Origin: Acidobacteriota bacterium
GTDB taxonomy: Bacteria > Acidobacteriota > Vicinamibacteria > Vicinamibacterales > CAVVIG01
DNA: 64,000 nucleotides
Assembly (NCBI GenBank): GCA_003222395.1
Contig: QHWB01000040.1
Location: 446,488 to 510,487 of the forward strand
Reading direction: 5' to 3'
Shown here: positions 1 to 64,000 of the stretch, piece after piece
Layout: every line of letters begins with the position of its first letter
How positions within the stretch are numbered: position 1 is the first letter of the stretch
The notes under the pieces: model-generated
What the model was told of the DNA's origin: nothing
The model's input: only the letters and a program-made list of their open reading frames with translations
Databases searched by the model: none
Program-made: the position numbers and the translations under genes

Positions 1-2355
1 GTGATGCTGGACGAGCAGCGCCAGACGGCGACGCTGACGGTGTCGCGCCCGCTCGATCGCGGCGCGAACGAGATTCATATCCGGTACACCGGCGTCCTCA
101 ACGATCAGCTGCGCGGGTTCTATTTGAGCAAGGGACGGAATCGCGCGTACGCCGTGACTCAGTTCGAATCGACCGATGCGCGCCGCGCATTTCCCTGCTT
201 CGACGAACCGTCGTTCAAGGCGACGTTCGCCATCACGCTCACCGTCGATCGCGGCGACCGGGCGATCTCGAACGGAAAGATCGTCTCCGATGTGGCGGGT
301 CCGTCGGTCGTGCAGCACACCGTGACCTTCGCGCGGACGCCGAAGATGTCGTCCTACCTCGTCGCGATGGCGGTCGGCGATTTCCAATGCTCAGAGGGCG
401 GCGCCGACGGCATCCCGATCAGGATCTGCGCGACGCCCGAGAAGAAGGATTTGACGCGGCTCGCTCTCGACGCGGCGCAGCGGATTCTCCATTTCTACAA
501 CGGCTACTACGCCATCAAGTACCCCTTCGAGAAGCTCGACGTCGTCGCCGTGCCCGACTTCGCGGCCGGCGCCATGGAGAACACGGCGGCGATCTTCTAC
601 CGCGAAACCGACCTGCTGGCCGACGAGAAGTCGGCGTCGGTGGCGATGCGCAAGACGGTGGAATCGGTGCTCGCGCACGAGATGGCGCATCAATGGTTCG
701 GCGATCTCGTCACGATGGCGTGGTGGGACGACATCTGGCTGAACGAGGGATTCGCGACGTGGATGGCGAACAAGCCGCTCGCCGCCGCGCACCCCGACTG
801 GAACATGGCGGTCGACGAAGCGCACGAAACGCGGACGGCGCTGAGCCTCGACGCGCTGAGGTCGACGCGCCCGGTTCACAACGACGCGGAGACGCCCGCG
901 GAGATCGATGAAGCGTTCGACGCGATTGCGTACGAGAAAGGCGCCTCGGTGCTGCGGATGATCGAGAGCTACGTCGGCGCCGAGGCGTTCCGCAAGGGGA
1001 TCAACGCGTACCTTCAGGCGCATGCGTACGGCAACGCGACGTCGGAGGACTTCTGGAGAACGATCGCGGCGAACTCGGGGAAGCCGGTCGATCGCATCCT
1101 GCCGACCTTCGTCAATCAGCCTGGCGTTCCGCTGCTGATCGTGTCGGACGTGCGATGCGAGGCGAACGCGTCGGCAACGCAGGCCACGGTCCGTCAGCAA
1201 CGGTTCATCGCGGACGGCGATCGTCGCGACCGAAACGAGCGATGGATGGTGCCGGTGTGCACGAAGGCTCCCGGCGCCGATGCCGAGACGTGCCGCGCCA
1301 TCTCGGAGCGCGAGCAGCGCCTCGACGTCGCGCGCGGCTGTCCGGCATGGTTCTTCGCGAACGCCAACGCGCGCGGCTACTACCGGACCGAATATCCTCC
1401 GTCGCTCCTGCGCGCGATGGCGCCCGAGATCCAGGCGAAGCTGACGCCGGCCGAGCGGCTCTCGCTCATCGACGACGAGTGGGCGCTGGTGCATGCGGGA
1501 CGCCACAGCGCAGCCGACTATCTGTCGCTGGCGTCTGGGTACGCGCGCGAGCACGTCAACGGCGTGCTCGGTGAGGTGACGGGGCGGTTCGCGTTCGTGC
1601 GCGACTACCTCACTCCGGCCGCCGCCGTGCCGCAGTTCGAGCGCGTCACGCGCACGCTGCTGCGGCCGCTTTTCGACGAGCTGGGATTCACATCCGGGTC
1701 GTCGGACAACGACGATCGACGGGCGCTGCGCGCGACGGTCGTCGGCGCGCTCGGGACGACGGGCAACGACCCCGACATTGCGGCGCGGGCGCGGGCGGCG
1801 CTCGATCGGTCGCTGTCGGGCGGCACCGCGCTTGATCCGACGCTGGCCGGGGCGGTCGTCGAGGTCGCGGCGCAGCACGGCGACGAGAAGCTGTTCGCCG
1901 CCCTGGCGGCCGCGGCGGATCGCGCCGCGTCGCCCGAGGATCAGTACCGCTACCTCTACGCGCTGACCGCGTTTCGCGAGCCGGCCTTGATCGATCGCGC
2001 CCTGCAGCGGCTCCTCACCACGCGGATTCGGTCGCAGGATGCGGCCGGTTACCTCGCCCGCTTCTTCGAGAACCCGGCGGCGCGCGATCGGGCGTGGTCG
2101 TTCCTCACCAGCCGCTGGTCGGCGCTGGAACCGAAGATCACGATCTCCGGCGGCGACACGCGCCTCGTGAACGCGCTGGGCGCGTTCTGCGACGCGCCGG
2201 CGCGCGACACGGTCAAGGCGTTTTTCGCCGCGCACCCGCTGCCTGGCGCGTCGCGCACGCTCGAGCAGGCGATCGAGCGCATCGACGGCTGCGGAGCTCT
2301 TCGCGAACGGCAGACGCCCGTCGTCGCCGACTGGCTGGCGCGCGGGTCGGGCTGA
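1..2355 (+). CDS. M1 family metallo-aminopeptidase (5' end cut by window)
   Basis: Zinc aminopeptidase that removes N-terminal residues from peptides. The exopeptidase motif GAMEN is at residues 190-194 and the zinc site HEMAH at 226-230, with the third ligand Glu at 249 in WLNEGFA. The rest resembles the ERAP1-like C-terminal helical domain. The reading frame is open to base 1, and the first residues already lie inside the N-terminal beta domain (the region around RAFPCFDEP), so roughly 60-100 residues including any signal peptide are probably missing and the GTG at base 1 need not be the true start. Peptide scavenging outside the cytoplasm is likely but cannot be confirmed without the N-terminus. 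Confidence 0.93.
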   Translation: MMLDEQRQTATLTVSRPLDRGANEIHIRYTGVLNDQLRGFYLSKGRNRAYAVTQFESTDARRAFPCFDEPSFKATFAITLTVDRGDRAISNGKIVSDVAGPSVVQHTVTFARTPKMSSYLVAMAVGDFQCSEGGADGIPIRICATPEKKDLTRLALDAAQRILHFYNGYYAIKYPFEKLDVVAVPDFAAGAMENTAAIFYRETDLLADEKSASVAMRKTVESVLAHEMAHQWFGDLVTMAWWDDIWLNEGFATWMANKPLAAAHPDWNMAVDEAHETRTALSLDALRSTRPVHNDAETPAEIDEAFDAIAYEKGASVLRMIESYVGAEAFRKGINAYLQAHAYGNATSEDFWRTIAANSGKPVDRILPTFVNQPGVPLLIVSDVRCEANASATQATVRQQRFIADGDRRDRNERWMVPVCTKAPGADAETCRAISEREQRLDVARGCPAWFFANANARGYYRTEYPPSLLRAMAPEIQAKLTPAERLSLIDDEWALVHAGRHSAADYLSLASGYAREHVNGVLGEVTGRFAFVRDYLTPAAAVPQFERVTRTLLRPLFDELGFTSGSSDNDDRRALRATVVGALGTTGNDPDIAARARAALDRSLSGGTALDPTLAGAVVEVAAQHGDEKLFAALAAAADRAASPEDQYRYLYALTAFREPALIDRALQRLLTTRIRSQDAAGYLARFFENPAARDRAWSFLTSRWSALEPKITISGGDTRLVNALGAFCDAPARDTVKAFFAAHPLPGASRTLEQAIERIDGCGALRERQTPVVADWLARGSG

Positions 2356-2390
2356 GAAAAACGTATAAGATGTCTGGCGATGAGAAGTGC

Positions 2391-2403
2391 TTTGCATTGC
2401 AAA
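2391..2403. promoter_or_regulatory. Palindrome TTTGCATTGCAAA upstream of the small ankyrin-like gene
   Basis: A 13-base inverted repeat (arms TTTGCA/TGCAAA) lies 34 bases before the chosen start codon at 2438, and a TATAAG hexamer at 2374-2379 could be a -10 box. This is the geometry of a small-repressor operator. No regulator is encoded nearby, so its use is inferred. Confidence 0.3.
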
Positions 2404-2437
2404 TGACTTCGTATTACGATCGGCGCTGGAGGCCGTC

Positions 2438-2725
2438 ATGCGCCGATTCATGCTCCTCGCCGGAATGGGAATGGGGCTCGTGGCCGCCGACGCCCGCGCC
2501 CCCGGCGCACGCGGCGCCACCGCGCTGTCTCAGGCCGTATCCGGCGGCGCGCTGTCGGACATCGATCTGCCGCTTCTCGGCGGCTGCCATCCCGAAACAG
2601 TCCGCACGCTCAAAGAGCACCAGCCCGGCCTCGACCTTCCGGACACGGTGGCGGGCTGGAACGCGCTGTGGTGGGCGAAGTTCCACGGCTGTCGGGAAGT
2701 AATCGATCTGGTTCGGCGATCCTAA
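2438..2725 (+). CDS. Small exported protein with ankyrin-like C-terminus
   Basis: A 95-residue protein. An upstream in-frame ATG at 2387 exists, but the ATG at 2438 has GGAGG five bases before it and begins a signal-peptide-like segment (MRRFMLLAGMGMGLVAADARA), so it is preferred. The final 30 residues (DTVAGWNALWWAKFHG followed by CREVIDLVRR) read like one degenerate ankyrin repeat. The stop overlaps the convergent glycosylase gene by four bases. It could be a remnant of a larger ankyrin protein like those at 13118 and 19606. Function unknown. Confidence 0.6.
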   Translation: MRRFMLLAGMGMGLVAADARAPGARGATALSQAVSGGALSDIDLPLLGGCHPETVRTLKEHQPGLDLPDTVAGWNALWWAKFHGCREVIDLVRRS

Positions 2726-3333
2726 GCGCGCGACACCGCCGGATGTCCCTCGACCCACGCGCGCCACGGGTGCTGCGTGCCGACCCGGATGCCGATGCGC
2801 GGTCCCCAGGCGAGGGCGCCCGCGGGAATCGCTCTATCCTCTATATAGAGGCGGTCGCCGAGCAGGTCGAGGCGGTTCTCGGCGAGCGTGATCCCCATCG
2901 CCATCGTGAGGTTGCCCGGACCGCGACACAGCTCGTGCCGCGCGAGCGGATTGCGATCGCCGCGTGTCCTGCGTCCCTTCATCGTGCCTCCTCGCCGCCG
3001 CCGCATCACCTCGATCCCGTCCAGCGGATCGAGCGCGCGAATCAGGATCGCCGCAGGACGTCCGTGCGATTCCGTGACGACGTTCACCAGCGAGTGGATA
3101 CCGTAGTTGAGATACACGTACGAATAGCCCGGATGCCCGTACAACGGCTCGTTGCGCCGCGTCGGTCCGGGCGCCGCGTGGCACGCCGGATCCGATTCCC
3201 CGATGTAGGCTTCGAGCTCCACGATGACGCCGCTGGTGACGACGCCGCGCCGGTTATGGACGAGAACCTTTCCGATCAGATCGCGCGCGACGTCGAGGGT
3301 GGGACGATCGTAGAAGCTGCGCGGCAACTTCAT
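2722..3333 (-). CDS. 3-methyladenine DNA glycosylase (AAG/MPG family)
   Basis: Base-excision-repair glycosylase that removes alkylated purines such as 3-methyladenine. The 203-residue length fits the family. Family landmarks are visible: an N-terminal FYDRPTLDVARDLIGKVLVH, the catalytic-region VELEAYIGESDPACHA, the tyrosine-rich GYSYVYLNYGIHSLVNVV, and RGPGNLTMAMGI. It is the last gene of the minus-strand run uvrA, HEAT protein, this gene, with 29 bases between it and the HEAT protein stop, so co-transcription with nucleotide excision repair is likely. Confidence 0.93.
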   Translation of the reverse strand: MKLPRSFYDRPTLDVARDLIGKVLVHNRRGVVTSGVIVELEAYIGESDPACHAAPGPTRRNEPLYGHPGYSYVYLNYGIHSLVNVVTESHGRPAAILIRALDPLDGIEVMRRRRGGTMKGRRTRGDRNPLARHELCRGPGNLTMAMGITLAENRLDLLGDRLYIEDRAIPAGALAWGPRIGIRVGTQHPWRAWVEGHPAVSRA

Positions 3334-3362
3334 GGCTGAATCGGCCTTTGTGTTGATTCAGC

Positions 3363-4683
3363 CTACCGGGTTAGCTGGGTGACGGTCTGTCGCAGCCGCG
3401 CCAGCGCGCGTTCGGCCGCGCGGGCGACCTGCGGATCAGCGTCGCGCGAAAGCGGCTCGACGACGGAGATCGCGGACGCGTCGCCGCCGAGCGCGATCGC
3501 GTCGACCGCGTCGATCCGCACGCGAGCCGTCGGATCCTGCAGCAGGGGCGCCAGGGCGGACGTGCAGCCCGGCGCGAGCTCGATCAGATACTGCTTCGCC
3601 TGATCGCGCAGCTTCGGCCGCGCCAGCGCTTCGGCAATCGGATCGATCGACGCCTTGGCGAGCATCGCGGCGGCGAAGCGGCCGGCGAGCCGCGTCGGAT
3701 CGCTTCGTTCCCCCGCAAGCGCTTTCTCGATCGCAGGCAGCTGCTGCGTGTCGCCGAGCCGCGCGAGCCCTTCGATGGCAATTCCCTTCAACGTCGCGGT
3801 CTTCGTGGCAAGCACGTCGGTGAAAAGCGGTCCGCTGCCCGGATGCGCGATTCGTGCGAGCGCGTCGAGCGAGGCTTCGGCGAGCGGTCCCTTCGCGTGG
3901 AACTGAAACAGCTCGGTGAGCGCCTGTACGGCGCGGTCGTGACGCAGATCGCCGAGCGCCTGCATTGCCGCGCGCTTCACGGCGTTGTCGCGGTCGTTGA
4001 GCGCGCCGACGATGGCGTCGCCTACCACAGGATCGATCGGTGGATCGTCCGACCGCTTCGAAAAGACGCGGCCGAGCACGCGGATTGCCGCGTATCGCAG
4101 CGCCGGATCCACCGCTCCGATGAGCGCCGCCACGTCGGGTCCGGTGATACGCAGCAGATCGCGCCGCGCCGTACCGCCTGGTTCGACGGCGAGCACGCCA
4201 AACGCGTACAGCGCTTCGAGGCCGACGCGCCGGTTGTCGTCGCGCGATGCGCCGCGCAGCGCGGTCAACACCGCGGCGGGGACCGGGCGGGAGCCGATCG
4301 CAAGCGGACCGGTCGAGAACAACGGCTCTGCCATCACGGCATTGCGGACTTCGATCACGCGTCCGATGCGCCTCCGCGGAACAATCTTCTCGGCGAGAAA
4401 GATATTCAGCTCCGCCGCGATCGCTTCGAGCTGGACTTCGTCTTGCGGATCGCTGATGAGCGGAACGAGCGGCTCCGCGGCCTCAGGGTACACCGCCTCC
4501 TTCAGGATCTGCGCCGTGCGGAAGCGGACGTTCGCATCGGGGCTCGAGAGATCGCGGATGGCCTGCTCCACGGAAATCTGTGGGGCGGGATAGGCAGGAA
4601 CGGCGGGATAGGCGGGATGAGAACACGTCAGAATCGCGAAAAACACCACTCCGCGCGTCCTGCCCGTCACGCCCGTCGGGCCG

Positions 4684-4700
<17 letters not shown>
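3363..4700 (-). CDS. HEAT-repeat protein, probably exported
   Basis: About 445 residues. A longer frame begins at 4832 but would lie inside uvrA and reads as proline/arginine-rich shadow. The ATG at 4700 overlaps the uvrA stop by 17 bases and is followed by a hydrophobic stretch (VVFFAILTC) that may be a signal or lipoprotein-type leader. From about residue 40 on there are repeated helical HEAT/PBS-lyase-like units (for example AIRDLSSPDANVRFRTAQIL and VGDAIVGALNDRDNAVKRAA). Such repeats mediate protein binding. Its place between uvrA and a DNA glycosylase is suggestive, but an exported HEAT protein need not take part in repair. Confidence 0.82.
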
Positions 4701-7698
<2,998 letters not shown>

Positions 7699-7714
7699 GG
7701 TCAGCTTTCCTGGG

Positions 7715-7733
7715 GATGATTTAAACGTTCATC
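7715..7733. promoter_or_regulatory. Inverted repeat in the uvrA/soxC divergent promoter region
   Basis: Arms GATGA and TCATC with a nine-base AT-rich centre containing TTTAAA and AACGTT, inside the only 45 bases between two divergent genes. A role in controlling uvrA (for example a LexA-type site) or soxC is a guess; it does not match the GAAC-N4-GTTC or GTTC-N7-GTTC forms of LexA boxes. Confidence 0.25.
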
Positions 7734-7743
7734 ATAGCGCATA

Positions 7744-9006
7744 ATGCCGCGCATGGAGCCCAGCCGTTCGCGCGACGACGCTTCGCGCCGCCGCTTCCTC
7801 TCGCGCTTTTTCTCATTGGGGGCGGCGTGGAGCGCCGCGCTCGTGGCCTGTCGCTCGAAATATCGTCCGGATTCGGACGCTCTCGAGCCGCGCGCGCTCG
7901 GCGCGCCGGTCAGCGAATACGGCGCGCGATCGACGTTCGAGAAAGCGAAGCGATTCGTCCAGCAGGATCGACAGGTGCCGCTCGAAGAATCAGCGAGCCA
8001 GACGCCGCTGCACGACACCTTCGGCATCATCACGCCTTCGTCGCTTCACTTCGAGCGCCATCATTCGGGCGTGCCTCAGATCGATCCGGCGAGGCACACG
8101 TTGACCATCCACGGGCTCGTCGACCGTCCGCTCGTCTTCACCGTGGACGAATTGAAGCGGCTGCCGTCGGTGTCCAGAATCTACTTCCTCGAATGCTCGG
8201 GCAACAGCCGCTCCGAGTGGCGCAGCAGCGGCGCCACCGACGCGCAGCGCGGCCACGGGTTGACGAGCTGCAGCGAATGGACCGGCGTGCCGCTCTCGAT
8301 GCTGCTGAAGGAATGCGCGGTCAAACCCGAAGGCGCCTGGATTCTCGCCGAAGGCGCTGACCCAGGACGTCACGATCGCAGCATCCCGATCGTGAAGGCA
8401 ATGGACGATGTGATGGTTGCCTACGGTCAAAACGGCGAGCCGCTGCGTCCCGAACAGGGGTATCCGCTGCGGCTGCTCGTGCCCGGATGGGAAGGCAACG
8501 TCAACGTCAAGTGGCTGCGCCGCGTGAAAGTGCTCGATCGACCCGCGATGTCACGCGAGGAGACGTCGAAGTACACCGATCTGATGCCGGACGGCACCGC
8601 GAGGCAGTTCACGTTCTACATGGAAGCGAAGTCGCTCATCACGCGCCCGTCGGCCGGCGACAGACTTCGCGGTGCGGGCGTGTACGAGCTGACCGGGCTC
8701 GCATGGTCGGGCCGTGGCGCAATCGCGCGCGTCGAGATCACGATCGACGGCGGTCAATCGTGGACGGCTGCGGAGCTCCAAACGCCTGTTTTGCCGAAAG
8801 CGCATACGCGCTTCCGTTGGTCGTGGAAATGGGATGGCCGCGATGCCCTGCTCGCCTCGCGCGCGACGGACGAAACCGGCTACACGCAGCCGACGGTGCA
8901 GCGGCTCGTCGAGATTCGGGGTGTCAACTCGAACTATCACAACAACGGGATCCAGATGTGGAAGGTCGACTCGAACGGAACGGTCACGAATGCAAATCGG
9001 ACGTAG
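7744..9006 (+). CDS. soxC: SoxC-like molybdopterin sulfane/sulfite dehydrogenase
   Basis: Periplasmic molybdenum enzyme of the sulfite-oxidase family, which oxidises sulfane sulfur or sulfite and passes electrons to a cytochrome c. Residues 14-35 form a twin-arginine-type leader (SRRRFLSRFFSLGAAWSAA). The Mo-ligand cysteine is Cys151 in ECSGNSR. The C-terminal half has the dimerisation domain with EITIDGGQSW and RFRWSW. Length (420) fits SoxC. The next gene, overlapping by 17 bases, is a SoxD-like cytochrome, which supports SoxC over a free-standing sulfite dehydrogenase. No other sox genes (XYZAB) are in the window, so the substrate may be sulfite or another organic or inorganic sulfur compound. 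Confidence 0.9.
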   Translation: MPRMEPSRSRDDASRRRFLSRFFSLGAAWSAALVACRSKYRPDSDALEPRALGAPVSEYGARSTFEKAKRFVQQDRQVPLEESASQTPLHDTFGIITPSSLHFERHHSGVPQIDPARHTLTIHGLVDRPLVFTVDELKRLPSVSRIYFLECSGNSRSEWRSSGATDAQRGHGLTSCSEWTGVPLSMLLKECAVKPEGAWILAEGADPGRHDRSIPIVKAMDDVMVAYGQNGEPLRPEQGYPLRLLVPGWEGNVNVKWLRRVKVLDRPAMSREETSKYTDLMPDGTARQFTFYMEAKSLITRPSAGDRLRGAGVYELTGLAWSGRGAIARVEITIDGGQSWTAAELQTPVLPKAHTRFRWSWKWDGRDALLASRATDETGYTQPTVQRLVEIRGVNSNYHNNGIQMWKVDSNGTVTNANRT

Positions 9007-9607
9007 TCAAGGCAGCCCTAAAGGGCTGCGCTACCGCGTCGGCATCATCGTCGGCGCGGTCGCGGTATTGGTCGCGATCTTGGTAGCGCAGGCCTTCAGG
9101 CCTGCCATTGAGCCCGCTGTCGCCCAATCGCCCACGTTCGGCATCGGACGCGCTCCGACGGCCGAAGAATTGAAAGCCATCGACATCGACGTCTTTCCCG
9201 ATGGCCGCGGTCTGCCGCCGGGCCGCGGGACGGCGCGCGCCGGGAGAGAAACCTACACGAGCCGCTGCGTCACGTGCCACGGGCCGACCGGCACGGAAGG
9301 GCCGCAGGACATCCTCGCCGGCGGCCAGGGATCCCTGAACACGTCGGCGCCGCTCAAGACCGTCGGCAGCTATTGGCCGTTTGCGACGACGCTGTGGGAT
9401 TATCTGCGCCGCGCGATGCCGTTCGATCATCCCGGAACGCTGACAACGGATCAGGTGTACGCGACGACGGCATACGTCCTGTTCCTCAACGGCATCGTCG
9501 GTGAAGACGATGTCCTCGATGAGACGACGCTGCCGCGGGTGAAGATGCCGAACCGCGACGGGTTCGTCGGCGACCCGCGGCCCGATATCCCGGTCAAGAA
9601 AAAGTAG
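8990..9607 (+). CDS. soxD: SoxD-like c-type cytochrome
   Basis: Electron acceptor for the SoxC-like enzyme. The ATG at 8990 lies inside the end of soxC (17-base overlap, translational coupling) and gives 205 residues. An uncleaved or cleaved membrane anchor spans about residues 17-35. One heme c site CVTCH is at 93-97. The sequence after it (LAGGQGSLNTSAPLKTVGSY, WPFATTLWDYLRRAMPF, VYATTAYVLFLNGIV) follows the SoxD pattern closely. Only one heme domain is present, whereas some SoxD proteins have two. Oddly, the residues on both sides of the anchor are written by two inverted REP-like elements (see 9011-9106), so the N-terminus is of recent, repeat-derived origin. The stop TAG is itself the start of a partial element GTAGCGCAGGC at 9604-9614. 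Confidence 0.85.
   Translation: MQIGRSQGSPKGLRYRVGIIVGAVAVLVAILVAQAFRPAIEPAVAQSPTFGIGRAPTAEELKAIDIDVFPDGRGLPPGRGTARAGRETYTSRCVTCHGPTGTEGPQDILAGGQGSLNTSAPLKTVGSYWPFATTLWDYLRRAMPFDHPGTLTTDQVYATTAYVLFLNGIVGEDDVLDETTLPRVKMPNRDGFVGDPRPDIPVKKK
9011..9106. repeat. Inverted pair of REP-like elements flanking the soxD membrane anchor
   Basis: The first element (9011-9035) is GGCAGCCCTAAAGGGCTGC plus GCTACC; the second (9082-9106) is GGTAGCGCAGGCCTTCAGG plus CCTGCC. They are near-perfect reverse complements of each other, each with an internal palindrome, and the 46 bases between them encode the transmembrane core. The same family recurs at 21470-21537 in the outward orientation. Confidence 0.85.
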
Positions 9608-9624
9608 CGCAGGCATCGAGGATC

Positions 9625-11751
9625 ATGACGCACAAACTTCTGTTCGCCGCATTGTTGGTCGTCTGTGGGACCGCGATCGCGCGCGTCGGCGGCACAGCCG
9701 CCGACTGGAGTCAGCCGCCCACGAAAGACTTCCCGCTCGTCGGCGGCAACTGGGCGAATCAGCGCTATTCGGCGCTCGACCAGATCAATCTCTCGAACAT
9801 CAAGAATCTCGGCGGCGCGTGGATGATTCACCTCGAGGACGGCAACGGCGGCAACATGCAGGCGACGCCGGTCGCGTCCGACGGCGTGATCTACATCACC
9901 TCGAGCTTTCAGAACGTGTTCGCGATCGACGCAGGGAACGGCGCGATCAAGTGGAAATATTCGCCCGAGCTGCGCGGCGCCGGCGGCGGCACCAACCGCG
10001 GCGTCGTCGTCGTCGAAGGGAAAGTGCTCTTTGCGCAGCGCGACAACACGCTCGTCGCGCTGAACCAGCAGACCGGGTCGGTCGTCTGGAAAACGCGGCT
10101 CACCGATCAGCCGCGCGCCTTCACGAGCGCGGCGCCGGTATATTGCGACGGACTCGTGTACATCGGCATCGCGGGCGGCGAGGTCGGCGTCCGCGGACAA
10201 ATCGGCGCATACGATGTCAAGACCGGCGCCGAGGTGTGGAAGTTCTTCACGGTGCCCGCTCCGGGCGAACGCGGCGGCGACACCTGGGAAGGCGACTCGT
10301 ACAAGCACGGCGGCGGTCCCGTGTGGCTGAACCCCGCGATCGATCCTGAGCTCCGGACGATCTACGTGCCGATCGGCAATGCCGGCCCGGACAACGACGG
10401 TCAGGATCGAAGCGGCGACAACCTGTTCACGTCATCGATTCTCGCGCTCGATCTGAAGACGGGCGCGTACAGGTGGCACTTTCAGGAAGTGCACCACGAC
10501 GTGTGGGATTACGACGCGAGCTCGGCGCCGCTGCTCGCCGACATCACCTATCGCGGTCGGCCGCGCAAGATCCTCGTGCACGCCGGCAAGACCGGGTTCC
10601 TCTACATCCTCGATCGCGTCACGGGGAAACCGCTCATCGGCATCCCGGAGAAACCGGTCCGCGTCGAGCGGCGGATGAAGACGGCGGCGACGCAGCCATT
10701 TCCGATCGGCGACTCGTTCGTTCCGACGTGCCCCGAACCCGATAGCGTCGCGCCGGGCGTCGAGAGCGGCTGCATCTTCACGCCATACTGGGACAAGACG
10801 ATCGTTCTCGCCCCGGGGACACAGGGCGGAAACGCGTGGGCGCCGTCGACGTTCAGTCCGAAGACTGGTCTCGTCTACGTCCCGGGCGCGGTAATCAACT
10901 CCGCGCACAACGTGCGGCGTCAGGTGTGGAACGGGCAGACGCAGCAGTTCGAGACCGTCGGGAACGGAACCGGCTTCAACCGGCCGGCCGGTGAGCCACG
11001 CTCGGGAACGCTGACGGCGATGGATCCGGCGACGAACAAGATCGTCTGGCAGAAGCGCACGAAATTCCCGATCGGCACCGGCAGCGGCCTCCTGAGCACG
11101 GCCGGCGGTTTGATCTTTCACGGTGAGTCGGACGGCAACCTCGTGGCGTACGACGCCGCGAACGGCAACGTGTCGTGGACGTTTCAAACGGGAGCGGGCG
11201 CCGACGCGCCCGTCTCGACGTTCCAGGTCGACGGCCAGCAATACGTCGCCATTCTGTCGGGCGGCAATCAGTTTCAACTCTCGGCGAGAGGCGATCGCCT
11301 GTGGGCGTTCAAACTCGGAGGCACGGTCCCGCCGGCGCCTGCACCGCCACCGCCGCCCTTGACACAGCCGGCGGCCGGCCGCGGTGGTCCGCCGACGGCA
11401 TCGACCGGCGCGGTGTTCGTTGCCTACTACTGGCGCGCGAAACCCGGTCAGCTCGACGCGTACAACGCGTACATCAAGACCGTCGCGGAGCCGATCGACG
11501 AGGACGCGCGGCGCGCCGGCGTGTTCGAGGAAGTCCGCACCGTGACGCCCGCGCCCGGCGTGACGACCGATTGGACGCACCTGCGGATTTTCCGTCTGAA
11601 GAACATGGCCGCCGCCGAAGCGCTCGCCGCCGGACTCGATGCGGCGACCGCGCGCGTCGTGCCGGCCGAAGCGCAGCGCAGGGCCAACAGCGAACGCGCG
11701 GCGGGACTCCGCGATTTGGTCCGTCGCGAAGTCTGGACCGAACTTCGTTGA
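9625..11751 (+). CDS. PQQ-dependent dehydrogenase with extra C-terminal alpha/beta domain
   Basis: Quinoprotein alcohol/glucose-type dehydrogenase of 708 residues. A signal peptide covers about residues 1-28. An eight-bladed propeller follows, beginning with the family entry PLVGGNWANQRYSALDQIN and repeating blade motifs such as GNGAIKWKY, TGSVVWKT, TGAEVWKF and NGNVSWTF. After a proline-rich linker at about 570-590 there is a further domain of about 115 residues (VFVAYYWRAKPGQLDAYNAYI... to the end) that looks like a dimeric alpha-beta-barrel (ferredoxin-like) unit, not the cytochrome c domain found on many homologues. It lies 17 bases after soxD, so it may share the transcript and the cytochrome. 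Substrate unknown. Confidence 0.88.
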   Translation: MTHKLLFAALLVVCGTAIARVGGTAADWSQPPTKDFPLVGGNWANQRYSALDQINLSNIKNLGGAWMIHLEDGNGGNMQATPVASDGVIYITSSFQNVFAIDAGNGAIKWKYSPELRGAGGGTNRGVVVVEGKVLFAQRDNTLVALNQQTGSVVWKTRLTDQPRAFTSAAPVYCDGLVYIGIAGGEVGVRGQIGAYDVKTGAEVWKFFTVPAPGERGGDTWEGDSYKHGGGPVWLNPAIDPELRTIYVPIGNAGPDNDGQDRSGDNLFTSSILALDLKTGAYRWHFQEVHHDVWDYDASSAPLLADITYRGRPRKILVHAGKTGFLYILDRVTGKPLIGIPEKPVRVERRMKTAATQPFPIGDSFVPTCPEPDSVAPGVESGCIFTPYWDKTIVLAPGTQGGNAWAPSTFSPKTGLVYVPGAVINSAHNVRRQVWNGQTQQFETVGNGTGFNRPAGEPRSGTLTAMDPATNKIVWQKRTKFPIGTGSGLLSTAGGLIFHGESDGNLVAYDAANGNVSWTFQTGAGADAPVSTFQVDGQQYVAILSGGNQFQLSARGDRLWAFKLGGTVPPAPAPPPPPLTQPAAGRGGPPTASTGAVFVAYYWRAKPGQLDAYNAYIKTVAEPIDEDARRAGVFEEVRTVTPAPGVTTDWTHLRIFRLKNMAAAEALAAGLDAATARVVPAEAQRRANSERAAGLRDLVRREVWTELR

Positions 11752-11766
11752 TGCACGACGGTCCCC

Positions 11767-12183
11767 TCACTCACCGACGACTTGAATAACGATTTCACGC
11801 TTGCGCGGACGCGTATCGAGCTCGAGGAGAATGATCTGCTGCCACGTGCCGAGCAGCAGCTTGCCGTCGGCGAACGGCACCGTCAGCGACGGACCGAGCA
11901 GCGCTGCGCGCACGTGGCTCGATCCGTTGTCATCGCCCCAGCGGAGATGATGGCGGTAATCGGCGTCGCGCGGCGCGATCTGCTCGAAGAGCCGGTTGAG
12001 ATCGGCGATGGCGCCCGGTTCGAATTCGATCGTGGTGACCGCGGCCGTCGAGCCGACGATGAAGACCGTCGCCGTGCCGCTCGCGATGTGTGAGTCGGCG
12101 ACGATGTGAGAGACGACGTCGGTGACATCGTGCGCATCGCCCTGCCCGCGCGTCATCACGCTGCGCCGGTGAGTGGCCACCAT
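11767..12183 (-). CDS. YjbQ / UPF0047 family protein
   Basis: 138-residue cytoplasmic protein of the YjbQ family, members of which show weak thiamine-phosphate-synthase activity and whose physiological role is unsettled. Family landmarks seen are TAAVTTIEFEPGAIADLNRLFE, the histidine-bearing HVRAALLGPSLTVPFADGKL, and GTWQQIILLELD near the C-terminus. It converges on the PQQ dehydrogenase with 15 bases between stops, and its start is close to the tRNA-Thr gene. Confidence 0.9.
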   Translation of the reverse strand: MVATHRRSVMTRGQGDAHDVTDVVSHIVADSHIASGTATVFIVGSTAAVTTIEFEPGAIADLNRLFEQIAPRDADYRHHLRWGDDNGSSHVRAALLGPSLTVPFADGKLLLGTWQQIILLELDTRPRKREIVIQVVGE

Positions 12184-12213
12184 GGCCGTGGTAGAATACC
12201 GGTTTCACGCTTG

Positions 12214-12289
12214 GCCGGCGTAGCTCAGTTGGTAGAGCAGTCGATTCGTAATCGACAGGTCATCGGTTCAAGTCCGATCGCCGGCTCCA
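12214..12289 (+). tRNA. tRNA-Thr (CGT anticodon), CCA encoded
   Basis: Full cloverleaf: acceptor GCCGGCG pairing with CGCCGGC, D arm GCTCAGTTGGTAGAGC, anticodon stem GTCGA/TCGAC with loop TTCGTAA giving anticodon CGT, and T arm ATCGG TTCAAGT CCGAT. Discriminator T and CCA are encoded at 12286-12289. A TAGAAT hexamer at 12192-12197 is a reasonable -10 box. A toxin-antitoxin pair follows about 60 bases downstream on the other strand. Confidence 0.98.
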
Positions 12290-12348
12290 TTCGCCTTCGG
12301 TAGATCTCCCGCGCTACGGCGCAAATCGGCGACGGTAGTCCCGCGAAT

Positions 12349-12783
12349 TCACCTGACGCGCTTCAGCGATCGCAGCGCCGACGCGGCCGCGCGATTCAGG
12401 CGCGTGTCGAAGCTCGAAAATTCCACGTCATCCGGCCAGGTCGTCGACGTGAGTTCCACAAACGATGCGAGATGGATCGCATCGAGGGACTTCAGGTGGT
12501 GGCGTTCGGCGAGCTCGCCTGCGCTCCTGCACAACGCCGCTGACACGTCGATGGACACATACCCCGGCCAATCGGCATCGAAATCACGCTTGACCATCGC
12601 GTAATCGCGACCCGAGAGTCCCTTTTCCCGAAAGCGCCTCGCGAACGCTGCCCGCGCTTCGGCGTACGTCAACCCCGACGTCGCGGCCGACCGTGCTGTG
12701 GCAAGCAATTGCCGGACGTCATGGCTGCCCGGTTCCGAGACGTACAGTTTTACGAGACTGCTCGCGTCGAGGTAGACCGTCAC
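12349..12783 (-). CDS. vapC: VapC-type PIN-domain toxin
   Basis: 144-residue PIN-domain ribonuclease; family members cleave tRNA or other RNA when freed from the antitoxin. The first catalytic acid is Asp6 in MTVYLDASSLVKLY; further acids are Glu in YAEARAAF, Asp in KSLDAIHLASF, and Asp in SSFDTRLNRAA. It starts with GTG, and that codon overlaps the antitoxin stop (GTGA), a classic coupling that keeps toxin output tied to antitoxin translation. Confidence 0.92.
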   Translation of the reverse strand: MTVYLDASSLVKLYVSEPGSHDVRQLLATARSAATSGLTYAEARAAFARRFREKGLSGRDYAMVKRDFDADWPGYVSIDVSAALCRSAGELAERHHLKSLDAIHLASFVELTSTTWPDDVEFSSFDTRLNRAAASALRSLKRVR

Positions 12784-13058
12784 ACGCGATCTTCACGGTC
12801 TTCGAGGACGGCATCCGAGACGCTGGGTCCCTTGATCCGCGGCGGCCGCTTCGACCCGGTCGGCTTACCGCCGCCCCAGTGCGCTTTCCCTTCCCTGATC
12901 AAGCGCAGCAGCCCTTCGGGGATGTTCGCCTCTTCAGCCGGCACAATCGTGGCGATAGGTTTGCCACGCTCGGTGACGACCAGCCGGTGACCGGCACGCA
13001 CACGCTTCAGGTGACGACTGAGCTGGTTCTTGAGCTCGCGAATGCCGACGGTGTGCAT
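12780..13058 (-). CDS. Phd/YefM-type antitoxin
   Basis: 92 residues from the ATG at 13058. A longer frame reaches 13091, but that would begin upstream of the TAGAAT promoter box at 13082-13087, so the later start is chosen; it matches the family opening HTVGIRELKNQLSRHLKRVRAG. The N-terminal half is the Phd DNA-binding domain (VVTERGKPIATIVP), and the charged C-terminal half (PPRIKGPSVSDAVLEDREDR) should wrap the toxin. Antitoxins of this type repress their own operon, and two matching palindromes lie just upstream. Confidence 0.92.
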   Translation of the reverse strand: MHTVGIRELKNQLSRHLKRVRAGHRLVVTERGKPIATIVPAEEANIPEGLLRLIREGKAHWGGGKPTGSKRPPRIKGPSVSDAVLEDREDRV

Positions 13059-13071
13059 CGAGGCAGAATCC

Positions 13072-13103
13072 TGTAGCCACAATTCTAACACGATGTAGCT
13101 ACA
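13072..13103 (-). promoter_or_regulatory. Toxin-antitoxin promoter with two operator palindromes
   Basis: TGTAGCCACA (13072-13081) and the perfect palindrome TGTAGCTACA (13094-13103) are centred 22 bases apart, two helical turns. A minus-strand -10 box TAGAAT (13082-13087) lies exactly between them. This is what is expected for cooperative autorepression by antitoxin dimers on one face of the DNA. A clear -35 box is not seen. Confidence 0.65.
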
Positions 13104-13117
13104 GCGACGCGTCTACG

Positions 13118-14962
13118 TCAGCACGACACGCACTTGTGGTTGTTCTTCGCGCCGAGCGATTCGAGGAGCGCAAGCGCTTCGGGCCAGGGCTGGATGCGCT
13201 GCACCGGACCGTTCGCCATGTCGGCCGTCGTCTTCCCTTCGCGGTTGACCGCCGTCACGTCGGCGCCTTTCGAGACGAGATATCTGATCATCTCGACGTC
13301 GCCGCGCGCCGCTGCGTTGTGCAGCGCCGTGTTGCCTTCGTGATCCTTCGCGTTCGGATCGGCGTGCAGCTCTTCGATGAGGTACTTCACCGCCGCGAGC
13401 ATGCCGGTCGGCGCGAAGCGATGCGAGTTGGCGGCGAAGCCTTCGCCGTAGCCCGACCCCGCAGCCGCCACGACCGCCGGAATGCCGGGTCCGCCGAGCG
13501 GCACCGGCGGCAGCGGCGAGACGTCCTTCACTTCGCGATTCTCGTCGGCGATTCTCGGCCGGCCGGCGCTCTTCATCGTCGGGATGTTCGAGTCGGCATG
13601 GTACGCGACGAGCAGGCGCATCGCGTCGACGTCGCTCGCATAGGCGGCTCGCCAGAACGGCGTCGCGCCGATCTCGTCGACGCCGGACAGGTCGAAGCTG
13701 TAGCCCTGATACCAGACTTTTTTCTTCAGCCGGACGTTCGGATCCGCGCCCGCGTCGAGCAGCGCCTTCATCAGCTCGAGGTACGTCACCTTCTGGTTCA
13801 CGTACGCGCGCGGCTGCGGATACAGCGCCTTCGGCGCCCACTCGCAGTTGAGCGCGGCGTACAGCGGCGTCACGCCATTCTCGGCCGCCAGCCGCGGATC
13901 GGCATGTCGATCGAGCAGCTCCTTCGCCAGATCGAAATGGCCGTTCAGCGTCGCGATCAGGATCGGGCTGGTTGAATCGCCGGCGCTCACCTCATTGATG
14001 CCGGCGCCCGCGTCGAGCAGCGTTCGCACGGTTTCGGTGTACCCCTGACGGGCGGCGAGCAGCAGCGGCGTCATCCCACCTTGCGCGTAGACGAGCTCGT
14101 TCAGCTGATACTGACGATCGATTCCCGCCGTACCGGCAAACGGATTGCGCCCTTCACGCCCGCCGCCGCCCGGCCCCCCACTCGCCTGCCCTGAGCCTGT
14201 CGAAGGGGCCTGCCCTGCTGTCGCCCTTCGACCTTCCTCTGGGCGACCCTGAGGTTCTCGACGACTTTCGCCAGGCTTCGGCGGCTCGCCGCCCTTCGTG
14301 GCTTCGGCAGGCCTGGACGGCGCCTGCGGATTGCCGAACAGCACGCCGGCAAAGACCGCCGAATTCCGTCCCATCGCGTTCAAGTCGACCGTCTTCGTCG
14401 TCGCCTTCAGATCGGCGCCGTGCTTCGCCAGCAGCGCGACGATCGGCGTGCGATCGGACGCCGCGGCAAACATCACCGCCGTGAGACCGCGGACCGGTTC
14501 AGCCACGTTGATGTCTGCGCCGCGATCGATCAGCACGTTTACGGCGTCGGCGTTGCCGGCGGCCGCGGCGAACATCAACGCAGTAGTGCCGTTCGACGTC
14601 CTGCCGTTGACGTCGGCCCCCGCCTTGATGAGCGGCTCCATCACGGCGGCGTTGCCGTTCTTCGCCGCGAGCAGGAGCGGCGTATACGAGTTGATGCGGG
14701 TCGACGCCGTCACGCTCGCGCCGGCGTACAGCAGCGTTTCGGCGAGATAGGCGTCGTTGCGCATCGCGGCCCAGTGCAGCGCCGTCATCCCGTCGGCCTG
14801 CGACGCGTTGACGTCGGCCGCCTGCTTCAACAGCGATCGCACGGCATCCCTGTCGCCCGCCTGCGCTGCATCTGCGACCGGTGACGGCGGCGCGGCGCCG
14901 AGGAGCACCGATAAGCCGAGCGACATCAGCGCGACGCTCACGCGAATCAGCTTCTGTCGCAT
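13118..14962 (-). CDS. Exported ankyrin-repeat protein, cassette copy A
   Basis: 614 residues with a signal peptide (about 1-23, SVALMSLGLSVLLGAAPPSP). Ankyrin repeats run from about 30 to 200, again from about 290 to 450, and from about 540 to 590 (for example DGMTALHWAAMRNDAYLAETLLYAGA and EGNTALHNAAARGDVEMIRYLVSKGADV). A low-complexity Gly/Pro/Arg linker near 215-275 separates the first two blocks; part of it is written by a dispersed repeat at 14189-14208. The protein ends GAKNNHKCVSC, leaving a C-x2-C pair as the last residues, as in copy B. Third gene of the minus-strand cassette, 98 bases after the DUF1552 gene. Likely a periplasmic or surface interaction protein; function unknown. Confidence 0.9.
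   Translation of the reverse strand: MRQKLIRVSVALMSLGLSVLLGAAPPSPVADAAQAGDRDAVRSLLKQAADVNASQADGMTALHWAAMRNDAYLAETLLYAGASVTASTRINSYTPLLLAAKNGNAAVMEPLIKAGADVNGRTSNGTTALMFAAAAGNADAVNVLIDRGADINVAEPVRGLTAVMFAAASDRTPIVALLAKHGADLKATTKTVDLNAMGRNSAVFAGVLFGNPQAPSRPAEATKGGEPPKPGESRREPQGRPEEGRRATAGQAPSTGSGQASGGPGGGGREGRNPFAGTAGIDRQYQLNELVYAQGGMTPLLLAARQGYTETVRTLLDAGAGINEVSAGDSTSPILIATLNGHFDLAKELLDRHADPRLAAENGVTPLYAALNCEWAPKALYPQPRAYVNQKVTYLELMKALLDAGADPNVRLKKKVWYQGYSFDLSGVDEIGATPFWRAAYASDVDAMRLLVAYHADSNIPTMKSAGRPRIADENREVKDVSPLPPVPLGGPGIPAVVAAAGSGYGEGFAANSHRFAPTGMLAAVKYLIEELHADPNAKDHEGNTALHNAAARGDVEMIRYLVSKGADVTAVNREGKTTADMANGPVQRIQPWPEALALLESLGAKNNHKCVSC
14189..14208. repeat. CCCTGAGCCTGTCGAAGGGG dispersed repeat in ankyrin A
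   Basis: A short interrupted palindrome that encodes the PSTGSGQA segment of the ankyrin linker. A second member (CCCTGAGCTTGTCGAAGGG) lies in the DUF1592 gene of copy B at 24358-24376. The same motif is common in many environmental bacterial genomes. Confidence 0.8.
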
Positions 14963-15002
14963 CTTCTGTCTGCTCCTGTGACTCTCTCGCTCTGCCTATG
15001 TG

Positions 15003-15051
15003 GCGGGCCTTTCAGGCCCGCGAAGCGCGCGCGGCCCTGAAAGGGCCGCGC
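15003..15051. repeat. Two REP-like palindromes between cassette A genes
   Basis: GCGGGCCTTTCAGGCCCGC (15003-15021) and a GCGCGGCCCTGAAAGGGCC-type palindrome (15029-15051) in the 98 bases between the DUF1552 and ankyrin genes. They could also act as mRNA hairpins that separate the expression of the two genes. Confidence 0.7.
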
Positions 15052-15060
15052 CCCATCAGC

Positions 15061-16446
15061 CTAAATCTGGTTCAAATCGAACTCGCCCGTGCTGTCGCCG
15101 AACTGCTGCATGTCGTCGACGCCGAGCTTGTGCATCACGCTCAGCATCAAGTTGGCCATCGGCGTGCCGTCGGGAGCGCGCAGGTGCAGGCCGCCCTTCA
15201 GCCGGCCGCCCGCGTGCCCCGCGATGAAAATCGGACATCGCTTGTGGTTGTGTAGGTTCGAATCGCCCATCGGCGATCCGTAGATGATCACCGAGTTGTC
15301 GAGCAGGGTGCTGCCGTCCGCATCGGGCGTGCTCTTCAGCTTCTCCAGCAGGTACGGGATCATGCTGACGTGATACGTGTTGATCCTCTGGAAATCGACG
15401 ATCCGATCTTCACGCTCGCCGTGATGCGACGCGGAATGGAACGCGCCTTTGAAGCCGCTCTCCGGATACACGCGGTTCGAGGCGTCGCGCCCCAGCTTCA
15501 ACGCGAACACGCGCGTGACGTCCGAGGCGAACGCGAGCGCCTGCAGATCGAACATCAGCTTCACGTGCTCTGAAAACGAATCGGGCACGCCGACCGGCGC
15601 CTCGGGCAGCTCGCGCGGCTCGCCGCTCGAGTTCTTCGCCTCGACGCGCTGGATGCGCCGCTCGATCTCCCGGACTTCTTCGAGGTACTGCGACAAGCGC
15701 GCGCGATCAGCCGCGCCGAGATCCTTCTTGAGCCGCGCGGTCGCTGTGCCCAGCCAGTCGAGGATGCTGCGATCCTCGGAGCGCCGTTCCGCGCGCTCCT
15801 GCGGCGTCGCGCCGACGCCGAACAGCTGATCGAAGACGACGCGCGGATCGCGGACCATCGGCAGCGGCTCGATTGGTGAGGCCCAGCTGATCGAATCGGT
15901 GTACGTGCACGAGTAGCCGTACGAGCAGCCGCCCGCCTGATCGACGTTCTCAATGCAGAGCTGCATCGACGGAATCGGCGTCTCCTGGCCGAACTGCCTC
16001 GCGTAGATCTGATCCAGCGACGTGCCGGCGCGTACGTCCGATCCCTGCGTCTGCTTCGGATGCGTCTGGGTGAGGAACACGGCGCTCGACCGGAAGTGGT
16101 CGCCGCCGATCTCCGGCGCCGTGAACGCCTCCGCGTTCCGCACGTCGGTGTTGCTGACGATGGTGACGTAATCGCGGTACGGCTGCAGCGACACGAGGCT
16201 CGTCGAGCTCAAGTCGAAATCGCGACCGACGGCCGACGGCGCCCACAGGTTCTTCTTGATGCCGAGCGCCGTACTGCCGGCCGAACCGTGCACCATCTCG
16301 ATCGCCACGAGCCGAAGCTTCTTCCCGGGCGTCGCGCCGAACACGCTCCGCGCCGGAACCATCGCTTCCAGAAACGGGAGCGCCATCGTCACGCCGACGC
16401 CCTTCAGCACCGTGCGGCGCGACAACTGCTTGTTCGTGATGTACAT
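15061..16446 (-). CDS. DUF1552 (HXXSHH) exported protein, cassette copy A
   Basis: 461 residues. The leader is twin-arginine-like (SRRTVLKGVGVTMALPFLEAM). The family motif HXXSHH is present as HSASHH at 337-342. Other conserved blocks are EMVHGSAGSTALGIKKNLW, AEAFTAPEIGGDHFRSSAVF, a cysteine-rich CIENVDQAGGCSYGYSC, and YGSPMGDSNLHNHKR near the C-terminus. The fold is thought to be related to alkaline-phosphatase/sulfatase-like DUF1501 proteins, but no reaction is known. In Planctomycetota, Verrucomicrobiota and Acidobacteriota it is regularly encoded beside DUF1592-type cytochrome proteins, as here. Confidence 0.93.
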   Translation of the reverse strand: MYITNKQLSRRTVLKGVGVTMALPFLEAMVPARSVFGATPGKKLRLVAIEMVHGSAGSTALGIKKNLWAPSAVGRDFDLSSTSLVSLQPYRDYVTIVSNTDVRNAEAFTAPEIGGDHFRSSAVFLTQTHPKQTQGSDVRAGTSLDQIYARQFGQETPIPSMQLCIENVDQAGGCSYGYSCTYTDSISWASPIEPLPMVRDPRVVFDQLFGVGATPQERAERRSEDRSILDWLGTATARLKKDLGAADRARLSQYLEEVREIERRIQRVEAKNSSGEPRELPEAPVGVPDSFSEHVKLMFDLQALAFASDVTRVFALKLGRDASNRVYPESGFKGAFHSASHHGEREDRIVDFQRINTYHVSMIPYLLEKLKSTPDADGSTLLDNSVIIYGSPMGDSNLHNHKRCPIFIAGHAGGRLKGGLHLRAPDGTPMANLMLSVMHKLGVDDMQQFGDSTGEFDLNQI

Positions 16447-16463
16447 CGTCGCCCTCTCCAGAC

Positions 16464-16566
16464 GCGGGGCTGAAAGCCCCGCGCCACATCTTCTCGCACC
16501 CTGTCGCGCGGCCCTGTCCGGCGGCGCGGCCCCTGTCGTGTGGCCCAGCCCCTGTCAGGGGCGCGA
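16464..16566. repeat. REP-like palindrome and CCTGTC-containing tandem units
   Basis: GCGGGGCTGAAAGCCCCGC (16464-16482) is followed by four imperfect units carrying GCCCCTGTC (about 16497-16566) in the 121-base gap between the DUF1592 and DUF1552 genes of copy A. The corresponding gap in copy B is only nine bases, so this material arrived after the duplication or was lost from B. Confidence 0.65.
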
Positions 16567-16567
16567 T

Positions 16568-19078
16568 CTAAAAACGCCGCTCTGCATCGTCCGCCTTCAG
16601 CTCACGACTCTCGGGCTTCACCATTCGGAACGCTGCGCTGTTCACGACGCCGAGAATGTACGAGGACGCACGATTGCCGCTCTTCGCCGCGTCGCGAATA
16701 ATCACGCGAACCGTCGGCATGTCCGAGGGCTCGATGCGACGGCCGACCGCGTACGTCAGCAGGTTTTCGGTGAAGCTGCGCAGCACCATGTCCCGATGCT
16801 TCAGCAGCGCGTCGCGCAGCCCCGACGGCCCGTTCATCTTCGTCCCGTCGTACAGATCGCCGACGACGTCGACGGGGACCTCGTTGTCCTTGATGCGCCA
16901 GGCGCCGGTCACGTCGAAGTTGTCGAGCGCGAGCCCGAGCGGATCGATCACACGATGACAGCTGTTGCAGGACGGATTCTTCCGATGCTCTTCCATCCGC
17001 TGCCGCGTCGTCAGGCGCATGCCGTCATGCTCGGTCTTGGTCGTATCGTCGAGGGCCGGCACGTTCGGCGGCGGCGGCGGCGGCGGCGTGCCGAGCAGCA
17101 CTTCCATCACCCACTTGCCGCGCAGCACCGGCGACGTGCGATCCGCGACCGACGTCAGCGTCAGGATGCTTCCCTGTCCCAGGAGTCCGCGGCGGTATTC
17201 CGGCAGCTGCACGCGCCGGTACGACGCGCCGATGATGTTTGGAATGCCGTAATGTTTCGCGAGCCGCTCGTTGACGAAGCCGTAATCGGCGGTGAGCAGA
17301 TCGAGCACGTTCCGATCTTCGCGCACGATGCTGTCGAAGAAGAGCTCCGTTTCGCGCTGCATCGCCTCGGCCAGGCGATCGTCGTACTGCGGGTAGAGCA
17401 GCACGTCGGGATGAATCTTGTCGAGATCCTGCAGCCGCAGCCATTGGCTCGCGAAGCGCTTCGACAGCGCATCCGATCGCGGATCCGCGAGCATCCGCTT
17501 CACCTGCTTCTCGACGCCGAGTGGTGAGCGGAGCGAACCGTTGTTCGCGGCCTTGACGAGCTCGGCATCCGGCACCGACGCCCAGAGGAAGAACGACAGA
17601 CGCGAGGCAAGATCCTGATCGCTGATCCGCAACATCTGCGACGCCGCGCGCGCGACGGTCGGGCGCGCGCCGACAGTCGACGGATGCTCCAGACGAAACA
17701 GGAATCGCGGGCTGACCAGCACCGACTGAAGCGCGAGGCGGACGCCGTTTTCGAAATCGCCGCCTTTGCGTCCCTTCTGGTAGAACTCCAGCGCGTCCTG
17801 GATGTCGTCCGCGGTCGCGCCGCCCCGGTACGCCTGGTTCGTCAGGCGTTTCACGATCCCGGCCGCGCACGTCTCCTCGTCGTTTCCGTTCGACGGACGG
17901 CAGCTGAAGATCTTGCGGCGGCTGACGGTCTCGGACACGCCGGTGACGTGCGATGGCCCGAGGATCGTCATGTCGCGCATGTGAGGCAGCGCCGTGACCC
18001 CGAACTGCACGTCGACGTCGGCGAGCGTGTTCTCGAGCGGCGCGACGAGATCGTCGACCGGTCCTTCGAGCTTCTGGATGAAGGCCGCCGTGACGCGCTG
18101 CGGTCCGGCCTTGATGTGAATCGGATCCGTCTTGAGCTCGAGACCGTTCTGCCCCGTCTGCTGATCGGTCTCGCTCATGTTCGGCTTCACGTCGAGCAGC
18201 GCCACGCGCTCGCCGTTGATCGACACCTCGAGCTGCTCGCCGATGTTCATCGTCAGCATCGAGTAGCGGCCGAAGATGCCGCCGAGCGGCTCGTAGTGCA
18301 TCGACGCCTTGATCACGTAATCGCCGTCGGCCGGAAAGATGTGGACGACCGAGATGCCGCCGCGCGTACCGATGGGCGCGCCGTCGACCTGGCGCATCTG
18401 CGATCCGAACCGTCCGATCTTGTAGGTGGCCGACGTCGCGCTCGCGTTGCGATCGCCGACGGCGAGCCGGCTGATCTGGCTCGCCGCGCGCAGGTACCCT
18501 TCGAGCAGCGCCGGCGAAAACGTCTGCTCGTCGGCTACGTTGTCGAAGCCGCTGCTGACGGTGTCGGGCGGGAGATACGCGGTGACGTCGACGTCGATGC
18601 CAAGAAGATCGCGAACAGCACGCTGATATTCCGCGCGGTTCAACCGCTGAAACGGACGCCAGCCGGGATTCGGCTTGAGCGCCGCCGCGGCGTCGATCGT
18701 GTTCTCGAGCGTCTCGTAGAACGACTGAATCGTCGCCGCGTCGGGACGCCGGGCCTGCGGCGGCGGCATCATCCCGGCCCGCAGCTTGCGGATCATCTTC
18801 TCGGCGACGTTCGCGTTCTCGACGACTTTGGCCGCGTCGAACGCGGCGAGCGACAGTCCGCCGGCCCGTGTCTTGTCGCTGTGGCACGTCGCGCAGTACT
18901 GACCGACCAGCTGATTCTGCGATTCGATCGACAGTCCGGCCGACGCATGCGCGGTCGCCAACTTCGGCGACGTTGGCGTCGCCGTCCGGGGGCGTCCGGT
19001 CGGCGCGGTGGTCTGGCCCGCAGCCATACCGAGCGCCACGATGGACGTGGCGAGGCTCGCTATGACGAAGGTCTTCAT
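16568..19078 (-). CDS. DUF1592-type multidomain cytochrome (PSD/PSCyt) protein, copy A
   Basis: 836 residues, exported (signal 1-21). An N-terminal heme c motif CATCH is at 62-66, followed by the usual chain DUF1587 (RAEYQRAVRDLLGIDVD), a carbohydrate-binding-like beta region, DUF1595, DUF1592 (RLSFFLWASVPDAELVKAA), DUF1588 with a second CxxCH (NPSCNSCHRVIDPLGLALDN) and DUF1585 at the C-terminus. A GTPPPPPPPNVPAL stretch precedes the second heme site. It is the first gene of cassette A. Family members are exported multiheme proteins of unknown function, thought to be involved in oxidative breakdown or electron transfer outside the cell membrane. Confidence 0.93.
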   Translation of the reverse strand: MKTFVIASLATSIVALGMAAGQTTAPTGRPRTATPTSPKLATAHASAGLSIESQNQLVGQYCATCHSDKTRAGGLSLAAFDAAKVVENANVAEKMIRKLRAGMMPPPQARRPDAATIQSFYETLENTIDAAAALKPNPGWRPFQRLNRAEYQRAVRDLLGIDVDVTAYLPPDTVSSGFDNVADEQTFSPALLEGYLRAASQISRLAVGDRNASATSATYKIGRFGSQMRQVDGAPIGTRGGISVVHIFPADGDYVIKASMHYEPLGGIFGRYSMLTMNIGEQLEVSINGERVALLDVKPNMSETDQQTGQNGLELKTDPIHIKAGPQRVTAAFIQKLEGPVDDLVAPLENTLADVDVQFGVTALPHMRDMTILGPSHVTGVSETVSRRKIFSCRPSNGNDEETCAAGIVKRLTNQAYRGGATADDIQDALEFYQKGRKGGDFENGVRLALQSVLVSPRFLFRLEHPSTVGARPTVARAASQMLRISDQDLASRLSFFLWASVPDAELVKAANNGSLRSPLGVEKQVKRMLADPRSDALSKRFASQWLRLQDLDKIHPDVLLYPQYDDRLAEAMQRETELFFDSIVREDRNVLDLLTADYGFVNERLAKHYGIPNIIGASYRRVQLPEYRRGLLGQGSILTLTSVADRTSPVLRGKWVMEVLLGTPPPPPPPNVPALDDTTKTEHDGMRLTTRQRMEEHRKNPSCNSCHRVIDPLGLALDNFDVTGAWRIKDNEVPVDVVGDLYDGTKMNGPSGLRDALLKHRDMVLRSFTENLLTYAVGRRIEPSDMPTVRVIIRDAAKSGNRASSYILGVVNSAAFRMVKPESRELKADDAERRF

Positions 19079-19088
19079 TATCGGCCTA

Positions 19089-19129
19089 AGTATACGGAGA
19101 CTCTGGCCTTAAGCGTACAATTTGTCGTC
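19089..19129 (-). promoter_or_regulatory. Candidate promoter of cassette A
   Basis: A minus-strand -10 box TATACT (19089-19094) and an upstream GACGACAAA (19121-19129) precede the DUF1592 start at 19078. Both elements recur in front of copy B (25578-25583 and 25621-25629) although the rest of the upstream DNA has diverged and their spacing differs by 11 bases. The predicted leader is only a few bases, so translation may be leaderless. Confidence 0.4.
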
Positions 19130-19164
19130 TGAAAACGTCACCGAATGTCTCCTGGAGGACCCGC

Positions 19165-19413
19165 GTGCCACTGTTCGATTTTCGATGTCGACGCTGCGAT
19201 CACGCGTTCGAAGCGCTCGTGCGTAAGGGCGATGTTCCGCACTGTCCGTCCTGTAATGGAACAGATCTGGAGCGACAACTGCCTACCGTCGCGGTCAGCA
19301 CCGATGAGCGTCGACGGGAGTCGGTGAAACGAGAGCGAAAACGTCAGATTGCCGGCCGCAAGGACGCGCTGATCGCGGAGGAGGAGTACCGGCAGAAGCA
19401 CGATAAGGAATGA
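19165..19413 (+). CDS. FmdB-family zinc-ribbon regulatory protein
   Basis: 82 residues from GTG at 19165, with GGAGG about nine bases upstream. The N-terminal zinc ribbon has CRRC (8-11) and CPSC (28-31) in the family pattern MPLFDFRCRRCDHAFEALV. The rest is a charged, probably helical tail. FmdB-like proteins are putative transcription regulators of uncertain target. It sits alone on the plus strand between the two minus-strand cassettes, starting back to back with the cassette A promoter. Confidence 0.9.
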   Translation: MPLFDFRCRRCDHAFEALVRKGDVPHCPSCNGTDLERQLPTVAVSTDERRRESVKRERKRQIAGRKDALIAEEEYRQKHDKE

Positions 19414-19465
19414 TGACCGACGATCGAAATCGCGTGGTAGCGCGGCTTCAGACGTAATCAGGGAG

Positions 19466-19561
19466 TCGTGACAGCCTTGAGCCGTTGCGAGGCGCGCACG
19501 CGCCGAGCAACAGCGGCGGGGCCCCGCCGCAGTGAATAAGGGTGGGGCCGCACGCGAGTGA
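19466..19561. repeat. Dispersed GTGACAGCC...GGGGCC repeat, partial copy
   Basis: Part of the long dispersed family described at 53872-54044: GTGACAGCCTTGAGCCGTTG, then GCGAGGCG...CGCCGAGCAACAGCGG and a terminal GGTGGGGCC-CACGCGAG. Found between fmdB and ankyrin B. Confidence 0.8.
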
Positions 19562-19605
19562 GAAGGTGAGAGGATTCGAGGACTCGAGATCCCCAAATCC
19601 TCAAA

Positions 19606-21444
19606 TCAGCATGACACGCACTTGTGATTGTTCTTCGCGCCCAGGGTCTCGAGCAGAGCCAGCGCTTCCGGCCACGGGTTGATGCGCTGCACCGGACCGT
19701 TGGCCATGTCGGCCGTCGTCTTGCCTTCGCGGTTGACGACTTTGACGTCGACGCCCTTCGACACGAGGTACTTGATCATCTCCACGTCGCCGCGCGCGGC
19801 CGCGTCGTGAATCGCGTTGTTGCCTTCGTGGTCGCGGACGTTCGGATCGAGATGGAGCTCCTCGATCATGTACTTCACGGCGGCGAGCATGCCGCTCGGC
19901 GCATAGCGATGATGGTTGGCGGCGAGGCCTTCACCGTAGCCCGCACCGGCCGCGGCCAGCAGCGCGGGCACGCCCGGCCCGCCGACCGGCACCGGCGGCA
20001 CGCCCGAGACGTCTTCGGCCTCGCGGACCGCGTCGCCCGTCCGCACGCGTCCCGGCGTGCGGATCGTGGGGATCGCCGGATCGGCGCCCCATTTCACGAG
20101 CAGCTTCATCGCATCGATGTCCGACGAGTACGCGGCGCGCCAGAACGGCGTGGCGCCGGTCTCGTCGACGCCTGACTGATCGAAGTCGTACTGCGAGTAC
20201 CAGACCTTCTTCGTCAACCGCGCGTTCGGGTTCGCGCCCTTCTGCAGCAGCGCCTCCATGAACTGCAAGTACGACGTCTTCTGCTGCTCGTAGGCGCGCG
20301 GCTGCGGATACAACGCCTTGGCAGCCCACTGGACGTTCAGCGTCGCATACAGCGGCGTGACGCCGTTGTCCTGCGCGAGGTTCGGGTCGGCGCCGCGATC
20401 GAGCAGCTGCTTTGCGAGGTCGAACTGACCGTTGATCGTCGCGATGAGCATCGGCGTGACGTGATCGCCGGAGGTCGGCTGATTGAGGTCGGCGCCCGCG
20501 TCCACGAGCGCCTTCACCGCATCCACGTGTCCCTGCCGCGCGGCAAGATGCAGCGGCGAGAGACCGCCCCAGTACCCGACGAGCTCGGTGTAGTTGTATT
20601 GCCGCTCGAGGCCCGGCACCTGCTTGGTCGGATCGACACCGCGCCCGCGCCCGCCGCGGCCTCGCTGAGCCTCAGTTGTCTGGCCTGTCGCCGCGACTGG
20701 CTTCGCGTCCTTGCCTTCTACGGCGGCCTTCGACGCGTCAGCGGCCGGTTTCGTGTCCTTCGTCTCTTTTGTTTCCGCGGGCTCCCCACGGCCACGCGTT
20801 CCACCGCCCTGCTGCTGCCGCTCGGCGATCAAGCGCTCCTGCTCTTCTTTCGCGAACGCCGACAGATCCTGGACTCTGGTCCGCAGGTTGACGTCCGCTC
20901 CGCGCGCGGCCAGCTCACGAATGACGTCGGCGCGGCCGAACGCGGCCGCGAATGCGATTGGCGTCTCGCCCTTCACCGACTCCTTCGCGTTGATGTTCGC
21001 ATTCTTCGCCAGCAGCGCCTTGACGGCGTCGACGTGACCTGCCGCCGACGCGAGCATCAGTGCGGTCGTGCCGTTGGTCGTCGCGCTGTTCGCATCGGCG
21101 CCGGAGGCGAGCAGCGTCTCGATCATCGGCGCGTCGCCGTCGCGGCTCGCAATGAGCAGCGGCGTGTATCCGCCGATGCGCGTCGTCGCCTTCACGTTCG
21201 CGCCGGCGTAGAGCAGGATCTTCGCCATCTCGACGTCGTGCTTCGACGCGGCGTAGTGCAGCGCCGTCATGCCGTCGCCGAGCGCCGTGTTGACGTCCGC
21301 GCCGTCCTTGAGCAGCGCGCGCACGGCGTCCTTGTTGCCTTGCATCACGGCGTCCGCAACCGATCCGGTCGGCGGCGCCGCGTGCATCAAGGCGGAGAGG
21401 AACAGCGCGCCGATGGCGCCCGAAGTGATCAACGTTCTTCGCAT
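19606..21444 (-). CDS. Exported ankyrin-repeat protein, cassette copy B
   Basis: 612 residues from the ATG at 21444 (an earlier in-frame start at 21465 adds only MLVEDYR before the signal peptide). Same plan as copy A: signal peptide, ankyrin block, low-complexity Gly/Arg/Lys linker near 210-275, second ankyrin block, conserved PPVPVGGPGVPALLAAAGAG stretch, final ankyrin pair and the identical ending GAKNNHKCVSC. The linker differs completely from copy A while the ankyrin blocks and C-terminus are closely similar, showing selection on the repeats and on the terminal cysteine pair. Third gene of cassette B. Confidence 0.9.
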   Translation of the reverse strand: MRRTLITSGAIGALFLSALMHAAPPTGSVADAVMQGNKDAVRALLKDGADVNTALGDGMTALHYAASKHDVEMAKILLYAGANVKATTRIGGYTPLLIASRDGDAPMIETLLASGADANSATTNGTTALMLASAAGHVDAVKALLAKNANINAKESVKGETPIAFAAAFGRADVIRELAARGADVNLRTRVQDLSAFAKEEQERLIAERQQQGGGTRGRGEPAETKETKDTKPAADASKAAVEGKDAKPVAATGQTTEAQRGRGGRGRGVDPTKQVPGLERQYNYTELVGYWGGLSPLHLAARQGHVDAVKALVDAGADLNQPTSGDHVTPMLIATINGQFDLAKQLLDRGADPNLAQDNGVTPLYATLNVQWAAKALYPQPRAYEQQKTSYLQFMEALLQKGANPNARLTKKVWYSQYDFDQSGVDETGATPFWRAAYSSDIDAMKLLVKWGADPAIPTIRTPGRVRTGDAVREAEDVSGVPPVPVGGPGVPALLAAAGAGYGEGLAANHHRYAPSGMLAAVKYMIEELHLDPNVRDHEGNNAIHDAAARGDVEMIKYLVSKGVDVKVVNREGKTTADMANGPVQRINPWPEALALLETLGAKNNHKCVSC

Positions 21445-21469
21445 CCGGTAATCCTCAACTAGCAAGTCT

Positions 21470-21537
21470 GTAGCGCAGCCCTTTAGGGCTGCTTCGCCGC
21501 GCCGCCGGGGGACGGCAGGCCTAAAGGCCTGCGCTAC
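21470..21537. repeat. Inverted pair of REP-like elements (outward GTAGCG ends)
   Basis: GTAGCGCAGCCCTTTAGGGC (start of the element at 21470-21492) and its inverted partner ending AAAGGCCTGCGCTAC (21515-21537), with 22 bases between. Same family as 9011-9106 but with the GCTAC ends pointing outward. It lies between the DUF1552 and ankyrin genes of copy B. Confidence 0.85.
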
Positions 21538-21555
21538 ACGTGCCGCTCGTCGTCG

Positions 21556-22971
21556 CTACACACCCTCGCTGGTCGCCGTCGCCGGCGACGGATTGTTCAA
21601 GTCGAGCTCGCCCGTGCTGTCGCCGAACTGCTGCAGGTCGGTACGTCCCAGCATGTGCAGCATCGTCAGCATCGGATTGGCCATCGGGGTGCCGTCCGGC
21701 GCCTTGATGTGGACGCCGCCTTTCAGCCGACCGCCGGCGTGACCGGCAACGAACAGCGGCACGCGCTTGTGGTTGTGGATGTTCGAATCGCCCATCGGCG
21801 AGCCGTAGACGATCAGCGAGTTGTCGAGCAGGTTGCCGTCGCCCTCCGGTGTGTTCTTCAGCTTCTCGAGCAGATACGGCACCATGCTCACGTGGTACCG
21901 ATTGATCTTCGCGAAGTCCATGATGCGGTCTTCACGCTCGCCGTGGTGCGACGCGTTGTGGAAACCGGTCGCCACGCCGCTCTCTGGATAGGCGCGGCCC
22001 GACGCGTCGCGTCCGAGCTTGAAGGAGAAGGCGCGCGTGGTGTCGGCGGCGAACGCCAACGCGATCAGATCCATCAGAATGCGCGCGTGCTCCTCGAATG
22101 AATCAGGAACGCCGATCGGCGCTTCCGGCATCGCGCGCTGCTCGCCGCTGGCGTTGCGCGCCTCGACGCGCTGGATGCGGCGCTCGATCTCGCGCACGTT
22201 CTCGACGTACTCGTCGAGCCGGCGCCGGTCGCTCGCGCCCAGCTGCCGCTTCAACTGCGACACCTGACCGTTGATCCAGTCGAGGATGCTGCGGTCCGCC
22301 TTCAGGCTTGCGGCGCGCTCCTCGGGCGTCGCGCCGACGCCGAACAGCTGATCGAACACGACGCGCGGATCGCGGATCATCGGGAGCGGCTGCGTCGGCG
22401 ACGCCCAGCTGATCGTGTCGGTGTAGATGCAGGAATAGCCGTACGTGCAGCCGCCCGCCTGATCGACGTTCTCGATCGAGAGCTGCATCGACGGAATCGG
22501 CGTGTCCTGGCCGAACTGCTTCGCGTACAGCTGATCGAGCGACGTGCCGGCGTGCACGTCGTTGCCCTCGGTCTGCTTCGGATGCGACTGCGTGAGGAAC
22601 ACGGCGCTCGAGCGGAAGTGATCGCCGCCGATTTCCGGCAGCGTGAACGCCTCCGCGTTGTGCACGTCGGTGTTGCTGATGATCGTCACGTCGTCGCGGA
22701 ACGGCGCGAGCGGCTCGAGGGTCGGCGTGAATTCGAAGTCGCGGCCGGCCTTCACGGGCGCGAACAGATTCTTCTTGACGCCCAGCGCCGTGCTGCCGGC
22801 CGACCCGTGCACCATTTCCATGCACACGAGCCGAATCTTCGACGACCCCGCGGCGGTTCTGGCCCACGCCGTGCCCGCCGGCAGCATCGCATCGAGGAAC
22901 GGCAACGCCACCGTCACACCCATCCCTTTCAGGACGGTGCGCCGGGAGACGTGCTTCTTCGTGATGTACAT
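21556..22971 (-). CDS. DUF1552 (HXXSHH) exported protein, cassette copy B
   Basis: 471 residues, close paralogue of the copy A protein over its whole length. Twin-arginine-like leader SRRTVLKGMGVTVALPFLDAM; HXXSHH motif as HNASHH at 338-343; the cysteine-bearing NVDQAGGCTYGYSC is kept, although the first cysteine of copy A (LCIEN) is serine here (LSIEN). It ends with an extra NPSPATATSEGV tail. Its start is nine bases after the stop of the DUF1592 gene, so the two are certainly on one transcript. Confidence 0.93.
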   Translation of the reverse strand: MYITKKHVSRRTVLKGMGVTVALPFLDAMLPAGTAWARTAAGSSKIRLVCMEMVHGSAGSTALGVKKNLFAPVKAGRDFEFTPTLEPLAPFRDDVTIISNTDVHNAEAFTLPEIGGDHFRSSAVFLTQSHPKQTEGNDVHAGTSLDQLYAKQFGQDTPIPSMQLSIENVDQAGGCTYGYSCIYTDTISWASPTQPLPMIRDPRVVFDQLFGVGATPEERAASLKADRSILDWINGQVSQLKRQLGASDRRRLDEYVENVREIERRIQRVEARNASGEQRAMPEAPIGVPDSFEEHARILMDLIALAFAADTTRAFSFKLGRDASGRAYPESGVATGFHNASHHGEREDRIMDFAKINRYHVSMVPYLLEKLKNTPEGDGNLLDNSLIVYGSPMGDSNIHNHKRVPLFVAGHAGGRLKGGVHIKAPDGTPMANPMLTMLHMLGRTDLQQFGDSTGELDLNNPSPATATSEGV

Positions 22972-22980
22972 GTTGGCTCC

Positions 22981-25542
22981 TTACTTAACCGGGGCTGCGC
23001 CCCGGACCCCGGCTCGGTCGCTCGCGGGGGCCCCTTGGCCCCGCTCCGCTTCCTCGCGTTCGGCGGCGGTCGTCGTGATGGCTTCCGCCATGCTCATCTG
23101 GAACGCCGGGCTGTTGACGACGCCCAGCACGAATGACGAGAACTTGTTGCCGCCGACCGCGGCCTTCTTCACGATCGCGCGAATCGTCGGCTGGTCGTAG
23201 TACTCGATGCGGCGGCCGAGCGCGTACGACATCAGATTGTCCGTGAAGTTGCGGATGACCGGCTCCGATCGCGCGAGCAGCGCCTGCCGCAGGTCGTCGG
23301 GACCGCTGATCTTCGTGCCGTCGTAGAGCGTGCCGCTCGTGTCGACGTCCACGCCGTTGTCCTTGATCCGCCACGCCCCGATCGTGTCGAAATTCTCGAG
23401 CGCGAGGCCGATCGGATCGATGACGCGGTGGCACGATGCGCAGGCCGGATTCTTGCGGTGCTCTTCCATGCGTTCGCGCACCGACAGCGTCTTGCCCGTC
23501 GCCGTCGCCGATTTCGTCTCGTCGAACGCCGGTACATTCGGCGGCGGCGGCGGCGGCGGCGATCCGAGCAGCGTTTCCATGATCCACTTGCCGCGCTGCA
23601 CCGGCGACGTGCGATCCGCTACGGCGGTCTGCATCAGGATGCTGCCCTGACCCAGAATGCCGCGCCGTTGGTCGGGCATCGTCACGCGGCGGAACTCGCC
23701 GCCGACGATGTTCGGGATCCCGTAGACCTTGGCGATGCGTTCGTTGATGAACGAGTAGTTCGCCGTCAGCAGGTCGAGCACGTTCCGATCTTCCCGGACG
23801 ATGCTGTTGAAGAACAGCTCCGTCTCGCGCTTGTAGGATTCGGCGAGCTCGTTGTCGAACCCCGGAAACAACAGCGCGTCGGGGTGCAGTTTCTCGACGT
23901 CCTGCAGCCGGAGCCACTGCGACGCGAAGCGCGTCGACAGCGCGTCGGCTTTCGAATCGCCGAGCATGCGACGCACCTGCTTCTCCAGCACGGCCGGCTG
24001 GTGCAGCGTGCCGCTGTTGGCGACTTTGACGAGCTCAGCGTCCGGCACCGTGTTCCACAGGAAGAACGACAGCCGCGACGCGAGATCGAGATCGCTCAGC
24101 CGATAGGTCTGCCCCGGCCGCACGTTCGACGGTTCCGATTCGAGCCGGAAGAGGAATTTGGGGCTCGCCAGGATTGCCTGCAGCGCCGTCTTGATGCCCG
24201 ATTCGAAGTCGTGCCCCTTGCGTCCCTCGGCGTAGAACTCCATCAGCGACTCGACGTCCTCGCCGTTGGCCGAACGCCGGTAGGCTTCGCTCGCGAGGTC
24301 CTGGACGATCTTGCGTGCGCAGGGAATTTCGTCGCCGCTAGATGTCGCTCGCGGCGACCCTGAGCTTGTCGAAGGGTCGGTCGGCGACAGCGGACGGCAC
24401 GTGAAAATGCGCCGGCGGCTCGGCGTCTCCGATACGCCAGTCACTTTCAGCGGACCGGTGATGCTGAAGTCGCGCACGTGCGGCAGCACGTAGATGCCGG
24501 CGTTGTCGCCATACTCGGTGTCGGCCAGCGTGTAGTCGATCGGCGCCATGAGATCGTCGACGACGCCGTCGAACTTCTGGATGAATGCGGCCGCGATGCG
24601 CTGAGGACCGGCCTTCACGAAGATGCGCGGCGTCACCAGGTTGAGACCGGTCTTGTCGGTCTCGCTCATGCGCCAGTTGATGTCGAGGAGCGCCGCGCGC
24701 TCGCCGTTGATGGAGACTTCGAGCTGCTCGTTGCGGCTCGCCACGCTGCCGAACAGCTGACCGGTCGGCGTCCCATGCAGCATGATGCGGAACGTGTACT
24801 CGCCGTCGGCGGGGAACGTGTGCGTGATCGCGAGGCCGCCGCGCGTACCCCACGGCGTGCCGTCGATGTGTTTCATCTGCGACTGCGTGCGCGGCACTTT
24901 GTAGGTCGACTCGCTCGGGCTCGCGTTCTTGTCGCCGATGGCGAGGCTCGAGATCTTCGCGGCGGCGCGCAGATATCCTTCCATCAGCGCCGGCGAGAAG
25001 CTCTGAACGTCCGCGATGTTGTCGTACCCGCCGCTCATCGTGTCCGGCGGCAGGAACGCATTCACATCGACGTCGATGTTGAGGAGATCGTGGACCGACC
25101 GCTGATATTCGGCGCGGTTCAGCCGCTGGAACGTGCGATGGCCGGGATTCGGGTGCGCCGCGGCAACCTGATCGATCTTCGTTTCGAGCGATGCCGCGAA
25201 GGCGTTGATGACGTCCGCGTCGGGACGCCGCGCTCCGGGAGGCGGCATCATGCCGAGCCGGAGCTTGCGGATCATCTTCTCGGCGGTGTCCGCGTTCTGT
25301 TCCGGATGCGCAGGATCGAAGCTCGCGAGCGTGAGACCGCCCGTCTTGGCTTTATCGTTGTGGCAGCCAACGCAGTACTGCGTGACGAGCGACGGCTGCG
25401 CGTCGGTCGTCGTCGGCGCGTGCGAAGCAACGGGCGCTGGTTTCGGTTGGGCTGTCGTTCTTGGCAGAGCCGTCTGAGCGCCTCCATTGGCGCTCAGGCC
25501 CACGACGACGAGACCCACGGTCGCGACGAACAATCCCCTCAT
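22981..25542 (-). CDS. DUF1592-type multidomain cytochrome protein, copy B
   Basis: 853 residues from the ATG at 25542, which follows a GGGGGTGGG purine run; a TTG start 15 bases earlier is less likely. Heme motif CVGCH at 57-61 and a second CxxCH in NPACASCHRVIDPIGLALEN; domain order as in copy A. Two segments look recently acquired: DPSTSSGSPRATSSGDE, written by the dispersed repeat at 24358-24376, and the last 20 or so residues (RGQGAPASDRAGVRGAAPVK), written by a GGGGCTGCGCCCC-type repeat at 22985-23044. The first gene of cassette B. Confidence 0.93.
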   Translation of the reverse strand: MRGLFVATVGLVVVGLSANGGAQTALPRTTAQPKPAPVASHAPTTTDAQPSLVTQYCVGCHNDKAKTGGLTLASFDPAHPEQNADTAEKMIRKLRLGMMPPPGARRPDADVINAFAASLETKIDQVAAAHPNPGHRTFQRLNRAEYQRSVHDLLNIDVDVNAFLPPDTMSGGYDNIADVQSFSPALMEGYLRAAAKISSLAIGDKNASPSESTYKVPRTQSQMKHIDGTPWGTRGGLAITHTFPADGEYTFRIMLHGTPTGQLFGSVASRNEQLEVSINGERAALLDINWRMSETDKTGLNLVTPRIFVKAGPQRIAAAFIQKFDGVVDDLMAPIDYTLADTEYGDNAGIYVLPHVRDFSITGPLKVTGVSETPSRRRIFTCRPLSPTDPSTSSGSPRATSSGDEIPCARKIVQDLASEAYRRSANGEDVESLMEFYAEGRKGHDFESGIKTALQAILASPKFLFRLESEPSNVRPGQTYRLSDLDLASRLSFFLWNTVPDAELVKVANSGTLHQPAVLEKQVRRMLGDSKADALSTRFASQWLRLQDVEKLHPDALLFPGFDNELAESYKRETELFFNSIVREDRNVLDLLTANYSFINERIAKVYGIPNIVGGEFRRVTMPDQRRGILGQGSILMQTAVADRTSPVQRGKWIMETLLGSPPPPPPPNVPAFDETKSATATGKTLSVRERMEEHRKNPACASCHRVIDPIGLALENFDTIGAWRIKDNGVDVDTSGTLYDGTKISGPDDLRQALLARSEPVIRNFTDNLMSYALGRRIEYYDQPTIRAIVKKAAVGGNKFSSFVLGVVNSPAFQMSMAEAITTTAAEREEAERGQGAPASDRAGVRGAAPVK
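22985..23044. repeat. GC-rich dispersed repeat forming the DUF1592-B C-terminus
   Basis: Two palindromic halves (CGGGGCTGCGCCCCG and GGGGGCCCCTTGGCCCC) joined by CTCGGTCGCTCGC. It includes almost everything after the last conserved residue of the family up to the stop codon. The paralogue has an unrelated ending. Confidence 0.6.
24358..24376. repeat. CCCTGAGCTTGTCGAAGGG dispersed repeat in DUF1592-B
   Basis: Second copy of the element seen at 14189-14208, again in frame in a loop of a cassette protein. The paralogous DUF1592-A lacks this insert (it reads directly SNGNDEETCAAG at this place). Confidence 0.8.
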
Positions 25543-25577
25543 CCCACCCCCGTACAACGTGCAGTTTTGCGCGTTTC

Positions 25578-25629
25578 AGTATACGGGTATTTTCGCCCGA
25601 AACCATTCAGGTCGTTGCACTTTGTCGTC
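25578..25629 (-). promoter_or_regulatory. Candidate promoter of cassette B
   Basis: Minus-strand TATACT (25578-25583) and GACGACAAA (25621-25629), shared with cassette A. Upstream lie three TGTCA words (about 25637-25673) that might bind a regulator. The predicted leader of about 30 bases holds the GGGGGTGGG ribosome-binding run. Confidence 0.4.
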
Positions 25630-25698
25630 ACGGGATGTCATCGATTGTCAGAACGACTGTCAGGACGACCACCTCGCCTGAAACGCTCGCGCTACAGA

Positions 25699-25755
25699 AG
25701 TAGCGCGGGGCTTTTAGAGTAGCGCGAGGCTTTTAGAGTAGCGCGAGGCTTTTAG
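25699..25755. repeat. Three tandem 19-base units AGTAGCGCGAGGCTTTTAG
   Basis: Units at 25699-25717 (one base different), 25718-25736 and 25737-25755 (identical). The unit is a half REP of the GTAGCGC...CTTTTAG type, also seen as CTAAAGGCCTCGCGCTAC near 49960. It occupies the gap between cassette B and the DUF4440-like pseudogene. Confidence 0.85.
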
Positions 25756-25828
25756 CCGAGCGAATGACGAACCGTCGCGCGAGAGCCATCGCGACTGCAG
25801 GAGCGGCAACCTGAAGTATCGTGGACCG

Positions 25829-26592
25829 ATGATTCGCATTCTCATCGCCGGCGTAGCGGCTGCTGCCGCGCTGTCGGCGGCCCCGCCCCTCCCCGCATCG
25901 CTGCAGGCCATGGTCGACGCCGAGCGCGGCTTCTCCCGGCGCGCGGCGGAGGTTGGCATGCGCGATTCGTTTCTCGAGTTTTTCGCCGATGATGCAGTGC
26001 GCTTCGACGCGGCGCCGGTTCCGGCAAAGGTGTTTCTGCGTCAGCTGAAACCACAGCGCCGTCGATTGTCGAGCTGAAGTGAGAGCCGCGATTTGGCGAC
26101 GCCGCCGCGAGCGGGGAGCTCGGCTATCTCACCGGTCCCGCCATGCGTGTCGTTCACACCGATCCGCCGGCAGCTCCGGCGCACATCTGCTATTTCTCGA
26201 TCTGGCGCAAACGGGCGAACGGCAGTTACAAGGTTTTCATCGACCAGGGCATCGGCACGCCGAACGCGCCGTCGTTCGCGCCCGACTTCACGCGCGCCGA
26301 CGCGACCGATCGGTTTGCCGGCGACGCGCGGAACGCGCAGGAAACGCTCACGGCCGCCGATCGAAGCGCAGGCCCACTGCTCGCAGGAGACGCGCGCGTC
26401 TACCGCGACGGCATGATGCCGTTCGTCGGCGACGCGGCGGCGCGCCAGATGGCGCAGCCGCGCGAGACAACCACGAAGCGCGAATCGCTGTTCGCCAGCG
26501 CGGCGATGTCAGGCGACGTCGGCGTGACGTACGGCAAGTACACCGTGACGCCGGGAGGACCGGAAGAAGGCGGCCATTACGTGCGTTCGTAC
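25829..26592 (+). pseudogene. Decayed DUF4440 / NTF2-like exported protein gene
   Basis: The start (MIRILIAGVAAAAALSAAPP signal, then MVDAERGFSRRAAEVGMRDS, FLEFFADDAVRF) is intact in one frame until a frameshift near 26050-26056. In the next frame the homologous text APSIVELK-stop-EPRFGDAAASGELGYLTGP continues across a TGA at 26080-26082 where the family has Trp. The remaining part (YFSIWRKRANGSYKVFIDQG) is open until about 26592, where the expected C-terminal strand is missing. One frameshift, one nonsense codon and a 3' truncation mean it no longer makes the full protein. Confidence 0.82.
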
Positions 26593-26606
26593 TTCAACTT
26601 CCTACT

Positions 26607-27449
26607 TCATAGGCGTAACAGAATGGCGTTCTTGGCTGGATCCCGTACCAGCGGTCCCTCGTCCGTTCTCTCGATCGGAACGTCTGCGGCGCGGAGTCGC
26701 TCCTCTACCGCCGACCGCGCCGATTCATCCGACAGCATCACGTCGAAATGACGCAATCCGATCGCGCCCGGCGGCGCCGGCGGCGCGCCGACGCCGGCCC
26801 ACGTGTTCAGCCCGATGTGATGGTGATAGCCGCCGGCCGACACGAACAGCGCGCTCGGACCGTAGCGCTGCATCAGCTCGAAGCCGAGGACGTCGACGTA
26901 GAAGCGCTGCGCCTCGTCGAGCCTCGACACGTGCAGGTGCACGTGGCCGATGACGGTCTCACGCGCCAGCCCCGCGCCGCTCGGGGAAGCCGCCGACGCC
27001 AGATCGTCGAAATCAATCGGATCGGCGCCCATCCGAAGCTGGCCGTTGACGAACGGCCACTCGCCACGAGGGCGATCGCGGTAGATCTCGATGCCGTTGC
27101 CGTCCACGTCGGCGAGGTACAACGCTTCACTGACGCCGTGATCCGCCGCGCCCTGCATCAGCGTGTCGGTCTCGACGAGCCGCATGAACGCGCGAGCGAG
27201 GTCAGCGCGCGTCGGCACGAGAACCGCGAAGTGATACAGGCCGGTCGTGCCTCGAGCGCGCGGCGCGCGCTCGCACGCCGACAGCACGAGCAGATCGGCG
27301 CCGCCCGCGCCGAGCCACGCGGTCCGTTCCTCACGGCGGTGCATCACGAAGCCGAGATGCGCCTGATAGAACCGAATCGAGTCGTCGAGACTGGAGATCG
27401 TCAGGTGAACGGCGCCGATGCGCGCGCGCGGATCGATTACAGACGCCAC
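26607..27449 (-). CDS. Two-module VOC (catechol-2,3-dioxygenase-like) protein
   Basis: 280 residues with two glyoxalase/extradiol-dioxygenase (VOC) modules, about 8-130 and 165-280, similar to CatE-type enzymes. Possible metal ligands include His14 (AVHLTISSLDD), the NGIEIYRDR Glu, and His in GHVHLHVSRLDEAQRFYVDVLGF. The LYHFAVLVPTRADLARAF segment is characteristic of the CatE group. It overlaps doxX by 13 bases and is the last gene of the operon with the TlpA-like protein. A ring-cleaving dioxygenase is a good guess, but a quinone- or thiol-adduct-handling VOC enzyme is possible beside DoxX. Confidence 0.88.
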   Translation of the reverse strand: MASVIDPRARIGAVHLTISSLDDSIRFYQAHLGFVMHRREERTAWLGAGGADLLVLSACERAPRARGTTGLYHFAVLVPTRADLARAFMRLVETDTLMQGAADHGVSEALYLADVDGNGIEIYRDRPRGEWPFVNGQLRMGADPIDFDDLASAASPSGAGLARETVIGHVHLHVSRLDEAQRFYVDVLGFELMQRYGPSALFVSAGGYHHHIGLNTWAGVGAPPAPPGAIGLRHFDVMLSDESARSAVEERLRAADVPIERTDEGPLVRDPAKNAILLRL

Positions 27450-27841
27450 GGCAGCCGTTCGTCGACGCTGAAGGCGCCGCCGCCGCGGACGGCGAGCAGC
27501 ATGAAGATGAGCGCGTACAACAGGGCGAGCTCGCCCTGATTCTCGACGGGCCAGCCGCCGCGCGGAAAATGTCCCAGGAAAAAGGCGACGATCATCTCGG
27601 CGACGAGGATCGCCGCGACCGGCCGCGTGAAGAGGCCGATGATGATCAGCAGCCCGCCGAAGAACTCGAGGACGCCGGCGACGCCGAAGCGCGTGGCCAT
27701 CGGAGCCGTCTGCCCCGGGCCGCCGAATCCACCCATCACGCCGAACAGCTTCTGCAGCCCGTGTTCGAGGAACAGGAATCCAGCGCCGATCCGGAGCGCC
27801 GCGACCGCAATGGCGCTCCGTGAGCCGCCTGCCACGTTCAT
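27437..27841 (-). CDS. DoxX family membrane protein
   Basis: 134 residues with four membrane helices (about 8-28, 50-70, 75-95, 103-120). Family opening ALRIGAGFLFLEHGLQKLFG and GVLEFFGGLLIIIGLFTRPVA are clear. DoxX-like proteins are linked with oxidoreductases and thiol/sulfur stress in several bacteria. Start overlaps the TlpA-like stop by four bases (ATGA). Confidence 0.93.
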   Translation of the reverse strand: MNVAGGSRSAIAVAALRIGAGFLFLEHGLQKLFGVMGGFGGPGQTAPMATRFGVAGVLEFFGGLLIIIGLFTRPVAAILVAEMIVAFFLGHFPRGGWPVENQGELALLYALIFMLLAVRGGGAFSVDERLPWRL

Positions 27842-29067
27842 TTCCCGGAAGAGGAGTGCACCGATTCGGCGAGCAGCTGCTCGACCGTGTGCGTCATTTC
27901 CTGCTTCGCCTGCTCGTGGAACGTGCCGCTCGCTTTTCCGGGGAATCCGGCATGCGCGCTCCGCACGCGTCCATCCCGTCCCAGGAAGAACGTCGTCGGG
28001 AACGAATTGAGGTTCACCGTCTGCGGCAGCTTATCGCTCGCTTCGCGCGGCTCGCCGGGGACGAGCACCGTGTACTGAATGCCGTAGTGCTTGATGAAGG
28101 CACGGAGCCGCGTCGGGTTCTTCAGCTGCGCCGCTTCTTCGAACGAGAGGGCGACGATCTCGAGCCCGCGATCGTGGTATTTGCGGTACAGCTCGACCAG
28201 GAACGGCGTCTCGTCGTGGCAGTTCGGGCACCAGCTCCCCGAGATGTCGACGATGATCACTTTTCCGCGGAACCGCTCGTCGGTGTTCGATACGATCCTG
28301 CCGTTCAGATCCGCGAAGCTGAAACGGAGCGGCTCGGTCGGATCCTTCACGCTCGTGAAGCGCGAGGGGTCGCTCGGCTGCGGCAAACCCTTGGCGAGCG
28401 CCTGCTCGGCGCGAATCGCGGCCATCGGCTTGTCGCGCTCATCGTTCTGCACGAGCGAGAGCGATCCGTCGGCCTGCGGCGCAATCTCGAGGCGCATCGG
28501 ACGCGCGGCGGAGAAATGCCCGAGAACGAACGTGCCGTTGCGGTATGCGCCGGTCAGCGTTCCCGTGTCGCCGTCGACGCGCAGGATGGCCGCGGAAACC
28601 TCAGATCCGGATTGCCGGACGATGAGGTGCCACGCCGACTCGCCCTTCGAGCTTTTGGTCTGGATGTTCCAGAGGCCGGCGATGGACGGCACCTTCGCAT
28701 CAGTGGGCGCCGTGACAACGAAGCGCTTCGCGTGAAATGGATACGGCGCCCCGCGGGTGCTCCGCGAGTACTGACCGTCGAGCGTCCCGTCCTTCAGCGT
28801 CGCCTCGAGCTTCGTCTCGTACTCGTCGAAGCTGAGCACGAGCGCGCCGTTGGTGAACTGACCGGTCGTCGAGGTCACCTTCTCGTCGCCGTTGAAGAAC
28901 GACCCCTTCACGCCCGCGCCGCTGCCGGCGATTTCCATTCGAAACGGCACCTCGACGCCGTTGACGACGACGGTCGCGTCCCAGAGCCCCGCGAGCGATT
29001 GCGCGCGCGCGATCGACGGCAGCGCGAGCAGAATGGCCGCGGCAATCATCAACAGCTTCGTTTTCAT
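27838..29067 (-). CDS. TlpA-like thioredoxin-fold lipoprotein or periplasmic protein
   Basis: 409 residues from the ATG at 29067 (signal peptide MKTKLLMIAAAILLALPSIARA); an earlier in-frame start at 29127 lies in repeat DNA and is rejected. The N-terminal 240 residues are a beta-rich region with two similar units (SLAGLWDATVVVNGVEVPF and SIAGLWNIQTKSSKGESAW). The C-terminal TlpA domain has the redox motif WCPNC at 279-283 and the cis-proline region NSFPTTFFLGRDGRV. It should reduce or isomerise thiols in the periplasm. It leads the operon with DoxX and the VOC enzyme. A dispersed repeat ends 19 bases upstream of the start. Confidence 0.9.
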   Translation of the reverse strand: MKTKLLMIAAAILLALPSIARAQSLAGLWDATVVVNGVEVPFRMEIAGSGAGVKGSFFNGDEKVTSTTGQFTNGALVLSFDEYETKLEATLKDGTLDGQYSRSTRGAPYPFHAKRFVVTAPTDAKVPSIAGLWNIQTKSSKGESAWHLIVRQSGSEVSAAILRVDGDTGTLTGAYRNGTFVLGHFSAARPMRLEIAPQADGSLSLVQNDERDKPMAAIRAEQALAKGLPQPSDPSRFTSVKDPTEPLRFSFADLNGRIVSNTDERFRGKVIIVDISGSWCPNCHDETPFLVELYRKYHDRGLEIVALSFEEAAQLKNPTRLRAFIKHYGIQYTVLVPGEPREASDKLPQTVNLNSFPTTFFLGRDGRVRSAHAGFPGKASGTFHEQAKQEMTHTVEQLLAESVHSSSGK

Positions 29068-29085
29068 CAGCTCTCCTTTACTTAC

Positions 29086-29234
29086 TCGCGTGGGGCCCAC
29101 CTTGATTGATCGCGGCGGAGACCCCACCCCCGCCGCGGTTGCTCGGCGCGTGCGCGCCTCGCAACGGCTCGAGGCCCGTCACGCGCTCACACGCTCGGGC
29201 CGTAGCCCTCGCTTGTACCTAGAACAGAACGTCG
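29086..29234. repeat. Long dispersed repeat, full-length copy, inverted
   Basis: Reverse complement of the copy at 53872-54044: it begins CGCGTGGGGCCCACCTTGAT and ends TACCTAGAACAGAACGTCGC. It fills the upstream region of the TlpA-like gene. Confidence 0.85.
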
Positions 29235-29241
29235 CAGCACG

Positions 29242-29300
29242 CGAACCCAGAACCGCAGCAACCCAGATCCCCAGAACCCCGAACCCGGAACCGCGAACCA
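29242..29300. repeat. GAACCC/GAACCG low-complexity tract
   Basis: About seven imperfect units of the type GAACCC(C)A/GAACCGC. A second tract of the same type (AACCCTGAACCAAGAACCCC and on) lies at 29499-29533, so the two tracts bracket the candidate RNA gene. Confidence 0.75.
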
Positions 29301-29302
29301 AG

Positions 29303-29335
29303 AAAAAGGCCCGGATGGCTTGCGCCGTCCGGGCC
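29303..29335 (-). terminator. Intrinsic terminator
   Basis: GGCCCGGA (29335-29328 on the minus strand) pairs perfectly with TCCGGGCC (29315-29308), loop of 12 bases, followed by TTTTT (29307-29303). It ends the candidate RNA and would also catch read-through from the TonB receptor gene. Confidence 0.85.
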
Positions 29336-29462
29336 TGTTCCACCGCTGAGAACCTGATGCGTGGTCTACGTCGGCACGCCTCTCGTGAACGCAGCGCGAA
29401 GCAGGCCGGAGGCGTCTCCGGCCGGACAACACGAGCACTCGCAACAGCGCACGAGGAACATC
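29303..29462 (-). ncRNA. Candidate structured small RNA, 6S-like architecture
   Basis: Minus-strand transcript of about 160 bases predicted between a consensus-like promoter (29469-29499) and an intrinsic terminator (29303-29335). The first bases UGUUCC (29460-29455) pair with GGAACA (29341-29336), and the adjacent CGCUG with CAGCG, giving a closing stem. Inside are a stem of CUCGUG (29435-29430) with CACGAG (29387-29382), a perfect hairpin GGCCGGAG-ACGC-CUCCGGCC (29423-29404), and a small GCGUG...CACGC hairpin on the 3' side. Closing stem, open bubble and a small 3'-side hairpin are the layout of 6S RNA, a regulator of RNA polymerase. No open reading frame with coding character covers it. 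Identity as 6S is inferred from shape only. Confidence 0.55.
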
Positions 29463-29468
29463 GATGAC

Positions 29469-29499
29469 TATTTAGCGACGGGATGTAGGACGCTGTCAA
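29469..29499 (-). promoter_or_regulatory. Promoter of the candidate small RNA
   Basis: A perfect -35 box TTGACA (29499-29494) with a -10 box CTAAAT/TAAATA (29475-29469) at a spacing of 18 or 19 bases. Transcription would start near 29462, one or two bases before the closing stem. Confidence 0.6.
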
Positions 29500-29539
29500 C
29501 CCTGAACCAAGAACCCCGAACCCGGAACCCGAGCGCTCT

Positions 29540-32500
29540 TCAGAAAACGAATTTCAGCGCCAGCTGGACGACGCGCGGATCGCCCGCCGTGGTGATCGTT
29601 CCGAAATTCGCGGCGCCGACGACCGCTGCCGGCGCTCCGAGCGCTGGTGTGTTCAGGAGGTTGAAGATCTCCGCGCGCGCCTCGACGACGTCGCGGCCAA
29701 CGGACACGCGCCGCATCAGCGCGACGTCCACGTTGCGGTAGGACGGGCCGCGAACGGGGTTGCGTGATGACGACCCGATCGTGAACGGCGGCGCTACCGC
29801 AAACGCGGCGGTGTTGAACCACTGGCTCGCCGACCGTTCATCGGCCGGCAGCGTCGCGTGGCCGACGAGATTCGGCCGCTGCACGCCGAAGCCGGCGAAC
29901 GCATTGAAGTTCGTGGCCTGCGTCACGGCAATCGGCACGCCGGACTGCAGCGTCGCGATCATCGTCGCGGTCCAGTCGTTGGCGAGCGCACCCCACGGAC
30001 CGCGCAGCTCTCGTCGGCGGCCCGAGCCGGCCGGCAGATCCCAGACGACCGACGAGACGAACACGTCGGGGATGTCGCCCGTCGAGTAATCACGTTCGAG
30101 CGCCAGATTGTGGCTGTCCGCGATGGGATAGTTCGCCACGGGTCCGGTCAGGATCGACGCATCGAAGACCGACGAGGCATCGTCGACGAGCTTCGATCGC
30201 GTGTACGCGACCGAGTACGCCAGCCCGTGCGCGAAACGCTGCCGCACGCTCGCTTCCAGAGCGTGGTAGCGCGTCGTGCCGACATTGTTCCGGTACAGAC
30301 TCACCGTGGTGTATTCCGGATAGGGCTTCAGCAGCTGCGCGACCGGAATGGTGGGATCGCCCAGCGACGAGGATCGCGGGATGATGCCGAAGTACGGGTT
30401 CGCGACGCGGTCAAGCAGCGCCGATCCGAGCGCGAGCTGTTCGACCTTCAGCTGATTGAGATTGCTGTCGGGGATCCCGACGTGCGTGATGTTCGAGCCG
30501 ACGTACGCCAGCTCCAGCGTCGTGGTCGTCGTGAGCTCGCGCTGAAGCGACGCGTTCCACTGCTGCACGTGGCCCGAACCGAGCGTCTTGTCGACGGCGA
30601 AGACGCCCTGGCCGAGGCCGGCCGCCGGCGTCGGCGCGATTGGTGCGACGCTCGGGCCGTTTCGCAGCACGAACGCCGGCGAGATGGTGTCGAGCGCGCG
30701 CTGCGATACCGTTTGAAGGAACGGAAACGTCGGCGTCGTGAACGGCGTCGTGATGCCGGCCATCTCGATCCACACGAGCCCGTAGCCGGAGCTCACGATC
30801 GTCTTGTCCGTGAGTCGGTACACCGCGCCGAGACGCGGGCCGAAATTGTTCTTCTTCAGCGGCCGAACGGGGTTGGCGCCGGGATACTCGAGCTGCCGCG
30901 TTTCCAGGTTGAGCACCGCGGTCTGTCCGTTGATTTCGGTGGAGGGAAAGTTCAGCGTGTAGCGCACTCCCGGATTGACCGTGAGGCGGCCAGACACCTT
31001 CCAATCGTCCTGAACGAAGTACTCGTGAGCGCGCGCTCGTTCCTGAATTTGCTGCTGCTGCACATCGATCGAAAAACTCTGCACCTGTCCGAGCAGGAAG
31101 CTCGCGAGCGGCGTTCCGGTATTGCTCACGCCGGGCAGATCGCTGCCGATCGCATTGAACGTGAACGAACCGGTCGGCGAAGGCGGCTGAATCACGTTCA
31201 GGCGCTCCCAGCGCCAGTCCAATCCCATCTTCAGAGTGTGACGCCCCTTCAGCCATGTGAGCGCGTCCGCGATCTCCGTCACGCTCGTGTCGGAATTCGA
31301 GGCGGTGTTCGGGGGTGATCCGAGCTGCTGATAGCCGCCGATGAGAAACGTCGGCAGCGTGTTCGAGAACTGCGCGTTCGACGGGATTCCAGGAATGCTG
31401 AGCGCGGCGCCCGCGGATTCGGAGAGCCGGGCCGCGGTTCGTGTAACGGTGCGTCGCGTGTCGCCGACGCGGAGTTCGTTCAACACGTTGTGCGCGAACG
31501 TGTGCTGATGATTCGACGCGAACGACCACGCCTTCGTGTCCTGCGGTCCGAGCGTCGCGGCCATGATGCCGCTGCCATCCGGCAGAGGCGCGACCGGAAC
31601 GAATCGATCGGCGAATGACGAGAGGCGACCGAACAGCTGATCGCGGCCCGACGCGAACCGGTGATCGATCCGGACGTCCCACTGATCCTGATCGTCGGTT
31701 TCGCTGGACGTCCGGCGGTAGTTGTTCGCGGTGCCGGCCGACGTCGGCAGCGGATACCGTTGCAGCAGCGCTAGCGCGACCGGATCGATTCGGTCGAGCG
31801 GAATGGCGTTGCCGGGAAAGGCCGTGCGCGTGATCCCGTTCGTCGTGGCCGGATCGTAGATGAGCGGCATGCGCCCGGCGATCGCTTCGGTGAAGATTCC
31901 TTGCCGCTCAAGGATCGTCGGCACCGTGGAGATGGCGGTCCTGCCGATGGCCTGACGCTGCCCCTGATAATCGACGAAGAAGAACGTTCGATCCTTCGCG
32001 ACAGGACCGCCGAGCGTGCCGCCGAACTGATTGCGGCGGTACTCCGGCTTGATCGGATTGCCGGACTGGAAAAAATTCCGCGCGTTGAGCGCTTCGTTTC
32101 TCAGGAACTCGAATGCGGTCCCGTGCCGCACGTTGGCGCCGCTCCGGGTCGTCAGGTTGATCACGCCGCCGTTGAACCGGCCGAACTCCGCCGGCGGGCT
32201 GTTGCTCTCGATCTTGAATTCCTGAATCGCATCCACGACCGGGAAGAATGCCACCTGACCCGGCTCCGGCTGCAGCACCGAGATGCCGTCGAAGAGATAT
32301 TCGTTGGTGCGCGGGCGGCCGCCGTTGATGCGCGGCAACTGCGAGCTCGGCGGCAGCGCGACACCGGGCGCCAGCGAGGCGAGCGTGATGAACGTGCGGC
32401 CGTTCAACGGCAGTTGGACGACCTGCTCGTGCTCCACGACGGTGCCCAGGCTGGCGGTTTCGGCGCGCAACGCCGTCGCGTCGGCCGTCACGGTCACCTC

Positions 32501-32863
32501 CTCGCGAACGTCGCCGATCGTCAATTCGAAATCGAGGCGCGCCGTTTCACCCGTCGCGATGCGAATACCGTCGCGCCGGATCTCCTTGAAGCCGGGCATC
32601 ACGACGTCGATGCGGTACCTGCCTGGCGGCAGGCTCGGCGCCGTGTACACGCCGTTGTTCGTCGTCACGACCACGCATTGCTGGTTCGTCGCGTCGCTGG
32701 CGAGCGTGACAGTGACGCCCGCGACAGGCGCGCCGGCCTGGTTCCTGATCGCGCCGGTCACCTCGGCTCCCGCCATCTGTGCGAGCACGAGCGACGGCGT
32801 GGCGGCCATCGCCGCCGCGGCCACGAGCCAACAACCGCATACGCAGACCCTTACGAGACGCAT
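29540..32863 (-). CDS. Oar-like TonB-dependent receptor with carboxypeptidase-regulatory domain
   Basis: 1107 residues from the ATG at 32863; the frame opens 35 codons earlier, but the signal peptide (MRLVRVCVCGCWLVAAAAMA) begins here. After it come a carboxypeptidase-regulatory-like beta domain (about 30-115, GAIRNQAGAPVAGVTVTLAS), a plug (about 120-240, VVQLPLNGRTFITLASLAPG), and an outer-membrane barrel ending in the aromatic-terminated strand VVQLALKFVF. The group is large in Acidobacteriota and is thought to import oligosaccharides or peptides, or to serve adhesion. No partner SusD-like gene is present. It is divergent from the VWFA protein with about 120 bases between starts. Confidence 0.93.
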   Translation of the reverse strand: MRLVRVCVCGCWLVAAAAMAATPSLVLAQMAGAEVTGAIRNQAGAPVAGVTVTLASDATNQQCVVVTTNNGVYTAPSLPPGRYRIDVVMPGFKEIRRDGIRIATGETARLDFELTIGDVREEVTVTADATALRAETASLGTVVEHEQVVQLPLNGRTFITLASLAPGVALPPSSQLPRINGGRPRTNEYLFDGISVLQPEPGQVAFFPVVDAIQEFKIESNSPPAEFGRFNGGVINLTTRSGANVRHGTAFEFLRNEALNARNFFQSGNPIKPEYRRNQFGGTLGGPVAKDRTFFFVDYQGQRQAIGRTAISTVPTILERQGIFTEAIAGRMPLIYDPATTNGITRTAFPGNAIPLDRIDPVALALLQRYPLPTSAGTANNYRRTSSETDDQDQWDVRIDHRFASGRDQLFGRLSSFADRFVPVAPLPDGSGIMAATLGPQDTKAWSFASNHQHTFAHNVLNELRVGDTRRTVTRTAARLSESAGAALSIPGIPSNAQFSNTLPTFLIGGYQQLGSPPNTASNSDTSVTEIADALTWLKGRHTLKMGLDWRWERLNVIQPPSPTGSFTFNAIGSDLPGVSNTGTPLASFLLGQVQSFSIDVQQQQIQERARAHEYFVQDDWKVSGRLTVNPGVRYTLNFPSTEINGQTAVLNLETRQLEYPGANPVRPLKKNNFGPRLGAVYRLTDKTIVSSGYGLVWIEMAGITTPFTTPTFPFLQTVSQRALDTISPAFVLRNGPSVAPIAPTPAAGLGQGVFAVDKTLGSGHVQQWNASLQRELTTTTTLELAYVGSNITHVGIPDSNLNQLKVEQLALGSALLDRVANPYFGIIPRSSSLGDPTIPVAQLLKPYPEYTTVSLYRNNVGTTRYHALEASVRQRFAHGLAYSVAYTRSKLVDDASSVFDASILTGPVANYPIADSHNLALERDYSTGDIPDVFVSSVVWDLPAGSGRRRELRGPWGALANDWTATMIATLQSGVPIAVTQATNFNAFAGFGVQRPNLVGHATLPADERSASQWFNTAAFAVAPPFTIGSSSRNPVRGPSYRNVDVALMRRVSVGRDVVEARAEIFNLLNTPALGAPAAVVGAANFGTITTAGDPRVVQLALKFVF

Positions 32864-32982
32864 TCGGACTCCGCTGCCGCACAGAGGCGTGGCTGGCACT
32901 GTACTTCGCGCCGAACCGTCGATCAAATCGGCTTGAATCGCCTCAATACGGAAGATTGACGCGGGCAAAGTATCCTGTGGCC

Positions 32983-33876
32983 GTGCGCCTGCCGATCGTC
33001 CTGACGTGTGCGCTCGCCGCGGCGCAGAGCCAGCCGCCGGTACGCGATACGCGGACGTTCTCGTCCGGCGTCGAGCTGACCAGCCTTACGGCCACGGTCA
33101 CGGACAAGGAAGGCCATCTCATCACCGGTCTGCCACGCGAGGCGTTCGCAATCTACGAGGACGGCGAGAAGCAGGACGTGGCGGCGTTCACGAACGAGCG
33201 CGTCCCGATCGGTCTGGGCCTGCTGCTCGACATCAGCGACAGCATGTACGGCAAGCGCATCGCGGACGCCCGCGCCGCCGTGAGCCGCTTCCTCTTCACG
33301 CTGCTCGACGAATCCGACCAGTTCTTCCTCGTCGCGTTCAACCACCGCCCGCGGACGCTGACCGGCTGGACGCACGGGCACGAGGAACTCGATCGCGCGC
33401 TCGCGGCGCTCAAGCCGTCGGGCGGCACGTCGATCTACGACGCGATCATCGAATCGCTGCCGCTCATCGATCACCGCAACCGCCAGCGCGCCGCGCTGCT
33501 CGTCATCTCCGACGGCGCCGACACGGCGAGCACGGCAACACTCCGCGACGTCCGCACCTCGCTGCTGCGGAGCGACGCGTTCGTGTACGCGGTGGCGATC
33601 GACTCGCCCGAGCCGCAGCCGATCAACACGCGGGTCAACGCGCAGGCGCTCCGCGAGATCACGTCCGAGAGCGGCGGGCGCACCGAGATCGTCCAGAGCT
33701 CCGCGGACCTCGAAGCGGCCACGGCGCGCATCGCCGAGGAGTTGAACAGCCAGTACGTGCTCGGCTACAACTCGTCGCATCGCGCGGACGGCAAGTTCCA
33801 CAGCATCCGCGTGAGAGTCGCCGGCGTCGATTACCGCGTCCGTTCGCGCAACGGCTACGTCGCGACGCCGCGGTGA
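32983..33876 (+). CDS. VWFA-related (Acidobacterial domain) exported protein
   Basis: 297 residues from GTG at 32983, opening a short signal peptide (VRLPIVLTCALAAAQSQPP); a GTG two codons upstream is an alternative. The von Willebrand A domain has its metal-ion site DISDS at 83-87, then PSGGTSIYDAI and LLVISDGADTAS. The C-terminal EELNSQYVLGYNSSHRADGKFHSIRVRV is the hallmark of the TIGR03436 acidobacterial family. Presumed surface or periplasmic adhesion or assembly role; unknown. Confidence 0.92.
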   Translation: MRLPIVLTCALAAAQSQPPVRDTRTFSSGVELTSLTATVTDKEGHLITGLPREAFAIYEDGEKQDVAAFTNERVPIGLGLLLDISDSMYGKRIADARAAVSRFLFTLLDESDQFFLVAFNHRPRTLTGWTHGHEELDRALAALKPSGGTSIYDAIIESLPLIDHRNRQRAALLVISDGADTASTATLRDVRTSLLRSDAFVYAVAIDSPEPQPINTRVNAQALREITSESGGRTEIVQSSADLEAATARIAEELNSQYVLGYNSSHRADGKFHSIRVRVAGVDYRVRSRNGYVATPR

Positions 33877-33927
33877 GCGCGCCGTCCGTTTCGACCTTCG
33901 CGATCGCCCGGCGTCGCGGCCTAACAC

Positions 33928-33940
33928 TTGACTCAGTCAA
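33928..33940. promoter_or_regulatory. Operator palindrome TTGACTCAGTCAA before the MarR-GNAT gene
   Basis: Inverted repeat TTGAC-TCA-GTCAA, 25 bases before the ATG at 33966. The first half doubles as a -35-like TTGACT. MarR repressors typically bind such AT-rich palindromes in their own promoters, so autoregulation is likely. Confidence 0.6.
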
Positions 33941-33965
33941 CTAATCGTCCGAGAATGGCCGCGCC

Positions 33966-34886
33966 ATGGCCGCTCCGGCGCAACACGTTGCCGCCGTCCG
34001 CGCGTTCAACCGCTTCTACACGCGCCAGGTCGGCGCGCTCGGCGAGCACCTCCTCGACAGTCCGTACTCGCTCACCGAGATGCGCGTGCTCTACGAGCTC
34101 GCGCACCGCGACGATCTCACCGCCACCGATCTGGGGCACGACTTGGGCCTCGACGCCGGGTATTTGAGCCGCATATTGCGGCGGTTCGAAGCGAAAGGCC
34201 TCCTCCGCCGCACGGCGTCGCCGGCCGACGCCCGCCGCAACCTGGTCCACCTGACCCGGCGCGGCCGCAACGAGTTCGCGCCTTACGAAGAGCGGACGCG
34301 GAACGACGTCGGCGCCCTGCTCGGCCGCCTCTCGACGACCGGCCAGCGGCAGGTCGTCGATGCGATGCAGACGATCCAGCGCGCGCTGGCGACGCCACCG
34401 GCGGCGCCGGCGTACGTGCTGCGCCCGCATCAGCCGGGCGATATGGGATGGGTCGTCCAGCGGCACGGCGAGCTCTACGCGCGCGAGTGGGGCTACAACG
34501 CGCAGTTCGAGGCGCTCGTCGCGCGCATCGCCGCCGATTTCCTCGATCGCTTCGATCCCGTCCGCGAGCGCTGCTGGATTGCCGAGAAGGACGGCGAGCG
34601 CGTGGGCTCGGTGTTTCTCGTCAAGCACTCGGCGACCGTGGCGAAGCTGCGCATGCTGATCGTCGATCCGCACGCGCGCGGACTCGGCATCGGCCGCCGC
34701 CTCGTCGACCAGTGCGTTCGCTTCGCGCGCCAGGCCGGATACCGCAAGATCACGCTCTGGACGCACAGCCAGCTCAAAGCGGCGCGCGCCATCTACCAGC
34801 AGGCCGGCTTCCGCTGCGTGCACACGCAGGCGAACCGCTGCTTCGGCCGCAAGCTGGTCGACGAGACATGGGATCTCTTGCTCTAA
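33966..34886 (+). CDS. MarR-family regulator fused to GNAT acetyltransferase
   Basis: 306 residues. Residues 1-145 form a winged-helix MarR domain (YSLTEMRVLYELAHRDDLTATDLGHDLGLD, then GYLSRILRRFEAKGLLRR as recognition helix and wing). Residues 155-306 are a GNAT N-acetyltransferase with the acetyl-CoA loop RGLGIGRRLV and the final QAGFRCVHTQ. This bifunctional architecture is widespread; the acetyl acceptor is unknown. An ATG at 33955 is out of frame. The gene end overlaps the M23 peptidase start by 19 bases. Confidence 0.93.
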   Translation: MAAPAQHVAAVRAFNRFYTRQVGALGEHLLDSPYSLTEMRVLYELAHRDDLTATDLGHDLGLDAGYLSRILRRFEAKGLLRRTASPADARRNLVHLTRRGRNEFAPYEERTRNDVGALLGRLSTTGQRQVVDAMQTIQRALATPPAAPAYVLRPHQPGDMGWVVQRHGELYAREWGYNAQFEALVARIAADFLDRFDPVRERCWIAEKDGERVGSVFLVKHSATVAKLRMLIVDPHARGLGIGRRLVDQCVRFARQAGYRKITLWTHSQLKAARAIYQQAGFRCVHTQANRCFGRKLVDETWDLLL

Positions 34887-35698
34887 TCGCGCTCGCCGCC
34901 GTCCAGATTTCAGTGCAGGCGCGGGCCGTCGAGCCCGGCGAGCTCGTCGTGCTCACCATCGCCTTGCCCGAGCATCGCGATGCGGTGCGCGTCCGCGCAT
35001 TCGACCGTGACGCCGCGGCATTTGCCGTCGACGATCGCCGGTGGCGGGCGCTCGTCGGCATCGATCTCGACGTCAAGCCGGGCGCCTACCTCGTCACGGT
35101 CGAGGCCGGCGCCGGATTGATGGCGACGACCGATCTCGTGGTCGCCCGCCACCGCTTTCCCACGCGTCGGCTGACGGTCGACGAAGGGTTCGTGAACCCG
35201 CCGCCGACGCTGACCGATCGCATCACGCAGGAGGCTGCGCTTCTCGGTACGACCTGGCAACAGGTGACGCCGGAACGCCTGTGGTCCGCGCCGTTCGTAC
35301 GTCCAGTGCCGCAGCCGGCCAGCAGCCAGTTCGGCACGCGAAGCGTCTTCAATGGCCGGCCGCGCGGCGCGCACGGCGGCGCCGATTTCCCGAGCCCCGC
35401 CGGCACGCCGATCCGCGCCCCGAACGCCGGACGCGTCGTCATCGCGCGCGATCTCTATTTCACCGGCAACACCGTCGTGATCGATCACGGTCTGGGCATC
35501 TTTTCCATGCTTGCGCATCTGTCGGCGATGGACGTGCGCGAAGGCGATCGCGTGGAAGCGGATGCGGCGATCGGCCGCGTCGGCGCGACGGGACGCGTGA
35601 CGGGACCGCATCTCCACTGGGCGGTGCGCGTCAACGGCGCGCGCGTGGATCCGCTGTCGGTGCTCGCGCTGCTCGGAAACGAACCCTCAGGCCGCTGA
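34868..35698 (+). CDS. M23 family metallopeptidase (LytM type)
   Basis: 276 residues from the ATG at 34868, inside the end of the preceding gene. It starts with a short hydrophobic leader (MGSLALIALAAVQISVQARA). The peptidase domain occupies about 155-270, with zinc ligands His169 and Asp173 (HGGAD) and the active HLH at 248-250 (GPHLHWAV). Such enzymes cut glycyl or peptide cross-bridges in peptidoglycan. It converges on the kinase pseudogene, overlapping by 12 bases. Confidence 0.93.
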   Translation: MGSLALIALAAVQISVQARAVEPGELVVLTIALPEHRDAVRVRAFDRDAAAFAVDDRRWRALVGIDLDVKPGAYLVTVEAGAGLMATTDLVVARHRFPTRRLTVDEGFVNPPPTLTDRITQEAALLGTTWQQVTPERLWSAPFVRPVPQPASSQFGTRSVFNGRPRGAHGGADFPSPAGTPIRAPNAGRVVIARDLYFTGNTVVIDHGLGIFSMLAHLSAMDVREGDRVEADAAIGRVGATGRVTGPHLHWAVRVNGARVDPLSVLALLGNEPSGR

Positions 35699-36529
35699 CG
35701 GCGTCCGGCCGGCGAGATCCGCGATCGTCGACAGCAGCCGCTCGCTGTCGATCGGCTTCGTCACGTGGGCCTGGAAGCCGGAGGACAGCGATCGCTCGCT
35801 GTCCTCGGCACGGCGAGCTTCGCCACCGTCCGCAGCGTCGCTTCGTAATCGAGCGAGCTCGCCAGCGCAGCGCTCGCTTCCGCGAGAAACGCCGATTGCT
35901 GCTTCGAGCGCTCGGCCCGCTCGCGGCTGATGCGCTGCTCGTCGTACAGCTCCGCCGTCGAAATCGCAGCCGCGGCGAGACTGCTGAGCGCGCGTGCGGT
36001 CGCGACCTCCACGTCGGAGAATTCGTGTGGCGTCTGGAAGTAGAAGACGACGGTGCCCGAGCCGCGCCCGGAAATCGTCAACGGCGCGGCGAGGATCGAC
36101 TCGATCCCTTCGCGACGATACGCGTCGAGCCGCTCGTCGAGCATCGGGACGCTTTAGGCCGACCGCGCGACCAGCGGCTCGTCGAACCTGACGCTCGACA
36201 CCGGTCTGCCGTGATAGCTGCTGATGATGCGCCGCGCGAATTCGTCTGAGATTCCCCACGAGGCTGCGATCTGCCAGCGGCTCGTGCGCGAGTCGAGGCG
36301 CCAGATCACGTACCCGTCGGCGACGATCATCGTGCGCGCCAGCACGATGATGGCGGGCATCACGTCCTCGACCTCCGGCGATTCGAACAGCGTGCTCGAC
36401 GCCGCGACGAGCCACGCGCTCGGCCGCGGCGTTCCACGACTGCACGACGCCGTTCAGGTCCTTGCTGATGATCGCGTCGTCAGAGGTGGCGACGATCGCA
36501 GCGAGTCGGTACGCGTCAGCGTACGACAT
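35687..36529 (-). pseudogene. Wreck of a hybrid sensor histidine kinase
   Basis: Pieces of one ancestral protein lie in order on the minus strand. A PAS start (MSYADAYRLAAIVATSDDAI to SWNAAAER, from 36529) breaks by frameshift near 36415 into a GAF domain (LVAASSTLFESPEVEDVMPA to VARSA). That is cut by a TAA at 36154-36156 and then resumes in the same frame (MLDERLDAYRREGIESILAA to SLDYEATLRTVAKLAVP). Near 35815 the frame shifts again into a receiver-domain tail (EDSERSLSSGFQAHVTKPID to the stop at 35687). The rest of the PAS domain and the whole HisKA/ATPase core are deleted. Its PAS region resembles the intact kinase at 37115. Confidence 0.85.
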
Positions 36530-36741
36530 GAGCGTAAAGATCTTACCTTGCACGCGGCGGAGGGACGATCTGAAGACCGTGCTGGTGCGGTCACGGTGGC
36601 TGAGCTTGCGTCGGCTTGCGCGTCAGCAGTGCACGGCTGCTGTTGCAGGATCCGACACTGCGCGGGCACGCCGCGGCGCAATCAGCCGCAGAATGACCGC
36701 GGCTCGAGCGTGGTACTCAAATTGCGAACGTCAACCGGCGT

Positions 36742-37038
36742 ATGGCGTTCTGTCTCTCTTCCAGCGCCGCCGGCGCGACCGCGAGCGACCACACCATCCG
36801 CATATTGCGCTGGACCTTCCGCCGAGACGAGGAGACGGTCGTCTGCGAGCTGGGATTGAACGGCGAGGATTCGGCGTACGAGCTGCGGATCGATCCGCCG
36901 CGCAATCCCATCGGGCTGGCGACCGAAATCTTCGACGATGCGACGTCGGCCTTCCAGCGCCACTCGGCGATCGAGCGGGTGCTGGTCGGCGACGGCTGGT
37001 CGCTCGAACGCTTCGAATCGGAACGCCGGCGGCGCTAG
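36742..37038 (+). CDS. Small hypothetical protein
   Basis: 98 residues, not recognised as a named family. The text from about residue 15 (ASDHTIRILRWTFRRDEETV, VCELGLNGEDSAYELRIDPP, ...AFQRHSAIERVLVGDGWSLE) has the look of a real, compact alpha/beta protein and is not a shadow of another gene. The start is uncertain because no ribosome-binding site is evident. It stands alone between the kinase pseudogene and the intact kinase. Confidence 0.5.
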   Translation: MAFCLSSSAAGATASDHTIRILRWTFRRDEETVVCELGLNGEDSAYELRIDPPRNPIGLATEIFDDATSAFQRHSAIERVLVGDGWSLERFESERRRR

Positions 37039-37114
37039 CGCGCCGGCGGTCGGGCGCGTATCGCTGGCCACGAAGACACGAAGTCGCCACCGGCGTCGAT
37101 TGCGCCCACGAACA

Positions 37115-39181
37115 TCACGAAATCGATTCAAGGTGGTGGTACGTTTCGTGCGTTTCCTGTCGTTCGTGCGCCGGCATGCGCACGATGAAGGTTGCCCCGC
37201 GTCCCTCGCCCTCGCTCTGCGCCTCGATCGTTCCGCCGTGCAGTTCCACCAGCTGACGCGCGATCGCGAGCCCCAACCCGAGCCCGCCGTGTTGCCGCGT
37301 GAGCGACGCATCCGCCTGCCGGAACTTGTCGAATACGAACGGAAGAAATGCCTGCGGGATGCCCGAGCCGGTGTCGCTCACCTCGAGCACCGCTTCGCCG
37401 TCCCGACGGCCGACGTCGACCGTCACGCGTCCGCCTGACGGCGTGAACTTGACGGCGTTCGAGAGCAGATTCCAGACGATCTGCTGCAGCCGGACGGCAT
37501 CGCCGACGACTCGAATGGGATTGGCCGCACGCATGTCGATGTCGATTTTCTTGGCCGACGCGGCCGGCGCGATCGCTTCGATTCCGTGCTGCGCCACGGT
37601 GACGAGATCGACCGCCTGCATGTCGAGGCGCAGGTTGCCGGCCATTCCGCGCGCGACGTCGAGGATGTCGTCGACGATCTTCGCCTGCGCCTGCGCGTTT
37701 CGGACGATGGCTTCGCTCGCCTGCTTCATCCGGAGCGCATCCAGGTGGCCCGTGGACAGCATGCGCGACCACCCGAGGATCGCGCTGAGCGGCGTCCGCA
37801 GCTCATGGGAGAGCGTCGCGAGAAATTCGTCCTTCAGCCGATTCAACTCTTCGGTCTGGCGGAAGAGTCGCGCGTTCTCGACCGCCGTCGACACGCGGCG
37901 CGCGAACTCTTCGATGAGCACCACATCGCTGTCGGTATACTCCCGGCGCGACTCCTGCTCGGTGGTCCCGAACGACATGACGCCGACGACGCGTCCGCGC
38001 ACGATCAGCGGCGTGCCGATGTACGCGTACGCGCGCAGTTGCTCCCCGAGCTTCACCAGGGCGGGGTCGATATGGTTCGCAAGGGCAGAGGCCGTCTCGC
38101 GGAGCTTCTCCGGGGACACGACGAGCGTCGTGCCAGCCTTCATGATGCGCTGTGCGAACGTCGGCACCGCCGACGGTCCGGTCGATTCGAGCGCGCGCAG
38201 CGCGAGATCGCGGACGAGCGGCTCCTTCTCGCGCACGACGTGTCCCCAGGCGACATGACGCAGCGCGCCATGGTGATCCTCGACGATGACGTTGCAGTAG
38301 TCGCCGAGGCGGGGCAACGCCAGGTGCACAGCGCGATCGAGCGTCTCGCCGTAATCGAGCGTGGTGCCGAGCAGCAGGCTCACATCGGAGAGAAACGCCA
38401 GCCGGTCGCTCGCCGCAACTGCCTGACCGCGCGCCTTCCGCTCTCGATCGAGCAATTCCTCGAGCGTCCGCTCCGCGACCACCCGCTCCGTGACGTCGCG
38501 CGCGATCGTCGAAGCGCCGACGATCGCGCCGGTTTCATCGCGAATCGGTGAAATCGTGATGGAAGTCGCGACCGTCGAACCGTCCTTTCGCACCCGGATT
38601 GTCTCGAGCGGATCGACGCGGTCGCCGCAGCGGATCCGTTCCATGATGTTCGATTCCTCGTCGAGTCGATCGGCGGGAATGATGAACGTGATCGATCGGC
38701 CGATCGCTTCGGCCGCCGTGTAGCCGAACAGCCGCTCGGCGGCCTGGTTCCACGACGTGATCATCGCTTGCAGATCCTTTCCGATAATCGCATCGTCGCT
38801 CGATTCGACGATGCCCGCTAGGTGGTGGCTGGCAAACGTGGCGGCGGAGCGCGCAATGATCGCGCGGTGGAGGTTCTCGTTCAGCCGCGACACGATGATG
38901 CCGGCGGCGATGAAGATCGCGAGCGGAATCGTGTTCTGCGTGTCCTGAAGCAGATGCGGCTCGAACACGAATTCGGACACGGTGACCGCGGCGCTCGCCA
39001 ATGTCGCGAGGACGCCGGGGCCGAAGCCGCCGTACCAGGCCGCGAGCATGATGGCTGGATAAAAGAGCAGGAACGGGACGTTCGGTCCCAGCCACGGCGC
39101 CACGACCGTGCGGACTGCCTCGGCCATAATGACGAACACAAGTGCCAAGGCGTACGGATATTGTCGAGCTGCGCGCTCCAT
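37115..39181 (-). CDS. Membrane sensor histidine kinase (DUF4118-PAS-GAF-HisKA-HATPase)
   Basis: 688 residues. The N-terminal 110 residues hold four membrane helices of the DUF4118 (KdpD-like) sensor type. A PAS domain (about 115-245, [18 protein letters not shown]), a GAF domain (about 265-440, [20 protein letters not shown]), the HisKA box LSHELRTPL with His459, and an ATPase domain ([28 protein letters not shown]) follow. No receiver domain or partner regulator is adjacent, so it probably signals through a distant response regulator. It starts seven bases from the EEP phosphatase stop, which places it at the end of a long minus-strand run. Confidence 0.93.
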
Positions 39182-39187
39182 CCCCGC

Positions 39188-40222
39188 TCAAAAGTCTACT
39201 CGCGCCAGCACCGGAAAGTGATCAGATCCGAAACGCTGCGGCAGGCGCCGTACCTCGATTGCCTTGACGCCGCGCGCGAACACGTAATCGAGCCGCGCGT
39301 GAAGTCCAAGCATCCCAATCCACGTCGCGCGTCGGTCGTCGATGGTCGATCGAACCGGAAAGACTTTCCGCACGGTCGCAATCGCCGGTTCCTCGTCGCC
39401 CATCCATGTATTGAAGTCGCCGCCGACGATCGTCGGAACGGCGGCCGAGGCGCCGAGGGCCTCGATGACCGCTTCGGCCTGTCGCCTGCGCGCGCGAAAC
39501 GGACCGCCACGCGTGAACACCGCCGTGTCGAGATGAACGTTCGCAATCCTGAGCTGCCACGCGGCTCCGCCCCGCGTGCGACCCGCGACGACTGCGCTCG
39601 CCGCGACGCGGCGCTGCCGTTCGAGCGGCAGCTCGATCACCAGCGCGTCGGTGAGCGCGATAGTCGACAGAATCGCGTTTCCTCGATCTTCGGGCACGCG
39701 CGACACCGCGCCATTGCGCATCGACGGCGCGTAGAGAACTGCGAGGCCGTGCTCGCGCGCGACGGACCGGACGTCTTCGCGCGGCCGGCCCGGCGGCGCC
39801 GGCGCAATCGGCCCCGGCACCGGAAATCCTCGGGGGAAATTCGAGGGCACATCTGTCCCGGCGCGGTACGTTTCCTGGAGCATCAGGATGAAATCGGAGG
39901 CCGGTTCGCCGTCCGTGAATTCTCCGCGGAGCAGTCGCGCGATGAGCGCGTCCACATCGCCGCCGCCCACGTGCACGTTCCACGTGATCACGGTCAGCCG
40001 ATCGAGCGGTCGGCGCGTCGTGGCGGCGACGGCGGGCTCGAAGAGCACGGGTCCCACCGTGTCGCACCACCGCGACAATTGGGCGCGCACGGCGTCGCCC
40101 GGCGGAGCAATCCATTCGACACGGCGCTCGGAGTCGGGGACGACGTCACGGCAGCCTGACGCCGGCGCGCCGGCCGCCACGACATGCAGCAGAAGAACGG
40201 TCGTGGCGGCGCCAAAACTCAT
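39188..40222 (-). CDS. Exported endonuclease/exonuclease/phosphatase-family protein
   Basis: 344 residues with a hydrophobic leader (MSFGAATTVLLLHVVAAGAP). EEP-fold landmarks are ITWNVHVGGGD, LMLQETY, IVGGDFNTWMG and the terminal GSDHFPVLARV, which together hold the metal and the catalytic histidine. Members act on nucleic acids, inositol phosphates or phospholipids such as sphingomyelin; the presence of a leader favours an extracytoplasmic phosphodiesterase over a repair nuclease. Substrate unknown. Confidence 0.87.
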   Translation of the reverse strand: MSFGAATTVLLLHVVAAGAPASGCRDVVPDSERRVEWIAPPGDAVRAQLSRWCDTVGPVLFEPAVAATTRRPLDRLTVITWNVHVGGGDVDALIARLLRGEFTDGEPASDFILMLQETYRAGTDVPSNFPRGFPVPGPIAPAPPGRPREDVRSVAREHGLAVLYAPSMRNGAVSRVPEDRGNAILSTIALTDALVIELPLERQRRVAASAVVAGRTRGGAAWQLRIANVHLDTAVFTRGGPFRARRRQAEAVIEALGASAAVPTIVGGDFNTWMGDEEPAIATVRKVFPVRSTIDDRRATWIGMLGLHARLDYVFARGVKAIEVRRLPQRFGSDHFPVLARVDF

Positions 40223-40257
40223 GCCGATTAGCGAATCGTGTGCCGACCGCTGCGCGA

Positions 40258-40623
40258 TTACGGTTTCTCCTCGCCGATCAGCTTGTTCCAGATTTCGTAC
40301 GGGACTCTGTCTTTGGGCACGACAGCCTGACCGGGCGTCACCGAAATCTCGCCCGTCGCCGTCAGCTGGCCGCGTTCGAGGTCAAGATACGTCGCGCCCT
40401 GACGCAAGCGCGTTCCCGGTTCGAGCACGGGAATCTGCTTGAGCTCGCTGTCGTTGAATCGATCGAGCGCGCGGTGCACGCTCTTGACGTCGTAGGCCGT
40501 ACGCGCATCGGCCTCGCGTCCTTCCGGCGGCTGGCCGATGTTCTGCCCAGCCATACGGTCAGGGCTGAGATCGCGTGTCCATTCCTCTGGGTGCTTCTGC
40601 TCGGCTTGAGGTTTGTTCTGCAT
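40258..40623 (-). CDS. Small hypothetical protein downstream of addA
   Basis: 121 residues from the ATG at 40623; the longer frame up to 40839 runs through tandem-repeat DNA and the end of addA and is rejected. The sequence is polar and soluble (TRDLSPDRMAGQNIGQPPEG, LERGQLTATGEISVTPGQ, PKDRVPYEIWNKLIGEE). I do not recognise the family. It follows addA by 82 bases on the same strand. Confidence 0.65.
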   Translation of the reverse strand: MQNKPQAEQKHPEEWTRDLSPDRMAGQNIGQPPEGREADARTAYDVKSVHRALDRFNDSELKQIPVLEPGTRLRQGATYLDLERGQLTATGEISVTPGQAVVPKDRVPYEIWNKLIGEEKP

Positions 40624-40630
40624 GATTTCT

Positions 40631-40667
40631 GTTGCTGGTTGCTGGTTGCGGGTTACTGGTTGCGGGT
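40631..40667. repeat. GTTGCTGGTT/GTTGCGGGTT tandem tract
   Basis: Four to five imperfect units of seven to ten bases between addA and the small hypothetical gene. Same style of low-complexity repeat as at 29242 and 6777 but different sequence. Confidence 0.7.
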
Positions 40668-40705
40668 CTGCAATCCGCAATCCAAGGCGCAATCTCAAGC
40701 GCGGG

Positions 40706-43700
40706 TCAAACGCGCACGAGCACACCGCGCGCGGGGCGACCCGTCGCCCGCGCAATCGCGGTCGCATAGAGCGCGACCTGACGCCGGTAGCAGTCTTCGC
40801 CCTCCGTGGCGAGCTCGCGATCGGTTTTGTAGTCGACAACGGTCCACACGCCGTTCTCTTCGAACGCGAGGTCGACGACGCCTTCGACGAGCGCGCCGTC
40901 GGCGGTCGTGCAGGTGACCGGTGTTTCGCGACGGCAGGCGCCGCGCGCCTCTGCGGCGCGCGCGCGCGACAGCAGGTCGTGCGCGAGCAGGCGCGAAACG
41001 ACAGCCGCGGCGGCGCGCGCGTCCTCGTCCGTCATCGCGAGCAGCTGCGCCTGCACGGCGGCGATATTGTCGACAATCTCCGGCGATGCATCGAACGGCG
41101 CCTGCGCCATGATTTCGTGGACGAGGGCGCCGAAGTCGAGCCCTCCCGGACGCACGCCGCCGGCGCCGAGGTTCACGATCGACACCGACTCCTGCCCCTC
41201 CTGCCTGCCGCGCACCGACTCCACCGTCGTCACCCATTCGTTCACGGTTTGCACCGACACCGACGCGGACGCGCCGCGGGCGCGCGCGTCGTGCCGCGCG
41301 AGTTGCCACGCGTCGTACTGCGTTCGTCCGTCGGCAATGACGTGCTTCGGCACGTCCTTGACGATCAGATCCTCGCGTCGGACGCCGAACGGCGCCTCGG
41401 CGCCCAACCGAAGCGCAGTCGGATCCCACCAGACCACCGAGTATCCGCCCGCGTCGGCAAACGCATGCCGACCGGGGCACACGGTCGACGGTCCGGCCAC
41501 CTCGTCGTTCGGCCGCAGCAGCACCGAATCCTTCGATTTGAACGGCGGGCACTTCGGACCGCGCGTCGCCGTACGCCGCGTCGCAATCGGCGGGTACAGC
41601 GCGCGGTTGAGCGGGTTGAGCCAGCCGCCGTCCCACGGCTCGTCGCCGAGCGCCGGAACGACCAGCAGGTCTCGCGCGCGCGTGGCCGCGACGTACGCCA
41701 GCCGCACGCCTTCCGCCTCGTCGCGGCGCACCTCGACGTCTTCGTGCTCGTGCAGCTCGTGCGGCGCCCACCCGCCGATTTTCATCGCGCACAGCCGCTC
41801 GGAGACATCGAGGTACCGGCTCGCTTCGGCGCGGCTCATGCGGCACGTGAGATCGGCAAGGATGACGACAGGGAACTCGAGCCCTTTGGCCTTGTGGACC
41901 GTCATCAGCCGCACGCCGTCGCTGCCTTCTTCGAGAATCGGCGCTTCGCCCGCCTCCATCGACGACCCGTCGCGCAGCTCGTCGATGAAGCCGCGAAACG
42001 AGATGCCGCCGACCGCCTCGTACTGCCGCGCGAGCTCTGCGACGTGCAGCACATTCGCGAGCGCCTGTTCGCCCGCCGGGCGGAGCATGAAGCCGACGTG
42101 CGCGCGCGTCTGCGACAGGAGACGTCCGATCGTCTCGGCTACCGGCCGATAGTTGCGCGCGCGGTGCAACTGCTGCAGCAGCCGCAGCGCTTCGGCAATC
42201 GGCACGAGGTGCGCGGCCGGCTCGCCCGTCAGCGCAAGTTCTTCCCCCGAGTTCCCGCCCAGCTCCTTCGGAATCCTGAACGGATGGAACGTTCCGAACC
42301 GGTGACGGAATTCCAGCAGATGCTCATCGTCGATGGCGAACAGCGAGCCTTTCAGCGCAGCGAACACCGACAGCTCGTCGTCGGGCCACTCGATGGCGGC
42401 GAGCGCCGCGCGCACCGTCTCGACTTCTTCGCGGCCGTGGAACGCCTTGCCGCCGACGAGCAGGTGCGGAATGCCGCGCGCTTCGATCGCGTTGATGTAC
42501 GGCCGCGTCACGTCGTCGCCGAAGCTGACGAATCGCCTGAAGAGAATCGCGATGTGCTTCGGCTGAATCGGCCGTTCCTCGATCGTCCAGCCGTTCTTCG
42601 CGTCGACGAGCCACTCGATGAACGCTCCGACCGCATCGGGCAGCGAGTCTTCGATCGCCTTGGCTGACGGCCGGAGCGGACCGCCGCCGCGTCCGTACGG
42701 TTTCGGGACCGGCAGCGCGACGACGGCAGGCTGTCCGGCCGTGGCGGGCCGCGACTGGGCGAGCGGCACGTAGTCGGCCTGCAGCGTCGATCGGTTTCCG
42801 GTCATCTCGTGCGCGAACGCGGCGTTCACGAAATGCTGGATCTCCGGCACGCTGCGATAGCTCGTCGTGAGATGCAGGACACGCCCGCCGCACGCCTCGA
42901 GCCGATCGCGTACGTCCCAATACGTGCCGACGTCGGTGCCGCGGAACCGGTAGATGGCCTGTTTCGGATCGCCGACGATGAACAGCTTTCCGGGCACGTC
43001 GTCGGCGAGCAGCTCCAGGATTTCCGCCTGAATCGGATCGGTATCCTGGAACTCGTCGACGAAGATGCGCGCGAATTTCTGACGCAGATGCCGGCGAACG
43101 TCGGCGTCGTCGCGGATCAAATCGCGCGCACGCACGAGCAGATCGGCGAAGTCGAGGGCGCCCGCGGCCTGCTTCAGCTGCTGGTACCGTTCGGTGGCGC
43201 CGCGCAGCTCCTGCTGCAGTGCAGCGGCCAGATCGGCGTCGGCGTCTTTGCGGAACTGCTGCAGATCAGCGAAGAGCGCGTCGCGCGCCGCGAGCACCTC
43301 CGTGCGCGTGACATCCTTTGCGAACTTGTAGCCGCTGCCCTTGCGCGTCCGCGAGAAGCCGCGGTCGCGCGTCAGATCGATGAGACGTGCCTCCCACCCG
43401 TCGAGATCCGTTCGTCCATTCGGGCTCGTCCGCGAAGCGGCCGAGCTGTGGCGGGGCTCGCCAGAGCCCGGCGCAGGCGGCCCGACCGACTGCTCCAGCT
43501 GAATCTGCCGGCTCAGACGCCGCACGCCATCGGTGTCGACGAACAGGTTGTCGCGATCCGACGACGCGCGCGACGTGAGATCCGCGAGTTGATGAAGCGC
43601 CTGCACGAGCCGATCGATCGTCGCCCCGCGATCGAACGCCGGGCGGGTCCAGGACCGCGGGAAGTCGCGCCATTCGGCGAGCATACGGCCGGCGTTGCGC

Positions 43701-44236
43701 AGCCGATCGATCGGTCCGTCGGCGTCGCCGCCGAAGCTGCTCCGTCGCAAGGCGCGCCGAACCCCTTCCGGCGGATCGGTGAGCGCCTCCTGGAGCCACG
43801 CTCGAAACGCGCGCGTGTAGAGGCGGTCGGCCTCGGGCTCCGTCAACACGACGAACAGCGGATCGACCGACGCCTCGACCGGGCGTTCGCGAAGCAGTTC
43901 CGCGCAAAATCCGTGAATCGTATTGACGCGCGCTTCTTCGAGCGTGGCGAGCGCCAGCTCGAGGCGCGGACGTTCGTCGCCGTCCGCGGTCGCGCGCGCG
44001 TGCTCGAGCGCCTCGCGCAAGCGCAGCTTCAGCTCGCCGGCGGCTTTTTCGGTGAAGGTGACGGCGACGATTTCGATCATCTTCGCGCGCCCCGTCGCGA
44101 GCACGCGCAGGATCCGGTTGACCAGCTCCGTCGTCTTGCCGGTGCCGGCGGCGGCCTCGACGACGAGCGTCGTGTCGAGATCGTCTTTGATCGCTTGCCG
44201 GGCGTCGGCGTCGTCGCATATCACGCGTGTCATCAT
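40706..44236 (-). CDS. addA: AddA-like helicase-nuclease (UvrD superfamily)
   Basis: 1176 residues. It opens and resects double-strand ends with AddB before recombination. Walker A AGTGKT is at 30-35; further helicase motifs are VAVTFTEKAAGELKLR, NTIHGFC, FVDEFQDTDPIQAEIL, VGDPKQAIYRFRGTD, TSYRS and GVRLMTVHKAKGLEFPVV. The C-terminal RecB-type nuclease shows DFGALVHEIM and VVDYKTDRE. The start is MMTR with a dispersed repeat ending only about ten bases upstream and no evident ribosome-binding site. It follows the AddB-like gene by 103 bases filled with that repeat. Confidence 0.93.
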   Translation of the reverse strand: MMTRVICDDADARQAIKDDLDTTLVVEAAAGTGKTTELVNRILRVLATGRAKMIEIVAVTFTEKAAGELKLRLREALEHARATADGDERPRLELALATLEEARVNTIHGFCAELLRERPVEASVDPLFVVLTEPEADRLYTRAFRAWLQEALTDPPEGVRRALRRSSFGGDADGPIDRLRNAGRMLAEWRDFPRSWTRPAFDRGATIDRLVQALHQLADLTSRASSDRDNLFVDTDGVRRLSRQIQLEQSVGPPAPGSGEPRHSSAASRTSPNGRTDLDGWEARLIDLTRDRGFSRTRKGSGYKFAKDVTRTEVLAARDALFADLQQFRKDADADLAAALQQELRGATERYQQLKQAAGALDFADLLVRARDLIRDDADVRRHLRQKFARIFVDEFQDTDPIQAEILELLADDVPGKLFIVGDPKQAIYRFRGTDVGTYWDVRDRLEACGGRVLHLTTSYRSVPEIQHFVNAAFAHEMTGNRSTLQADYVPLAQSRPATAGQPAVVALPVPKPYGRGGGPLRPSAKAIEDSLPDAVGAFIEWLVDAKNGWTIEERPIQPKHIAILFRRFVSFGDDVTRPYINAIEARGIPHLLVGGKAFHGREEVETVRAALAAIEWPDDELSVFAALKGSLFAIDDEHLLEFRHRFGTFHPFRIPKELGGNSGEELALTGEPAAHLVPIAEALRLLQQLHRARNYRPVAETIGRLLSQTRAHVGFMLRPAGEQALANVLHVAELARQYEAVGGISFRGFIDELRDGSSMEAGEAPILEEGSDGVRLMTVHKAKGLEFPVVILADLTCRMSRAEASRYLDVSERLCAMKIGGWAPHELHEHEDVEVRRDEAEGVRLAYVAATRARDLLVVPALGDEPWDGGWLNPLNRALYPPIATRRTATRGPKCPPFKSKDSVLLRPNDEVAGPSTVCPGRHAFADAGGYSVVWWDPTALRLGAEAPFGVRREDLIVKDVPKHVIADGRTQYDAWQLARHDARARGASASVSVQTVNEWVTTVESVRGRQEGQESVSIVNLGAGGVRPGGLDFGALVHEIMAQAPFDASPEIVDNIAAVQAQLLAMTDEDARAAAAVVSRLLAHDLLSRARAAEARGACRRETPVTCTTADGALVEGVVDLAFEENGVWTVVDYKTDRELATEGEDCYRRQVALYATAIARATGRPARGVLVRV

Positions 44237-44244
44237 TTTTTACT

Positions 44245-44318
44245 TTCGCGCGGGGCCCCGCGCGCAGACGCCCTCGCGCCGTGGCGCTCGGGCGTATCCA
44301 GAACGGAACGTCGCAGCG
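44245..44318. repeat. Dispersed repeat, short form, between addB and addA
   Basis: Inverted short-form copy: CGCGCGGGGCCCCGCGCG, then CGCCGTGGCGCTCGGGCGTA and TCCAGAACGGAACGTCGC. It takes up almost the whole intergenic gap and abuts the addA start. Confidence 0.85.
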
Positions 44319-44339
44319 GAGGACGCAAGGCCACAGGCG

Positions 44340-47300
44340 CTATCGCATCGACCGCAGTGCGATCAGATCGGCGATCTTGTCCTTTGGCTTCTTTGCCACG
44401 CGCTCTTCTTCGCGCGGGCCGCACACCGGGCGGAAATCGCACCACGTGCACGCGCGCTCGTCGGGCGCGGCGGGCAGGAAGCCCTGCTCGATCGCGCGGT
44501 CGATGATCGTCAGTACGGTCAGAGCCTGCGCGCGCGTGTAATCGGTGATCGGCACGACGCATTCGGCGAAGCCGCCGACGGTCGTCGCAAAGTAGAGGCG
44601 CGCCGATTCGACTTTCTTGCCGAGCCCGCGCTCGACCACCATGCTGTAGAGAACCGGTTGAAGCACCTTCCCGCCGTCGACGATCAGATCCTGCTTCGAT
44701 CGATTCCTGCCGGTCTTGTGATCGGTGACTCGGAGCACGTCGCGCGAGGCATCATGCTCGATGAGATCGACCGAGCCGCGAAGGACGAACCGGTCGTCGA
44801 TCAACACCGGCTGCTCGAGGCTGCGTGGATCGCGGCCCTCATCAGTCAACCCGAAGCTGAACTCGAAGTACTCCGGCCGCCACGGTCCGCCGTCGGCGAG
44901 CTTCCGCACCCAGATGCCCAGATCGCGCCGAATCTCGCCAACCTCGTCGTTCCACACGCGATCGATCGCCGGCGCGAGCAGTTCGGCGTACTCGGCGGCG
45001 ACGCGGCACACGATGGCGTCGAGCGTGGTGAACGCCTGGCCCAGCCGATCGCGTGTGACCGGCAGCGCGCCGGCAGCGTCCATCACGCGATAGAACTCCG
45101 CCTGCGCCGCGTGGAACAGGCTGCCGCGTGTCAGCGGATCCATGCGCATCAGCGGCTCGGGCTCGTCCCACGGCTCCAGGCGATAGATCGTCGCCAGCAG
45201 GAACTGATACGGACACGTGGAGAAGCGTTGAAGCGCGGACAGCGAGTAGGGACGCTGACGCAGGCGGTTGGTGTCGATCGCCGGCTGGATGCCGGGCGCA
45301 ACTCTCGTCAGCCCGTCGCTCGACGACCAGGCCCGCTTGTCGCGCGCCCAGCGGCTGATGACCGATCGCCGCAGCGCGGCGTTCAGACCGAGCATGTAAT
45401 GGGCGCGCCCTTTCACCGCGTCGCGGTCGACGGTATCGAGCAGCCGCCGCAGCGTCGCCAGGTCGTGCTCGAGGTCGTCGATCGCGCGCTCCGCCTGTTT
45501 CGGCGCCGGCCACGCGAGGCTCGCGCCCCCTGCCGCCGCGGCGTCGGCTTCGAGCGCACGGTAGTCGGGCACGCGCCCCGTGATGGCGCGCACGACGTCG
45601 AGCGCGTAGAACGACGGCACGCGCGCGCGCGTTTCGGCGACGTCGAGGCGCGGGTACGACAAGTACGCGCGCTCGGTCGCCGCGCCGATCGCGATCTTCA
45701 GGAGCAGCCGCTCGCTGTCGCCCCGCTGGGTCTGGCGGACCAGCGCGGAATCAATCGCGGCGCGACGATCGTCGAGCAGCAGCGGGTCTTCACGCGGACG
45801 CTGCGGGACGACGCGCTCGGCCAGGCCGGGAACGAACACAACGCGGAACGTCCGCCCTCGCGCCTGGTGCGGCGTGCCGATGAACACGCGGCCGTAGCGC
45901 CGATCGGGCGGATCCCAATCGAGCGTCGCGAGCCGATCGTGCAGCACGTCGCGCGCCTCCTCGAGCGTCACGGGACCGACGTCCGCCATCGGCCGCACGT
46001 CCGCGAGCAGCTGGAGCACGCGAGCCGGCCGCCGGAGCGCGCGCGCGGCGAGCGCGGCGAATCGATCGAGCCACTCGCCCCACGTCGCGCGCGCGGGCCA
46101 TGCAGCCAGCTCGTCGACGATCGGCAGCGCGAAATCTCTCAGGTGGACGAGATTACGCAGATCGCGCCGATATCGCGCGATGCGCGGCGAATCGGGCTCG
46201 TCCCGTTGAAGTTCCTCGATGCGGAATCTGTAGTCGGCGGCCAACCCATCCAGGCGCCGCCGCCAGCGCGCCTGGCCGCCGACCACCGCCGACTCCACGA
46301 TCAGCTCTTCCCACTTCCACGGCGATCGCAGCGTGCCGGCGACGACGGCGTCATCGTCGGAATCGATCTGCGTGTCGGCGGGCAGACCGATTGGTGTGTC
46401 GTCGCGCCGAGCAAGCTCCTCCCCTACCTGTGGGACCTGTCCGAGAGAGAGATATTCGTCGAATCGCTTCGCCGACAGACCGTCGACCGCGCACGACAGC
46501 AACGCGATGAAGGCGCGGCCCGCCGGGTCGGGGCGCCGGGTACCGCGATCGAAGTACGCCGGCACATCGCCGCGCGCGCACGCATGCTCGAGGAGCCCGA
46601 GGTACTGTTTCGGCGTTCGCAGAAAGACCGCCATCTCGTCGAAGGGCACGCCCCGCGCCGCCTCGTCGAGAATCCGCCGCACGATTTCGACCGACTCGCG
46701 TCCTTCGCCCGGCGCCGAAAACAGCGCGACGTCGCCGGCGCGCTCGCGTTCCGCCGGCCGTTCGGCTTTGAACACGAACCGTCGCAGGTTGAGCAAATCC
46801 GATCCGGCTTCCGCGTCATCCTCGAGCGTGTCGACCGTTCCCCCGAGGGCGGCCAGCGCGTCGAGCGTGAACCGATCGCCGTCGGGCACCGTCGCGAGCG
46901 CATCAGACGACTGGTGGACCAGCGCGGCGACGAACTCCTGCTCGGCGCGCGAATCGAGCGGGACGTCGAGCAGCAGGATCGGCAGCCGCGCCCAGCGCAC
47001 GTCACCGGACCGGCAGGCATCGGCCGCGAGTTGGAGCAAAGCGGCGCGATCGGCGACCGAGGCCGCCGCGAGCTGCGCTTCGAAGCGCGTCAGGAGGGTG
47101 GCGATGTCGACGGACCGAGAATCAAGAACCAGGGACGAAGGAGTGATGCCGGCGAGCCGCAGCTCGTGCAACGTACGTGCGAGAGCCTTCGGAAATCCGG
47201 GCAGCGTCGCGACCGGCGCGAAGTACGCGAGCTCGCCCGCGCCGATCGCCTCGAAGATCGCGCGCGCGGCAATCGCTTCGGCGCCGGCGTCGGTGCCGCG

Positions 47301-47540
47301 GGCCCGACGCGCGCCTTCAACCCTGCTGGCCGCCGCCTTCGCGGCCAGCTCGGTCAGGCTGAATCGGGTGAGGCCGAAGGTCGCGCCGGCGCGGCGCGCG
47401 ATCGCGCGTGCGAAATCGTCCGCGGCGCCGCGCGATGCACCGACGATGACGAGCTCAGAGGCGGCAGGGCGTCCGGCGAGAAAGGTGCGGGCGGCGTTCA
47501 GCCGCGCCGCCGCAGATGAGGACGTGACGATGCGAAGCAT
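44340..47540 (-). CDS. addB: AddB-like PD-(D/E)XK nuclease
   Basis: 1066 residues from the ATG at 47540 (LRIVTSSSAAARLNAARTFL); the frame opens 21 codons earlier without support. The N-terminal half resembles an inactivated helicase (GASRGAADDFARAIA in the Walker region lacks GKT). The C-terminal nuclease has VTDHKTGRNR. Cysteines of an AddB-type iron-sulfur clasp are visible: one in FSTCPYQFLLA and three in CTWCDFRPVC near the end. It precedes addA on the same strand. This is the AddB/RexB role; sequence similarity to classical AddB cannot be measured here. Confidence 0.88.
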   Translation of the reverse strand: MLRIVTSSSAAARLNAARTFLAGRPAASELVIVGASRGAADDFARAIARRAGATFGLTRFSLTELAAKAAASRVEGARRARGTDAGAEAIAARAIFEAIGAGELAYFAPVATLPGFPKALARTLHELRLAGITPSSLVLDSRSVDIATLLTRFEAQLAAASVADRAALLQLAADACRSGDVRWARLPILLLDVPLDSRAEQEFVAALVHQSSDALATVPDGDRFTLDALAALGGTVDTLEDDAEAGSDLLNLRRFVFKAERPAERERAGDVALFSAPGEGRESVEIVRRILDEAARGVPFDEMAVFLRTPKQYLGLLEHACARGDVPAYFDRGTRRPDPAGRAFIALLSCAVDGLSAKRFDEYLSLGQVPQVGEELARRDDTPIGLPADTQIDSDDDAVVAGTLRSPWKWEELIVESAVVGGQARWRRRLDGLAADYRFRIEELQRDEPDSPRIARYRRDLRNLVHLRDFALPIVDELAAWPARATWGEWLDRFAALAARALRRPARVLQLLADVRPMADVGPVTLEEARDVLHDRLATLDWDPPDRRYGRVFIGTPHQARGRTFRVVFVPGLAERVVPQRPREDPLLLDDRRAAIDSALVRQTQRGDSERLLLKIAIGAATERAYLSYPRLDVAETRARVPSFYALDVVRAITGRVPDYRALEADAAAAGGASLAWPAPKQAERAIDDLEHDLATLRRLLDTVDRDAVKGRAHYMLGLNAALRRSVISRWARDKRAWSSSDGLTRVAPGIQPAIDTNRLRQRPYSLSALQRFSTCPYQFLLATIYRLEPWDEPEPLMRMDPLTRGSLFHAAQAEFYRVMDAAGALPVTRDRLGQAFTTLDAIVCRVAAEYAELLAPAIDRVWNDEVGEIRRDLGIWVRKLADGGPWRPEYFEFSFGLTDEGRDPRSLEQPVLIDDRFVLRGSVDLIEHDASRDVLRVTDHKTGRNRSKQDLIVDGGKVLQPVLYSMVVERGLGKKVESARLYFATTVGGFAECVVPITDYTRAQALTVLTIIDRAIEQGFLPAAPDERACTWCDFRPVCGPREEERVAKKPKDKIADLIALRSMR

Positions 47541-47611
47541 AGGGCCTCCGGTCGCTGTGCCGGGTTCTCGAGTGACGACAGCGCACGCTGTCGTGATGCG
47601 CAAAAGGATAG

Positions 47612-47745
47612 CACGCGCGGGCGCTGCGGCGCGAGCGCGTCAGCGCATGCGGACGGAGGAAGCGATCTGCGACGTTCTGTTCTGGATACGCGCGAGCGCT
47701 ACGGCGCGAGCGCGTCAGCGCGCGGGGGTGGGGCCCCACGCGAAA
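47612..47745. repeat. Dispersed repeat, short form plus partial copy
   Basis: A partial unit (GGCGCTGCGGCGCGAGCGCG, about 47612-47650) and a full short form from TGCGACGTTCTGTTCTGGAT (47668) to GGTGGGGCCCCACGCG (about 47743). On the minus strand it encodes the last 14 residues and the stop codon of the ABC ATPase. Confidence 0.85.
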
Positions 47746-48583
47746 CCAGAAAATGATAGTACCCGCCGTCTTCGCTCACGGTCAGCGGCCCGCCGAAGAC
47801 GCGGCTCAGAAGCGGCGCGGTCAACACCGCGGGCTTCGCGCCGTCGGCCGCGATGCGGCCGCGATCGAGCAGGATCACGCGTCCAATCTCCGGAATGATC
47901 TCGTCGGCGTAATGCGTGACCAGCAGCAGCGTCGTACCGTCGCGCGCCACCTGCCGCACGCGCTCCATGAACCGATAGCGTGACACGACGTCGAGCCCCC
48001 GCGTCGGCTCGTCGAGGACGAGCGCCTTCGGGTTGTGCACGAGCGCGCGCGCGATCAGCACGCGCCGGGCTTCGCCCGTCGACATGCGATCGAGCGGCGT
48101 CTCCGCGAGGTGCGCGACGCCCATCCGATCGAGCGCGTCGGCCGCCGCGCCGCGCATTCGGTCAGTCACCGCCTGATGGCCGAACACGCCCTGGGTCGCA
48201 AAGAATCCGGACACGACCGCGTCGCGTCCCGTGATCGCGCCGTTCGAGTTGCCGTGCACGAACCGATCGTGCACGTCTGCGGAGACGATGCCCATCTGCG
48301 ACCGAAGCTCGAAGACGTCCCAGCGATCGCGCCCGAAAATGCGGACCGGCGTTCCGTCGTCACGGGCCGCCGGGTAGATTTCGAGCGCCAGCAGCTTCAT
48401 CAGCGTCGACTTCCCGGCGCCATTCGGCCCCAGCACCGCCGTGTGCTCGCCGTCCCGCACCGTGAGCCGCAGCGATTCGAGCACGCGGGTGTCTCCGAGG
48501 ACGACCGTCGCGTCGTTCAATTCCAGGAAAGGGTCGCTCGCCAAGCTTCGCGTTTGTGGCCTTCCCGCTAACGGATTCTCCAT
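47699..48583 (-). CDS. ABC transporter ATP-binding protein (ModF/YlmA-like)
   Basis: 294 residues. Walker A GPNGAGKST is at 52-60; the signature is the variant MSTGE in LDRMSTGEARRVLIARAL; Walker B is KALVLDEPTRGLD; the switch histidine is in LLVTHYADEI. These resemble free-standing ATPases of the ModF/YlmA type. No permease gene is nearby, so its partner or role is unknown. The natural end is about FGGPLTVSEDGGYYHFLV; the following SRGAPPPRADALAP and the stop are written by the dispersed repeat. Its start overlaps the amidohydrolase stop by 16 bases. Confidence 0.9.
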   Translation of the reverse strand: MENPLAGRPQTRSLASDPFLELNDATVVLGDTRVLESLRLTVRDGEHTAVLGPNGAGKSTLMKLLALEIYPAARDDGTPVRIFGRDRWDVFELRSQMGIVSADVHDRFVHGNSNGAITGRDAVVSGFFATQGVFGHQAVTDRMRGAAADALDRMGVAHLAETPLDRMSTGEARRVLIARALVHNPKALVLDEPTRGLDVVSRYRFMERVRQVARDGTTLLLVTHYADEIIPEIGRVILLDRGRIAADGAKPAVLTAPLLSRVFGGPLTVSEDGGYYHFLVSRGAPPPRADALAP

Positions 48584-49887
48584 CCGTTTACGGGCCCGCC
48601 GTGGAAGAACGCCGCCGGCGTCATGACGCCGTCCCGCTTGAAGACTTCACCGTCCTTCATCACGAACTGAACGCGCCGGAGCGCGTCCACGTCCTCGAGC
48701 GGGTTGCCGGGCACGGCGATCAGGTCGGCGGCGAAGCCCGCTTTGATCGGACCGCGCGTCTTCTCCGTCTCCGACACCTTGTAGCCGTTGATCGTGATCG
48801 CGCGAAGGATGTCGGCGTTCGGGATGCCCGCGTCCTTCCACGTCTTCAGGAACTCGAGGCACACTTCGCCGCGCGTCTTCCCGGCGACGTAGTAGTCGGC
48901 GTCGGTCGAGAACGTCAGCGGCACCTTGTTCTCGTACGCGTTCTTCAGACTCGCAACCGTTCGCTGATACGCCTGCGGCGATACGGGATGTCCGGCGAGA
49001 TTGTCGGGTGTATCGGTCCCGGCGCGCCAGATGCTTCTCTGCGCCATCAGCTTGTGCATCTCATCGTTGAGTCCCGTCGAGTGCGCAATCGACCAGATAC
49101 CTGCTTCGATCGCGTTCCTCGCCCCGTTCACGGTCTGCACGTGACCTTCGACCCTCATGCCGACCTTCGCGGCCTCGCGGATGACCAGTCGAATCTCGTC
49201 GGCCGTGTAGCCGTACGGTTTGCAGTCGACGCAGATCTTGATCACGCGCGCGCCGAAGAGCACGTTCTGGCGCACCGCCTTGACGATCTCGTCGGGCGTG
49301 TCCGCGTCCAGGTACTCGGGATAGACGATGTTGTGATCCTTCGCCATCTCCGGCGTCGGGAAGAACTGGCCGCCCATGCCGCCGATGATGATTCCTGAAT
49401 TGACGATGGTCGGACCCGGAATCCATCCCTGCTCGATCGCCTGACGCAGCGCCGTGTCGGCGTAGTTGCCGTTGTTCCCCATGTCGCGGACGATCGTGAA
49501 GCCCGACGCGAGCATCTGGATGCCGTTGGACGCCGCCTGGATGGCGCGAAGCGCGGTCGACTCCGCGACGTACGTGTAGTAGTAGATGTTGCTCTCGGGC
49601 TCCGGCTTGTAGGTAAGCGCGAGATGGTTGTGCGCGTCGACGAGGCCCGGCATCACCGTCAGGTTCGACAGATCGACGACCTGCGCGCCGGCGGGAATCG
49701 CGGCGTTCGGTCCGACGTCGCGAATCCGCGTTCCCTCGACGACGATGATCTGATTCGTGAGGATGCGGCCGGCGTCGGGATCGAGCAGCCGTCCGGCGCG
49801 GATGACGGTGACCGAAGGCGGAGCTTGCGCCCGCAGAGCGATGCCCGCGACGAGCATCGCGGCTATTGTGATCGGGGTTTTTCGCAT
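48568..49887 (-). CDS. Exported amidohydrolase (imidazolonepropionase-like)
   Basis: 439 residues from the ATG at 49887 (signal peptide MRKTPITIAAMLVAGIALRAQA); upstream codons come from repeat DNA. Metal-binding landmarks of the amidohydrolase superfamily are MPGLVDAHNH, a Lys in VIKICVDCKP that may be carbamylated, GHVQTVNGARNAIEAG with the third histidine, AHSTG, and the late aspartate in TFSTDADYY. Exported members of this group often act as Xaa-Pro or other dipeptidases, which fits with an S9 peptidase next door. Co-directional with the ABC ATPase. Confidence 0.9.
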   Translation of the reverse strand: MRKTPITIAAMLVAGIALRAQAPPSVTVIRAGRLLDPDAGRILTNQIIVVEGTRIRDVGPNAAIPAGAQVVDLSNLTVMPGLVDAHNHLALTYKPEPESNIYYYTYVAESTALRAIQAASNGIQMLASGFTIVRDMGNNGNYADTALRQAIEQGWIPGPTIVNSGIIIGGMGGQFFPTPEMAKDHNIVYPEYLDADTPDEIVKAVRQNVLFGARVIKICVDCKPYGYTADEIRLVIREAAKVGMRVEGHVQTVNGARNAIEAGIWSIAHSTGLNDEMHKLMAQRSIWRAGTDTPDNLAGHPVSPQAYQRTVASLKNAYENKVPLTFSTDADYYVAGKTRGEVCLEFLKTWKDAGIPNADILRAITINGYKVSETEKTRGPIKAGFAADLIAVPGNPLEDVDALRRVQFVMKDGEVFKRDGVMTPAAFFHGGPVNGWRIR

Positions 49888-49919
49888 GGGATTTTGTGGT
49901 GGGCTCGTCTCAGGCCTCG

Positions 49920-50025
49920 CTCGGCTGAAGGGCACGCTCGGCTGAAGGGCACGCTCGGCTAAAGGCCTCGCGCTACGCTGCCACTGCGACAACGTAGCGC
50001 GAGCCTCTCAGGCGAGCGTTCCTCG
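49920..50025. repeat. Tandem 17-base units and inverted REP-like pair
   Basis: CTCGGCTGAAGGGCACG twice (49920-49936, 49937-49953) and a variant CTCGGCTAAAGGCCTCG (49954-49970), then CGCTACG and an inverted CGTAGCGCGAGCCTCTCAGG (about 49992-50011). It fills the gap between the amidohydrolase and S9 peptidase genes and is related to the 25699 units. Confidence 0.8.
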
Positions 50026-50033
50026 AGCGTTCA

Positions 50034-52103
50034 TCACGGCTGCGACGATGTCGTCGCGGTCGTCGGACGGCCGCCCTGCCGCGTCCACTGCTTGAACCAG
50101 CTCATCATGTACAGCTGCGTGCGGATGTAGTTCGACGGCTTCGATCCGGTGCCGTGGTACTCCTCGTTGAACTGCAGCAGCCTCGCCGGCACACCTTTCA
50201 CCTTCAGCGCGGCGTAGTACTCCTCGGTCTGCGGCATCGGCGTGCGGCGATCGAGCACGCCCGTCATCAGCAGCGTCGGCGTCGTCACTTTGCCGACGGT
50301 CATCACCGAGGAATGCGCGAGCCAGTCGGACGGATCCTCCCAGAACGGCTTCTTGAAAAAGCTGTAGGTGAACAGCGGGATGTCGGTATGGCCGGCCATG
50401 CTGATCCAATCGATCACCGGGCAACGCACCGCGGCCGCGGCGAAACGATCGGTGTGGCCGATCACCCAGCTCGAAAGCACGCCGCCGCCGCTGCAGCCGG
50501 ACACGTACATGCGCGCGGTGTCGGTATAGCCCCTGGCGACGACGGTATCGACGCCTGCCATCAGGTCGTCGTAGTCGGGACCGGGATAGTCGTGATCGAT
50601 GCCGTTCGCGAACGCGCTGCCGTATCCGGTGCTGCCGCGGGGATTCGTATAGAGCACCACGAAGTTGTTCGCGGCGAAGTTCTGGAACATCCAGTTGAAC
50701 GCGACGTTGTACATCGAGAACGGACCGCCGTGAATCTCGAGAATCAGCGGGTACTTCTTCGAGGGATCGAACGACGGCGGCTTGACGATCCATCCCTGCA
50801 CCTTCGTGTTGCCGGTCGACGTGTACCAGACTTCTTCGATCTTCGCGAGCTGCTTTCCCTGCAGCACGTCGCCGTTGACGTCGGTCAGCTTCGCGACCTG
50901 CGAGGGCTGACGGAGATTGACGCGAACGATATCTTCGGGATGGTCGAAGTCGGCGACCGTTCCCGCGGCGACCAGATCGCGCGACAGCGAATCGAGGCGC
51001 AGCATGTGCCTCCCGGTCGTGACCGCCTTCACCATTCCGTTCAGCGATCCGAACTGCTCGTTGCGCGACCCGCGATCCTCGGCGCCGAAATAGACGCCGC
51101 TGCCGTCGGGCGCCCACTGCAGGTTGACCGGATTGCGGTCGTAGTCGCCGCTGATCTTTCGCATGCCGCTGCCGTCGATGTTGACGACGAACAGATCGCT
51201 CACCGTGTGCGTGCGGCCGGTCGGCTCGTAACCGGTGAAGGCCACGAGCTTGCCGTCGGGCGACACCGCGGGATCGCCCCAGTTGCCCGCCTTCGTCACG
51301 AGATCGCGAATCGATGCGCTCGCGACGTCGACGACGTACAGCGACGACACCTGATACTTCAGATCGCTGTCGGCGCCGCGAACGGCGTCGAACACGATCG
51401 ACCTGCTGTCGGGCGTCCAGTCGATCGACGCGCCGCCGCGCAGCTCGCCGGCGCCGACGTTCCATTTGCCGCTCGTCAGCGCCCTGGGCGTGCCGCCGTC
51501 GGCCGGCACCACGAACAGGTGCGTGAAGCCATCTTCGAGGAATCCGATGCGATCCTGCCGGAAGTGCAGCGTGTCGACGATGCGCGGCGCCGGCGTCCAC
51601 TTGGCGCCCTTCGGTTCCTCCGGCATCGAGATGTTCCACTTTTCCTTCTCGGCGACGAACATCGAGAAGGCGATCGCCTTGCCGTCGGACGACCAGCTCG
51701 CATTGCGCGGCGTTTCGGCGACGTGCGTGATCTGCGTCGCCGGCCCGTTCGCGTCGACCCACCGGACGAATATCTGCTGACCCTTCGGCTCGCCGTCGGC
51801 GAGATACATCAGCCGCTTGCCGTCCGGCGACCACTTCGCGTTCGATCCCTTCACGAGGAACCGGTTCTGCGAACCATCGGCTTGGACCAGCCAAGTCTCG
51901 GATTCCCACTTGTCTTCCAGCTTGTTCACGTGCTGGCGGGTGTAGGCGACACGTGAGGCGTCCGGAGCGATCTGCGCGTCGCTGACGCGCTCCCAATCGA
52001 GGTAGTGCTCGGTCGTCAGCAGCGTCGACGACGGTGTCTCCTGACCGTGAAGCGCGACGGCGCCGATCACCGCGATTGCGACTGCGAAGCAGATGTTTTT
52101 CAT
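50034..52103 (-). CDS. Exported S9 family peptidase (DPP-IV/acylaminoacyl type)
   Basis: 689 residues from the ATG at 52103 (signal MKNICFAVAIAVIGAVALHG); the frame upstream runs into repeat DNA. Residues 30-420 form the beta-propeller (units like GSNAKWSPDGKRLMYLADGE). The alpha/beta-hydrolase domain has the nucleophile serine in SGCSGGGVLSSW, aspartate in GVLDRRTPM and histidine in FNEEYHGTG. The serine loop GCSGG differs from the usual GGSYGG but keeps Gly-x-Ser-x-Gly. It releases dipeptides or acylated residues outside the cytoplasm and probably works with the amidohydrolase downstream in peptide use. Confidence 0.93.
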   Translation of the reverse strand: MKNICFAVAIAVIGAVALHGQETPSSTLLTTEHYLDWERVSDAQIAPDASRVAYTRQHVNKLEDKWESETWLVQADGSQNRFLVKGSNAKWSPDGKRLMYLADGEPKGQQIFVRWVDANGPATQITHVAETPRNASWSSDGKAIAFSMFVAEKEKWNISMPEEPKGAKWTPAPRIVDTLHFRQDRIGFLEDGFTHLFVVPADGGTPRALTSGKWNVGAGELRGGASIDWTPDSRSIVFDAVRGADSDLKYQVSSLYVVDVASASIRDLVTKAGNWGDPAVSPDGKLVAFTGYEPTGRTHTVSDLFVVNIDGSGMRKISGDYDRNPVNLQWAPDGSGVYFGAEDRGSRNEQFGSLNGMVKAVTTGRHMLRLDSLSRDLVAAGTVADFDHPEDIVRVNLRQPSQVAKLTDVNGDVLQGKQLAKIEEVWYTSTGNTKVQGWIVKPPSFDPSKKYPLILEIHGGPFSMYNVAFNWMFQNFAANNFVVLYTNPRGSTGYGSAFANGIDHDYPGPDYDDLMAGVDTVVARGYTDTARMYVSGCSGGGVLSSWVIGHTDRFAAAAVRCPVIDWISMAGHTDIPLFTYSFFKKPFWEDPSDWLAHSSVMTVGKVTTPTLLMTGVLDRRTPMPQTEEYYAALKVKGVPARLLQFNEEYHGTGSKPSNYIRTQLYMMSWFKQWTRQGGRPTTATTSSQP

Positions 52104-52116
52104 GCGCAACCTCATT

Positions 52117-52292
52117 ACACGCGCGGGGCCCCACCCCCGCGCGCTGACGCGCTCGCGCCGTAGCGCTCGCGCATATCTAGAACCAGAACGTCGCCGACTC
52201 TTCCGGTTCTGGGGCGCCACTCTAGCGCTCGCGCCTTCGCGCTCGCTCGAGCGGCGGGCGCCACGCTCGCGCGTATCTAGAACAGACCATCG
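52117..52292. repeat. Two inverted copies of the dispersed repeat
   Basis: First copy 52117-52195 (CGCGCGGGGCCCCACCCCCG to TCTAGAACCAGAACGTCGCC) and a second, more divergent one 52214-52292 (CTAGCGCTCGCGCC...CGTATCTAGAACAGACCATC). They separate the TPR gene from the S9 peptidase gene and reach within 15 bases of the latter's start. Confidence 0.8.
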
Positions 52293-52310
52293 CGTCCTGC
52301 CCTGCGAGCG

Positions 52311-53828
52311 TCACTGTCCCGCGTTCGTCGACGTCTTCGGCGTCGCGCGCTGCAGCCCCTGGACCGACAACCGGCGATTGGGCGTTCGCGCGAGCGACTG
52401 CTCGAACTGCGCCGCGGCCTCCTTCGTCCGACCCTGATCGAGGAGGAACTCACCATACAGCTCGAACGACGGCTTGATCGGCTCGGTCGGTCCCGACGGC
52501 GCGTCGAGCGTCGCCTCGATCGCCGTGGCGTCCTTCAGCATCTTGTCGGCTTCGGCCGCGTTCTTCTGAACGATCGCGAGCGCTGCCGCGACATCCTTCT
52601 CCATGATCGCGAACGGCTTCGCGCGGTACGCGTTCGATCCCGCTTCGGCCTGCGTCCGCATCGCCTTCAACCGATCGAGCGCAAGGCGCACCGTCGCTTC
52701 GTCGCCGAGATGCGCCGCGCTCAGACCGGCCGCCAGCACGTAGGCCGCGCTACCGTCGTACCCCGGCGCACCGCCGTCGCGCACCGTTCCGCCTGGCAGC
52801 GCGAGCTTCTCCCATTGCTGCGACTCGATCACCTGGCGCGCCTTCATCGACGCGTAGCCGTCGCGCACGCGCGGGTTCGTGTCCTTGTCGGCCACGGCCT
52901 TCGCGGTGTCGAGCGCCTTCGCGGCGTCCGCCAGCTTGCCCTCCTGCAGATACGCGTACTGCAGCCACGACAGCGTGTGGAAATCCTCGCGGCCGCGCGG
53001 CAGGTTCTTCCGATCGGCGAGATCGACGGCGGCCTTGTAAGCCACGATGTTCGACGCAATCACGTCGTCCCACATCCCGAGCTGGACGAAGATGTGCGAC
53101 GGCATGTGCAGCGCATGCGCCGCCGAGGGGGCGATCTTCGAGTAGGCGCGCGCTGCCGGCAGCGCGAGAATGGCGTGATCCGGATCGTCGAACGAATGAA
53201 TGATGAAGTGCGCCGCGCCCGGATGCTTTGGGTTTCGCTGGAAGACGCCTTCCGCGATCGCCGCCGCCTGCATCGCCGTCCGCGTGCTCTTCTCGCCGGG
53301 GCGGGCGGTGCCGAGCAGCGCCAGCGCGTAGAACGTCGCGATCTCGTCGTCGTCGGCATATTTCTCGTGGATCCGTTTCATCGCCTCGGCGTAGGCGATG
53401 TCGCGCGTGAGCTTGTCGCCGGCGCCGTACAGCGGCTCGAGCGCTTCGACGAGCATGCGTTCCTTGCCCGCCGGCGCTTTCGCCGACCGGGCCGCAGCCG
53501 TCGGCGCGAGCTTCTCCATCGCGCGGCGCGCCGCCGCGAGATCCTGCTCGGCCCAGAGCGGATGATTGAAGCTCATCGCCTCGCCCCAATACGCGAGGGC
53601 GAAGTCGGGATCCGCCTTCTGAGCCTGCTGAAACGCTTCAGCCGCGATATCGAATTCGAAGTTGAAGAGTCCCTTGACGCCCGTGAGAAACGGCGCCTGC
53701 GCGGCGGGTTTCGCCGACGAAGGAAAATGAATTGTGCCAAGCTCGGTCGCGGAAGTCTGGCCTCCAATCGGCGCTACCAGAACCGTCGCGGCAAAGACAC
53801 ACACCAACAGACGACGCCATGAGCTCAT
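52311..53828 (-). CDS. Exported tetratricopeptide-repeat protein
   Basis: 505 residues from the ATG at 53828 (MSSWRRLLVCVFAATVLVAP signal peptide); eight earlier codons are not needed. TPR-like helical pairs run throughout (FNFEFDIAAEAFQQAQKADPDFALAYWGEA, AAAQFEQSLARTPNRRLSVQ). The HPGAAHFIIHSFDDPDHA and HALHMPSHIFVQLGMWDDVI segments are typical of a large group of exported TPR proteins in Acidobacteriota, with conserved histidines that could bind metal. Function unknown. Confidence 0.87.
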   Translation of the reverse strand: MSSWRRLLVCVFAATVLVAPIGGQTSATELGTIHFPSSAKPAAQAPFLTGVKGLFNFEFDIAAEAFQQAQKADPDFALAYWGEAMSFNHPLWAEQDLAAARRAMEKLAPTAAARSAKAPAGKERMLVEALEPLYGAGDKLTRDIAYAEAMKRIHEKYADDDEIATFYALALLGTARPGEKSTRTAMQAAAIAEGVFQRNPKHPGAAHFIIHSFDDPDHAILALPAARAYSKIAPSAAHALHMPSHIFVQLGMWDDVIASNIVAYKAAVDLADRKNLPRGREDFHTLSWLQYAYLQEGKLADAAKALDTAKAVADKDTNPRVRDGYASMKARQVIESQQWEKLALPGGTVRDGGAPGYDGSAAYVLAAGLSAAHLGDEATVRLALDRLKAMRTQAEAGSNAYRAKPFAIMEKDVAAALAIVQKNAAEADKMLKDATAIEATLDAPSGPTEPIKPSFELYGEFLLDQGRTKEAAAQFEQSLARTPNRRLSVQGLQRATPKTSTNAGQ

Positions 53829-53871
53829 CGTGCACCCCCCGTGCTGCGCCATTCTATATGGATAGCGGCTC

Positions 53872-54044
53872 CGCGACGTTCTGCTCGCGGCTCGGCGACG
53901 TTATGTTCTGGATACGCCCGAGCGCCACGGCGCGAGGGCTTCTGCGCGTGACAGCCTTGAGCCGTTGCGAGGCGCCGTATGCGCCGAGCGACAGCGGCGG
54001 GCGTGGGTCCCCACCGCGATAAATAAAGGTGGGCCCCACGCAGC
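53872..54044. repeat. Long dispersed repeat, full-length copy, direct
   Basis: The family in full: GCGACGTTATGTTCTGGATA, CGCCCGAGCGCCACGGCGCG, then GTGACAGCCTTGAGCCGTTG, GCGAGGCG...CGCCGAGCGACAGCGG, ACCGCGATAAATAAAGGTGG and GGCCCCACGC at the end. An extra partial GCGACGTTCTGCTCGC precedes it. Other copies: 19466 (right part), 29086 (inverted, full), 44245, 47612, 52117 (short forms without the middle). Confidence 0.85.
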
Positions 54045-54076
54045 AAGAAATTGATTCGGGCATACTGGTTGCTTTC

Positions 54077-54099
54077 GTCCGGCTAGAGCCGGACGCTAC
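54077..54099. repeat. REP-like element, left flank of the PRTase-esterase cassette
   Basis: GTCCGGCTAGAGCCGGAC with a GCTAC end, 18 bases before the start codon. An inverted partner lies at 56855-56877. Confidence 0.75.
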
Positions 54100-54117
54100 T
54101 GAGAGCGGAGTTCTCCC

Positions 54118-56187
54118 ATGCGCTTTCATGACCGTGCCGACGCGGGCCTGAAGCTCGCCAGTCGGCTGACGTCTTTCGCCAACCGCCATGACGTCGTCGT
54201 TCTTGCGCTGCCGCGTGGCGGCGTGCCGGTGGCGTTCGAAGTCGCGCGCGCGCTGAAAGCCCCGCTCGATATCTTTCTCGTCCGTAAACTCGGCGTTCCG
54301 GGCCATCCGGAGCTTGCGATGGGCGCCATCGCCAGCGGCGGCGTGCGCGTCCTCAGCGAGGATCTCATCGACGAGTTAGGAATTCCGCGCGCGGCGGTCG
54401 AGCAGGTGGCCGTGCGCGAACGGCTCGAATTGGAGCGTCGCGAGCGTCTGTACCGCGGAGATCGGCGTCTTCCCATGCTGCGCGATCGGACCATCATCCT
54501 GATCGACGATGGCCTGGCGACCGGGTCCACGATGGAAGCGGCGATCGCGGCAGTGAAGCAATATCAGCCGGCGCGCGTCGTGGTCGCGTCACCTGTCGGG
54601 GCGCCGGAAACGTGTCATCGCCTTCACGCGCTCGCCGACGATGTCATCTGCCTCGACACGCCGGATCAGTTTCAGGCAGTCGGTCTGTGGTACGAGCGAT
54701 TCGATCAGACAACTGATGAGGAGGTTATTGACCTTCTCCATCGCGCCTCGCAACAGGTAGGGGCCGACCAACGTGCCGGCCCCGACCAGCGCGTCGGCCC
54801 CGACCGGCGTGTCGGCGTCAACGGCGATGTCGCCGCGGGGCGGACACATCGGTCCGCTCCTACCCCGACGCCGTTAGAAATCGTTCGGACGCACGCGCAG
54901 GCGCTGACGGGCGATGCACACGATTACGACGCGCTGCTGAACGCGGTTGGGGATGCGCGTCTCGTGCTGATCGGCGAGGGATCGCACGGCACGCACGAGT
55001 TCTATCGCGAGCGCGCGTTCATCACCGAACGCCTCATCTCGGAAAGAGGATTCGCGGCGGTCGCGGTCGAGGCCGACTGGCCCGATGCCTACCGCGTGAA
55101 CCGATACGTTCGTGGCGCGTCGGGTGACGCCGATGCCGTCGCCGCGCTCGCCGACTTCGAACGCTTCCCCACCTGGATGTGGCGCAACACCGACGTCGTC
55201 GATTTCGTCGGCTGGCTGCGGGCGCACAACGACACGCAGCCGGTGGAGCGCCGCGTCGGATTCTACGGAATCGATCTCTACAGCCTGCGCGCGTCGATGG
55301 CAGCGGTGCTGAACTATCTGCGTCAAGTCGATCCCGATGCGGCGATGCGCGCGCGCCAGCGATATGCCTGCTTCGACCAGTTCAGCGAGGAGCTTCAGTC
55401 GTACGGTTACGCGGCGCACGTCGGGCTGACGCCGACGTGCGAGCGCGAAGTGATCGCGCAGCTCGTCGAGATGCAGCGTCAGCGCGCGGCCTACGCGTCG
55501 CGCGATGGCCGCGTCGCGCGCGACGATTTCTTCTACGCCGAGCAGAACGCCCGCCTCGTGACGAACGCCGAGCAGTACTACCGGTCGATGTTCCGCGGAC
55601 GCGAAGAATCATGGAATCTGCGCGATCGCCACATGACCGACACGATCGACGAACTGCTGCGGTTTCTGTCGTCGAACGGGACCGCGCGGATCGTCGTCTG
55701 GGCGCACAACTCACATCTCGGCGACGCTCGCGCGACCGAGATGGGACGGCGCGGCGAGCTGAACGTCGGCCAACTCGTACGCGAACGATTCGGCGCCGAT
55801 GCCGTGCTGATCGGTCAGACGACGCACGCCGGTACGGTGACGGCGGCGTCGGACTGGGATCAAGCAGCCGAGCGGAAGACCGTGCGCCCCTCGATGTCCG
55901 GCAGCTACGAGCGGCTGTTCCACGACAGCGGTCTCGATCGATTCCTGCTGCCGCTGCGCGACGACATCGCGCTGGCGGGCGCGCTCGCCGACCAGCGCCT
56001 CGAACGCGCGATCGGCGTCATCTATCTGCCGCGCACGGAGCGCATCAGCCATTACTTCGCCGCCGACATCGCAAGCCAGTTCGATTTCGTCATCCACTTC
56101 GATGAGACGACGGCGCTCGAGCCGCTCGAACGGACCGTCGGCTGGGAGGCCGGCGAAGCCGCGGAAACATTCCCGACAGGCCTCTAA
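54118..56187 (+). CDS. Phosphoribosyltransferase-erythromycin esterase fusion
   Basis: 689 residues. Residues 1-210 are a PRTase-fold domain (DVVVLALPRGGVPVAFEVAR, and the PRPP loop ILIDDGLATGST near 126-137). Residues 255-685 are an erythromycin-esterase-type domain (EGSHGTHEFYRERAFITERL near 286, VVDFVGWLRAHN, WAHNSHLGDARA). Esterases of this group open macrolide lactones or act on other esters, but many homologues in soil bacteria have no proven resistance role. The two domains are joined by a linker of about 35 residues (GADQRAGPDQRVGPDRRVG and on) written by a palindromic repeat. First gene of a plus-strand set with an alpha/beta hydrolase and a DUF5335 protein. GAGAGCGGAG precedes the start. 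Confidence 0.92.
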   Translation: MRFHDRADAGLKLASRLTSFANRHDVVVLALPRGGVPVAFEVARALKAPLDIFLVRKLGVPGHPELAMGAIASGGVRVLSEDLIDELGIPRAAVEQVAVRERLELERRERLYRGDRRLPMLRDRTIILIDDGLATGSTMEAAIAAVKQYQPARVVVASPVGAPETCHRLHALADDVICLDTPDQFQAVGLWYERFDQTTDEEVIDLLHRASQQVGADQRAGPDQRVGPDRRVGVNGDVAAGRTHRSAPTPTPLEIVRTHAQALTGDAHDYDALLNAVGDARLVLIGEGSHGTHEFYRERAFITERLISERGFAAVAVEADWPDAYRVNRYVRGASGDADAVAALADFERFPTWMWRNTDVVDFVGWLRAHNDTQPVERRVGFYGIDLYSLRASMAAVLNYLRQVDPDAAMRARQRYACFDQFSEELQSYGYAAHVGLTPTCEREVIAQLVEMQRQRAAYASRDGRVARDDFFYAEQNARLVTNAEQYYRSMFRGREESWNLRDRHMTDTIDELLRFLSSNGTARIVVWAHNSHLGDARATEMGRRGELNVGQLVRERFGADAVLIGQTTHAGTVTAASDWDQAAERKTVRPSMSGSYERLFHDSGLDRFLLPLRDDIALAGALADQRLERAIGVIYLPRTERISHYFAADIASQFDFVIHFDETTALEPLERTVGWEAGEAAETFPTGL
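54757..54863. repeat. Palindromic element inserted in the PRTase-esterase linker
   Basis: Ends GTAGGGGCCGACC (54757-54769) and GGTCCGCTCCTAC (54851-54863) are imperfect inverted repeats (11 of 13 bases). The interior has three imperfect 18-base units containing GTCGGCCCCGACC. It is read through in frame and encodes the whole low-complexity linker. Confidence 0.8.
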
Positions 56188-56189
56188 TC

Positions 56190-56858
56190 ATGACCACTGC
56201 CGCCGTCCGACGCACGCCGCAGCCGGTCCGCATCGCCATCGGCCCCCGGTCGCTCAATGGCGATCTCGCCGTTCCCGCGAAGCCGATCGGACTCGTCATC
56301 TTCGCGCACGGCAGCGGCAGCAGCCGTCTGAGTCCGCGCAACCGGTACGTCGCCGACGTGCTCGATCAGCACAGCCTCGCGACGCTGCTGATCGATCTGC
56401 TGACGCCGGAGGAGGAAATCGTCGACGACCGTACCGCGCGGCTGCGGTTCGACATCGGTTTGCTCGCCGAGCGGCTGATCGCCATCGCGGAATGGACGGC
56501 AGACGCGCCTGCGCTGCGCGAGCTGGCGATCGGGCTCTTCGGCGCCAGCACCGGCGGGGGCGCCGCGCTCGTGGCCGCCGCCGAGCGGCCAGAAGCGTTC
56601 AGCGCGATCGTTTCGCGCGGCGGCCGGCCGGATCTGGCCGGGCCGGCGTTGCCTCGCGTCACGGCGCCGACGCTCCTCATCGTCGGCGGCGCCGATCAAC
56701 CGGTGATCGAGCTCAATGAGCAGGCGATGCGGCAGATGCGGAGCGAGACGCGGCTGGAGATCGTCCCGCGCGCCACCCATTTGTTCGAGGAGCCCGGCGC
56801 GCTCGAACGCGTCGCCGATCTCGCGGCCCGCTGGTTCGAACGCCACCTGCGAACGTAG
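56190..56858 (+). CDS. Dienelactone-hydrolase-like alpha/beta hydrolase
   Basis: 222 residues, start two bases after the preceding stop. The fold is recognisable from GLVIFAHGSGSSRLSPRNRY, the nucleophile elbow GASTGGGAALVAAA, the aspartate region LLIVGGADQPVIELNEQA, and the final histidine in RATHLFEEPGALE. Such proteins are commonly encoded directly after PRTase or PRTase-esterase genes. Substrate unknown. Its TAG stop lies in the REP-like element at 56855. Confidence 0.9.
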   Translation: MTTAAVRRTPQPVRIAIGPRSLNGDLAVPAKPIGLVIFAHGSGSSRLSPRNRYVADVLDQHSLATLLIDLLTPEEEIVDDRTARLRFDIGLLAERLIAIAEWTADAPALRELAIGLFGASTGGGAALVAAAERPEAFSAIVSRGGRPDLAGPALPRVTAPTLLIVGGADQPVIELNEQAMRQMRSETRLEIVPRATHLFEEPGALERVADLAARWFERHLRT

Positions 56859-56877
56859 CGTCCGGCTTCAGCCGGAC
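56855..56877. repeat. REP-like element, right flank of the PRTase-esterase cassette
   Basis: GTAGCGTCCGGCTTCAGCCG followed by GAC, inverted relative to the element at 54077-54099. It supplies the hydrolase stop codon. Confidence 0.75.
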
Positions 56878-56909
56878 CGGCAGATCACGAAGCCGGACAG
56901 GAGATCACG

Positions 56910-57284
56910 ATGAGCACACGAGACATCCCGAAGGATCGATGGTGCGACGAGCTCGACACGTTCAGCCGGCAGCACGAAGGGTGGATCGTGCGCGTCGACG
57001 TCTCGGGCGCGGACGGCACGACGTACACGCAGGCGCGCGATCTGCCGTTGATCGGCGTCAGCTGCGACGCGCCGCAGAGCGATCGCATCGCGATCATGGC
57101 GGGCAATCGCGTCGACGATCACCTGACGCACGAGATCGCGAGCACCGTCTCGATTGCCATCGACGAAACCGACGCCGGCGCCGAACGCGGTCTGCTCATC
57201 CGATCGGCGGACGGCTCGGAGACACGCGTCGAGTTCCGATCGCCGATGCGCACCGACGAAGTTGACGGCATGCCGCACCCATAA
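56910..57284 (+). CDS. DUF5335 family protein
   Basis: 124 residues, cytoplasmic by appearance. The opening STRDIPKDRWCDELDTFSRQHEGWIVRVDV and the later IGVSCDAPQSDRIAIMAGNR match the DUF5335 pattern, proteins often found with stress-type or DUF2892/hydrolase genes. A GGAG lies eight bases before the ATG. Third gene of the plus-strand set, 51 bases after the hydrolase, with the REP-like element between. Function unknown. Confidence 0.85.
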   Translation: MSTRDIPKDRWCDELDTFSRQHEGWIVRVDVSGADGTTYTQARDLPLIGVSCDAPQSDRIAIMAGNRVDDHLTHEIASTVSIAIDETDAGAERGLLIRSADGSETRVEFRSPMRTDEVDGMPHP

Positions 57285-57360
57285 CTCTTTCGACCTGCAG
57301 CGTCAGACCCGCGCACCCTGCAGCGTCGGACCCCGAGCACATTGGAGCGTGAGATCCCGG

Positions 57361-59229
57361 TCAAATCTCCAATTGAATCCCGATTTCGACAACGCGATCG
57401 GGCGGCAGGCGAAAGAAATTGGTGGCGCGGCGCGCGTTGCGCGACAGGAAGATGAAGAGCTTGTCGCGCCACACCGACATCCCGATCCGATCGTTCGCGA
57501 ACAGCGTGAGGTGGGCGAGGTAGTAGGTCATGTCCTCGTCGCGCCACTCGAGGCCGTTGCGGCGCGCCTCGGTCAGCGATGCGGGGACGTCGGGCGTGTC
57601 CATGAACCCGTAGCGCGCGATCAGCCGATAGAAGCCGTGCGACAGCGGCTGCACTTCGATCGCGGCCGCGTCTCCGCGCGTCGGCGTGTCGAGCATCGTC
57701 ACCGTCAGCAGGACGACCTGCGCGTGCAGTGCCTTGTTGTGTTTGAGGTGGTGCACGAGAATGGGCGGCGCGCCTTCCGGACGCGCCGTCATGAACACAG
57801 CGGTGCCCGGCACGCGGATCGGCGGGTGCGCCGCCAGATTCTCGAAGAAGCTGCTGAGCGGCACCTCCTCGGCATCGAGCCGCCGCAGCACGAGCTTCCG
57901 CCCCTTGTTCCACGTCGACATGACCAGATACACGGCGCCGGCGACGAGCAGCGGGAACCATCCGCCGTGCTCGATCTTCAGCAGGTTAGCGCTGAAGAAC
58001 GCCAAATCGATGACGAGGAACGCGCCCGTAATGAGGCCGGCGCGCCAGAAGCCCCAGCGCCACAACTCGCGCGTCACGACGTAGGCCAGAACCGTCGTAA
58101 TCACCATCGTCGCCGTGACGGCCATTCCGTACGCGGACGCCAGGTTCGTCGACGACTTGAACCCGAACACCAGGCCGAGCGTCGCCAGCATCAGCAGCCA
58201 GTTGATCTCCGGGACGTACACCTGTCCCTTCTCCTGCGCCGACGTGTGGCGGATGTCGAATCGCGGCGCGTATCCGAGCTGCACCGCCTGCTGCGTGAGC
58301 GAGAACGCCCCGGAGATGATCGCCTGCGAGGCGATGACGGTCGCAATCGTCGCCACCACGACGAGCGGATACAGCGCCCACGACGGCGCCAGATGGTAGA
58401 AGGGGTTCACGCGCGCTTCGGCATCCGTCAAGAGCAACGCACCCTGACCGAAGTAGTTGACGAGCAGTGACGGCAGCACGAGCGTGAACCACGCGATGCG
58501 GATCGGCCTGGGGCCGAAATGGCCCATGTCGGCGTACAGCGCTTCGGCGCCGGTGATGACGAGGACGACCGCACCGAGGGTGAGCACGGCAGCCGGGCCG
58601 TGCGCCTCGAAGAAGCGCATGCCGTACGACGGACTCAGCGCCGTCAGCACGATCGGATTGCGAGCGATCGCCGGAAAGCCGAGCAGAGCGAGCATGACGA
58701 ACCAGCCGATCATGATCGGCCCGAAGATCGTCCCGATGCCGCTCGTGCCGCGGCTCTGGACGACGAAGAGGACGATCAGGATGACGACCGTAATCGGGAC
58801 GACATAGGGCTCGAACGTGTGCGTCGCGATGCTCAGCCCTTCGACGGCGCTGAGCACCGAGATGGCCGGCGTGATCATGCCGTCGCCGTACAGCAGCGCG
58901 GCGCCGAACAACCCGAACGCGATGAGACCGACGCGCCCCGCGCGTCCGGCGCGCGTCCTCACGAGCGCGACGAGCGCGAGGATGCCGCCCTCGCCCGCGT
59001 TGTCGGCGCGCATGACGAACAGCAGGTACTTTACCGATACGACGATGACGAGCGACCACGCGATGAGCGACAGCACGCCGAGCACGTTCGCGCGCGACAC
59101 GTCGATCGCGTGGGGTCCGGTGAAACACTCGCGCAGCGCATAGAGGGGGCTGGTCCCGATGTCGCCGTAGACAACGCCGAGCGCCGCGAGGATCAGGAAT
59201 GGCAGGCGGGAGGTCCGCAGCCGGGCCAC
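57361..59229 (-). CDS. kup: Kup-type potassium transporter
   Basis: 622 residues, low-affinity K+/H+ symporter in the inner membrane. About twelve helices in the first 430 residues, with the family opening LAALGVVYGDIGTSPLYALRE, then ADNAGEGGILALVALV, YGDGMITPAISVLSAVEGL and YFGQGALLL. The C-terminal cytoplasmic part has the conserved GTAVFMTARPEGAPPILVHHLKHNKALHAQ. The usual length is 620-640. It converges on the DUF5335 gene and is divergent from the GT4 gene across about 25 bases. Confidence 0.96.
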   Translation of the reverse strand: MARLRTSRLPFLILAALGVVYGDIGTSPLYALRECFTGPHAIDVSRANVLGVLSLIAWSLVIVVSVKYLLFVMRADNAGEGGILALVALVRTRAGRAGRVGLIAFGLFGAALLYGDGMITPAISVLSAVEGLSIATHTFEPYVVPITVVILIVLFVVQSRGTSGIGTIFGPIMIGWFVMLALLGFPAIARNPIVLTALSPSYGMRFFEAHGPAAVLTLGAVVLVITGAEALYADMGHFGPRPIRIAWFTLVLPSLLVNYFGQGALLLTDAEARVNPFYHLAPSWALYPLVVVATIATVIASQAIISGAFSLTQQAVQLGYAPRFDIRHTSAQEKGQVYVPEINWLLMLATLGLVFGFKSSTNLASAYGMAVTATMVITTVLAYVVTRELWRWGFWRAGLITGAFLVIDLAFFSANLLKIEHGGWFPLLVAGAVYLVMSTWNKGRKLVLRRLDAEEVPLSSFFENLAAHPPIRVPGTAVFMTARPEGAPPILVHHLKHNKALHAQVVLLTVTMLDTPTRGDAAAIEVQPLSHGFYRLIARYGFMDTPDVPASLTEARRNGLEWRDEDMTYYLAHLTLFANDRIGMSVWRDKLFIFLSRNARRATNFFRLPPDRVVEIGIQLEI

Positions 59230-59253
59230 GCCGCTATAGTACGATCAAGTGGA

Positions 59254-60375
59254 TTGCGCATCGGCATCTGCGCGCCGTACGACCTCAGCCTCGCCGGAGG
59301 TGTCAACTCGCACATCCGCGCGCAGGCGCGCGCGCTGCGGCATCTTGGCCACCGCGTGTGCGTGTTCGGCGCCGCTTCGTCGACTCCCGACGAGGGCGAG
59401 CATGCGGTCGCCGCGCCGGTCGGCTTCGTCATCGACGGCACCGAGACCGGCGTCGGCCTCGATCCGCGCGCGTGGAGGCGCGTCGGCCGGCTGCTCGAAC
59501 GCGAGCGGTTCGACGTGCTGCACGTCCACGAACCGCTGATGCCAATCGTGCCGTGGTGCGCCGTGCTGCGGGCGCGCGTGCCGATCGTGGCGACGTTCCA
59601 CGCCCACCGCGAGGGCGGCCATCGCTTCTACCCGTTGTACCGTCCGCTCCTCGCGCCGCTGATGCGCCGCCTGGCGACGCGCCTCGCCGTCGCGCCCGCG
59701 GCGCGACGCACCATCGCGCGCTATTTTCCCGGCGACTACACGATCCTTCCCAACGGCATCGACTTCGCGCGCTTCCGCCTGCCGTCGGCGCGTCCGCTCG
59801 ACATGGACGACGATCGGCGGCACGTCTTGTACGTCGGACGCATCGAACCGCGAAAGGGACTCGACCACCTGATCGACGCGATGGCCATCGTGCAGCACCG
59901 CCTCCCCAAGGTTCGTCTCGTCGTCGTCGGCGACGGACCCGATCGCGTCAGGTCCATCGCGCACGCGCGGCGCGCGAACGTCGATGCGCAGTTCACCGGT
60001 CGCGTGGCCGATCATCATCTCGCCGCGTACTATCGCGCCGCCGACGTCGTGTGTGCGCCGGCCACGGGCGGCGAGAGCTTCGGCATCGTGCTCCTCGAAG
60101 CGATGGCGGCCGGCCGTGCGGTCGTGGCGTCGCGCATCGACGGATATGCCGAACTGGCCGGAGACGCGGGCGTCGCGCGCTTCGTGGCGCCGGCCGACGC
60201 CGCGGCGCTCGCGCGAGAAATCACCGCGCTCATGGCCGACCCGCGCGGACGCGACACGCTTGGCGCCAGCGGCGTCGCGTTCGCGGCGCAGTTCGACTGG
60301 AGCGTCATCGCGCGCCGCCTCGAGGCGATCTACTACCATCTGACGAGCAGCGCATGTTCATCGTCAATTACCTGA
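59254..60375 (+). CDS. GT4 family glycosyltransferase (PimB/PimC-like)
   Basis: 373 residues if started at the TTG at 59254, the only plausible start just before LRIGICAPYDLSLAGGVNSHIRAQA; no ATG is available in frame there. GT-B fold landmarks: GGVNSH at the N-terminal donor loop, HVHEPLMPIVPW, FHAHREGGHRFYPLYRP, ILPNGIDFARF, LYVGRIEPRKGLDHLIDAM, and the E-x7-E motif ESFGIVLLEAMAAGRAV. The sequence resembles phosphatidylinositol or glycolipid mannosyltransferases. It overlaps the next gene by 22 bases, so the two products probably act on the same envelope lipid. Confidence 0.9.
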   Translation: MRIGICAPYDLSLAGGVNSHIRAQARALRHLGHRVCVFGAASSTPDEGEHAVAAPVGFVIDGTETGVGLDPRAWRRVGRLLERERFDVLHVHEPLMPIVPWCAVLRARVPIVATFHAHREGGHRFYPLYRPLLAPLMRRLATRLAVAPAARRTIARYFPGDYTILPNGIDFARFRLPSARPLDMDDDRRHVLYVGRIEPRKGLDHLIDAMAIVQHRLPKVRLVVVGDGPDRVRSIAHARRANVDAQFTGRVADHHLAAYYRAADVVCAPATGGESFGIVLLEAMAAGRAVVASRIDGYAELAGDAGVARFVAPADAAALAREITALMADPRGRDTLGASGVAFAAQFDWSVIARRLEAIYYHLTSSACSSSIT

Positions 60376-62288
60376 CGGCGCTCGCTGCGACGCTAGCGTT
60401 CAAGCTGGCGCTGTTCTCGTATGCCGCCTCGGGCGCCGAAGGCATCACGTCGGCGCTCGCCTGGTATCCGCGGCTCGTGCTCTGTCTCGGCTGGGACGTG
60501 CTGTCATCGGCGATCGTCGCCGGCGTCGCGTACGCGATCGCGGGCCCGCTGGCGAGCCGGCGTCCGCGGGCGGCGCTCGCGTGGTCGCTCGCCGTGCAGA
60601 GTGCGTACGGTCTCTTTCTGATCGTCAGCTATCACATCGCCGTCACCGTGGGCGCGCCCCTCGACAAGTCGGCGATCGATTTGTGGTTCTTCTACGCCGA
60701 TCCGTCGCCCGGCGGCGCTCGACGGCTGCTCGCCGATTCGGTGGCGCCGTACTTCACGCCGTCATTTTTCGCCCAGGCGGCCGTCGCGCTCCTGGCGCCG
60801 CCGCTTCTCCTCGCATGGCAGCGATCGCGCGTTCGCGCCGTTGGCCGGCCCTTCGTATGGTCGCTCGGCGTGCTCGTTCTTCTCAGCCTCGGCGCGGTTC
60901 CGGGCCTCGCGAACGGCGTGCTCGCGGTCCACACGTTCGGGCTCGAGCGCAGCCCGCTGACGATGCTCCTCGGTTCGTACTTGAAAGGTCCGCTGCGCGT
61001 GCTGCACGCGCGCGAAGCGGCGCCGGCCGATCCGTTCTGCCTCGATCTGACGTCGCCGGTTCCGGTCGAAGGAACCGATCCGCTGATCGCCGCCACGGCG
61101 AAGCGCACCAATGTCGTGCTCGTGATTCTGGAATCAATCGGCGCGCGGCTGCTCGCATCGGCGCCGCCGCCGATGCCGTTCCTCGACGGGCTGGAGCGCT
61201 CGCGCGGGGCGGTTCTCTTCGCCGCGCACTACGCCCACTGGCCGCAGACGATGAAGGCGGCGTTCGACATCTGGTGCTCGGAGCTGCCTGATCCGGACTA
61301 TCCGCCCATCACCGAGGTGAATCCGGCGATTCCCTGCGTGAGCGTGTCGGAAGCCTTGAAAGCGGCCGGCTACGACACGGCGCTGTTCACGTCCGCCGAC
61401 TTCGCGTTCGATCGGCAGATCAGGTTTCTGAAGCACCGCCGTCTCGATGTGATGCTGGACCGCAACGATCTGCCGGGACACGAGACGGCGTGGCACAACG
61501 CCTGGGGCATCGACGAACGCGTCACATTGTCGGCCGTGCTCGACTGGACGGTGCGCGAGCGCCGCGAACGTCCTGACCATCCGTTTTTCGCGGTTTACAA
61601 CATGGCGGCCGGGCATCATCCGTTCGAATTTCCCGGCTCGCCGTCCGGACGCTGGCTCGACAGCGAGACGGAGCACGTCGCCGAGCTCGCGACGCTGCGG
61701 TTCGTCGACGATCGCCTGCGCGATCTGGTCGACGGCCTGCGGCGCCAGCGGCTGCTCGACTCGACGCTCGTCGCGATTGTGTCGGACCACGGTCCGGGAT
61801 CCGGACGTCCGCCGATGGGACGCATCCGCGACGCGTCGATCTACGAAGGATCGGTTCGCGTGCCGTTCGTGTTGATCGGCCCGCAGCTCGACTTCGTCTC
61901 CGGTGCGGTCACGCTGCCGACAGGCCACATCGACATCGCACCGACGTTGCTCGGACTGGTCGGCGTCGACCGTCCGATGACGATGAAGGGCCGCGATTTG
62001 ACGCACGATGCGGGCGGACGCGCGGTGATCCTGGCGACGCGGCCGCCACTCTCGCAGGTCGGCATTCGCGCCGGCTCGTGGAAGCTCGTGCACTGGAGCG
62101 ATACGGGCGCGAGCGAGCTGTTCGATCTGGCCACCGATCCCGACGAGCGCAACGATGTATCGAAGCGTCGCGCCGACGTGGTGGCCGCGCTCGTCCCGCT
62201 CACGCGGCGATGGCGGGTTCACTCGGCGAACCTGATCGAGAACTACGCGGCGATCCTGCGGACCGACGGTCGCCGCTGCGCACCGTGA
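60354..62288 (+). CDS. Membrane sulfatase/LTA-synthase-like transferase
   Basis: 644 residues from the ATG at 60354. Five membrane helices occupy about residues 1-205, then an extracytoplasmic alkaline-phosphatase-superfamily domain: NVVLVILESIGARLL with the first metal acid, a catalytic-region HWPQTMKAAFDIWCSELPDP, YNMAAGHHPFEF and IVSDHGPGSGRPP. This layout is shared by lipoteichoic-acid synthases, phosphoethanolamine transferases and related enzymes that move phosphate-linked head groups. Coupled with the GT4 gene. In a Gram-negative-type acidobacterium, a head-group transfer to a glycolipid is more likely than LTA synthesis. Confidence 0.87.
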   Translation: MFIVNYLTALAATLAFKLALFSYAASGAEGITSALAWYPRLVLCLGWDVLSSAIVAGVAYAIAGPLASRRPRAALAWSLAVQSAYGLFLIVSYHIAVTVGAPLDKSAIDLWFFYADPSPGGARRLLADSVAPYFTPSFFAQAAVALLAPPLLLAWQRSRVRAVGRPFVWSLGVLVLLSLGAVPGLANGVLAVHTFGLERSPLTMLLGSYLKGPLRVLHAREAAPADPFCLDLTSPVPVEGTDPLIAATAKRTNVVLVILESIGARLLASAPPPMPFLDGLERSRGAVLFAAHYAHWPQTMKAAFDIWCSELPDPDYPPITEVNPAIPCVSVSEALKAAGYDTALFTSADFAFDRQIRFLKHRRLDVMLDRNDLPGHETAWHNAWGIDERVTLSAVLDWTVRERRERPDHPFFAVYNMAAGHHPFEFPGSPSGRWLDSETEHVAELATLRFVDDRLRDLVDGLRRQRLLDSTLVAIVSDHGPGSGRPPMGRIRDASIYEGSVRVPFVLIGPQLDFVSGAVTLPTGHIDIAPTLLGLVGVDRPMTMKGRDLTHDAGGRAVILATRPPLSQVGIRAGSWKLVHWSDTGASELFDLATDPDERNDVSKRRADVVAALVPLTRRWRVHSANLIENYAAILRTDGRRCAP

Positions 62289-62306
62289 GGTGAAGGTCGG
62301 TCGAAG

Positions 62307-64000
62307 CTATCGTCTCGTCGATGACGCGGGCGTCGCGCCGAGCAATCGATCGCTCCAGACGCGGTTCTGTTCGACCAGATACGACCAGTCGTCGACCCAG
62401 TCGAGCAACTGCCTCGGTGTCAGGGTCGGAGTCGGTGTCAGAGTCGGGGTCGGAGTCGCGGTCGGAGTCGGTATCGGGAACGCGAGGCGAGTCGACAGGA
62501 CGTTCGGCGCGCGCGCGTCGACGATTGCCGATTGACCGTCGTGATCGAGGCGGACGCCGCCGGGTCGGATCGCGAGCGCGGTTCGCGCGCCGGTGCGCGG
62601 CGGACCGAGGAGATCGCTTCCGAGCGACGCTGTCGGCCGATCGTCGCCGACCATCGCGAGCACGGTCGGCATCATGTCGACGTGGCTCGCGGCCGCGGCG
62701 ACGCGCCGCGGCGCTCCGACGAGATCCTCGGGACCGGCCATCAGCGCCGCCGTCCACACGTTGTCGTTCTCCGGCAGCCCGGAACTGTGTTTCAGATCGA
62801 CGTAGAAGCCGTGATCACCGGCGACGATGACGGACGTGCGCCGCCGACGCTGACGCACGAATTCGAGGAGACGGCCCAGTTCACGATCGGTGTACCGAAG
62901 CGTCTGGCGATACTGCGCCCGCAGGTTTCCTTCCCTTTTCAGCGGTTGCTCGCCCGCATCGTCGGGCAGCGTGAACGGATAGTGCGTGCTGTAGGTCGAC
63001 ACGAATGCGAACAGCGGCCGGTTCGGTTCCGCCGTGTCGTGACGGCGAATCTCGTCCATCGCGCGCGACACGATCTGGCGATCGGTTCCCGGCGCCCCCT
63101 CCGCAACGAGGTCGACGGCCTTCGCGTACCACCGCGACAGCCAACGGTCCTGGTTGTCGAAATGCGGATCGGCGCCGACGTAGATCGTCTGGTAGCCGAG
63201 GTCCGCGAGCCGCGCCGGCAGACAATCGAACGAACGCGCCGCGAAGTCCGTGATGATCTCCTTGCTCCGATGCGGCCACACCGAGCAATGAAACGACAGC
63301 ACGGACGGCGCGCTCGGAAATGCGTTGGAGATGTAGCGCGGAAATACGACGCTGCGGATGGCGAGCGCATCAAGGTTCGGCGTCACCGATTCGCCCGCAC
63401 CGGTGACGAACGAGAGCTCTTGCGCGCGCAGGCTCTCCACCATCACGACGACGATGTCGGGAGGATTGGCGCGGCGGGCGGCAGCCGCCCGCGTGCGCGC
63501 AGGTTGATAGACGAGCGGATACGGGTCGCCGACCCATTGAGCCGAAGGCGGCAAACCCGTCAGTCTTCGCAGATCCGCAATCGCGCCGGCTTCCGATCCG
63601 CGCAAATGCACCTCGTCGAGGTGCAGGTACTCGCGAGCGAACGCGACTTCGATCGGCGGCGGCGGCACCGGCCACGGGACGAGGGCGTCGGCGGCGATCA
63701 ACGAAACGGCGACGACAATCAACCGCAGTGGCCGACACGTTGGTCGGGCCCAACCGTCGCCCCGCCTCACCAGCACCGCCATCCACGCGATGGCGGCGAA
63801 GAATGCTCCGGTGCCGCCGAGGGTGACGCCGAGGTTCGCGCGCAGCGGCTCGAGGAACTCCTTCGACCTGACGACGTGCAGGCCGCGATACGTCCGGAAG
63901 ACCGTCGGCGTCAGCGGTGCGCCGGTGATCGCCGACACGGTGAGGTCGGCCTGCCCCGCGACCATCAGGATCGCGAAGCCGGCGCAGGCGGCAATCGTGA
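62307..64000 (-). CDS. Second membrane sulfatase-like protein (5' end cut by window)
   Basis: At least 563 residues; the frame is open through the window edge and the codons before the ATG at 63965 (TIAACAGFAIL) look like part of a membrane helix, so the N-terminus lies outside. Helices, then the alkaline-phosphatase-superfamily domain: PDIVVVMVESLRAQEL, TPNLDALA, SNAFPSAPSVLSFHCSVWPH around the presumed nucleophile serine, STHYPFTLP, and VIVAGDHGFYVDL. It is convergent with the other sulfatase-like gene, 18 bases between stops. Near the C-terminus a PTPTATPTPTLTPTPTLTP tract is written by a hexanucleotide repeat. Confidence 0.85.
   Translation of the reverse strand, partial: TIAACAGFAILMVAGQADLTVSAITGAPLTPTVFRTYRGLHVVRSKEFLEPLRANLGVTLGGTGAFFAAIAWMAVLVRRGDGWARPTCRPLRLIVVAVSLIAADALVPWPVPPPPIEVAFAREYLHLDEVHLRGSEAGAIADLRRLTGLPPSAQWVGDPYPLVYQPARTRAAAARRANPPDIVVVMVESLRAQELSFVTGAGESVTPNLDALAIRSVVFPRYISNAFPSAPSVLSFHCSVWPHRSKEIITDFAARSFDCLPARLADLGYQTIYVGADPHFDNQDRWLSRWYAKAVDLVAEGAPGTDRQIVSRAMDEIRRHDTAEPNRPLFAFVSTYSTHYPFTLPDDAGEQPLKREGNLRAQYRQTLRYTDRELGRLLEFVRQRRRRTSVIVAGDHGFYVDLKHSSGLPENDNVWTAALMAGPEDLVGAPRRVAAAASHVDMMPTVLAMVGDDRPTASLGSDLLGPPRTGARTALAIRPGGVRLDHDGQSAIVDARAPNVLSTRLAFPIPTPTATPTPTLTPTPTLTPRQLLDWVDDWSYLVEQNRVWSDRLLGATPASSTRR
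62417..62478. repeat. GTCGGA/GTCGGT hexanucleotide tract
   Basis: About ten imperfect six-base units (GTCGGA, GTCGGT, GTCAGA) in the sulfatase-like gene, encoding alternating Pro-Thr on the minus strand. Unit number could change by slippage without breaking the frame. Confidence 0.85.

Follow-up and report, generated by a model that had tools for sequence, protein, structure and literature searches.

The window, that is, the whole stretch of 64,000 nucleotides that was analysed, carries two copies of a three-gene cassette on its minus strand. Each copy, called a trio below, is comprised of the genes of a DUF1592-type diheme c cytochrome (PSD), a DUF1552/HXXSHH protein and an exported ankyrin-repeat protein (ANK). 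The features of the locus are as follows.

13118..14962, minus strand: ANK1, predicted exported ankyrin-repeat protein of 614 amino acids (Pfam Ank_2, 5.4e-60)
13121..13138, minus strand: C-terminal tail of ANK1, HKCVSC (HxCxxC at the very end), from the sequence
15061..16446, minus strand: DUF1552/HXXSHH 1, 461 amino acids, Tat-type signal (Pfam PF07586, 8.1e-85)
16568..19078, minus strand: PSD1, DUF1592-type diheme c cytochrome, 836 amino acids, CxxCH at residues 62 and 704
19165..19413, plus strand: fmdB-family zinc ribbon gene, not part of the cassette, 82 amino acids (TIGR02605, Zn_ribbon_8)
19606..21444, minus strand: ANK2, predicted exported ankyrin-repeat protein, 612 amino acids from ATG (Pfam Ank_2, 5.2e-64)
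19609..19626, minus strand: C-terminal tail of ANK2, HKCVSC, from the sequence
21556..22971, minus strand: DUF1552/HXXSHH 2, 471 amino acids, Tat-type signal (Pfam PF07586, 5e-90)
21943..21960, minus strand: HxxSHH motif of DUF1552 2, residues 338-343, from conservation over 202 sequences
22981..25542, minus strand: PSD2, DUF1592-type diheme c cytochrome, 853 amino acids from ATG, CxxCH at residues 57 and 701
24439..24927, minus strand: predicted CBM6/35/36-like beta-sandwich inside PSD2, residues 206-368 (model pLDDT 85.6; VIA-align Z 8-9.3)

In the direction of transcription, both trios read PSD, DUF1552, ANK. The open reading frames of ANK2 and PSD2 open with TTG, at 21465 and 25557, respectively, and the ATG codons at 21444 and 25542 are the better starts. 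The sequence-only reading had described the same gene order on the same strand twice, a plus-strand fmdB gene in between, six exported products and two CxxCH sites in each cytochrome, and this description holds. The open reading frames are found at the coordinates listed above and Pfam assigns all six products; the fmdB product scores 49.3 bits against NCBIfam TIGR02605 (cut-off 31.3); both PSDs contain two CxxCH motifs, and ANK and DUF1552 contain none. Export is predicted from the twin-arginine N-terminus of DUF1552 (RRTVLKG) and from the hydrophobic, signal-like N-termini of PSD and ANK, judged by eye and with a simple script. The identity between trio 1 and trio 2 is 73% for DUF1552, 61% for PSD and 59% for ANK. 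Sequence comparison indicates that the two trios are old copies and not the result of a recent duplication, because PSD1 is 68% identical to the PSD of L064, which belongs to another Acidobacteriota genome, but 61% identical to PSD2.

Both PSDs display the Pfam chain PSD3-PSD5-PSD4-PSCyt3-PSD2 (DUF1587-1595-1592-1588-1585) with a weak PSCyt1 match, and this domain chain and the two CxxCH motifs, which are kept in nearly all PSDs, place them in the DUF1592-type, or PSCyt3-PSD, family. A comparison with PDB sequences gave no convincing PSD homologue (best E 0.34), and the matches of the fold search are to a CBM-like domain only. In the PSD2 model, residues 206-368 match CBM36, CBM6 and CBM35 chains. 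The inserted domain is predicted to be carbohydrate-binding-module-like, a Z of 8-9 being modest and a shared fold showing no function.

A cytochrome of this kind might serve as the electron donor to lytic polysaccharide monooxygenases (LPMOs), like Cbp2D of Cellvibrio japonicus. The sections of PMC8981238 used here describe reduction of LPMOs by the CjX183 domain of Cbp2D and a DUF1587 annotation in the same protein, and a Cellvibrio CBM2 protein is annotated as DUF1592 in an excerpt of PMC6004670. However, the AA10 LPMO family (PF03067) was found in none of 10 cassette-bearing genomes in a search in which the control genome was positive, and up to E 1, a PDB sequence search with the PSD profile gave no match to CjX183. 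The LPMO-donor reading is largely refuted for AA10, and as a whole it is very improbable.

The cassette is present in many copies. In the window's genome, which comprises 7.74 Mb in 118 contigs, there are 11 PSD2 places and 12 DUF1552 places. Ten of its 11 PSD genes belong to trios whose ANK is predicted to be exported, eight of them in the order PSD-DUF1552-ANK and two in the order ANK-PSD-DUF1552; the sole PSD outside the trios belongs to a divergent pair (L049), and one DUF1552 gene stands alone (L050). The earlier idea of two versions for different substrates gave too low a number, as the window's genome holds ten trios. The closed chromosome OY282382.1 of an uncultured Vicinamibacterales (G061) has 40 DUF1552 places. 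The 39 regions read there contain 35 trio-subfamily pairs; ANK accompanies 31 of these and is absent from four, and the five divergent or lone DUF1552 places of this chromosome all lack ANK. It encodes 36 full-length trio-type ANKs, 31 in trios and five apart. Further genomes of the same family (f38) have about 17 to 50 DUF1552 first-look candidates each. Where the cassette lies on one strand, the median intergenic gaps are 22 and 23 bases. At L057, L084, L214 and L220, two pairs in tandem have a single ANK between them, an arrangement that a shared accessory protein would explain no less well than a fixed subunit.

When named genomes were scanned with the DUF1552 alignment, the nearest 80 of 573 relatives gave 79 loci, whose titles are mostly Acidobacteria and Gemmatimonadetes and nearly all of which are one-strand trios. 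Among these nearest relatives, ANK accompanies 48 of the 52 trio-subfamily pairs that have at least 3.5 kb on each side. The four exceptions are L057 and L084, which are tandem arrays sharing an ANK, L091, in which DUF1552 is frame-split and ANK is present, and L120. The near-universal trio in the nearest 80 of 573 relatives is a biased result, and whole-genome samples of the phylum, the class and Gemmatimonadota were therefore analysed.

DUF1552 is found in 7 of the 60 genomes of the Acidobacteriota sample; outside the window's genome, ANK is present at 4 of 13 DUF1552 places of this sample, and all four belong to the trio subfamily. Gemmatimonadota have DUF1552 in 21 of 61 genomes. Twenty places, hand-picked from the lists and thus non-random, one each from 20 of these 21 genomes, were read and all are full trios, one of them with the PSD cut by a contig end. 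Among 149 genomes of the window's class, trio-type ANK is present in 92 and DUF1552 in 101: 91 genomes have both, one has ANK only, 10 have DUF1552 only and 47 have neither (lists compared by eye; Fisher p 1e-27, kinship ignored). In the reverse direction, 14 of 14 ANKs, hand-picked non-randomly, one from each of 14 genomes, among the best-scoring matches listed, adjoin PSD and DUF1552. Frequency and order scored in this way across genomes contradict the possibility that ANK genes usually occur apart from the other two (14 of 14, 20 of 20 and 91 of 92). These counts show that PSD-DUF1552-ANK is a regular cassette in Acidobacteriota and Gemmatimonadota. The PSD-DUF1552 pair was already known; the trio was not found in print, a search of the open-access literature for the DUF1592, DUF1552, PSCyt, PSD and DUF1501/DUF1553 names, with and without ankyrin, having returned no report of it.

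The association has a clear boundary. Divergent PSD-DUF1552 pairs are defined here by a PSD profile score below 900 bits, a threshold chosen post hoc, after the scores had been seen; the profile derives from trio members, and a truncated PSD also scores below 900. None of the 19 divergent pairs has ANK. One of them is from the window's genome, eight are from the phylum sample, four from G061 and six from genomes without ANK, and at six of the 19 places the contig or locus ends less than 3.5 kb away. The six DUF1552 places in the ANK-less genomes are occupied by PSD-DUF1552 pairs whose PSD scores are lower (ANK in 0 of 6). ANK had been proposed to be a third fixed member. This is true of one PSD-DUF1552 subfamily, in which ANK is regular, because the 19 divergent pairs lack it; even within the subfamily, 4 of the 35 pairs of G061 have no ANK. 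Since the divergent pairs have no ANK, PSD and DUF1552 can function in its absence. In the DUF1552 tree (64 rows), the presence of ANK needs 11 changes, some of which involve tandem arrays and rows cut by contig ends (L060, L068); an ANK-less clade of nine branches together with one trio member (support 94%).

Co-divergence of the three proteins within genomes is what argues most strongly for a functional link. The distances between the G061 paralogues are correlated with Spearman coefficients of 0.78 for PSD-DUF1552, 0.78 for PSD-ANK and 0.71 for DUF1552-ANK, which 0 of 2000 shuffles reached in each case, and the PSD-ANK correlation given DUF1552 is 0.51 (partial). The coefficients are 0.54-0.76 in the window's genome, where 0 to 14 of 2000 shuffles were as high, and 0.75-0.81 in Gemmatimonadota, where no shuffle was as high. 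The test comprised 142 unique PSDs of 145, and 30 of the 31 G061 trios passed the length limits. Nearest neighbours in G061 agree in 15-16 of 30 copies, for PSD-DUF1552 the same as for PSD-ANK. Where paralogues of one genome are compared, species phylogeny is removed as a cause. The sequence-only reading would have fallen if the trees had disagreed; instead, ANK divergence tracks that of both PSD and DUF1552.

The arrangement of the genes is more variable. ANK lies downstream on the same strand in 19 of the G061 trios, upstream on the same strand in five and upstream in divergent orientation in seven. On the PSD tree, which has 53 rows, the order or strand of ANK must change 13 times, compared with 14.1 on average when the arrangement labels are shuffled, so that the arrangement hardly follows the tree. 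When the well-supported branches alone are used, fewer order changes are forced, 3-4 per arrangement. The three genes stay together through REARRANGEMENT, despite repeated changes of gene order.

DUF1552 1 and 2 match PF07586 with 285.5 and 302.6 bits, respectively (cut-off 30), and both contain HxxSHH. A comparison with PDB sequences gave no convincing homologue (best E 0.092). The model of DUF1552 2 (pLDDT 79.8) matches carrageenan sulfatase with a Foldseek E of 8.8e-5 and choline sulfatase 6fny with a VIA-align Z of 16.7 (rmsd 4.1 over 260 residues), and the protein is predicted to have the fold of the sulfatase/alkaline-phosphatase superfamily. The formylglycine sulfatase motif CxPSR is found in 0 of 202 DUF1552 sequences. 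Nearly invariant over this set, the 37 'P/N' rows of which include trio members with truncated PSD, are H118, D146, H338, H342, H399 and the twin arginines. In an alignment made by eye on the LT motif that follows, the place equivalent to CxPSR appears to hold H118. The zinc ligands of alkaline phosphatase include the pattern Asp-x3-His...His. The spacing of H338-x3-H342 and the later H399 resembles this pattern, as a comparison of spacing and not of superposed structures, and the histidine set is therefore read as a retained but altered metal site.

The same matches, with Z values up to 16.7, would suit a DUF1552 that acts on polysaccharide decorations as a sulfatase/alkaline-phosphatase-type hydrolase or transferase, with PSD as a sensor or anchor and without redox chemistry on the substrate. 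The CBM-like domain of PSD and the Verrucomicrobia PSCyt genes that lie near sulfatases, according to the portion of PMC5615132 consulted, point in this direction. We regard this explanation as improbable: CxPSR is lacking in all 202 sequences, H118 appears to stand at the equivalent place in the by-eye alignment, and the two CxxCH motifs of PSD are conserved.

In ANK, ankyrin repeats extend along the protein. One ANK clade, including both window copies, ends in H-x-C-V-S-C or a like sequence. Of the 72 ANKs from related named loci (nearest 80 of 573 relatives), 59 have a C..C end, as do 3 of 10 trio ANKs of the window's genome and 3 of 31 of G061. At L151 (711-2978), a trio ANK and a cytochrome c domain (PF13442, 2.9e-12) form a single fusion protein. 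In Pseudomonas aeruginosa and Campylobacter jejuni, catalase activity depends on ankyrin proteins, probably by way of heme, and Leptospira has an ank-katE operon, as described in parts of PMC7567364 and PMC11442138. At the two trios of the window, the gene adjoining ANK is DUF1552, and the neighbours that were scanned are not catalases.

These precedents, AnkB, Cj1386 and ank-katE, all of which link an ankyrin protein to a heme protein, suggest that ANK might mainly be a cofactor chaperone, which delivers or protects heme, or metal by way of the HxCxxC tail, during maturation of PSD or DUF1552 and is no lasting subunit. Such a role would agree with the HxCxxC-type tail that most ANKs of one clade carry and with the arrays in which two pairs have one ANK. 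Most trio ANKs of G061, however, and 7 of the 10 in the window's genome lack the cysteine tail, and a general chaperone need not duplicate and diverge with each client copy. Because ANK co-diverges with each paralogue, direct contact is favoured over a general role, and a chaperone without lasting contact is considered unlikely, if a good deal short of negligible.

Ankyrin proteins have also been viewed from another side. Their abundance in bacteria associated with sponges and corals, among them Acidobacteriota and Gemmatimonadota, is treated as a sign of symbiosis in the parts of PMC8163846 consulted, in which ankyrin genes make up 0.55% of genes in the class Luteitaleia (Acidobacteriota); a symbiosis threshold of 0.2% is given in an excerpt of PMC9868349. 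In the same two sources such proteins are read as agents of host interaction. ANK could accordingly be a eukaryotic-like effector with an incidental PSD-DUF1552 neighbourhood, but adjacency and co-divergence in many genomes argue against this, as do the record titles of 11 of the 74 ANK-bearing named loci (nearest 80 of 573 relatives), which indicate groundwater, soil depth, aquifer, sludge or lake. The titles of 6 of the 74 indicate coral or apparently sponge. Habitats were assigned with a keyword list applied to record titles, coral and sponge being guessed from isolate names. The NCBIfam Dot/Icm ankyrin effector models match ANK1 through the repeats only, far below their cut-offs. The effector explanation is scarcely credible. 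The cassette is found in soil, water and host-associated bacteria, sometimes in more than 30 copies per genome. It accounts for 31 of the 38 Ank_2-bearing genes of G061, where 150 of 201 first-look candidates were scored and weak Ank_2 genes may therefore be missing, and for 10 of 14 in the window's genome. Most ankyrin genes of these two genomes are thus members of the cassette, which bears on the use of ankyrin counts as a marker of symbiosis.

Based on these findings, we propose, with a probability of about 0.5, that PSD, DUF1552 and ANK form a self-contained periplasmic redox-enzyme module with many diverged copies. PSD, with its two c hemes and CBM-like domain, would bind a polymeric or glycosylated substrate and carry electrons. 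DUF1552, predicted to be Tat-exported, would be the metal-dependent catalytic partner, and ANK would be the cassette's own assembly or adaptor subunit, holding or loading its cognate partners. Specialisation for different substrates is the best explanation of the many diverged copies. The neighbour genes at the cassettes include no recurrent one pointing to a substrate. PQQ dehydrogenase was considered as a fourth member and rejected: in G061, which has about 75 PQQ dehydrogenase genes, 7 of 35 places have one within 10 kb and 7.1 are expected, that is, chance level. The idea had come from a cluster of 20 such genes in 17 loci; a PQQ dehydrogenase gene also lies beside trio 1 (9625-11751 of the window).

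More tentatively, and as a conjecture that may well fail, the redox-module proposal can be extended: Acidobacteriota and Gemmatimonadota would possess a novel oxidoreductase system of the periplasm, in which a histidine-ligated metal enzyme with a sulfatase-like fold (DUF1552), a diheme CBM-bearing carrier (PSD) and a cognate ANK would act, in 30 or more copies, on a range of substrates, and in which the HxCxxC tail would handle a cofactor in one ANK clade. If the oxidoreductase reading is true, a large share of the ankyrin genes counted towards symbiosis in these two phyla encode subunits of this system. DUF1592 and DUF1552 are a widespread exported pair, and a third partner, a predicted fold and a candidate active site make its function testable; genomes with one to about 35 natural versions of the cassette aid such testing.

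Several known systems resemble the cassette in part. DUF1552 has its predicted fold in common with the sulfatase/alkaline phosphatase superfamily, but is without CxPSR and has the histidine-rich set. A parallel design is seen in the PSCyt2-PSD1 (DUF1549-DUF1553) pairs with DUF1501, which likewise combine c cytochrome domains with an exported AlkP-like partner; they belong to other Pfam families, and we know of no ankyrin gene associated with them. One DUF1501 gene lies near the trio in L118.

Cbp2D is like PSD in that DUF1587, two single-CxxCH domains and a carbohydrate-binding module are united in one exported protein, as far as the consulted sections of PMC8981238 describe it; it differs in having CBM2 and YceI-like domains, whereas PSD has an inserted CBM36/6-like domain and the cassette genomes examined have no AA10. 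AnkB-KatB of P. aeruginosa, Cj1386-KatA of C. jejuni and ank-katE of Leptospira likewise pair an ankyrin protein with a heme protein. In the parts of the two reports cited above, AnkB is periplasmic, as ANK is predicted to be, and Cj1386 is cytoplasmic. In these systems the partner is a catalase and there is no DUF1552; membership of ANK in their family is not claimed.

The PSCyt3/PSD2-5 and DUF1552 pairs of Planctomycetota and Verrucomicrobiota consist of the same two families, which likewise adjoin each other and occur in many copies. PSCyt3 genes usually adjoin a family of unknown genes according to the portion of PMC5615132 consulted, and this neighbour family is, in our reading, DUF1552. 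That portion mentions no ankyrin partner for those pairs, whereas here ANK is a co-diverging third member in one subfamily.

In one natural fusion protein, encoded at locus L151, the ankyrin protein of the trio (ANK) carries a cytochrome c domain. In the window's own genome, a phosphatidylethanolamine-binding-protein (PBP/PEBP) domain is fused to ankyrin repeats, and the gene lies outside the cassettes (locus L051, 7190-8665, minus strand). Toxin and antitoxin genes are found immediately downstream of ANK1, the ankyrin gene of trio 1.

L151 711-2978, plus strand: ANK-cytochrome c fusion, cytochrome c domain C-terminal
Window 12349-12783 and 12780-13091, both minus strand: PIN-domain toxin with Phd-type antitoxin, 3' of ANK1

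Four cassette loci, L072, L078, L090 and L105, come from records with the titles Acidimicrobiia, Euryarchaeota, Gammaproteobacteria and Kuenenia, which are probably wrongly labelled or mis-binned.

Exported proteins of ~438 aa with a single CxxCH form a family of seven, six of which are close to cassettes in the closed Vicinamibacterales chromosome OY282382.1; their match to cytochrome c is weak, with nothing beyond it. Another recurrent exported family, marked by a shared phrase, has 12 members at 11 loci and no Pfam match.

L158 1816-3135, minus strand, and L162 10818-12131, plus strand: ~438-aa family, CxxCH 'TYYKDVLPIMQENCQTCHRP'
L165 13979-15070, plus strand, and L151 5031-6017, plus strand, among others: 'PDLQGIW...TPLERP' family

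Convergent with trio 1 is a quinoprotein gene (window 9625-11751, plus strand), whose product scores below the TIGR03075 cut-off and is also matched by the 'acido-empty-quinoprotein group A' model. Across the whole of OY282382.1, the PQQ-dehydrogenase (PF01011) genes show no tie to the cassettes. They number ~75 in this 6.1-Mb genome, and its periplasmic quinoproteins are a striking expansion in their own right.
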